DNA of 34,229 nucleotides from positions 1 to 34,229 of the forward strand of contig REDP01000165.1 of assembly GCA_007693455.1 (NCBI GenBank). Reading direction: 5' to 3'. Position 1 is the first letter of the stretch. Each line of letters opens with the position of its first letter. Both the position numbers and the translations under genes were made by a program. Below the pieces are notes generated by a model that saw nothing but the letters and a program-made list of their open reading frames with translations, ran no database searches and was not told the origin of the DNA. This DNA comes from Planctomycetota bacterium (GTDB lineage Bacteria > Planctomycetota > UBA11346). Of this stretch, positions 1 through 34,229 are shown in pieces.

Positions 1-250
1 CTCTGCATTGGGCATTGATACGAGAATGTGGGATATCGTGCTCGTGTTTGGTATCTGATTTTCAGATGAGAGGAGGGGTATGCGGGGCCGAAAATAGTAT
101 GCATGTCCCTAGTTTCAGGTTCCGGTTGGGATAATTTTGCTGCCGGGTGTTGTAACCGTTGTGGGGGTGTTCGGGTATGGTATGAGATGAAAGCGCGCCC
201 TTTCTTGATGGGTTTGCTGGTCGTCTCTTTTATATGTAAGGATTCAGTTT
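1..250 (+). promoter_or_regulatory. Upstream region of the isomerase gene
   Basis: No coding region is supported here. The stretch holds a small palindrome at 53-67 (ATCTGA, three T, TCAGAT) that could be an operator. A good ribosome binding site, AAGGA at 239-243, lies 7-8 bases before the ATG at 251. No promoter boxes could be assigned with confidence. Confidence 0.35.
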
Positions 251-1033
251 ATGACTGCCCAACAACTCCCCAATCAGCATCCTTGGAAATACACCTCGTC
301 CGATGAACTCGGCTGGCATTGTGTGGTGTCGCCGGATAGTTCCATGCTGCGTAGCACCTGGTTGTTTCGTCTCAATCTTGCTGCTGGCACCTCGCATGAG
401 GTTTCCGATGCGCGTTTGGAACTGAATGGCGCGGTGATCGCGGGGCGGGTCAAGGTGCACCATCAGGGCGCCAGTGAGGAACTGGGCAAATTGGATTCGT
501 TTTATCTGCCAGCGGGCGATTCGGTGCGGGTTGAAGCGCTGGAGGAGAGCTTCCTGTATTTTGGTGGTGCTGTGTATGAGGGAGTGGGTAGCTATTTTGT
601 GCGCCACTATGATGCCGAGTTGCCCCTGGGCGAGATTCGTCAGGTGCATGGCAAGCCGCCCTATGAGCGACAGGTCTTTATGACCACCAATCAAGAGGTC
701 CCCGGTAGTCGGCTTATCTGTGGCATTACCTGGGGTGAAGAGGGGCAGTGGACCAGTTGGCCACCGCACCAGCACACGGCCCACCTGGAAGAGATCTACT
801 GCTACTTTGACATCCCAGCGCCGAAGTTTGCCTTTCACCTGGGCTATACCGAGCCCGGGCAGCCTGTGCAGGCGGTTCCCGTTTCCACTGGAGACTGTAT
901 GCTGGTACCCGAAGGCTATCATCCTACCGTGGGCACGCCGGGGGTACGCAGTTGCTACTTTTGGGTGATGGCCGCACATACCCCGGAATCTCGGCGCTAT
1001 GATTTGGCGGTGAATGATCCCCATTACGGCTAA
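251..1033 (+). CDS. IolB/KduI-family sugar-acid isomerase
   Basis: The 260-residue protein belongs to the KduI/IolB bicupin family, which isomerises 5-deoxy-glucuronate (IolB, inositol pathway) or 5-keto-4-deoxyuronate (KduI, pectin/alginate pathway). The C-terminal cupin carries the expected metal ligands: His173 and His175 in WPPHQH, Glu180 in LEEIY, and His224 in VPEGYHP. A family-typical NDP sits near the C terminus. The wording of these motifs is closer to IolB than to E. coli KduI. However, the next gene is a KduD-like dehydrogenase and no other inositol genes are near, so the biological substrate may be a uronate-derived ketose. Length is normal for the family (about 260-280). The start at 251 has AAGGA upstream. 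The family call is firm; the choice between IolB and KduI activity is open. Confidence 0.85.
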   Translation: MTAQQLPNQHPWKYTSSDELGWHCVVSPDSSMLRSTWLFRLNLAAGTSHEVSDARLELNGAVIAGRVKVHHQGASEELGKLDSFYLPAGDSVRVEALEESFLYFGGAVYEGVGSYFVRHYDAELPLGEIRQVHGKPPYERQVFMTTNQEVPGSRLICGITWGEEGQWTSWPPHQHTAHLEEIYCYFDIPAPKFAFHLGYTEPGQPVQAVPVSTGDCMLVPEGYHPTVGTPGVRSCYFWVMAAHTPESRRYDLAVNDPHYG

Positions 1034-1126
1034 AAGGCCTTCCTGAGTGCTGTCCAGGGACGACCGACTATCTTCAAAACTCTACCAACCAGTAATTACC
1101 CAGACCCTTGGAAGGGCCAAAAGACT

Positions 1127-1900
1127 ATGAGCAATTTAGAAGCATTTGATCTAACCGGCAAGACTGCCCTGATTACGGGCGGTAACACTGGCATTGGTTT
1201 GGGCATCGCCAAGGGCTTGGCTCGGGCTGGGGCAAAGGTCGCTCTTCACGGCCGTGACGAGGCCAAGCTTACTCAGGCCTGCGATGAAATCGCCGCCATG
1301 GGCGGTGAAGCCATTGCCGCGCCTTTTGATCTGGAAGATAACGAATCCTTACCGGAAGCCTACGCGCAGATCTCGAAGCGTCTGGGCGGTGTGGATGTCT
1401 TGGTCAATAATGCTGGTATGCAGTGCCGTGGCCGTGCTGATCAGATTGCCCTTGAGGACTTTAATCGCATTCTCAAGGTCAATCTCACTGCTCCGTATGT
1501 GCTCTCGCAGTGCTATGCCCGCGAGCGCATTGCCGAAGGTAAAGAGGGGAGTCTGATTCTTATCGCTTCCTTGATGAGCGAAGCTTCCCGCCCTACCACC
1601 TCGCCCTATACCGCCACCAAGGGGGCGATTCGCCAGCTGGTGAAAGCCTTTGCCGTGGACTGGGCTGATTTTGGCATTCGCGTCAACGGTATTGGCCCCG
1701 GTTATATCCAAACCGGCATGACTCAGCCTTTATTGGATAAACCAGATTTTGATGCTTGGGTGAAACAGCGCACGCCTCTGGGCCGCTGGGGCCAGCCCCA
1801 GGATTTTGAAGGCGCGGTAACGTTCTTGGCATCCAATGCCTCGCGCTTTATTACTGGGCAAATTATCTATGTGGACGGTGGCTGGTTGGCCACATTTTAA
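1127..1900 (+). CDS. KduD-like short-chain dehydrogenase
   Basis: This 257-residue classical SDR has the NAD(P)-binding TGGNTGIG at residues 17-24, NNAG at 94-97, and catalytic Asn119, Ser148, Tyr161 and Lys165 (YTATK). The C-terminal TGQIIYVDGG is also typical. Overall it resembles 2-dehydro-3-deoxy-D-gluconate 5-dehydrogenase (KduD) and gluconate 5-dehydrogenases. These interconvert 2,5-diketo-3-deoxygluconate and 2-keto-3-deoxygluconate, or gluconate and 5-ketogluconate, in the cytoplasm. It follows the isomerase gene by 93 bases on the same strand, so the two probably form an operon and act in sequence. SDR substrate specificity cannot be read from sequence alone. A GGAAGG lies about 10 bases before the start. 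Confidence 0.85.
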   Translation: MSNLEAFDLTGKTALITGGNTGIGLGIAKGLARAGAKVALHGRDEAKLTQACDEIAAMGGEAIAAPFDLEDNESLPEAYAQISKRLGGVDVLVNNAGMQCRGRADQIALEDFNRILKVNLTAPYVLSQCYARERIAEGKEGSLILIASLMSEASRPTTSPYTATKGAIRQLVKAFAVDWADFGIRVNGIGPGYIQTGMTQPLLDKPDFDAWVKQRTPLGRWGQPQDFEGAVTFLASNASRFITGQIIYVDGGWLATF

Positions 1901-1931
1901 TGTTATTTGAGAGATTCTTCCAGTCCGGCTA

Positions 1932-1950
1932 CAACGAGGCTTTCTCGTTG
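1932..1950 (+). other. Short hairpin after the dehydrogenase gene
   Basis: CAACGAG (1932-1938) and CTCGTTG (1944-1950) form a perfect 7-bp stem with a 5-base loop, 32 bases after the dehydrogenase stop. No T-run follows, so it is not a standard intrinsic terminator. It may protect the 3' end or be chance. Confidence 0.3.
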
Positions 1951-2184
1951 AGTGCCTTGAGGCCGCAGATTCTCCGCCAGGCCACAATGGCTGTCACATC
2001 GTGATGTCTGCAGCGTTGTATTTCTGAGTCGGCAGGCTCTTCTTGTATTGTGTAGCTGTGCTGCCTTTACTGTACAACGGCTATTTTCCCCCGGAGCTTG
2101 TATCGAATGCTGGGGGGGTTACGCTGTCTGTTTCGGACATGGTGTATGGGGGTGGTCGGATCGCCCCAAAAGGTGGTAGGAAGT

Positions 2185-3804
2185 ATGGCGATGTTTATTC
2201 CGCAAATTACACAGAAGCGTTTGCTGGGCATGGTTGGCCTTCCGGTGATTTTCAGTATGATTTTGGCCTGTACTGGTGGCCCCGATGGCGATGATGACCA
2301 GCCGCAACCGTCTTCGCCCGTGAGCGATTCGGCACCCAGCAGCGACCCTGCCCAGCAGTCGCCAGAGGAACAATCGCCCGAAACAGAAGCGCGTGACGAG
2401 TCCGCCTCGGCAACCGCTGAGCCAGCTCCCACAGCAGCATCCGCTGGCGATGATGAGGTGGCTGCCGAGCCCGCGGCCCAAGACGCTGCCTCAGCCAGCG
2501 ATGGTGACGAGGAGTTGGCTGAACTTGTGCGTCAGCTTGATTTTACCACGGCCCGTATGCGTGCTTTGGCCCGTGCCGAGGACAGTGCTGACAGTGCCAC
2601 GGCAACCGAGTATCGTGAATTGGCAGGGCGTTACAGCGCCTATGCCCAAGAATTGCCCAGTGTGCGCGAGCATTTTGCCTTACTCGCTGGCAATCAGCAG
2701 CACCGCAATGCAGCCATGGCCGAAATATTTCAAGGCGGCGCGCTGACGCGCAAAGTTATGGCGGCGGTAATTGCGCCAGATGTGCAGGTTACTGACGATG
2801 ATAGTGAGATTCTGCCAGTGGTGCTGGAATTGGCCCGGGCCTTGGAATTCAGCGATGGTTTTCAGCCCGCCCTGCAGCGCCATGCCTCCCTACCTCCGGG
2901 GGAGTTGCGTCAGCAGGTGAGCGATCATCTCCACCGGCAAGCCGAAACCGATCCCCCAAGCTATGCCGCGCACATTGCCAAGCATGTGCGCACCACTGAT
3001 CCCGTGGACCTCGTGGACTTGCTCCCCATGGTGACGATTTTTATTCAGAACCATGATATGGGCGATGAGCAGTTCCAGCAGGACTATCGTGGTATTCTCC
3101 GCCAAGCTGCGGAGGCCCTGCCTGAGGATGAACAGCTCTTGCGCGGGCAGTTATTTACTGCCGCGGTGGAATTGCAGGACCAGCAATTCTCGCAAGAAAT
3201 CATGGCTCTGCTTGGTTCAGGTGCGGCCGATATGGAGGGGCTTCCTCCCGGTTGGACCCTCGCTGATATTGGTGATATACAGCTAGCCGGTGAGGCGCAA
3301 TTTATTGACGGTGCCTTTGTGCTGCACGCCGCAGGCGACTCTTTTTGGGGCAATGAAGACGATATTTCTATGATCTGGCGTAAGCGCAGCGGTGATGTTA
3401 GTATGCGCGCTCGCTTGGATTCCATTGCAGATGTGGATGAATGGGGCAAGGGCGGTATTTCCCTGCGGCACAGCCTTGATGCGGATGCGGTGCATGCCTC
3501 AATCCTTGCCTCTCCCGGCGATGAGCCTGGGTATCGCTTTGTGCTGGGTCATCGAGACCGTAAAGGGGGATCCACCTCCAATTCTGGGTCACATTTTCGG
3601 CCCTTACCCGCATGGATTGAGCTCCGGCGCAGCGGCAATGAAGTGATTGCGCTGATTTCCTCGGACGGTGAAGAGTGGGAAGAGTTTGCTCGCCAAGAGA
3701 TAGATTTTCCCGATGAAATCTATGTGGGTCCGGTGCTCAATTCGAGTATCGCAGATCAACGCGGTACCATGAAACTGACGGTGCCGCTGGATGAATTATT
3801 TTAG
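2185..3804 (+). CDS. Lipoprotein with C-terminal ConA-like (DUF1349-type) domain
   Basis: This predicted lipoprotein has about 539 residues. A hydrophobic signal segment (GLPVIFSMILAC) ends in a lipobox Cys about 29 residues from the start at 2185. That start follows GGTAGGAAG; an ATG at 2191 is also possible, while upstream in-frame ATGs lack a ribosome site. After the Cys comes an Asp-, Pro-, Ser-, Ala- and Glu-rich tract of roughly 100 residues, typical of a surface tether. A helical region of about 270 residues without recognised motifs follows. The last 150 residues look like the ConA-like lectin/glucanase fold seen in DUF1349-type proteins (KGGISLRHS, WIELRRSGN, SSDGEEWEEF, VGPVLNSS). 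No catalytic residues are evident. A carbohydrate- or surface-binding role is inferred from the domain and the sugar-catabolic neighbourhood. Confidence 0.75.
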   Translation: MAMFIPQITQKRLLGMVGLPVIFSMILACTGGPDGDDDQPQPSSPVSDSAPSSDPAQQSPEEQSPETEARDESASATAEPAPTAASAGDDEVAAEPAAQDAASASDGDEELAELVRQLDFTTARMRALARAEDSADSATATEYRELAGRYSAYAQELPSVREHFALLAGNQQHRNAAMAEIFQGGALTRKVMAAVIAPDVQVTDDDSEILPVVLELARALEFSDGFQPALQRHASLPPGELRQQVSDHLHRQAETDPPSYAAHIAKHVRTTDPVDLVDLLPMVTIFIQNHDMGDEQFQQDYRGILRQAAEALPEDEQLLRGQLFTAAVELQDQQFSQEIMALLGSGAADMEGLPPGWTLADIGDIQLAGEAQFIDGAFVLHAAGDSFWGNEDDISMIWRKRSGDVSMRARLDSIADVDEWGKGGISLRHSLDADAVHASILASPGDEPGYRFVLGHRDRKGGSTSNSGSHFRPLPAWIELRRSGNEVIALISSDGEEWEEFARQEIDFPDEIYVGPVLNSSIADQRGTMKLTVPLDELF

Positions 3805-3865
3805 CGTGACCGGGTGACTCATAGGCGGCAAGTTTCGTGCGCCGCTCCTAATACGATGAAGCTTT

Positions 3866-4085
3866 ACCACAGAGAACTCAGAGAGCACGGAGGGCTGCGT
3901 AATGGGCAGGATGCCATCCTTCTCAAGACCTCCTTTTCTTAACCTCTGTGCTCTCGGTGCGCTCTGTGGTGAAAAAATGTACCAGACCGTTCGTGGGACT
4001 CAACTTTGGGTAGTAGATGATCGCCATGCCCCGTCCGCGCATGCACATTCTCCCTCCGTGTCTCAGGGACTCCGTGAGAGAAAAG
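3866..4085. repeat. Inverted CACAGAG-type intergenic repeat
   Basis: The gap between the lipoprotein and the AraC gene (3805-4151) has no supported gene. It contains 3866-3893, which begins ACCACAGAG, and 3943-3970, which ends CTCTGTGGT. These are inverted copies matching at about 23 of 28 positions. A third, more diverged copy in the orientation of the second lies near 4053-4085 (CCTCCGTG, then TCCGTGAGAG). This composition resembles the ACCACAGAG/CTCTGTGGT palindromic intergenic repeats I have seen in several environmental bacterial lineages. It is probably a non-autonomous, REP- or MITE-like element. Confidence 0.6.
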
Positions 4086-4151
4086 TCTTACCAAGGCGCG
4101 GGCGACGCTTTGCTCTAACATTCCCTGTAAAATAATCAGCGACTGTAACCC

Positions 4152-4964
4152 TTATCCACCACCCCGCCGCCACTGCCCAGGCCGTTGTCCGTAACGCCGT
4201 AGAAAGGCGTTGGACAGTCCCACTGCCGAAGTGTAGCCGCACCCCGCGGCGATGGTTTCCAGAGAGTCCCCGGTTTGCCGTAGCAGATCGCAGGCCCGTT
4301 GAAGCCGCAGTTGGCTCAGCAAATGGCGCGGCGAGGAGCCGCTCACCTCATGCGCCAAGCGGCGCAAATGGGCGGGACTCAAGCCCACTGCTTGCGCCGC
4401 GTCGGCGATGTGGCACTGGGGATCGTGCAGATGCGCCTGGAGCCAAGCCAGGGCGCGTTTTATGCGGCGTTGTTGATCATCGCTGTGGCCGCTACTGCTT
4501 GTCGGGGCAGGTTGCTGGCGCAGGGCAATGGCGGCGGTATGGCCGCGAATGAGATCGGCGGCGGCGTCTCGTGCTCCTGGCTGGTGGTGCAGGAGCTCAC
4601 TCACCACTTTTCCGCAATGTTTCAGGTGCGCTGCGGCTGGCCGCGACAAGGGAATACGCAGGAAACCATGGGCTTCGGCGAGATCGGCAAGCAGGCGTGG
4701 TAGGTGGGGGAGATGGGCGACCAATACCTGGCAACCGCTGCCGCTGCTGGCTTGCCAGCCATGCGCGTGGGCGGGCGGAAAGATCCACAGGGCGGGCGTT
4801 TCACATAAGGTAGAACCATCTGGAGTGGTGGCCCGGGCGCGCCCACGTAAAATGGCAGCGCACTCCCAATGGGCCCGTTTACGGATGGTGATTGGTTCAC
4901 GTTGGTAGTCACGAGAGCCGTGGGCAAAGTAGTAAAGCATGAGCGATAGCATAAGGTCAATCAT
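4152..4964 (-). CDS. AraC-family transcriptional regulator
   Basis: About 270 residues long. The N-terminal half looks like a cupin-type effector-binding domain (RKRAHWECAAILRGRA, then ALWIFPPAHAHGW). The last 100 residues hold the double helix-turn-helix of AraC proteins, with HIADAAQAVGLSPAHLRRLAHEV as the first helix pair and IAAGCGYTSAVGLSNAFLRRYGQ as the conserved second one. It is divergent from the GH4 gene at 5048, so it very likely controls it in response to a sugar or uronate. The start is uncertain. ATGs at 4964, 4952 and 4940 and a TTG at 4982 are all in frame and none has a good ribosome site; 4964 is given as a compromise. A perfect palindrome lies just upstream. Confidence 0.9.
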   Translation of the reverse strand: MIDLMLSLMLYYFAHGSRDYQREPITIRKRAHWECAAILRGRARATTPDGSTLCETPALWIFPPAHAHGWQASSGSGCQVLVAHLPHLPRLLADLAEAHGFLRIPLSRPAAAHLKHCGKVVSELLHHQPGARDAAADLIRGHTAAIALRQQPAPTSSSGHSDDQQRRIKRALAWLQAHLHDPQCHIADAAQAVGLSPAHLRRLAHEVSGSSPRHLLSQLRLQRACDLLRQTGDSLETIAAGCGYTSAVGLSNAFLRRYGQRPGQWRRGGG

Positions 4965-4982
4965 CGCTGGGGCTATTGCCAA

Positions 4983-5004
4983 AGTATGCCCCTTGGGGCA
5001 TACT
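4983..5004. promoter_or_regulatory. Perfect 22-bp palindrome, probable operator
   Basis: AGTATGCCCC (4983-4992), TT, then GGGGCATACT (4995-5004) is a perfect 10-bp inverted repeat centred in the divergent regulator/GH4 promoter region. Its place suggests an operator for the adjacent regulator or another dimeric repressor. AraC proteins usually bind direct repeats, so a different factor is possible. Confidence 0.55.
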
Positions 5005-5047
5005 GACTGCCTAAGCCAGAATCATACGCAGCAAGGAGCATCTCATT

Positions 5048-6418
5048 ATGAGCATTACTATCGCCTATATCGGCGGCGGATCCAAACATTGGGCCCCCGT
5101 GATGATGCAAGACCTCGCCCTTACCCCTGACCTTGGCGGCGAGCTGCGACTCTATGATCTGGATCTGCCACGGGCTCAGCACAACCAGGCCATGGGCGAG
5201 GGTATTTTTGCCCACGCCGATGCCGTGTCCCATTTTCGCGTGCGCACCTGCGAAACCCTGGCTGAGGCCTTGCGGGATGCGGACATCGTCTTTATCTCTA
5301 TTTTGCCCGGGCCCATGCAATGTTTTGCCAATGACTTGGATATTCCCCTGCGCTATGGCATTGTGCAAACCGTGGGCGATACCACCGGCCCAGGGGGGCT
5401 CTCGCGCTCCTTACGTACGGTGCCGATCTACACCGCATTTGCCCGCGCCATAGCCGAACACTGTCCGCAGGCCTGGGTCATCAACTATACCAATCCCATG
5501 ACCGTGGCCACCCAGGCGCTCACCCGCGAAGTGCCAGAACTCAAAGTGATTGGCTGTTGCCATGAAGTCTTCGCCTGCCGCTCGTTTATTGGTATGATGG
5601 CGGCAAAATATTATGATATCCCGATTAAACATCGTAACGAAGTGGCCGTCAATTTAGTGGGCCTCAATCATTTTACCTTCTTTGCCGGGGCTACCTATCA
5701 TGGCCACGATGTGTGGCCGGCCATTGCCGCTTGGATCGAACAACAAAGCAATGACCAGGGGGATTACTGGCGGGACCGTACCCAGGACGCTCTGGCGCGG
5801 GAGGCCAAGGGGCGCTATGGTTCCTGCGATGGCTTGATTCAGCTTGATTTCTGGCGTCGCTTTGGCGTCTTTGGCGCGGCTGGTGATCGGCACCTGGTGG
5901 AATTTGTGCCTTGGTATATAGGTTCAGTGGAACGTTTGCGGCGCTGGGGGGTATCGGTGACCGGCTCGGCGCAACGCCTGGATAATTGGGTGCCCGATAA
6001 TGTGGACACCCTCCCCGAAATCCCGGAACGGCTCAAGCGCTCCAAAGAAGAAGGCATTGATTTGCTGGAATGCCTGGTGGGCAACAAGGCCATGGTCACC
6101 AATGTCAATGTCCCCAACCGGGGTCAGATTCCCTGGCTGCCCCAGCATCACGTGGTGGAAACCATGGCTCAGGTGGAACGCGACCGGGTCATCCCGCATG
6201 TGGTGGCGGACTTTCCCTTGGCCCTGCAAACCCATCTGCGCCGCATTGCCGATACCCAGGCCCTCACCCTGGAAGCGGCGCGCAGCTGCGACCGGGACGG
6301 CGCCTTGGCCGCCTTACTAGCCGATCCCCTGTGCCACCTGGATACCGACCAAGCCCTAGCCATGCTTGACGAGCTTATCGCCGCCAATGCCCCGTGGCTG
6401 CCAGCGGATAGGCAATAA
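5048..6418 (+). CDS. Family-4 glycosidase, probable alpha-galacturonidase
   Basis: This 456-residue protein belongs to glycoside hydrolase family 4, the NAD- and metal-dependent glycosidases that work by oxidation-elimination. The N-terminal Rossmann motif is IAYIGGGS (residues 5-12), INYTNP is at 145-150, and GLNHF follows. The metal-ligand cysteine lies in C171-H-E-V. CHEV is the signature described for GH4 alpha-galacturonidases (LplD type), as opposed to CHSV for alpha-galactosidases or CDMP/CNVP for phospho-glycosidases. The likely role is to release galacturonic acid from short oligomers in the cytoplasm. This fits the isomerase and dehydrogenase genes upstream. The start at 5048 has AAGGAG about 9 bases upstream. 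Family assignment is firm; specificity rests on the motif. Confidence 0.92.
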   Translation: MSITIAYIGGGSKHWAPVMMQDLALTPDLGGELRLYDLDLPRAQHNQAMGEGIFAHADAVSHFRVRTCETLAEALRDADIVFISILPGPMQCFANDLDIPLRYGIVQTVGDTTGPGGLSRSLRTVPIYTAFARAIAEHCPQAWVINYTNPMTVATQALTREVPELKVIGCCHEVFACRSFIGMMAAKYYDIPIKHRNEVAVNLVGLNHFTFFAGATYHGHDVWPAIAAWIEQQSNDQGDYWRDRTQDALAREAKGRYGSCDGLIQLDFWRRFGVFGAAGDRHLVEFVPWYIGSVERLRRWGVSVTGSAQRLDNWVPDNVDTLPEIPERLKRSKEEGIDLLECLVGNKAMVTNVNVPNRGQIPWLPQHHVVETMAQVERDRVIPHVVADFPLALQTHLRRIADTQALTLEAARSCDRDGALAALLADPLCHLDTDQALAMLDELIAANAPWLPADRQ

Positions 6419-6439
6419 AGCACATGCCAGAGCCCAGGG

Positions 6440-6480
6440 GTCTGTGTAAATCTGGGAAATGATCCTGGATTTACACAGAC
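6440..6480. repeat. Inverted repeat before the AAA ATPase gene
   Basis: GTCTGTGTAAATC (6440-6452) and GATTTACACAGAC (6468-6480) are perfect 13-bp inverted arms around a 15-base loop. The loop can add two further pairs after two mismatches. It lies between the GH4 stop and the ATPase start and no T-run follows on either strand. It is therefore more likely an operator or mobile-element end than an intrinsic terminator. Confidence 0.55.
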
Positions 6481-6492
6481 TTCTGCTATCCT

Positions 6493-7755
6493 ATGGCCAT
6501 GATCACCCGTGATTTGGCTCCGGTGCTGAGGGACTCCTTGGCGCGCTATCCCATTGTGACCATTACCGGCTCACGCCAGGCCGGTAAGACCACCCTCGCC
6601 AGGGCCGAGGTGGACAAGCCCTACGCCAATCTGGAGGCCCCAGACATCCGCGCCTTTGCCCAGGAGGATCCACGGGGCTTTCTCGGCCAATATCCCCAGG
6701 GGGCGATTCTGGATGAGGTGCAGCAGGTGCCGGAGCTCCTGAGTTATCTCCAGGTGGATGTGGATGCGCTGGCGGGCAGCAAGCAGCATCTGGGTCGCTG
6801 GGTGTTGACCGGAAGTCATCAGCCGCAGCTGCGTGATGCCTTGGCGCAGTCGCTGGCTGGCCGCACCGCCTTGCTGCAGTTGATGCCCCTGAGTTTGGGC
6901 GAGCTGGCGCACTGGCAGCGGCCCTATGGTCTGGATGAACTTTTGGTGAGTGGCTGCTATCCGCGGTTGCACGATGCTGGTATTCCGGCGCATCAATTTC
7001 ACGCCGACTATGTGGGCACCTATTTAGAGCGGGATGTGCGGCATATTCTGCGGGTCGCCGACCTGGGGCTGTTCCAGCGCTTCCTGGGTTTTTTTGCTGG
7101 CCGTCACGGGCAGCCGATGAACTACGCCCAATTGGCAGCCGATGTGGGTATCGATCAAACCACGGCCAAGGCCTGGTGCGGGGTGCTGGAGGCCAGCCAC
7201 GTAGCCATGCCGCTGCGGCCGTGGTTTGCGAATATCGGCAAGCGCTTGGCCAAAAGTCCCAAATGGTACCTCTGCGATAGTGGCTTGGCGGCGCATCTCA
7301 TTGGCGTGACCAGTTCGCGGCACTTGGCCACCCATTCCCACCGTGGCCACCTGTTTGAAGGCCTGATGGTGAGCGAGGCCAGCAAAGTCATCGCCCACGC
7401 CGGATCCCCAGCCCGCTGCCATGTATTCAGTACCCCGCGTGAGGAGGTGGATCTCCTGGTGGAGGCCAATGGCAAAACCCTGGCTATTGAGATCAAATCC
7501 GGTGCTACCGTGGCCAGTGACTGGTTTAAAAACCTCAAGGTTCTTACTGATATTCCCCAGATGGGTGTGTCAGCTCGCATGGTGGTGTATGGCGGCAATG
7601 TGGAGCAACGGCGCAGCCAGGGCCATGTCTGCCCCTGGTGGTTATTCCCACTGCGACTGAGTGAGTGGTTACAGGCCCACGATGCCCTACCGATTGCTTG
7701 GTCTGCCTCCAGCCTTGAACAGCGCCTGCGCGCCAGCTATCAGCCGGGGGTATAA
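6493..7755 (+). CDS. AAA-family ATPase with DUF4143 and nuclease-like tail
   Basis: This 420-residue protein is of the widespread but poorly understood ATPase/DUF4143 family. Walker A is GSRQAGKTT at residues 26-34, Walker B is AILDEVQ around 71-77, and sensor-like LTGSHQ follows near 104. The DUF4143 region includes a winged-helix-like part (MNYAQLAADVGIDQTTAKAW). The C-terminal EVDLLVE followed by LAIEIKSG resembles a PD-(D/E)xK nuclease core. Length is normal (about 380-450). These genes often sit alone in variable regions and their cellular role is unknown. Here too it is flanked by an inverted repeat and unrelated genes. The start ATG is at 6493, with another at 6499; neither has an evident ribosome site, so leaderless translation is possible. 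Confidence 0.88.
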   Translation: MAMITRDLAPVLRDSLARYPIVTITGSRQAGKTTLARAEVDKPYANLEAPDIRAFAQEDPRGFLGQYPQGAILDEVQQVPELLSYLQVDVDALAGSKQHLGRWVLTGSHQPQLRDALAQSLAGRTALLQLMPLSLGELAHWQRPYGLDELLVSGCYPRLHDAGIPAHQFHADYVGTYLERDVRHILRVADLGLFQRFLGFFAGRHGQPMNYAQLAADVGIDQTTAKAWCGVLEASHVAMPLRPWFANIGKRLAKSPKWYLCDSGLAAHLIGVTSSRHLATHSHRGHLFEGLMVSEASKVIAHAGSPARCHVFSTPREEVDLLVEANGKTLAIEIKSGATVASDWFKNLKVLTDIPQMGVSARMVVYGGNVEQRRSQGHVCPWWLFPLRLSEWLQAHDALPIAWSASSLEQRLRASYQPGV

Positions 7756-7850
7756 AACGTCCTCAGCTCATGTTCTTGGTGTTTGATTCGTTGGTTTGAG
7801 TTGCTTGGTATTCCTGGGCGCTAGGGTGAGACCAACCAAGGAGGCGTCCC

Positions 7851-8261
7851 GTGGCTGACGACGAAGGTAAACTGGCTATCACCATAGGGAGTATGGGCTA
7901 CGCCAGTCCGCTCTTCGCATTTTTGCTGTTTGGCTTGTTTTCCCTGATGATTCAGGGGCTGTGTTGGAAGCGCTTCTTTCCATTTCCCATTGGTATTTTT
8001 GCTGTGTTTGGCGCCGTTATTGCCGCCCTTATGCAGTGGATGATCCTGGCTGCCGATGCCGCGCGCTATGACATGCCGTGGTATTATGGGCTGATTGAGG
8101 TGTTTCGCATTGTGGTGGATCCGGTGGTCTATACCCGCCTGGGATTTATCTGTGGCTTGGCCCTGCCGGCACTGGGGATAATTGCCGCGACCCTGGGTGC
8201 TTTTATCTGTTTGTTGGCGCGCGTGGGTGAGGCGCTTACTCCTCCTCAGGAAGAAGCGTAA
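7851..8261 (+). CDS. Small membrane protein of unknown function
   Basis: I do not recognise this 136-residue protein. It has three predicted membrane segments, at about residues 19-38, 46-68 and 100-127. A loop between the second and third holds DAARYDMPWYYG. The C-terminal tail is short and acidic (PPQEEA). A strong ribosome site, AAGGAGG at 7838-7844, lies 6 bases before a GTG start, which makes the gene credible despite its size. A 6-bp inverted match, TTGGTT at 7791 and AACCAA at 7834, overlaps that ribosome site. It converges with the FloA-like gene, 38 bases apart, so they are not co-transcribed. Confidence 0.7.
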   Translation: MADDEGKLAITIGSMGYASPLFAFLLFGLFSLMIQGLCWKRFFPFPIGIFAVFGAVIAALMQWMILAADAARYDMPWYYGLIEVFRIVVDPVVYTRLGFICGLALPALGIIAATLGAFICLLARVGEALTPPQEEA

Positions 8262-8299
8262 GCACTACCGCCACCCATCGCCGTGGACTTATGGAGAAA

Positions 8300-8677
8300 T
8301 CAGCGGTCAGCATCCTGGTTGAGATGCTTGAGGTCTGCCGTGCAGGCATGTTCCCAGCTGAGGGGGAGGTCTTCTTTTTTGGCGGATGTGAGTGCATGGG
8401 TGACTTCCTCTACACGGCCGCCGCGCTGGTGGTGGGCCGCGAGATCCTGAATATCGAGATGAATCCCTGCGCGGGCCGCCTGGATGCGACAAGCAATCAG
8501 CTTGGCCAGGGGCATGCGTCGCAAGCGCAGGCGAAAGAGTTGGCCCAGGGGCACTGGTGCCCGAGACAGGGCCGCCTGCCACCATACCATAAGCACGCTC
8601 CACAGCAGCAATGCCAAAACGATAATAATGGCAAACATAGCCACGAGAAAGAGTATCAGTACGTCAGTTGTACCCAT
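8300..8677 (-). CDS. FloA-like (UPF0365) N-terminal-only protein
   Basis: The 125-residue protein matches the first ~115 residues of bacterial flotillin FloA (YqfA) closely. A membrane segment at residues 5-31 is followed by WWQAALSRAPVPLGQLFRLRLRR, then MPLAKLIACRIQAARAGI, HHQRGGRVEEVTHAL and LSWEHACTADL. These correspond to the FloA segments MRLRRV, NPLIKAHKAGLNV, ESHYLAGGNVDRVVNAL and FERCAAIDL. A full FloA is about 330 residues, with an SPFH core and coiled coil. Here the protein stops straight after the first domain. The DNA downstream on this strand belongs to the opposite-strand membrane protein gene, so the rest is not present in another frame. It is either a natural single-domain version or the remnant of an old truncation. 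A weak GGATGG lies upstream of the ATG. Confidence 0.75.
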   Translation of the reverse strand: MGTTDVLILFLVAMFAIIIVLALLLWSVLMVWWQAALSRAPVPLGQLFRLRLRRMPLAKLIACRIQAARAGIHLDIQDLAAHHQRGGRVEEVTHALTSAKKEDLPLSWEHACTADLKHLNQDADR

Positions 8678-9076
8678 TGTACGGCCATCCGAATTTCGTG
8701 GTGCTATTCGTTATGATATCCTCATTATTGGCCCTTGCCAATATCGTTTCTCGCGGCAATCGTCCAATTGCTCCCCGCGCCCGAAGGCGGCAAGGGTACA
8801 CGAATAATCCAACCCCCTTCGTGCGCGGATTACGCGAGTCCGCTGAAAAACTTCTGCGCTCTTCTGCGATTTCTGCGGCTGGTTTTATTTGGCCGCTAAA
8901 AACGCTGAAGAGCGCAGAAATTGTTTCCTACGAAAGAGCCCAAAAGGCGGGTCAGAGACCCCCCTTAGCGATGTCAGCTGCCGCCCGCCGATTTTTATGT
9001 CTGCGTTGGAATGGTGTATTAGCTCCTCATTGTTCTTGAGCATTACATCGAGCAACATCGTCTGGTAATCATCCGC
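8678..9076. other. Intergenic stretch with palindromic repeat, no gene seen
   Basis: About 400 bases separate the FloA-like gene from the terminator of the GH39 gene. No convincing gene is present: short open frames lack ribosome sites and family features. The only clear structure is the inverted repeat at 8852-8919, listed separately. Confidence 0.5.
8852..8919. repeat. Inverted TTCTGCG-type intergenic repeat
   Basis: TTCTGCGCTCTTC (8852-8864) and GAAGAGCGCAGAA (8907-8919) are perfect 13-bp inverted arms. Inside them GCGGC (8875-8879) pairs with GCCGC (8892-8896), giving a two-part hairpin. The heptamer TTCTGCG occurs three times at steps of 10 and 9 bases on the left side. It looks like a non-coding palindromic element of the REP/MITE kind. 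Confidence 0.6.
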
Positions 9077-9117
9077 CATATAATAAAAAGCACCCTCGCG
9101 CCTGGGCGCGAGGGTGC
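9077..9117 (-). terminator. Intrinsic terminator of the GH39 gene
   Basis: On the minus strand a perfect 12-bp GC-rich stem (arms at 9106-9117 and 9090-9101, loop of 4) is followed by a T-rich run, TTTTTATTATAT. It lies about 30 bases past the GH39 stop. Confidence 0.9.
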
Positions 9118-9145
9118 GTGCGGTGCCTTGAGTGAGCCCGTGTTC

Positions 9146-10996
9146 TTAGACGCAGATACTTTCACTCCACTCGCCGGCGCGGCCCCATAGGTCGACGGCG
9201 CGGACGCGGTAGTGAGTGCCGCCGGCGCGGGGGCTGCGCAGGTCGCACCAGGCGGCGCAGCGGGTGTCGGGGTTGAGGCGGGTCCAGCCATTTTCGTCTT
9301 GGCGTTCCACCTCAAAGGTGGCGAGGGTGCGGGCATTGCCTTGGCGCTGCCAGCGCAGCATGATTTGTTCATCGCTGCTGATGCCGGTCCAGGATTGGCC
9401 GCGCAAGCCGGTGACCTGGGGAGGGGCGCTGCCTGGGTCGCGCACCAAGAGAACCATGCCCATACTGGGTAGGTGGATATCCAAATCCAGGGTGACGCTG
9501 CCGCCGCCGGTGATATCGCGGTCGGCGGAAATGCGGCGTAGTTCGCCGGTTTGCAGGTAGCGGCGTTGCATCTCTGGTTCGGGAGGGTCACAGGGGCCGC
9601 TGACAAAGAGGCTATAGGGATAGTCGGCTTCTTCATCGATGGATTCATGCACCAAACGCCAGGTGCCCTCGGGAAGGTGGTCAATGGTAAGGGGGGCGGG
9701 TACGCTAAAGCCGCCGTGGTCGGTGCGGTCGCGGTGGTGATAGTAGACTACGGTAATCGCATCCTCATCGCGAGTGGCCAGGAGCCCCACATCGGGGTTG
9801 CCGTTCGCTACGGATTCCAGGCGCTCTTGGCCCAATTGCGCCATGAGCACGTGGAAGTTGAAGATGGGTTTTTTCACCAAGAGGAAGCGCCCATCGGCGC
9901 CCCCCATATGGCGGGGGAACATGCGGTCTTCGCCTTTGGGGGCAATGCCAATGGTGGTGAGCAGGGTGCGCATACCCCAGGAGCCCACAAAGCCATGGTC
10001 ATTGCCGAGGATCTGCAAGTCGACTCCATCCTCGTCCACCAGGGTGCGCAGGTGGAGGTCTTGCACCCGTAGGGCCCAGGCAGCATGCCAGGGCCGAGCG
10101 TGGTAGGGGTGAATATAGCCCCAGCCAACGATAGGATCACATTCGTTATTCATAAAAGGCAGTTTGGCCAGTTTGGGATGATGCTCGCGTACATGCGCCA
10201 CTGCTTGGCGAGTGCGCTCGACAATGCGCGGGGTGCTAATGGCGAGATCTTCAGCGTGGCCGGAAGCACCTTTTTCGTGAACACTGATGAATGCCAGGGG
10301 GAGATTTTCTTCGTCGGCATATGCAAGCCATTCCACCAATGTTTTACTCATGGTATGGCAGGTGCCAGGGCCGCCAAAGCGCAGTTCGGGGTCGGCATCG
10401 TGCAGGCCTTCTATGCAGGCGCGGGTATAGGCGTTGAGGGCATCGGTGCTTTGCTTCCACCAGCCCTCGTCTGGCTCATTCCAGGTTTCCCAGTACCACG
10501 AACGCACTTCCTCTTGGCCGTAACGCTCGATGCAGTGCTTGGCCACATCGCCGACTATGCGCCGCCAGGCGGCTGACTGTTCTGGCTGGCTAAAGTCAGT
10601 AAACCAACCGCAAATGCGGCCCTTACGCCCCAGGCCATACATGTCCTGCTCGCCATCTTCTACGCGTGGGGCAGTGGGGTCGCCCATGAGTTCGACAAAG
10701 GGGGCTAGGCCATTATGTACCAGATGATCGAAACCCTCATCAAAGCGTGACCAATCATAGACTGGCTCGCCGCCAGTTTCCAAGCCTTTGACCGAGAGGA
10801 GGTCCAAAAGGTAGTGGATTCGGCAATGGCGTAGGCCGCCTTCAGGTAAGGCGCCATACCATTGTAAGGCCTGATGCATGGTGGGCCGCAGGAGGGCGGT
10901 GGCGGGGGTGAATCCAGTGTGGGCCCAGAGGCGGGGAAGGAGGCCTTTGCTGCGACTGCAGTCCACATGGAGGGTGGCTGGTTGGGGGGTGCTCAT
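9146..10996 (-). CDS. GH39-like glycoside hydrolase
   Basis: This 616-residue protein has a catalytic barrel of the GH39 type (beta-xylosidases, alpha-L-iduronidases). The probable acid/base Glu174 lies in WNEP (residues 172-175) and the nucleophile Glu285 in FMNNECDP. The start of the barrel (LWAHTGFTPA) and the HYLLDLLSV region are also GH39-like. The last ~95 residues look like a fibronectin type III domain (EQIMLRWQ, FEVERQDENGW, HYRVRAVDLWG). No signal peptide is seen, so it is probably cytoplasmic or leaves by another route. It starts at ATG 10996 with AGAGGAATT upstream and is followed by a strong terminator. It lies downstream of the larger secreted hydrolase on the same strand. GH39 membership is likely; the substrate is unknown. 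Confidence 0.85.
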   Translation of the reverse strand: MSTPQPATLHVDCSRSKGLLPRLWAHTGFTPATALLRPTMHQALQWYGALPEGGLRHCRIHYLLDLLSVKGLETGGEPVYDWSRFDEGFDHLVHNGLAPFVELMGDPTAPRVEDGEQDMYGLGRKGRICGWFTDFSQPEQSAAWRRIVGDVAKHCIERYGQEEVRSWYWETWNEPDEGWWKQSTDALNAYTRACIEGLHDADPELRFGGPGTCHTMSKTLVEWLAYADEENLPLAFISVHEKGASGHAEDLAISTPRIVERTRQAVAHVREHHPKLAKLPFMNNECDPIVGWGYIHPYHARPWHAAWALRVQDLHLRTLVDEDGVDLQILGNDHGFVGSWGMRTLLTTIGIAPKGEDRMFPRHMGGADGRFLLVKKPIFNFHVLMAQLGQERLESVANGNPDVGLLATRDEDAITVVYYHHRDRTDHGGFSVPAPLTIDHLPEGTWRLVHESIDEEADYPYSLFVSGPCDPPEPEMQRRYLQTGELRRISADRDITGGGSVTLDLDIHLPSMGMVLLVRDPGSAPPQVTGLRGQSWTGISSDEQIMLRWQRQGNARTLATFEVERQDENGWTRLNPDTRCAAWCDLRSPRAGGTHYRVRAVDLWGRAGEWSESICV

Positions 10997-11287
10997 ATGG
11001 ACGAATTCCTCTGAAAAATTAACTGGTGTGATGGCAGGTATTAGTCGCGCTGGGATGGCAAAGTCCTAGCGGGGTGCAGATGGGACAAGTCGGTGCTCGG
11101 CAGAGACAGGTACCATCGCGGATGTCTGCGGTAGTAAGTAGTAGTGGGGAAGCGAAGATTTTGAGCGCCAACGCATCCCCATGGTCAGACAACCATATCA
11201 TAGGATGGGGGTGCCGAAATGTTTCCTTTTGCGGCAACAGAGTTGTCCTTTTTGGAAGTGCCGCGCTTTGCTTTGCGGCTGAGGTTG

Positions 11288-14032
11288 CTATTGGCTGGGA
11301 TCTCGCTTGCTCCACATGTCCCATACCGCGGAAATACTGGCAATACGAAAGCCATGGCTGTTGGGGTGGGCCATGATTTCAATACTGCTGGCATCCACGC
11401 CTGCCGGCAGGGCAAGCGAACGGATCATGCGCGTACCAAGGGTATCGGCGGGGAGGGGGAGTTCCTGGCCGCAGGCAAAGCGGACATGGCCGTGATTGAT
11501 CCCCATGCCTTCGCTGACCACCCAAAGATGACTGGGGGAGCCGTCAGGGGTGTCGGCAAAGCGGTAGTGATGGCTGTCACCGGGGTGGAATCGCCGTAGA
11601 ATGGCAGGTCCGCCATCGTCGGCGAGGCCAGGGCGGAGGTGGCGAATGTGGTGGCGTTGGAGCTGGGGAGCGGGCATGCGCCAGCGCACTGCCTGTAGTG
11701 GCGGGATCTCTAGTGCTGTGTCGTGCTCTTTGATACTGCGTACCTGTGAGCCATGGGTATTGTCCCAGGTAAGTCGGGCATCGGGCTGGGGCATGGGATC
11801 AGACCATTCCAAGCTGACGCTATGGGCATGGTCGTTGTAGGCGATAATGATGAGTTCTTCCCCGTCGCGGGTGGCAACGATGGGCACGCGCGGGTCGCTA
11901 CTATCGATGGGAACAATGGCGCCACGTAAGGGTGCGAGAAAGTGCATGGCGGCAGCTTCACCAGGGTTGAGGAAGCGTCCATTGTGCAGCATGTGAATGG
12001 CACGGCCGCGGGCAATATGGGGTATGTGGCTGATGTGATGGAGAATTTCATCCAGTTGATAGGCGGCGCGTTTGCGCTGCCCGGCCAGGCGCGGACGGTC
12101 GTCGGAGTCCCCCCAGCCACCAGGCGTGTCAGAAAGGTCGTTGGTTTCGGTATTCCAAATGGGGATGCTTCGTCCCGTAATGGCTTGAATGGCAGCATCC
12201 GCTACAAGCCATTCGGCAGCAAACTGATGTCCGCGCCCCTGGTAGTGATGCTCGGCGATGGCATCCAAATGGTGATGGGTGGCGGCGATGATGGGCAGGA
12301 CGAAATCGGTGAGTTGGCGCCAATCGTTGGCGCCAAAGGCAGAACTACTGGGGCCAGCAAAGCGCAGATGGGGGTTTTCCGCACGCGCAGCACCCACCAG
12401 GGTATTGTATATGGCGGCATAGTGGAACGCGGCCAGGGGGCCAGAGTAATGTCCTGCTTGTCGTGGGTCGTGGACATTGCCGTAGGCTCGATTGATATGG
12501 CGACCCCATAAAAAAGGCTCGTTCCATACTTCAATCCACTGTACCCCATCGGGGTGATGCTGGGGATGATAGCCGTGACGGCCGAGTGCCGCGCCAAAGG
12601 CTTGTTTGCGTTGTAGGGCTTCTTCGGGATGGGTAAACCAGGGTGGAGGATCAAACAGGCCTCGGGTAAAACAGTGTATGGCCTCACTCATGGCACTCTG
12701 AGAATGGGTAATCATTTGGCGTAGTTCGTTGTTTTCAGGGGGTCCATTTTTGGGAGAGAACGAACTATGTTCGATGGTGCGGATGCTTCCCAGGTTCATT
12801 GCCGCAACATCAGCCCTGCGTTCTTCAGGTATGCTGCCCACGCCATGTACGCCGAACAATGCAGGGTGGACGTGCTCTTGACCGTTGGTGCTGCGTAGGG
12901 CGTGGGGATCCCAGGTGATGCGCACGGTTGGATCACGCTCAGCAATAGAAGGGTCGTGAACGGCTTCTATCGCGAGCAATTCCATTGCCACGGTGCCAGG
13001 GCCATGGCCAGCAGACAGCGACAGGCCGATGGTTTGGATTGCTTCGGCATCAAGGTCAAAGAGGGCTGTATACCAGGAGGGTGTAAAGCCTTGTAAAGGA
13101 ATGACGGTAGTACGCTCGCCGCCAAGGAGTGGAAGTGCCCCATGGCGCTGCCATTGTTGGCCGAGATGGTCGTGGATAATCACATTGGCAGCGAGATCGT
13201 TATGGGCCTGAGAGCGCCAAGTGACCCGTAAGGCGTTGGCCTCGCGCACCACCACCGGTTCTGGCAGGCGCCAGCGGAGGTCTGCGTGTTCGCTGGCATC
13301 AACCACCTGTTCGGGAAGAAAAGCGGTCCAGATGAGGGGGCCGCCCTGTGCATCTTGCTGCCAATGACTTGGCCAGTCACCACCGCTTACTGGGGTGCCC
13401 GTGTGCAGCAGTGGTGAACGCGCGGCCCAAACTTCCTGAAGGATATCCTGCGGTGGATCATCGTTGCGCTGCCATGTTCCAGTGATCTGGCCGGTGTAGA
13501 CCACGCCATGCAGGGGGAAGTCCACCCGCCGCCAGGAAGGAGTGCTAAAGTCACTGCGTAATAGTGGCGGTAGCGTTTCCGGGCTTTGGTTGAGGCGAAA
13601 CTGACCGCGAAAACGGTACTCCACTGCAGGGTTTCCCAGTTGCTGCGGGCCGGAGAGGGTAAAGGCGATGGTGCCCTGCAGGTGACCATCCTCTAAAGAG
13701 AACTCAAGCGTGTCTACGACCCGCTGTAGCCGGCGAATATGCGAGGGTTGTAGGTCCTCCTGGAATTGCCAGCTACGCAGATCGATCTGTCCATCCTGTT
13801 CACCATCACGTAGGTGGGTGCGAACAAAGACGCTACGATCAGAGCGTCCGCCGATGCCTGGGAGGCCGATGACGACCTGTTGTCGGTGATCTGGGCGCGC
13901 GGAGGGGAGTACCTCACCTGAGAAAATCGTTGCTATGGGAGTCATTGGCGGGTCGTTTTCCATTGCATTGAGCACCGATGCGGCCCCAAGCAGTATGAGC
14001 AGTGCGCTTGTGGAGCCAGCGGAGAGCAGCAT
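11288..14032 (-). CDS. Large secreted clan-A-like glycoside hydrolase
   Basis: The start chosen is ATG 14032, with AAGGA upstream, rather than GTG 14074. It gives a 914-residue protein with a clean signal peptide (residues 1-23, LLILLGAASVLNA). Residues ~30-370 are beta-rich and look like one or two carbohydrate-binding or jelly-roll modules. A barrel follows at about 385-690. Its probable acid/base is Glu505 in WIEVWNEP and its probable nucleophile Glu629 in IPIWNTETND, the layout of clan GH-A enzymes such as GH39, GH30 or GH86. A beta-sandwich (EELIIIAYNDHAHSVSLEW) and a further C-terminal domain complete it. I could not assign a family. It is probably a periplasmic or exported polysaccharide hydrolase, followed by the GH39 gene after 291 bases. 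Confidence 0.75.
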   Translation of the reverse strand: MLLSAGSTSALLILLGAASVLNAMENDPPMTPIATIFSGEVLPSARPDHRQQVVIGLPGIGGRSDRSVFVRTHLRDGEQDGQIDLRSWQFQEDLQPSHIRRLQRVVDTLEFSLEDGHLQGTIAFTLSGPQQLGNPAVEYRFRGQFRLNQSPETLPPLLRSDFSTPSWRRVDFPLHGVVYTGQITGTWQRNDDPPQDILQEVWAARSPLLHTGTPVSGGDWPSHWQQDAQGGPLIWTAFLPEQVVDASEHADLRWRLPEPVVVREANALRVTWRSQAHNDLAANVIIHDHLGQQWQRHGALPLLGGERTTVIPLQGFTPSWYTALFDLDAEAIQTIGLSLSAGHGPGTVAMELLAIEAVHDPSIAERDPTVRITWDPHALRSTNGQEHVHPALFGVHGVGSIPEERRADVAAMNLGSIRTIEHSSFSPKNGPPENNELRQMITHSQSAMSEAIHCFTRGLFDPPPWFTHPEEALQRKQAFGAALGRHGYHPQHHPDGVQWIEVWNEPFLWGRHINRAYGNVHDPRQAGHYSGPLAAFHYAAIYNTLVGAARAENPHLRFAGPSSSAFGANDWRQLTDFVLPIIAATHHHLDAIAEHHYQGRGHQFAAEWLVADAAIQAITGRSIPIWNTETNDLSDTPGGWGDSDDRPRLAGQRKRAAYQLDEILHHISHIPHIARGRAIHMLHNGRFLNPGEAAAMHFLAPLRGAIVPIDSSDPRVPIVATRDGEELIIIAYNDHAHSVSLEWSDPMPQPDARLTWDNTHGSQVRSIKEHDTALEIPPLQAVRWRMPAPQLQRHHIRHLRPGLADDGGPAILRRFHPGDSHHYRFADTPDGSPSHLWVVSEGMGINHGHVRFACGQELPLPADTLGTRMIRSLALPAGVDASSIEIMAHPNSHGFRIASISAVWDMWSKRDPSQ

Positions 14033-14365
14033 GGAGGTATTCCTTGGTGTAAATAGGGGCAGCGTGGATGTCACAGTAAAGGTTATCTCTCTTACGTAAT
14101 ATGGCTCCCAGCGTTCACCTACAACCTTTTGCTGGACTCAGCGGCAGTATTGGACAGCATAGCAAGTTCGTAGCCGCCCCTTGATCAAGGTGCGGAGCGT
14201 GCCCAGGCTGTGGTGTACTATGATACACAAGCTGACTGGGTGCTTTAGGCCACGCTGCGATCGTGGTGCCACGGCATGCGAGCGGTCTGCCTCGTCAAAG
14301 CTATCTTGCTGGGATGGCTGAAGGGTAGACTGCGGCGCATTTTTTTTTTGCTTCGGGAGCACGTT
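14033..14365. promoter_or_regulatory. Divergent promoter region, aminomutase/secreted hydrolase
   Basis: This stretch of 333 bases separates two divergent genes and should hold both promoters. Visible structure is a short hairpin (CCACG 14250-14254, CGTGG 14262-14266) and a run of ten T at 14340-14349, just before the aminomutase ribosome site. No riboswitch or tRNA was recognised. Confidence 0.4.
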
Positions 14366-15703
14366 ATGATTTGGGACACCTCTGTTTTGCCTTCGCCTCG
14401 CCAGTATCGACCGATTACGCGGGCTTCGGTGAAGAAGCTCCCCCAGTGGGGGATTCTGGATGCTGAAGTTCAGGAGGCCATTGAGGTGGTATCCACCGTC
14501 CTCCCCTTTAAGACCAATCAGTATGTTGTGGATGAGTTGATTGATTGGTCACAGGTGCCCCATGATCCGATTTTCCAGCTCACCTTTCCCCAGCGCGGTA
14601 TGTTGAGTGACAGTGATTACCGTCTCATTCAGCGCTTGATTCGTGCCGATGCAGATCGCGAAACCATCCAAGCCACGGCACGAAAAATCCAGGAGCGGCT
14701 CAACCCCCATCCTGCGGGTCAGATGACTCACAATGTGCCCCATCTTGATGGCCGCCCCCTGCAAGGCCTGCAGCACAAATATAATGAAACAGTACTGGTC
14801 TTCCCCACTGCAGGGCAGACCTGTCATGCCTACTGTACCTTCTGTTTTCGGTGGGCGCAGTTTGTCGGTGATGCAGACTTACGCTTTGCCACCAAAGAGG
14901 CGGATGATTTGGTTGCCTACTTGCGTCGTCATAAAGAAGTCACCGATGTGCTGATTACTGGTGGCGACCCCATGGTGATGAAGACGCGGGTTTTGGCTCG
15001 CTATATTGAGCCGCTGCTGAGCGAGCCTGGGCTTGAACATATCCAAGATATTCGCATTGGCACTAAATCCGTTGCCTACTGGCCGCAACGCTATGTGCAT
15101 GAAGATGATGCCGATGACTTATTGCGACTGTTCGAGCGAGTGGCCGAAGCAGGCAAGCATTTAGCGATTATGGGCCACTACAATCACCCCATGGAGCTGC
15201 GTACGCCCATGGCCCAAGCCGCCGTGCGTCGTATTCGTTCCACTGGTGCCAATATTCGCATGCAGTCACCCTTGGTTCGTCACATTAATGACGATGCTCA
15301 AGCCTGGAATGAGCTCTGGAAAGAGGGCACTCGTTTGGGCTGCATACCGTATTATATGTTTGTCGAGCGCGACACTGGGCCCAAGCACTATTTTGAGGTG
15401 CCCTTGGCTCGTGCCTGGGAAATATTTCGTGAGGCCTTTCAGACCCTGCCAGGTTTAGCGCGAACGGTGCGAGGCCCATCCATGAGTGCCTTCCCTGGCA
15501 AGGTGCTCATTGATGGTGTGGCGGAAATACATGGCGAGCAGGTGTTTTGCCTGCAATTTTTACAGGCGCGTAATCCCGATTGGGTGCGCCGTCCCTTCTT
15601 TGCCCGCTTTGATCCCGATGCTGTGTGGTTGGACGATTTAGAACCCGCCTTCGACGACGAGTTTTTCTTTTGCGACCAAGGAGTGGGATCGCCAGAGCAC
15701 TAG
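14366..15703 (+). CDS. KamA-family radical SAM aminomutase
   Basis: This 445-residue protein belongs to the lysine 2,3-aminomutase family. The radical SAM iron-sulphur cysteines are C153, C157 and C160 (CHAYCTFC). ITGGDP is at 197-202, and the probable PLP lysine is K379 in SAFPGKV. Asp336 (ERDTG) aligns with one of the two Asp residues that hold the lysine side chain in the clostridial enzyme. The segment carrying the second Asp and the glycine-rich loop before the PLP lysine (FVVDAPGGGGK) appears to be missing, so the substrate may not be lysine. The start at 14366 has GGGAG upstream; the 30-residue upstream extension is unlikely to be translated. No beta-lysine acetyltransferase is next to it. 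It converges with pta. Confidence 0.85.
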   Translation: MIWDTSVLPSPRQYRPITRASVKKLPQWGILDAEVQEAIEVVSTVLPFKTNQYVVDELIDWSQVPHDPIFQLTFPQRGMLSDSDYRLIQRLIRADADRETIQATARKIQERLNPHPAGQMTHNVPHLDGRPLQGLQHKYNETVLVFPTAGQTCHAYCTFCFRWAQFVGDADLRFATKEADDLVAYLRRHKEVTDVLITGGDPMVMKTRVLARYIEPLLSEPGLEHIQDIRIGTKSVAYWPQRYVHEDDADDLLRLFERVAEAGKHLAIMGHYNHPMELRTPMAQAAVRRIRSTGANIRMQSPLVRHINDDAQAWNELWKEGTRLGCIPYYMFVERDTGPKHYFEVPLARAWEIFREAFQTLPGLARTVRGPSMSAFPGKVLIDGVAEIHGEQVFCLQFLQARNPDWVRRPFFARFDPDAVWLDDLEPAFDDEFFFCDQGVGSPEH

Positions 15704-15752
15704 TGTGATGATCCGCCCCGAACCACCAGCAGTCCGTGTGCCGGGTTAGCTC

Positions 15753-17915
15753 CTAACTGGCCTGTTGGTGGCTGAGTTGTTCGGCTTGAATGGCGGTAAG
15801 GGCGATGGTGTAGACAATGTCCTCTACCAGGGCGCCCCGCGAGAGATCGTTGACGGGTTTGGCCAAGCCTTGCAGCAAGGGGCCAATGCTGACGACGCTG
15901 GCAGAGCGCTGCACTGCTTTGTAGGTGGTATTGCCGGTATTGAGGTCGGGGAAGATGAATACCGTGGCCCGACCAGCCACTGGCGAATCGGGAGCCTTGG
16001 AGCGAGCAACGCTTTCGATGGTGGCAGCATCATATTGCAGGGGACCATCAATGATTAAATCGGGTTGGCGTTCCTTAGCCAAGGCGGTGGCTTGACGCAC
16101 GCGCTCTACTTCGGCGCCATGACCACTGCTACCAGTGCTATAGCTGATCATCGCTACGCGGGGTGGGATGCCAAAGGCCCTCGCCGAAGCAGCGCTTTGC
16201 AAGGCGATATCGGCAAGTTGCTCGGCAGTGGGCTCGGGGTTGACGGCGCAATCGCCATAGACCACCACCTGATCGGGCAGGCACATAAAAAATACCGAAG
16301 AGACCAGGGCGGCATTGGGGGCCGTTTTAATTAATTGCAGGGCGGGCCGAATGGTGTTGGCGGTGGTATGCACGGCACCAGAGACGAGCCCATCAACTTC
16401 CCCCAGTTTGAGCATCATGGTGCCCAGCATAACCGTGTCTGCCAACTCGCTTACAGCGATGGCTTCGGTCATGCCCTTGTGTTTGCGCAACTCCACCAAG
16501 CGCCCAACATATCGTTCGGCCACCAGGGCGGGATCAAGGATATCGATGTCATCGGGTAACTGTACGCCCGCCCGTTGCGCCGCTTCTTGAATGTGCTCGG
16601 GATTGCCCAGCAACACACACCGAGCAATGCCACGCTCGTGGCAGATGGCGGCAGCACGTAGGGTGCGGGGCTCATCGCCTTCGGGTAAAACGATGCGCCG
16701 CGCCGCAGCCCGCGCCCGCTCTATGAGATTATGGCGGAAGGCTGGTGGGGAGAGGCGGTGTTCGCAGGTTTGTTCGAGCCAGCCGGCGATGTGTTGTGGA
16801 TCCAGATGATTGGCCACGGTATTCATCACTACTTCCACACGCTCGGCATCGTCTACGGGAACTTCGCGATCGAGAGAGAGGATGCGATTGGCTGTGGAAA
16901 AAGAGTTGGAATCGGTAAAAAATATGGGCAGGCCGCTGGCCAGCACTGGGCGACACAGTTTCATGATTGCCGGACTGGGTTGGAAACCGCCAGTGAGGAG
17001 GATGCCGGCAAAGCGGATACCTCCCAAAGCAGCTACGGTAACCGCGAGGAAAATATCTTCACGATCGCCTGGAGTAATGATGAGAGTGCCAGGGGCAAAG
17101 GCTTCAACACAATTGGTCACCGTGCGGGCGATAATACGGATGTCTTTGACCCGCCGCGATGCGCTATCCCCCACATGGTACATGTCGGCGCCCAATTGCC
17201 GAGCAACATCGGATGCGCGCAGCCAACCCAACTGCGGGTAAGCTGGGATAAAGGCAATGGGGCGCAGGCCTTCACGCTCGATGGCCTGACGAAGGTCGCG
17301 CACTGCTACCTGTAAACTTGCCGGTTCCACCATGGGGGGCTGACCCAGGACTGGATCAGCTGCCGCCTGCTCTTCGGGCATGGGGACCGGCACTTGGTTG
17401 ACAATGGCGCCAAGAATGCGTTCGCTGCTTGGCCCGCCGTATCCACGTGCGGTTACCGCCAAATGTTCAGCAATATTATCGCGCACCCCACGCTCATCAG
17501 GGGCCGTTACGAGAATTACTCGCGCATCTAACGCTCGTGCCATGGCTTCATTGAGTTTATCCGCATAGGCATAATCCTGACTTGGCACCACGCCTTCTAT
17601 GATTACCACTTGGCAATCCCGATCGACCTGGGCCATAAGGGCTACCACCCGTTCCAGGAGGACCTGATCATTGCCTTGGGAAAGGAGTCGTTCGGCTTCG
17701 CCAAAGCGGATGGGTTCAGGGGGATTATGGGCGGTTGTTTGTCGTACCAGGGCTGTCGAGCGCTCGGGGATAGCGGCGTTGGGCTCAGCTATAGGTTTGC
17801 AAAAGCCGGCCTGAATACCTGCCCGCTCCAAGGAGCGAAGTAAGCCAAGACAAATGGAGGTGGTACCCACCCCGCCATGAGTGGGGGTGACCAGGATACT
17901 GTGGGCAGTTGTCAC
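15753..17915 (-). CDS. pta: Phosphate acetyltransferase
   Basis: The full-length, 720-residue form of Pta converts acetyl-CoA and phosphate to acetyl phosphate and CoA in the cytoplasm. An N-terminal P-loop-like domain (TPTHGGVGTTS near residue 11) and a DRTGG-type middle domain (about 215-330) precede the catalytic PTA_PTB domain from about 390 to the end (ARRIVLPEGDEPR, VSGAVHTTANTIRP, ISYSTGSSGHG, TGNTTYKAVQR). Length agrees with the E. coli-type enzyme (about 714). The GTG start overlaps the acetate kinase stop as GTGA and has AGAAGGAG upstream, so translation is coupled. It is the last gene of the polyamine/acetate operon. With AckA it makes ATP from acetyl-CoA or activates acetate. Confidence 0.97.
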   Translation of the reverse strand: MTTAHSILVTPTHGGVGTTSICLGLLRSLERAGIQAGFCKPIAEPNAAIPERSTALVRQTTAHNPPEPIRFGEAERLLSQGNDQVLLERVVALMAQVDRDCQVVIIEGVVPSQDYAYADKLNEAMARALDARVILVTAPDERGVRDNIAEHLAVTARGYGGPSSERILGAIVNQVPVPMPEEQAAADPVLGQPPMVEPASLQVAVRDLRQAIEREGLRPIAFIPAYPQLGWLRASDVARQLGADMYHVGDSASRRVKDIRIIARTVTNCVEAFAPGTLIITPGDREDIFLAVTVAALGGIRFAGILLTGGFQPSPAIMKLCRPVLASGLPIFFTDSNSFSTANRILSLDREVPVDDAERVEVVMNTVANHLDPQHIAGWLEQTCEHRLSPPAFRHNLIERARAAARRIVLPEGDEPRTLRAAAICHERGIARCVLLGNPEHIQEAAQRAGVQLPDDIDILDPALVAERYVGRLVELRKHKGMTEAIAVSELADTVMLGTMMLKLGEVDGLVSGAVHTTANTIRPALQLIKTAPNAALVSSVFFMCLPDQVVVYGDCAVNPEPTAEQLADIALQSAASARAFGIPPRVAMISYSTGSSGHGAEVERVRQATALAKERQPDLIIDGPLQYDAATIESVARSKAPDSPVAGRATVFIFPDLNTGNTTYKAVQRSASVVSIGPLLQGLAKPVNDLSRGALVEDIVYTIALTAIQAEQLSHQQAS

Positions 17916-19180
17916 GCGGATTCTCCTTCTGCTTCGCGCACCACGGCCAAGGTTTCGCGGGCAATTTGCAGCTCTTCGTTGGTGGGTACCACCAGGGCAA
18001 TGCCACCATCGTCTTGGCTAATGCGTCCGTTACTCATGGCCCCATGGCGAGCGTTGCGTTGGGGATCTTCTTGGATGTCGAAAAGGTGTAAATGCGAGAG
18101 GACTTGGCTGCGAATGGGCACGGCATTTTCACCAATGCCGCCGGTGAAGACCACTGCATCCAGGCGTCCCATGGCCACCGCGAGCCCCGCAATGTGCTTG
18201 GCCAAGCGATAACAGAAGACATCAATGGCAAGTGCCGCACCAGGATGTCCATTATCGCGGGCTTCCACCAATTGCCGCATATCGTTACTGAGGCCATCGC
18301 TCAGGCCCAAGAGTCCACTCTCTTTATTGAGGGCATTGGTGATGGCCTCGGCCGAACGACCGAGACGCTGCGCCATAAAGGCGATAATACCCGGATCAAT
18401 GTCGCCTGAGCGCGTGCCCATGACTAGGCCTTCAAGCGGGGTGAGGCCCATGCTGGTGTCAACGGCCTGGCCGCCAAGCACTGCCGCGGCTGAGCATCCA
18501 TTGCCGAGATGTGCGGTTACCAGGGCAAGGGAACAGGGCTCTTGATCCAAAAGCATGGCGGCCTGATGGGCGACAAAACGATGACTGGTGCCATGGAAAC
18601 CGTAACGGCGCACACCGTGATCGCGGTACCATGCTTCGGGCACGGCATAACGGTAGGCGTGTTGGGGCATGGTCTGATGGAAGGCGGTATCAAATACCGC
18701 CACCTGGGGAAGGCTTGGGTAGGCAGCTTGGGCGGCGGCGATCCCTTCCAGATTGGCGGGATTGTGCAGCGGCGCTAAATGGGAAACGGCTTGGATTTCC
18801 TGCAGCATAGCGGCATCCAAAAGTGCCGAGGCGGTAAAGCGATCGCCGCCGTGTACCACTCGGTGCCCCACCGCCAGGGGAGCTGGGATCTGGGCCTGAT
18901 CAATGATCGCCACAATTGCCTGCAGGGCTTGTCCATGATCAGCCCCCGCCAAGGCTTGATGCTGGCGTTGGCCTTCATCACGGCGCCACTGCACATTGGC
19001 GTTATCCGAGCCAAGGCATTCAGCGATGCCGCTTATGGGTTGCGTGCCATCGCTGGGTTGCACCACAGCGAACTTAATCGAGGACGAGCCGCAATTACAT
19101 ACCAAGATGGTTGCCGACTCATTGGGGACGGTGTGTGCCAGGGTCATGGCATCAGTATGGTGGGTGGCATGACCTGTCAT
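17912..19180 (-). CDS. ackA: Acetate kinase
   Basis: This protein of up to 422 residues is an ASKHA-fold acetate kinase, which interconverts acetyl phosphate plus ADP with acetate plus ATP. Seen are VCNCGSSSIKF near the N terminus, GHRVVHGGD, FDTAFHQTMP, RRYGFHGTSH, the AHLGNGCS loop, DTSMGLTPLEG and TGGIGENA. The family start usually lies a few residues before the NCGSSS motif. The ATG at 19147 is therefore an alternative to the one at 19180, and neither has a clear ribosome site. Its stop overlaps the pta start by 4 bases and it follows aminopropyltransferase 2 by 33 bases, in a five-gene operon. Confidence 0.97.
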   Translation of the reverse strand: MTGHATHHTDAMTLAHTVPNESATILVCNCGSSSIKFAVVQPSDGTQPISGIAECLGSDNANVQWRRDEGQRQHQALAGADHGQALQAIVAIIDQAQIPAPLAVGHRVVHGGDRFTASALLDAAMLQEIQAVSHLAPLHNPANLEGIAAAQAAYPSLPQVAVFDTAFHQTMPQHAYRYAVPEAWYRDHGVRRYGFHGTSHRFVAHQAAMLLDQEPCSLALVTAHLGNGCSAAAVLGGQAVDTSMGLTPLEGLVMGTRSGDIDPGIIAFMAQRLGRSAEAITNALNKESGLLGLSDGLSNDMRQLVEARDNGHPGAALAIDVFCYRLAKHIAGLAVAMGRLDAVVFTGGIGENAVPIRSQVLSHLHLFDIQEDPQRNARHGAMSNGRISQDDGGIALVVPTNEELQIARETLAVVREAEGESA

Positions 19181-19213
19181 GCGTTAGCGGAATGACCTTG
19201 AACAGGATGCATA

Positions 19214-20077
19214 TTAGGCGGATCCCAGCAGTGCACGTCGTAGGGGCTTGGGCAGAGTAAAGAGTCGCGGAGTAAGGCTTGGTTCCCACAAGGTTAAATC
19301 CTCCAGCCAGGAAACCTGATGATCATGAAGCTGCCGTGGGTCGCCACTGTTGGAGGCCCAGGCAAAGGCCATACTTCCGCCAGGAAGACTGGGAATGCCG
19401 ATGGTATAGGGGTAGACATGGGTAAACATGGCCGAAAGCTCGCTCAAAGTTCGGCGGCAGCTCTCGCCATCGTGAAAGGGACTGCCCAGGGGGCATACCA
19501 GAACCCCATTGGGGCTGAGGTGGCGATTGAGGATCTCAGCGAAGCTGTGGGCGTGGACGGTTTCGCTGGCCGGATCATAGAGATGGGCAGCATCAATAAT
19601 AATCAGGTCAAAGCGTTGCTGGGGATCGAGATGAGCCATGTAGCGATGGCCATCATCAATGATCAGGGTTACCCGAGGATCATCAAGGCCACGAGCTAAA
19701 TTGGGGAAATGGCTGCGGCATACCTCCACCACGCGCTGATCGATTTCCACGACTTGGACGCTGCGGAGATGTGGATAGCGGGCCAGTTCGCGCGCCACTC
19801 CACCATCGCCACCGCCAATAATACACGCATGCTCCACCTTGGGGTGGGCATGCATAGCGGGATGGGCTAGGGCCTCGGCGTAGAGATCTCCATCGGCATC
19901 GGTAAGGACAATTTCACCCCCCAAATCCAGCACCTTGCCAAAGGCAGGGGAGTCATACACGGCCAAGCGTTGGAAGGGGGTGCACTCCGAGTGCAGTACC
20001 CCGCGTAGGCGTAGGCGTAGGCCTACATCTCCACCGTGGAGATGTTCCAGCCAGAGATCCAGCAGTTCTCCGCTCAT
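19214..20077 (-). CDS. Spermidine synthase-like aminopropyltransferase 2
   Basis: This 287-residue protein has the aminopropyltransferase fold. The decarboxylated-AdoMet-binding GGGDGG is at residues 88-93, EID at 111-113 and DDGHRY at 141-146. In the catalytic loop the usual D-x-x-D-P reads D162-A-A-H165, so the first Asp is kept but the second, a putrescine-binding residue in known spermidine synthases, is His. This suggests a different amine substrate or an altered enzyme. Its ATG overlaps the decarboxylase stop (ATGA) and has AGGAG 8 bases upstream. It is distinct from the more canonical copy at 21289-22245 in the same operon, not a recent duplicate. Confidence 0.85.
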   Translation of the reverse strand: MSGELLDLWLEHLHGGDVGLRLRLRGVLHSECTPFQRLAVYDSPAFGKVLDLGGEIVLTDADGDLYAEALAHPAMHAHPKVEHACIIGGGDGGVARELARYPHLRSVQVVEIDQRVVEVCRSHFPNLARGLDDPRVTLIIDDGHRYMAHLDPQQRFDLIIIDAAHLYDPASETVHAHSFAEILNRHLSPNGVLVCPLGSPFHDGESCRRTLSELSAMFTHVYPYTIGIPSLPGGSMAFAWASNSGDPRQLHDHQVSWLEDLTLWEPSLTPRLFTLPKPLRRALLGSA

Positions 20078-21222
20078 TGGGGAAGCTCCTCTTCGATGAC
20101 CACAATACGGGTCTTGGGAAAAAAGTTGAATTCCGTGGCGCTGGCGGCGGTGTAGGCCCCCATCATGGGTGAAATAATGCAGTCACCAGGCGCTAAATCA
20201 GGGAGGGGGATGCCCTCGTAGACCACATCCACCGAGTCACAGGTGGGGCCGGCTACCACTGCTCGCTGCCGTGGGCTTTCGTCGCCTTCCAGTTCACGCA
20301 GGGTTATCACGCTGTAGTCGCAGTGATCGTAGAGTTTCCCTGAATAACTCCCATATAAACCTTCATCCAAGTAATACCAACGTACCCCATTGCGATCCGA
20401 CTTACCCATGACCGAGGAAACCAAGGTCATGGCTGGGGCGCTTATAAAGCGTCCGGGCTCGGCAATCAGGCGCACTCCGGGAAAGGTGCGTTCCAATTCA
20501 TTGCGAATGGGCGCGCAGAAATCCTGAATCGGCAGCATGGGCTCGGTATAGGGTACGGGAAAGCCGCCACCAATGTCCAGGGTATCGAGGGTAATCCCCT
20601 CTAATGCGGCGAGAGAGAAGAGGCGCCGGCAAAAGCCAATGGCTTCCAAGTATTTGCCCGCATTACTGCACTGGGAGCCCACATGGAATGCAAGCCCGCG
20701 AACCGTGAGGCCCATGCCCTGGGCCTTGAGTAAAAGATCCAGCGCTTCATGCGGTTGTACGCCAAACTTATATGAGAGATCCACAATCGCTTCGGGACTG
20801 CGAAAGGAGAGCCGCATCAAGAGCTGTATACGATCGGCGTAAGGAATAAATTTAGGTAATTCGTAGGGGTTATCGAAAACAAAGGTGGTAATGCCTGCAT
20901 CCAAGGCGTAGCGAATATCACTGTCGCGTTTGATGGGATGGGTGTGGATAATGCGCCCAGGGGCGATGCTTTGCTGGCGAACGACATCGACTTCGCCGTT
21001 TGAGCAGACGTCAAACCACGCCTGCTCTTGATCCAGAGCCGCCACTACGGCTGGATGAGGGAGGGGTTTCAGGGCATAATGCGGCTCAACCCCAGGGAGG
21101 GCGGCGCGGAAGGCCCGATATTGATTGCGCACCACTTCTGTGGAGAGCAGGAGCAGTGGCGCACCGTGGCGCTCAATGCAGGTGCGGATAGTGGTGACTG
21201 GCGGGAGTGTGGCGAGATACAC
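20074..21222 (-). CDS. PLP-dependent ornithine/lysine-type decarboxylase
   Basis: This fold-III PLP decarboxylase of the ornithine/lysine/diaminopimelate family has about 382 residues. The PLP lysine is in HYALKPLPHP near residue 52. AFHVGSQ, LDIGGGFPVPY, the EPGRF phosphate loop and the catalytic-Cys motif GPTCDSVDVV all match ornithine-type enzymes rather than diaminopimelate decarboxylases. The likely reaction is ornithine to putrescine or lysine to cadaverine, feeding the flanking aminopropyltransferases. The GTG at 21222 is chosen because GAGGG lies 5 bases upstream; a TTG at 21234 is the in-frame alternative without a ribosome site. Substrate choice cannot be fixed from sequence. Confidence 0.9.
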   Translation of the reverse strand: MYLATLPPVTTIRTCIERHGAPLLLLSTEVVRNQYRAFRAALPGVEPHYALKPLPHPAVVAALDQEQAWFDVCSNGEVDVVRQQSIAPGRIIHTHPIKRDSDIRYALDAGITTFVFDNPYELPKFIPYADRIQLLMRLSFRSPEAIVDLSYKFGVQPHEALDLLLKAQGMGLTVRGLAFHVGSQCSNAGKYLEAIGFCRRLFSLAALEGITLDTLDIGGGFPVPYTEPMLPIQDFCAPIRNELERTFPGVRLIAEPGRFISAPAMTLVSSVMGKSDRNGVRWYYLDEGLYGSYSGKLYDHCDYSVITLRELEGDESPRQRAVVAGPTCDSVDVVYEGIPLPDLAPGDCIISPMMGAYTAASATEFNFFPKTRIVVIEEELPQ

Positions 21223-21288
21223 GAGAGCCCTCAATGGCGTAGTGGCGAGTGGAGCGGCAAGTGGAGAGACGAGCGCACAAATGGTGTT

Positions 21289-22245
21289 CTATGGAGCTTT
21301 GGAGGAGATGGATAATTCCGAGAGATCGCGGTTAATGTCAATTTCATCTGCAAAGCGCGGATTGGCATCGGTGATAATGGGCAGGTCGCGGGCTGCCCCA
21401 CGCAGGCGCGCCACATAGGGGAATTCCACCTGCATGGAATGATGTGTTTGAGGACTGTAGACTTCAAGGCCTTCTATATGGCGTTGCAGCAAACGATTGG
21501 CAACCTCATCACTGCTGAGTGCGCCAAGCAAGGGACGGTTACTGGAAACCGCCACCGCCCACAGCACCGCGTACATCTGAATGTAGATGTAGAAGACATT
21601 GGTATAGGTGAATACCTCGCCCAGGGTGCCAAGTATTTGTTGGTAGGCGCGAGGTCTAGAAATGGGTGATTCGGCGTGCATCACAAAGATGCCGTTGTCG
21701 TCGCGCAGGCGTCCCTGAACCGTTTGGAAGAAATCCTTAGTATAGAGCATGGTGCTGGGACCAAAGGGATCGGTCATGTCCATGATGACGGTGTCGAAGG
21801 TGTCACTGGTAGACTCGAGATATTTACGCCCATCACCAATTTCCAGACGTACGCGAGGATCGTCAAAGGCACCCTGACTCATTTCCGGGAAGTATTCACG
21901 GCACACCTCAACCACCTGGCCATCAAGCTCTGCTTGGACCACTTCCTGGGGGTGATGTTTGAGCACTTCGCGGGCAATGCCCCCATCTCCAGCACCAATG
22001 ATCGCTACCGAACGTGGATCAGGATGAGCCGTAAGAGCTGGGTGAACCATGGTTTCATGGTACAACCAGTCGCGTTTTTCGGCGACCTGGGTGATATTAT
22101 CCAAAAGCATGACCTTGCCCATCTCTTCGGTGTGCACCACTTCAAGGAGCTGGTAATCGGTTTGGCGCTTATGAATGCTATGGTTGATGGTATAGAAAAA
22201 GCCAAATCCAGGATTGAGGCGCTCGGCTAAATAGCGGGTGGTCAT
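21289..22245 (-). CDS. speE: Spermidine synthase (aminopropyltransferase 1)
   Basis: This 318-residue canonical polyamine aminopropyltransferase carries GAGDGG at residues 84-89, the ribose-binding ELD at 106-108, GDGRKYL at 138-144, and the catalytic pair D156 and D159 in DMTDPFGPS. The N-terminal LLLDNITQ and WLYHE are also standard. It moves the aminopropyl group of decarboxylated AdoMet to putrescine. The start is ATG 22245 with GAAGGA upstream; the open frame runs 98 codons further but that part is compositionally unlike protein and overlaps repeat DNA. It is first in a minus-strand operon followed by the decarboxylase, a second synthase, ackA and pta. No AdoMet decarboxylase gene is seen nearby. 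Confidence 0.93.
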   Translation of the reverse strand: MTTRYLAERLNPGFGFFYTINHSIHKRQTDYQLLEVVHTEEMGKVMLLDNITQVAEKRDWLYHETMVHPALTAHPDPRSVAIIGAGDGGIAREVLKHHPQEVVQAELDGQVVEVCREYFPEMSQGAFDDPRVRLEIGDGRKYLESTSDTFDTVIMDMTDPFGPSTMLYTKDFFQTVQGRLRDDNGIFVMHAESPISRPRAYQQILGTLGEVFTYTNVFYIYIQMYAVLWAVAVSSNRPLLGALSSDEVANRLLQRHIEGLEVYSPQTHHSMQVEFPYVARLRGAARDLPIITDANPRFADEIDINRDLSELSISSKAP

Positions 22246-22292
22246 GTGGTTATCCTTCGATAGTAGAAGAGAGAGCAGAGACTCGGGTTCAG

Positions 22293-22329
22293 GGCAACGC
22301 AAAGCTTGCCAAGGGAAAGGCATGCCCGC
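22293..22329 (+). repeat. 37-bp dispersed repeat, copy A
   Basis: Starts GGCAACGCAAAGCTTGCC and ends GGCATGCCCGC. The reverse complement of 23584-23620 matches it at 34 of 37 positions. The two copies lie in opposite orientation on either side of the kinase gene. Confidence 0.75.
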
Positions 22330-22404
22330 TTCGCAGGGCAAGTTGTTCGCACACAAGCGCCCTATTTGGGGCGTTTTATGCTGGCCGATCAGGAGATCAG
22401 CGCC

Positions 22405-22432
22405 CCCAGGGCGAGCTTTGCGCCGCCCTGGG
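22405..22432. other. GC-rich hairpin in the speE leader region
   Basis: Perfect 9-bp stem CCCAGGGCG (22405-22413) and CGCCCTGGG (22424-22432) with a 10-base loop. It is enclosed by a second 9-bp pairing (22305-22313 with 22433-22441). There is no adjoining T-run, so it is not a standard terminator. Confidence 0.5.
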
Positions 22433-22632
22433 CTTGGCAAGAGCACCTGTGCCCAGCCTCTGGCGGGGCTACTATCACGCTTGGCGGTGTTGCTCAAGCG
22501 CGCCTTGTCCAGCGCGCATCCACTTTCCTTGTGAAGCATGGGAGAGGAGTCGCTTGACCATTGCTGGGCGGACTGGCATACTTGATTTCACCAAGCCTTT
22601 GGCTTCAAGCACTGGTAGGAAAGTTTCCCCTT

Positions 22633-23553
22633 ATGCCCGCACCATCTGTTTCATCTAATACCACTCGCATGTTAGGGCCCTATGTCCTGGGTCCGCGCGT
22701 CGGACTTGGCGGCTTTGCTGAAGTGTTCAAAGTCCAGCACCATCAAAGTCACGAGGTGGTGGCAGCAAAGGTGCTTCGCAAGGAATTCGTTCAGGACAGT
22801 AGTGCTCTAGAAGGTTTCGAGCGGGAGGCTTCCATGCTGCAGTCGCTGGATCTGCGCGGCATCCCGAAGCTAATCAAAAAGGATCGGTTGGGCGATCGAC
22901 CGGCACTGATTATGGATTTTATTCGCGGACATCCCCTGCATAAGTTCCTTCAGGAAAAGATTGAATTTGACAAGGTGAGTAGCTTAACCGCAATGATTCG
23001 GCTGGTCGCGAGTCTGCATGCTGCTGGAATCCTCCATAATGATCTCAAGCCCGAAAACTTTATGCTGGGAAGTGACAATACCGTTTATCTTGTGGATTTT
23101 GGCAATGCGACCCATGCCAGCGATAAGATGTCGTTGTTGGGTCGTTTGTTTCGTCGTCGGCGCAGCATCAGTGGTACTCCAGCCTATATGGCCCCTGAGC
23201 TCATCCGTGGTGGTGCACCCAATTACCGTACCGATGTCTATGCCTTGGGGGCCTGTGCCCATTACGTTCTCACTGGGCAAACCTTGATCGAAGGTAGCGG
23301 TGCAACCTCGAAAATGCGTAAGGCGGTAAAGGGGAAGCAGAAATCGGTCTCCGAGCGGATCTCCCGTTTGCCGCGTGATTTGGTGCAAATAGTGGATCGT
23401 GCCTGTTCGCCCGATCCTGACATGCGCCCCTTGGATGCGCAAAGCATGAGCCATCAATTACAACGGCACTTTAAAAGTGGCTACTATCGTAAGCCTACCG
23501 AGCTCAATAGTGTGCTCAACCGCCTGAAGGCCCAAGAGCACTCATCGGGATAA
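22633..23553 (+). CDS. Small eukaryote-like Ser/Thr protein kinase
   Basis: This compact kinase of 306 residues has no membrane segment or sensor domain. The glycine loop is GLGGFAEV (24-31), ATP-binding Lys46 is in VVAAKVL, the catalytic loop is HNDLKPEN (135-142), the metal-binding motif is DFG (155-157), and APE is at 187-189. All catalytic residues are present, so it should be active. The loop reads HND rather than HRD, a non-RD form that usually does not depend on activation-loop phosphorylation. An Arg-rich stretch (RLFRRRRS) lies in the activation loop. The start at 22633 follows TAGGAAAG at a slightly long distance. fabD follows after 157 bases containing a repeat. Confidence 0.92.
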   Translation: MPAPSVSSNTTRMLGPYVLGPRVGLGGFAEVFKVQHHQSHEVVAAKVLRKEFVQDSSALEGFEREASMLQSLDLRGIPKLIKKDRLGDRPALIMDFIRGHPLHKFLQEKIEFDKVSSLTAMIRLVASLHAAGILHNDLKPENFMLGSDNTVYLVDFGNATHASDKMSLLGRLFRRRRSISGTPAYMAPELIRGGAPNYRTDVYALGACAHYVLTGQTLIEGSGATSKMRKAVKGKQKSVSERISRLPRDLVQIVDRACSPDPDMRPLDAQSMSHQLQRHFKSGYYRKPTELNSVLNRLKAQEHSSG

Positions 23554-23583
23554 AGAAGGATGTGTTTGTTGGGGGCCTGTGAG

Positions 23584-23620
23584 GCGGGCATGCCTTCCCC
23601 ATGGCAAGCTGTGCGTTGCC
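23584..23620 (-). repeat. 37-bp dispersed repeat, copy B
   Basis: Read on the minus strand it begins GGCAACGCACAGCTTGCC and ends GGCATGCCCGC, differing from copy A at 3 of 37 positions. It lies 30 bases after the kinase stop. Confidence 0.75.
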
Positions 23621-23710
23621 TTGGCTTTGCTCACCGCTAGCCGCTAGACAGCGGGCGTGTCTACGGCAGTATGCCTTTTTCCTTGAGAACGTACACAGAA
23701 AGAGGGTCGG

Positions 23711-24643
23711 ATGTCTATCGCAGCCGTATTTCCTGGACAAGGCGCCCAAGTGGTGGGTATGGGAAGCAGTCTAGCCGAGCGCTTCCCCAGTTGTCGGCGT
23801 ATACTCGATCAAGCAGACGATATAATGGATATGGCCTTATCGGACATTATCGCCAATGGTCCGATGGAAGACTTAACCCGCACTGATATGAGTCAGCCTG
23901 CGATTCTGGTGGTTTCTTGGATGGCCTATACTGCGTTGACCGAAACCTTCCGTGATCTTCGTTTTAGTGCCGCCGCAGGCCTCAGCCTTGGCGAGTATAC
24001 GGCATTACTGGCCGCAGATGCGATTGATTTTCCCGATGCCTTGCGTTTGGTGGCGTTGCGTGGTCGTGCCATGCAGGAAGCCGCCGAAGCCCAGCCCAGT
24101 GGCATGGTGGCATTAATTGGAGCCGATGAGGCGGGCGCTAATGCCTTATGTCAGGCGGTGGCCCAAGGCGAGGTCTTGCAGGTCGCGAATCTCAATGCAC
24201 CGGGCCAAGTGGTGATTTCAGGAACCCAGGAAGCATGCGATCGTGCCGTGGCGGCAGCCCGCGAGCATGGTATTCGCCGTGCCATGCCGTTGCCAGTGGC
24301 GGGCGCCTTCCATTCGCCACTTATGGCGCCTGCGGCAGATCGTCTTGCTGCAGCCTTGGCCGAGGTTCCCTTCCGCGATCCGCAGATTCCCGTGTATGCC
24401 AACGTTGATGCAGCACCGGTTACCACAGCCGAGGCCATTGCCCCGTCATTGGTGCAGCAGTTGACCATGCCTGTGCGCTGGGCAGATAGTGTTCAGGCCA
24501 TGCTTGTCGGTGGTGCTACCACTTATATTGAAATGGGTCCCGGCAAAACCTTAAGCGGTATGATTGCGCGCACGGTGCAAGGCGTGACCTGTCATAATAT
24601 CGCTGAAGCTGAGGATGTCTTTACGGTTGGCGGCAGCGCCTAA
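23711..24643 (+). CDS. fabD: Malonyl-CoA:ACP transacylase
   Basis: This 310-residue FabD loads malonyl groups onto acyl carrier protein for fatty acid synthesis in the cytoplasm. It shows FPGQGAQ at residues 7-13, the nucleophile Ser92 in GLSLGEY, an Arg in ALRGRAMQ that holds the malonate carboxylate, and catalytic His199 in GAFHSPLM. The GPGKTL near the C terminus is also typical. Length matches the family. The start at 23711 has GAGGG 5-6 bases upstream. It stands apart from other fab genes in this window, behind the kinase gene, and converges with phoH. Confidence 0.96.
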   Translation: MSIAAVFPGQGAQVVGMGSSLAERFPSCRRILDQADDIMDMALSDIIANGPMEDLTRTDMSQPAILVVSWMAYTALTETFRDLRFSAAAGLSLGEYTALLAADAIDFPDALRLVALRGRAMQEAAEAQPSGMVALIGADEAGANALCQAVAQGEVLQVANLNAPGQVVISGTQEACDRAVAAAREHGIRRAMPLPVAGAFHSPLMAPAADRLAAALAEVPFRDPQIPVYANVDAAPVTTAEAIAPSLVQQLTMPVRWADSVQAMLVGGATTYIEMGPGKTLSGMIARTVQGVTCHNIAEAEDVFTVGGSA

Positions 24644-24681
24644 GTCGGGCATATGAGGCGCTGCCGGCGCGGGGATGTCTC

Positions 24682-25986
24682 CTAGAGTATTTCCGCGGCA
24701 AGCCCGGCTAAGGGAGAGCGCTCCGCTTTGGCGAGGGTAATGTGGCCGGAAATCTCTTGGCCACGCATGCGCTCTACCAGATAGGTGAGGCCATTGGAAT
24801 TGGCGTCCAAATAGGGGTTGTCAATTTGGTACGGGTCGCCAGTGAGGATAATGCGGGTATTGACGCCAGCGCGGGAGATAATCGTTTTAATCTCATGGGG
24901 GGTGAGATTTTGTGCTTCATCAACGATTAAAAAGTGATTGCTGATGGAGCGGCCGCGAATGTAGGTGAGGGCTTCAAGGGTGATGGTTTCTTCTTTGAGG
25001 AGCCGTTTGATCACCTCATCAGGGTCGCGTTCTTCGCTACCAAGAATAAATTGGAGATTGTCAAATATTGGTCCCATCCAGTGCGTGAGCTTTTCGTCTT
25101 TACTGCCAGGAAGATAGCCAATGTCTTTCCCCAGGGGGATGACTGGTCGCGAGACCAGTAATTTTGCCTGCGCCTCATCACGAAGAACTTTTTGCATGCC
25201 GGCGGCAATGGCGAGAAGGGTCTTGCCGGTACCCGCGGATCCCACCAGGGTGATGAGTTTTATCTGATCATCGAGGAGAAGGTCAAAGGCGATGCGTTGC
25301 TCAAGGTTGCGCGGAGTAATGCCGTAGAGCGGACCTTTCATGGCCTCAAGTGAGCGCAGGTGTTTACTGGGGCGGTGATAGCGTCCGAGGACGGTGTGTT
25401 TGCGATCATCAGCATCCACCAGCAAAGCGTACTCATTGGCATTGAGGCTGTCGGGACTAATCGGCAGTGACCCTGAAGACTCAAAATCGCTGACAGCTTT
25501 GCCCGGCATGGTCAAGGTGCGCCAGCCGCGATACAGTTCATCAATATTGACTTTTTGGTTTTCAAAATCCTCACAGATAATACCCAGAGCATCGCCCTTA
25601 ATCCGAGCGTTGATGTCTTTAGAGACGAAAACAACGTTATGGCCCTCGCGTTTGAGGGCATGGGCACAGCCAAGAATGCGATTGTCATTTACCCCAGGTA
25701 AGAGTTCCTCTAACAGGTCGTAGCGTAACACTACCTGAACCAGTCCACCGCTATCGGTGGGAATGCCTTCACGTAGGCTTCCCTTTTGCCGCAGACGATC
25801 GAGAGTGCGCGCAACCTCGCGACTATTGCGGCCCAGTTCGCTGCCGCCAGCCTTGAATTTATCAAGCTCTTCAAGAACGGTTATGGGAATGACAATATGA
25901 TTATCGGCAAAAGAAAATATCGCATTGGGGTTGTGGAGGAGGACATTGGTGTCGAGAACAAAGGTTTTACTAGAGGCATCAATCAT
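24682..25986 (-). CDS. PIN-PhoH family protein
   Basis: The 434-residue fusion has an N-terminal PIN ribonuclease-type domain (FVLDTNVLLHNP, VLEELDKFK, a later Asp in FVSKDINAR) and a C-terminal PhoH ATPase domain. Walker A is GSAGTGKTLLA, Walker B is FLIVDEAQNLTPHE, and LTGDPYQID follows. This is the PhoH2/YlaK layout, for which RNA unwinding and cleavage has been shown in mycobacterial members. The PIN acidic residues seem present, so nuclease activity is plausible. It lies 65 bases downstream of the 1497-residue fusion gene and may be co-transcribed with it. Confidence 0.93.
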   Translation of the reverse strand: MIDASSKTFVLDTNVLLHNPNAIFSFADNHIVIPITVLEELDKFKAGGSELGRNSREVARTLDRLRQKGSLREGIPTDSGGLVQVVLRYDLLEELLPGVNDNRILGCAHALKREGHNVVFVSKDINARIKGDALGIICEDFENQKVNIDELYRGWRTLTMPGKAVSDFESSGSLPISPDSLNANEYALLVDADDRKHTVLGRYHRPSKHLRSLEAMKGPLYGITPRNLEQRIAFDLLLDDQIKLITLVGSAGTGKTLLAIAAGMQKVLRDEAQAKLLVSRPVIPLGKDIGYLPGSKDEKLTHWMGPIFDNLQFILGSEERDPDEVIKRLLKEETITLEALTYIRGRSISNHFLIVDEAQNLTPHEIKTIISRAGVNTRIILTGDPYQIDNPYLDANSNGLTYLVERMRGQEISGHITLAKAERSPLAGLAAEIL

Positions 25987-26051
25987 GGTGGTGGCAATTA
26001 TCCTTCAGTGTGGGTGCGAGAGCATAATGTAAAAAATTTCTGTGAGGACGG

Positions 26052-29000
26052 TTAGCGAACGGTTTCAGGGGGTTCATGGATCATCAGGAGGCCTTCGCCA
26101 AGGACCACAATGCCATTGGTGTTATCGGGGAGATTGTGCTCGAAGACCACCCGCTCGCCATTGGGTTGAGTGGCATCAAGTTCCCAATTGTTTTCGCCGA
26201 TAAGAATGCGGATAACTGTAGGGGTGGCTCCGAGTTCCGGCACCGCGAAGGGCACAAAATCTCCATCGGTGCCTTGATCAAGGGGGCCAACGCGAATGCG
26301 CATGGGCGCATTGCCCGTCACCTTTATGGTGATGCCCTTTTCCCCCTCACGCAAAGGTATGCCCAGTCCAGACATCATTTCGCCTTCAGGAACGATGATC
26401 GCCGGAGATTCAGGGTCTTTGACGGTATCGCCATAGGGAGTTAAGCCGAGCGAGGTGAGCGCCGCTTGCTTGCGGGCAACGTTTTCGGCGTGCACGGCAT
26501 CGCGACGTCCAAAGCGATGGATGGTCACCTGGTCCATGGCAATTTCGCAGCCCCCCGTGGTGCTAATGCGCAGTGAAGGGGAAGTTCGTGGAACCCGCAC
26601 CTGTATGGGATCCAGGCGATTCACAGTGATGATCATGTGTTGCTGCAGGGGGTCATGCTGCATGCGCAGGCTGTGCTTGGTCGTGGTGTCAAAGGTGAAT
26701 TCATGATGTTGGGTAGTGCTTAAACCGGCGCTGTGAATGCTGAGGCGGTTGTTTTCCGGATTACCAGTGATGGTGACCCCGCGGAAATCAAAGGAAAAGG
26801 TTCCCTGACGATTGCGCAGGCTCCACGACACTTCAAGGCTTTCGGCATTGCCTAAATCATCGCGTTGCAGATGGCTGCTGGCGCCGCTGCTGCTATAGGT
26901 GCCTGCAGCGATCATCCAGCCACTGCGCAGTGGAAAGGCATTGCGGTGATCGGGATCATCAAAGGTAAGGTCATCGAAATCTTGCCCACTTCCCGCAATG
27001 ATGGTGTCGCGTTCTGAGCTGAGGTGATCGATGGCTTTGCGGACTTGTTGATGTTCATGTAAAGGACTGGAGCGAAGTTGCTCGATAACCGTCTCTAGCG
27101 CGCGTGTATCGCGATGCGCCACAGCCTCCATGCCATTACGTACAGTGGAAAAGAATTCACGGTCGATGTCCATCTGCAAGAGTTGCTGCAATTGCTCATG
27201 GTGATCGTAGGATGCCTGTTGAGCGCTTTGCACGATGCGCGCGGCTTGGGTGCGTTGCCCCGCAACCATATTGACTACTGCGGCAACGGCCAGATGTGGG
27301 CCTTCCATGCCTTGACTGCGTGCGACTTGTTGAAACAGGTTCGCAGTTTCATCAATGCCGATGTCGCTCCAGCGCATGGTCATGGTGCTTCCGGTGGGAG
27401 AGCGAATAGCCAAGCCATTATCGGTGGGGGCAACAACGTCCCAGGATCCGCCGGCAACGGGGTTGTTGATGCGAAGGCGGGATTGATGTGCTTCGATGGC
27501 GTGCTGGATAGTGGCAGCCCGTTGAAACCATAGATCTATGCGTTGGGCGATCAGTCCATAGTGCGGATCATCGGCAGGAAGCGAGGCAATGGCTTCGTTG
27601 GCTGCTGGGCGTTGGCTGGGGCTGCTGCGAAGGCTGTTTACCAAGCGTGCATCAGCTTCAAGGGCGGCTCGACTAAAGCCGCTGGGACTTACCTCAGGGA
27701 CAGTGAAGTCTCCTGCTTGGGCCAAGCTTTCTTCATCCTCGTCTGCGACCTCAGCAGGGCTGTCATCTGGCTGTGATGGCGTAGGCGTGTGTGGCGCTGC
27801 TTCTACCGCTTCAGGGGCCTGGGCAATACGCTCTTGTGCCCACTCGCTGTCGGCGTCGTCCATCCCCCAGCGCTCTAGGGCAGGGTTGAGCAGTTGTTGC
27901 AGTTGGTTTCGGTTGCCAGTATGGGCTTCGGCTTCTTGGCGGAGTGTATCGCGGGCACGTTCATATTCACCCTGCACGGCTTGCAGAAGCGCACTGCGGG
28001 TTTCATTATCACCTAAATTTTCTTGAATATATGCCTGGGCATCGGCAAAGCGCTGCTCGCGACGAAGGTGGCCTAATTGTAGTTGTTGTTGGGCGCTGAG
28101 CTGGCTGGGGCCGCTTGTGCGCGGAGTGTCTGGCTCAGGAGCGCGAGGGGTGGGGCTTTCCGTCGCGGGCGGATCGATATCTGCTGGATCGTCTTGGCTG
28201 GCAATGCTATCTCGATATTGGTCGCGAAGGGTGCGCAGGCGATGTTCCAGAGCGCTGCGTTGTGGTCCGCTTACTCCGGCGACTGCTTCCCGAGCAGCCT
28301 GGTAGAGACTGTCATCCTCAGGGGATTGACTATAGGCCTCCACTGCTTGGGTTGCTCGCGTTTGTGGATTGGTGATCCGCTCGCGCTGGCCTTCGGATGG
28401 GGAGGGAGAGGCGCTGCTTTCCTCCTCGTTTGGTGCGGCAATAGCGACTTGCGTGTGCTGTTGCTGCATATGCAGAACGTAGGCGATTGTGGCCACCAAA
28501 AGCAGGGCCATACCGGCAATAATAACTATCCCACCACGGCTCATCCCCGACTTGCGCCGGCCAGCACCACGACGATACGAGCCAGTCTCGTTGTCGCGTC
28601 CGGGGCGATAGTTGCCAGTGCCGCGCATGGTGGTAGTAGTCGTCCCAGGGACGGTTTTACGGGTGCGTCGACCAGTGTTTTCACCGGTGAATGTTCGTGT
28701 CCCACGTCCGCCAGCACCACTGAGCGGGCCGGTGCCGCCACGGGTGCGTGAGCCGGTTTCGCTGCGGCGTTTGGCCCCTGTTTGCGAAAGGGTGCGTCGC
28801 TTGAGGCCAGCAAAACAGCGCTCAATGGCTTCGATCACTTCGCCATAGTGTTGGAAACGCTCACGGCGTTCAGCGCTAGTGAGGCGAGTGAGGAGGGAGG
28901 CGATGTCGCGGGGAAGGGTTTCGGCAAAGGCGCGCACGCGCTGCTGGCCCGTGGCATTAAAGCGGTTTAAGGCCTCAATGGCATTGAGTCCAGTGACCAA

Positions 29001-30545
29001 CCCTTCGGCAGAAAGCATGCGATAGAGCAGGCTTCCCAGAAGGAAGAAGTCGGTGCGCAGATCGGATGGAGCATCGTTGAGGAGGTGTTCTGGGGCCAAG
29101 TAGAATTCGGTGCTGGGGCTTTGCCCAGTCATGGCTGGAACCAGATGGGCATGGGCTTTGGGGATGCCAATATCATCTACGATCACCCGACCATCACCAG
29201 CTACCAGTATGGAAGATGGGGTGAGATGTCCGTGGATAACCCCACTGCGGGCAGCCTCTTCAAGGCCTAGGGCAACCTGCTGAAGCACTTCCATGGCTTG
29301 TTGCTCACCAAGATTGCGACGGCGGGCAAGGACATGGGCGAGGCTTTCAAAATCTGGAGTGTCGTCACTAATAATGTAGGCACGTGGGCCCTGCCAGCGC
29401 AGAGAGTTGATGGGAAGCAGATTGGGATGCGATACTTTTGCCGCCATACGCACATAGGGCTCAATCTGCACCCGATAGCCAGGGCTGGCGAGCATCTCGG
29501 CATTAATGCGGAAGGCCCGGACTTTGCGCCCCTTTTGCTGATCATAGAGACGGAAGCGTTGTCCTAAAGGATTGTCATCAAGTTCTTTGATCAGGTCAAA
29601 ACCAGCCAGCTCGAAGGGGGCGATACCGTTTGCGGAGCTCGTATTGCTGACGCTTGGGCGTAGGGCATCATGGCTGCTGATGGGGCTTCCAGGGCCGCTG
29701 GGCACACTTTGTAAGCCGTAGCTGGCGGTTCCAGTACCGGCGTGGGAATGATGCTGACTGCCTTGGGGCGCTTCCAGGGGTGCGGGACCGGTAAGCCCCG
29801 TGTCGGGATTGATGACTTGAATGGTGGCTCCGCATGATCCACAGGTAAAGACATCTCCAACCGCAGCCTCCTCCACCTCAAGCATGGATTCACAGGCGTG
29901 ACAGCACAATAACCAGCCATCTTGCTCGCTACTTACCAAGCTCGGCTCTGGCCCCTGAGGAAGGGTGCTCAAAGCATTTTCGGCTTCAGGTACCAAGATG
30001 GAAGAAATGGTGAGCCACGCTGCATCCACGCCCTTGCCGTCGGTAGCCACGGTTTGAATTGATGGCGCGGAAAGATGGTTGAGCAGCGGGTCAAGCTGTG
30101 TTGGGGGTAAGGAGGCAGAGTCATCACTGTGGTTATAGGCAATAACCATGGGCAGTTGCTCAGGCAGTTGATGGCCGCGTAGCTGCTCAAGCAGGTCGTT
30201 CATTCTATCGATGTTATTATCGAGTTGCTGGCGACGGGTGTCGGCAATAAAGATCACTGCATCGCTGGCCTCAACCAAGGCCCGCCGCGCAAGTTTGGAG
30301 CGCGAGCGGCCGCTGAGGGTAATGATCGTTGCCAGCAGGGGGCGACCGCTAATGGTCACTTGCTGACCACTGTCCCAGACGAAGGCTTGCGCTTCTTCGC
30401 CCTCGAGATCAATCGCTTGAATGGCCGTACAGGCATCTTCGCCGAGATGTCGATGCAGGGCATGCAGGAAAGTGGCACGGCCTGAATGAGTAGCGCCGTA
30501 GAGCACAATCTTGCAGGCTACTGCTCCATTGGGGGTCACGTACAT
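26052..30545 (-). CDS. MglA-like GTPase/pseudokinase membrane fusion
   Basis: The protein has 1497 residues. Residues 1-190 resemble MglA-type Ras-like GTPases (KIVLYGATHSGRATFL, SDAVIFIADT, VIAYNHSD), but the P-loop lacks the Lys and Ser/Thr (GRA) and NKxD reads NHSD. A zinc ribbon follows (C215, C218, C235, C238). Residues 311-575 form a protein kinase fold without a glycine loop. The ATP Lys is Arg346 and HRD reads HGH (438-440); the DFG-type Asp (D458) and APE remain, so it is a pseudokinase. A linker rich in Arg and Thr-Gly (583-665) leads to one membrane helix (672-692). The exported ~800 residues include Gln-rich helical parts and a ConA/LamG-like domain around 1215-1370. Probably a signalling or scaffold protein between cytoplasm and periplasm. 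It lies 86 bases after lspA. Confidence 0.8.
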   Translation of the reverse strand: MYVTPNGAVACKIVLYGATHSGRATFLHALHRHLGEDACTAIQAIDLEGEEAQAFVWDSGQQVTISGRPLLATIITLSGRSRSKLARRALVEASDAVIFIADTRRQQLDNNIDRMNDLLEQLRGHQLPEQLPMVIAYNHSDDSASLPPTQLDPLLNHLSAPSIQTVATDGKGVDAAWLTISSILVPEAENALSTLPQGPEPSLVSSEQDGWLLCCHACESMLEVEEAAVGDVFTCGSCGATIQVINPDTGLTGPAPLEAPQGSQHHSHAGTGTASYGLQSVPSGPGSPISSHDALRPSVSNTSSANGIAPFELAGFDLIKELDDNPLGQRFRLYDQQKGRKVRAFRINAEMLASPGYRVQIEPYVRMAAKVSHPNLLPINSLRWQGPRAYIISDDTPDFESLAHVLARRRNLGEQQAMEVLQQVALGLEEAARSGVIHGHLTPSSILVAGDGRVIVDDIGIPKAHAHLVPAMTGQSPSTEFYLAPEHLLNDAPSDLRTDFFLLGSLLYRMLSAEGLVTGLNAIEALNRFNATGQQRVRAFAETLPRDIASLLTRLTSAERRERFQHYGEVIEAIERCFAGLKRRTLSQTGAKRRSETGSRTRGGTGPLSGAGGRGTRTFTGENTGRRTRKTVPGTTTTTMRGTGNYRPGRDNETGSYRRGAGRRKSGMSRGGIVIIAGMALLLVATIAYVLHMQQQHTQVAIAAPNEEESSASPSPSEGQRERITNPQTRATQAVEAYSQSPEDDSLYQAAREAVAGVSGPQRSALEHRLRTLRDQYRDSIASQDDPADIDPPATESPTPRAPEPDTPRTSGPSQLSAQQQLQLGHLRREQRFADAQAYIQENLGDNETRSALLQAVQGEYERARDTLRQEAEAHTGNRNQLQQLLNPALERWGMDDADSEWAQERIAQAPEAVEAAPHTPTPSQPDDSPAEVADEDEESLAQAGDFTVPEVSPSGFSRAALEADARLVNSLRSSPSQRPAANEAIASLPADDPHYGLIAQRIDLWFQRAATIQHAIEAHQSRLRINNPVAGGSWDVVAPTDNGLAIRSPTGSTMTMRWSDIGIDETANLFQQVARSQGMEGPHLAVAAVVNMVAGQRTQAARIVQSAQQASYDHHEQLQQLLQMDIDREFFSTVRNGMEAVAHRDTRALETVIEQLRSSPLHEHQQVRKAIDHLSSERDTIIAGSGQDFDDLTFDDPDHRNAFPLRSGWMIAAGTYSSSGASSHLQRDDLGNAESLEVSWSLRNRQGTFSFDFRGVTITGNPENNRLSIHSAGLSTTQHHEFTFDTTTKHSLRMQHDPLQQHMIITVNRLDPIQVRVPRTSPSLRISTTGGCEIAMDQVTIHRFGRRDAVHAENVARKQAALTSLGLTPYGDTVKDPESPAIIVPEGEMMSGLGIPLREGEKGITIKVTGNAPMRIRVGPLDQGTDGDFVPFAVPELGATPTVIRILIGENNWELDATQPNGERVVFEHNLPDNTNGIVVLGEGLLMIHEPPETVR

Positions 30546-30631
30546 GGCAGGCTTCCGCGGGTAAGGGAAAGAGTGGCAATTATTGGTAAGTATGTACTCG
30601 ACAAGGGTTGGTGCGAGCGATTTATGCTGCC

Positions 30632-31252
30632 CTAATCGCCGCCCTGTGATCCGCTGTGCTGAGGATTTTGCACCGTTGATGGTTGCTTACAAGGGGCGGG
30701 TCTGTTGAAAAATGAGCCTATGATTACCACTATCAGGCCAACGGTTATGCCGCTGTCAGCGATGTTAAAGGTTGGCCACACATAATTGATGCCGATCACA
30801 TTGAGATCGCAGTGGATGAAGTCTCGCACCCCACCATAGCCGCCACCTGGAAGGATGCTTAAAAAACGATCGTAGGCATTGCCCAAGGCGCCGCCGATAA
30901 TCATCGCAAAGCCCAAGTGATCGCTGCCGCGAGGGCTACTGCGCATGACCAACCAGTAATAAGCAATGAGGCCGGGGATAAGCACCGCCGTCAGAGCAAC
31001 GATCAGCCAAGGGGTTTGCGCGCCAATGCTCCACGCCGCACCAGGGTTAATCTGCGGTACCAGCCAGCCGATGTCACGCCACTCCATCTGCAGCATGGTG
31101 AGCCAGAGCGGGAACTCCAGCTGGGTCTCTGCGCCACGAAAAACCAGCCATTTGCTCAAGAGGTCAAGCAAAAGCACAACGGTGGCAACACTCAAAAACA
31201 TCGTACGCCATGGCCAGGACTGTGGCTGTATGTCTGTGGAGGGTTCACTCAT
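30632..31252 (-). CDS. lspA: Lipoprotein signal peptidase
   Basis: This signal peptidase II of 206 residues is an integral inner-membrane aspartic protease that removes signal peptides from prolipoproteins. The catalytic Asp residues are D144 (GGVRDFI) and D166 (FNIADS). GNAYDR at 124-129 and LDLLSKW at 29-35 are the other conserved boxes. Four membrane helices are visible. It is longer than average (about 160-190) because of N- and C-terminal extensions. It would act on the lipoprotein encoded at 2185-3804, among others. It is divergent from folP and followed on its own strand by the 1497-residue fusion. Confidence 0.95.
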   Translation of the reverse strand: MSEPSTDIQPQSWPWRTMFLSVATVVLLLDLLSKWLVFRGAETQLEFPLWLTMLQMEWRDIGWLVPQINPGAAWSIGAQTPWLIVALTAVLIPGLIAYYWLVMRSSPRGSDHLGFAMIIGGALGNAYDRFLSILPGGGYGGVRDFIHCDLNVIGINYVWPTFNIADSGITVGLIVVIIGSFFNRPAPCKQPSTVQNPQHSGSQGGD

Positions 31253-31290
31253 GGGCAGTAGCTTAGCTTATACTACTCACAGTGCCAGTT

Positions 31291-31402
31291 GCATCCCCGT
31301 GCGCGTGGCAAGAGATTGCCTTCGCATGAATCGCCTGCACACTTGTTGACGATCACTTCGCACATGGCCAAACCAGCGTGCGAGAGAGGCTCGCGGGGAT
31401 GC
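31291..31402. other. Long-range inverted repeat reaching the folP ribosome site
   Basis: GCATCCCCG (31291-31299) and CGGGGATGC (31394-31402) are complementary across about 94 bases in the lspA/folP divergent region. The right arm covers the GGGGA that serves as the folP ribosome site. It may hide that site in a transcript starting upstream, or be chance. Confidence 0.35.
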
Positions 31403-31406
31403 ATGT

Positions 31407-32276
31407 ATGGCCAGTAAACAGGACGGTGTTGGAGATATTCCGTGTTTACGCTGGGATGATACCGCCCGCGGTGCTGAACTTATGGGCATTCTCAATGTTA
31501 CCCCAGACAGTTTTTCCGATGGCGGCAGGCTGGAGAGCCCATCGGCAGTGGTGGAACACGCTCGTCTACTCCTGACGGCTGGCGCACAGGTGCTTGATCT
31601 TGGGGGGGAAAGTACGCGGCCAGGTGCGCAGGCAGTATCCCTCGAGGAGGAGTGTGCTCGCGTCCTGCCCGCACTCTCAGTGCTGCGCCAGACCTTTCCC
31701 CAAGCCCTGATCAGTGTCGACACCCGTCACGGCGAGGTCGCCGAGGCCGCCCTGCGCCAGGGTGCAGTGATGATTAACGATGTGAGTGGTGGAGAAGACC
31801 CGCGACTCCTTGCCGCCGTGGCTGCTGCCGATGCGGCGGTGGTGCTCATGCACAAGCAAGGCGAGCCAGCCCACATGCAGGACGCCCCTCGTTATCACGA
31901 TGTGGTGTCGGAAGTGAGTGAGGCATTGTGTAACAGCATTACGCGCGCGCTTGCTGCTGGGGTGCAGCGGGAACGCATTCTCGTTGATCCAGGGATTGGC
32001 TTCGGGAAAACGGTGGTGCATAATTGCGCCCTCCTGGCGGCCCTGTCGCATATTCACCAGCACTGCGCCCGGCCTCTCTTGGTGGGGCTGTCGCGCAAGC
32101 GCTTTTTGTCCGCTCTCTTGGCTCAAGACCTGGATAACGCCGAGCGGGATCAAGCCAGTCACATCCTCCATGCCATGATTGCTCCGCGCTGCGCACTCCT
32201 GCGGGTGCACGATGTATCTGGGGCCCGGCGCGCACTCACCCTTGCACAGGCGCTCGCGCCTGATGGTATGCACTGA
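31407..32276 (+). CDS. folP: Dihydropteroate synthase
   Basis: This protein of 289 residues joins p-aminobenzoate to dihydropterin pyrophosphate in folate synthesis. Seen are GILNVTPDSFSDGG, LDLGGESTRPGA, SVDTRHGEVA, MINDVSGG, VLMHKQG, DPGIGFGKT and GLSRKRFL, the whole set of pterin- and phosphate-binding motifs. The start at 31407 has GGGGA about 8 bases upstream. It is the first gene of the folP-cdaA-ybbR cluster and its stop lies 1 base before the cdaA ATG, so translation is probably coupled. Confidence 0.97.
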   Translation: MASKQDGVGDIPCLRWDDTARGAELMGILNVTPDSFSDGGRLESPSAVVEHARLLLTAGAQVLDLGGESTRPGAQAVSLEEECARVLPALSVLRQTFPQALISVDTRHGEVAEAALRQGAVMINDVSGGEDPRLLAAVAAADAAVVLMHKQGEPAHMQDAPRYHDVVSEVSEALCNSITRALAAGVQRERILVDPGIGFGKTVVHNCALLAALSHIHQHCARPLLVGLSRKRFLSALLAQDLDNAERDQASHILHAMIAPRCALLRVHDVSGARRALTLAQALAPDGMH

Positions 32277-32277
32277 T

Positions 32278-33051
32278 ATGGATTGGGATGAAACCTACTT
32301 TCGTATAATCAATCCCTTGCTGCAGATCACCATTCTCAGTGTGCTGATCTATTGGCTGTTGACATCATTGGAAAAGATCAGCGCTGCAGTGAAGCTACGC
32401 GGATTGGCCATAGCCCTGTTGCTGATTGTGTTCGCGGCTTTGGCGGCCCGCTTGGCTGGATTACACGCGCTCAATTGGTTGCTTCAGCACGCCATTAGTT
32501 TCTCAGCTATTATCTTGGCGATTATCTTTCAACCCGAAGTGCGCCGCCTCTTTACCCGTATGGGAGGCATATTAGGGGGGCAGGTAGCCGGTGATAACGC
32601 ACAAATTATCGATCAGCTCGTGGCAGCCGTTGAATACATGGGAGCCAGACGCATCGGCGCCTTGATCATCATTCAACGCAACGATCGTCTCGATGATTAT
32701 ATTCAGGCGCAACCCCTGGATGCCCAGATCACCACCAAACTCCTCTGTACCATTTTCTGGAAGGACTCGCCCCTCCATGACGGAGCATTGATTATCTCCC
32801 AGGGGCGAATTGCCGCCGCAGGGGTCATTCTACCACTCACCGAAAACTTTGCGTTTAAGGACCTCTCGGGAACGCGCCATCGAGCAGGTATTGGCATTAG
32901 CGAGGACACCGATGCCATGGCAATTCTGGTATCAGAAGAGACGGGAATAATATCCCTGGCTGATCGCGGCAAGTTTACCCGCAACCTCAGTGGAGATGAT
33001 CTGCGCATCGTTCTCAATCGTACCTTTGGACGCGATAAGGGCAGTACATGA
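32278..33051 (+). CDS. cdaA: Diadenylate cyclase CdaA
   Basis: A membrane diadenylate cyclase of about 257 residues, making c-di-AMP from two ATP. Three N-terminal membrane helices (about residues 10-32, 40-60 and 66-84) precede the DisA_N-type cyclase domain with SPLHDGALII (DGA at 168-170) and GTRHRAGIGIS (RHR at 200-202). The start at 32278 directly follows the folP stop; an ATG at 32263 inside folP is the alternative. Next comes ybbR, whose product (CdaR) regulates CdaA in Firmicutes. The same pair here indicates a working c-di-AMP module for osmotic or cell-wall control. Confidence 0.95.
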   Translation: MDWDETYFRIINPLLQITILSVLIYWLLTSLEKISAAVKLRGLAIALLLIVFAALAARLAGLHALNWLLQHAISFSAIILAIIFQPEVRRLFTRMGGILGGQVAGDNAQIIDQLVAAVEYMGARRIGALIIIQRNDRLDDYIQAQPLDAQITTKLLCTIFWKDSPLHDGALIISQGRIAAAGVILPLTENFAFKDLSGTRHRAGIGISEDTDAMAILVSEETGIISLADRGKFTRNLSGDDLRIVLNRTFGRDKGST

Positions 33052-33067
33052 TCCAGGGAGCGTGGCA

Positions 33068-34102
33068 ATGAATTGGCTTATGCGGCGTTGGCAGCTCAAG
33101 CTTTTGGCGGTGGCCATGGCAGTGGGATTGTATCTTTTTACGGCAACCCAAATTACCGTAGAACGCACCCTTACTGTGCGCGTCAGCGAGCAACATATTG
33201 AAGGCCTTGATGGGAGTTTTCTCGTTTCTCATCTGAGCCCACGTGAGATTGACATCACCATAGCGGGGCCCCATGCGATTATTGAAGAGGTCAACCCACA
33301 GGCAATCGAGCCCGTCTTGCGTATCTCCAGCGAAGGCTTGATTGCGGGCTCGCAAGAGTTTGACATTACCGAACGCTTATTGCTCCTCAACCCCAACCTC
33401 ACCTTGCGAAGTTCGAGTGTGCCAAGGATTCGCGCCGAATTTTCCCGAGTTATTGAAGATGTCCTCAACCTTGAGGGCAGGCCAGCGATTAGTGGATTGC
33501 CTGAAGGATTGCGCGCGGATGTCTCATTGGCTCGGTCGCAAGTGCTTGTGCGTGGCCCAGCCAATGTCATTGCTGATTTGCGTGCGCGCGGACGGTTGGC
33601 TGTGCGGCCGATAGAGCTCACCGACATTCCCACCGATATCACCGAGCCCATGGAAATACGCGTACCCCTGGTGATGCAAACGGATGAACCGAGTATTCGC
33701 ACCATCGAACAACCTGAGGCGGTCATACGCATTTCCCCAGCCCCAGAGACCCGTGTTGTGGGTCCAGTTCCAGTGAACTTGCTGGTAGCGCCAGACTCCC
33801 TCAGTCGCTATGAGGTAGTCATCGAGCCTGGCGTTATCGCCCTTACCGTAAGTGGTCCCGTCAACCGCATGCGTGAAGTGGATGTAGCCAGTCTGATTCG
33901 CGCCTTTGTTGATGTAGTGGACATTGAACGCAGCAGCAGCGGGGAAGATAGAGTGGTGCGTGTCGTGGCTCCTTCCTGGCTCACCGTAGCACCCTCCCAA
34001 GTACGCGTCAGCGTGCGCCCACGCCACGACCAAGGCCTAGCCCCCATGCCATTCGTAGAACCCAACCAACCCGAACCTCCCCCACCACAAAACGGCGAAT
34101 GA
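33068..34102 (+). CDS. ybbR: YbbR-domain protein, probable CdaA regulator
   Basis: The 344-residue protein has one N-terminal membrane anchor (LKLLAVAMAVGLYLFTATQ) and then repeated YbbR-type beta domains, shown by VERTLTVRV, REIDITIAGP, VLVRGPANVIADLRARG and LTVSGPVNRMREV. The C terminus is Pro- and Gln/Glu-rich. In Firmicutes the homologue CdaR binds CdaA and controls c-di-AMP output; a like role is inferred from its place 16 bases after cdaA. The start at 33068 follows AGGGAG. Earlier in-frame ATGs overlap the cdaA coding end. Confidence 0.92.
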   Translation: MNWLMRRWQLKLLAVAMAVGLYLFTATQITVERTLTVRVSEQHIEGLDGSFLVSHLSPREIDITIAGPHAIIEEVNPQAIEPVLRISSEGLIAGSQEFDITERLLLLNPNLTLRSSSVPRIRAEFSRVIEDVLNLEGRPAISGLPEGLRADVSLARSQVLVRGPANVIADLRARGRLAVRPIELTDIPTDITEPMEIRVPLVMQTDEPSIRTIEQPEAVIRISPAPETRVVGPVPVNLLVAPDSLSRYEVVIEPGVIALTVSGPVNRMREVDVASLIRAFVDVVDIERSSSGEDRVVRVVAPSWLTVAPSQVRVSVRPRHDQGLAPMPFVEPNQPEPPPPQNGE

Positions 34103-34175
34103 CCTCGTCATCACAACAAAAAGGGACAGGCAAATATCCATTGACCGATCAATTTCCCTGGGTAAACTCCCCATC

Positions 34176-34229
34176 ATGCGCCAAGCTCGTTCGCATCAGT
34201 TTGATCCCTCGTCTCCGCCATGGCTGCAC
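34176..34229 (+). CDS. 5' end of a possible REP-associated transposase
   Basis: The last 18 codons of the window read M-R-Q-A-R-S-H-Q-F-D-P-S-S-P-P-W-L-H. The pattern of a basic start followed by a short Pro-rich run and W-x-H resembles the beginning of Y1 (REP-associated, IS200-like) transposases, which continue to a conserved CHxSRCV-type motif. Upstream, AAAAGGGACAGGC at 34119-34131 is like sequence often seen before such genes. The gene is cut by the window edge, so this is tentative. Confidence 0.35.
   Translation, partial: MRQARSHQFDPSSPPWLH

Follow-up and report, generated by a model that had tools for sequence, protein, structure and literature searches.

Closest described systems

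MglA-like GTPases determine the polarity of myxobacterial cells; many planctomycetes divide by budding and are unusually organized. MglA (Myxococcus xanthus, Thermus thermophilus) is a soluble single domain of ~195 aa. The protein described here is encoded in a stretch of 34,229 nucleotides from a Planctomycetota bacterium (GCA_007693455.1, contig REDP01000165.1; hereafter, the window). It shares the Ras-like fold of MglA, which is the best solved-structure match of its N-terminal domain, but it is a membrane protein of 1497 aa whose MglA-like N-terminus is devoid of the nucleotide motifs. The pairing of MglA with its GAP, MglB, has a counterpart in the planctomycete class that carries the fusion: sister genera have roadblock genes on either side of a stand-alone mglA. 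The small Ras-like GTPases of prokaryotes were surveyed in 2014; that survey does not mention planctomycetes and excluded sequences longer than 240 aa, so that proteins of the fusion type lie outside it (PMC4316618).

Transmembrane Ser/Thr kinases of the PknA/PknB type share with the fusion a kinase fold (TM ~0.78), a juxtamembrane stretch, one transmembrane (TM) helix and an extracytoplasmic sensor-like region. They differ from the fusion orthologues, which have neither the catalytic residues nor PASTA repeats and carry MglA and zinc-ribbon modules in front of the kinase fold. The pseudoGTPase domains of p190RhoGAP (PMC5593906) are likewise Ras-like domains of a large multidomain signalling protein, with motifs that are defective yet conserved. 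However, p190RhoGAP is eukaryotic, its architecture is unrelated and the loss was shown biochemically: its pG1 domain showed neither a thermal shift nor a MANT-nucleotide signal when nucleotide was added (PMC5593906).

Two planctomycete proteins of family f18 also have an MglA-like domain N-terminal to a Ser/Thr kinase (L047:2513-4621, minus strand; L151, 738-aa frame, minus strand). In these, the GTPase is intact, the kinase motifs are active (HRD, DFG) and no zinc ribbon was seen; they appear to have arisen separately from the fusion described here. Shared descent with the fusion is unsupported for L047, which is probably a separate fusion event, judging from its GTPase sequence, since this falls outside the fusion clade. 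Another planctomycete family includes a 934-aa protein (L142:589-3393, minus strand) that combines a degenerate MglA-like domain, an active Ser/Thr kinase, a second kinase-like domain with HGWLRP at the HRD position and a C-terminal TM helix. Planctomycetes have thus combined MglA-like with kinase-like domains repeatedly, and the fusion as such is correspondingly less novel. What is new here is a class-wide pseudokinase version with a zinc ribbon, followed by a later pseudo-GTPase step. Ras-type pseudo-GTPases of bacteria appear to be little described. In the open-access literature, none were found, nor was anything related to MglA together with a pseudokinase.

Organization of the fusion protein

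The fusion gene and the parts of its product are given below. Coordinates are those of the window; residues are those of the protein.

26052..30545, minus strand: fusion gene, 1497 aa (MglA-like pseudo-GTPase, zinc ribbon, pseudokinase, TM helix, exported region)
29976..30545, minus strand: MglA-like domain, residues 1-190; Ras-like fold, all nucleotide motifs altered (sequence E=1.5e-11; Foldseek 3t1o, TM 0.87; motif comparison)
30471..30497, minus strand: broken P-loop GATHSGRAT, residues 17-25 (Lys to Arg23, Thr to Ala24)
29811..29915, minus strand: zinc ribbon, residues 211-245, LysW-like
28800..29612, minus strand: pseudokinase, residues 312-582; APE kept; beta3 Lys, alphaC Glu, HRD Asp and catalytic Asn lost
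29226..29234, minus strand: HRD position, HGH (residues 438-440); HGW in most orthologues
28473..28529, minus strand: single TM helix, residues ~673-691 (hydropathy 2.76; position conserved among orthologues)
26055..28472, minus strand: predicted exported region, residues 692-1497; helical segments, then beta domains
26514..26930, minus strand: ConA-like jelly roll, residues ~1206-1344 (AF2 pLDDT ~90; CBM66 4b1m, TM 0.65)

The open reading frame begins with ATG and is uninterrupted (no internal stops). Its multidomain product of 1497 aa departs from the MglA family, whose members are single domains of less than 240 aa. With Pfam, only a truncated protein kinase was detected (PF00069, E=1.7e-12); the N-terminus has no Pfam match. 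An earlier note, made from the sequence alone, had proposed an MglA-type domain, a zinc ribbon, a kinase fold, one membrane helix and about 800 exported residues with a ConA-like region. This content and order proved correct according to sequence matches, AF2 models and Foldseek: the single helix is present, residues 692-1497 follow it as the predicted exported part, and the ConA-like region corresponds to the jelly roll. The absence of a Ras-like or kinase fold, which would have spoken against that proposal, was checked; both folds are found in the AF2 model (residues 1-607, built from 18 orthologues, mean pLDDT 80).

The TM helix is preceded by an Arg/Lys-rich stretch, from which an N-in/C-out topology is predicted by the positive-inside rule. 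The exported half (AF2, mean pLDDT 84) consists of helical segments, the jelly roll and a C-terminal beta domain. It contains no known Pfam domain, and Pfam gives only scattered weak matches in its relatives. The best Foldseek matches of this half, large proteins with lectin-like sandwiches (botulinum complex proteins, laminin G, galectins), were rejected as kin (TM 0.1-0.35, rmsd >10 A: generic fold matches); the jelly roll is the only fold assignment retained for this half, and it is absent from several shorter orthologues. Glycan binding by the ConA-like domain would be a guess made at the level of the modelled fold.

Distribution and conservation of the locus

The genes that flank the fusion are on the same strand:

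30632..31252, minus strand: lspA (signal peptidase II), upstream neighbour (Peptidase_A8, E=1.1e-27)
24682..25986, minus strand: PIN-PhoH gene (PhoH2-like), downstream neighbour (PhoH, E=1.8e-46; PIN_4, E=2.4e-33)

Both neighbours had been named in the earlier note and were recognized by Pfam; the PIN-PhoH gene scores below the cut-off of NF053827. The fusion was found in 22 of the 23 genomes examined from one class of uncultured Planctomycetota, the exception being a genome that is 62% complete. No full-length fusion (>600 bits) was found in the 271 genomes sampled elsewhere in the phylum (294 genomes in the whole sample); the other planctomycete matches listed cover essentially the GTPase part alone and reach at most 229 bits. 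A single-sequence search for related loci gave no match; the family alignment retrieved mostly Planctomycetota MAGs. Identity of the window protein to its orthologues is 49% within the genus and ~29-39% across the family.

The order lspA, fusion, phoH is kept across the class on one strand, and the three genes often overlap or lie within ~100 bp of each other. Among the 21 loci examined (window included), lspA is upstream of the fusion in 18; of the other three, two are cut by the contig start and one is an extra paralogue of G009. phoH is downstream in 14, and contig ends cut most of the remaining loci. The extra paralogue (L042:9308-12181, plus strand) is located apart from lspA and phoH and has PGG for PGQ and NGQA for NKxD.

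An artefact of annotation or assembly, i.e. sequencing errors or a chimeric ORF, might be suspected because the MAG that yielded the window is fragmented (334 contigs). This reading has a negligible probability: it is refuted by a 1501-aa orthologue (L028, from the window genus), which has lost the same motifs and belongs to a genome assembled separately, and by the presence of the fusion in almost the whole class with mostly the same gene order.

A pseudokinase throughout the class

The zinc ribbon is located between the GTPase and kinase folds. Its four cysteines (C215/C218 and C235/C238, CxxC/CxxC) are invariant across all aligned orthologues, and its nearest Pfam model is LysW-like.

The kinase domain has the fold of Hanks-type Ser/Thr kinases according to Pfam (Pkinase) and Foldseek (AF2 domain versus mycobacterial PknA/PknB, TM ~0.78-0.8). 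In the window protein, the beta3 Lys is replaced by F345, HRD by H438-G439-H440 and KPxxN by TPSS; the alphaC Glu is lost, the glycine loop is absent and APE (484-486) is retained. The loss of the catalytic Asp, ATP-binding Lys and glycine loop had been noticed from the sequence and is borne out, with one correction: the Asp of the DFG position is present (D458-I-G), whereas most orthologues have E or G there, usually Glu. No orthologue copy has the beta3 Lys; the HRD position is HG[W/H/F/Y] (HS in one paralogue), and neither the alphaC Glu nor the catalytic Asn is kept, so that all orthologues having the kinase domain are devoid of the four catalytic residues. The APE motif, the alphaF Asp and the alphaI Arg are retained, and an invariant Arg-Arg has appeared at 408-409. 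The domain thus combines a kinase fold, lost catalytic motifs and conservation, as pseudokinases do. Some pseudokinases can bind ATP or catalyse through other routes. A special kinship with the second (HGWLRP) kinase domain of L142 was rejected, as its score is below those of ordinary active kinases.

Loss of the nucleotide motifs in one genus

Residues 1-190 match solved MglA structures by sequence alone (MglA being the best match, E=1.5e-11); the GTPase domain of an orthologue (L030) matches with E=8.4e-51. The modelled domain superposes on MglA-GDP (3t1o; TM 0.87, 2.2 A), and MglA is thus the closest Ras-like fold by both sequence and Foldseek.

Intact orthologues carry GPGxxGKTTN, ERT, PGQ and NKQD. 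In the window protein, the P-loop is G17ATHSGR23-A24-T25 (canonical, GPGxxGKTTN), the Arg-finger/Mg motif ERT is E50-E51-A52, the catalytic-Gln motif PGQ is S78-G79-R80 and NKxD is N138HSD141; the broken P-loop and the NHSD variant had both been read correctly in the earlier note. The genus mate L028 has GAPDSGRST, EAA for ERT and NRCD for NKxD. Among the 19 aligned copies, the motifs are intact in 14. Five copies lack the catalytic Gln (window, L028, L040, L042, L044) and four have an altered NKxD. The P-loop Lys is lost only in the window protein and L028, which are also the only copies to have lost the P-loop Lys, Arg finger, Gln and NKxD together and hence have none of the nucleotide-binding and catalytic motifs of MglA (GKT, R53/T54, Q82, NKxD). 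Erosion is partial in G009 (L040, PGE and NKQH; L042) and in G004 (L044, PGA).

The design had been described as doubly degenerate. This holds for the kinase, which is dead in all orthologues; the GTPase is fully broken only in the window genus. Intact homologues, which would have pointed to sequencing errors, do exist; the losses are nevertheless not errors, since they are common to two separately assembled genomes.

It had also been proposed that the protein is a nucleotide sensor. Such a role remains conceivable for the intact orthologues and is unlikely for the window copy, because every nucleotide-contact motif of its GTPase is gone. A module that binds nucleotide through a non-canonical pocket would agree with the fully retained Ras fold of the model and with the DFG Asp of the window pseudokinase. 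Against this, the P-loop has Arg for Lys and Ala for Thr, NKxD is NHSD and the kinase has neither beta3 Lys nor glycine loop; a sensor of this type is considered unlikely.

Constraint on the altered GTPase

Between the window protein and L028, identity is 66% for the GTPase, 76% for the ribbon, 63% for the pseudokinase and 36-50% for most of the exported part. Only dN (0.28 for the GTPase, 0.31 for the pseudokinase) and identity were interpreted, as synonymous sites are saturated. The tree groups the fusion GTPases in a single clade (100/100) that excludes the stand-alone MglA encoded by these genomes, indicating a single origin. Long branches may be misplaced inside this clade, the inner order of which was not used. 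The stem of the window genus amounts to 2.46 changes per column and its tips to 0.29-0.35. A long stem with short tips corresponds to rapid change that then gave way to constraint, a pattern that a repurposed domain should show and a decaying one should not. A Ras-like fold, lost motifs and persisting selection, which together define a pseudoGTPase, are all found in the window domain.

The GTPase of the window genus could instead be a functionless, decaying remnant, with only the pseudokinase and exported parts mattering. The loss of all nucleotide motifs, the very long stem and the disappearance of the usual roadblock regulators (see below) would fit. However, the domain is as similar to that of the genus mate as the pseudokinase is, its dN equals that of the pseudokinase (synonymous sites being saturated) and its fold is intact in the AF2 model; decay is thus improbable. 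The architecture and evolution of the fusion are well supported; what follows on its function is inferred.

Roadblock genes and stand-alone mglA

Genes of the Robl_LC7 (roadblock, MglB-type) family were found in 18 of the 23 genomes of the class. Ten clusters were examined; as far as contigs reach, the order is Robl-Robl-mglA-Robl (in sister genera, e.g. L122:3741-6948 and L124:8546-10072), and the stand-alone mglA of these clusters has a longer C-terminal part. No Robl gene was detected by Pfam or by a family-specific profile in the two genomes of the window genus (G000 and G001), where the coupling to a roadblock/MglB-type protein that characterizes MglA was thus not seen. A stand-alone mglA is present in both; that of G000 has intact motifs and is located well inside a contig. 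G000 and G001 are MAGs that are 91% and 86% complete, so their Robl copies could be missing from the assemblies; the other three genomes devoid of Robl are 68-72% complete. Loss of Robl and loss of the nucleotide motifs coincide, but one genus is one evolutionary event and allows no statistical test. The partial erosion of the GTPase in G009 and G004 arose with Robl genes present.

In M. xanthus, the roadblock protein MglB works on MglA by shifting its Arg53/Thr54 loop into the active site, and hydrolysis is abolished in MglA with the Q82L mutation (PMC6876712). The equivalents of Arg53, Thr54 and Gln82 are all lost in the window protein.

The fusion might act through stand-alone MglA, its domain mimicking MglA or competing for its effectors (decoy or pseudo-partner) and not being a switch of its own. 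The retention of stand-alone mglA in both window-genus genomes and in sister genera, and of the MglA fold in the domain, would be in keeping with this; the distance between the fusion clade and stand-alone MglA in the tree would not. Such a role is considered rather unlikely.

A possible scaffold across the inner membrane

The best explanation, put forward tentatively at just short of an even chance, is a single-pass inner-membrane scaffold in which the GTPase-pseudokinase combination is ancestral and the GTPase later became a pseudo-GTPase in the window genus. The scaffold role itself is a best guess made from sequence and models. A cytosolic MglA-like GTPase, zinc ribbon and pseudokinase would be joined by one TM helix to an exported region, whose ConA-like part may bind or sense the cell envelope. 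The pseudokinase, dead throughout the class, could serve as a fixed docking or allosteric platform, and the MglA module may position the complex. In most of the class, this module would keep a GTP switch of the MglA/roadblock type, the motifs of which it retains, and the roadblock proteins whose genes adjoin stand-alone mglA may switch it off. In the window genus, the roadblock genes would be gone and the module would have lost all nucleotide motifs in one burst before coming again under strong constraint. These three features make it most likely that the module has become a nucleotide-independent pseudo-GTPase, which would offer a permanently set docking surface. A link to polarity or to the cell envelope, suggested in the earlier note, would fit this scheme.

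The wider proposal, a class-wide trans-envelope scaffold combining a pseudokinase and an MglA-type switch that became a pseudo-GTPase in one genus, which also lost its roadblock regulators, is plausible but short of probable. Across a whole class, the fusion builds an MglA module and a membrane pseudokinase into one polypeptide. Intact and broken versions of the GTPase are available side by side, and the role of the nucleotide cycle can therefore be tested by comparison. If the proposal is true, bacteria would offer a natural example of a Ras-like signalling protein that became a double pseudoenzyme in two steps.

Other genes of the window

Two long ORFs have no assigned domain: 2098-3804 (plus strand), 568 aa, no Pfam match; 11288-14074 (minus strand), 928 aa, no Pfam or NCBIfam match. 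A divergent block (31407-34102, plus strand) encodes FolP (dihydropteroate synthase), a DAC-domain cyclic-di-AMP synthase and a conserved 370-aa protein; this block also adjoins lspA in L028, L040 and L046. A polyamine cluster (19214-22539, minus strand) consists of two spermidine-synthase-like genes around an Orn/Arg/DAP-decarboxylase-type gene. A Ser/Thr kinase gene (22561-23553, plus strand) encodes HND for HRD, the catalytic Asp being retained, and is followed by a malonyl-CoA acyltransferase-like gene (23711-24643), assigned by sequence only.
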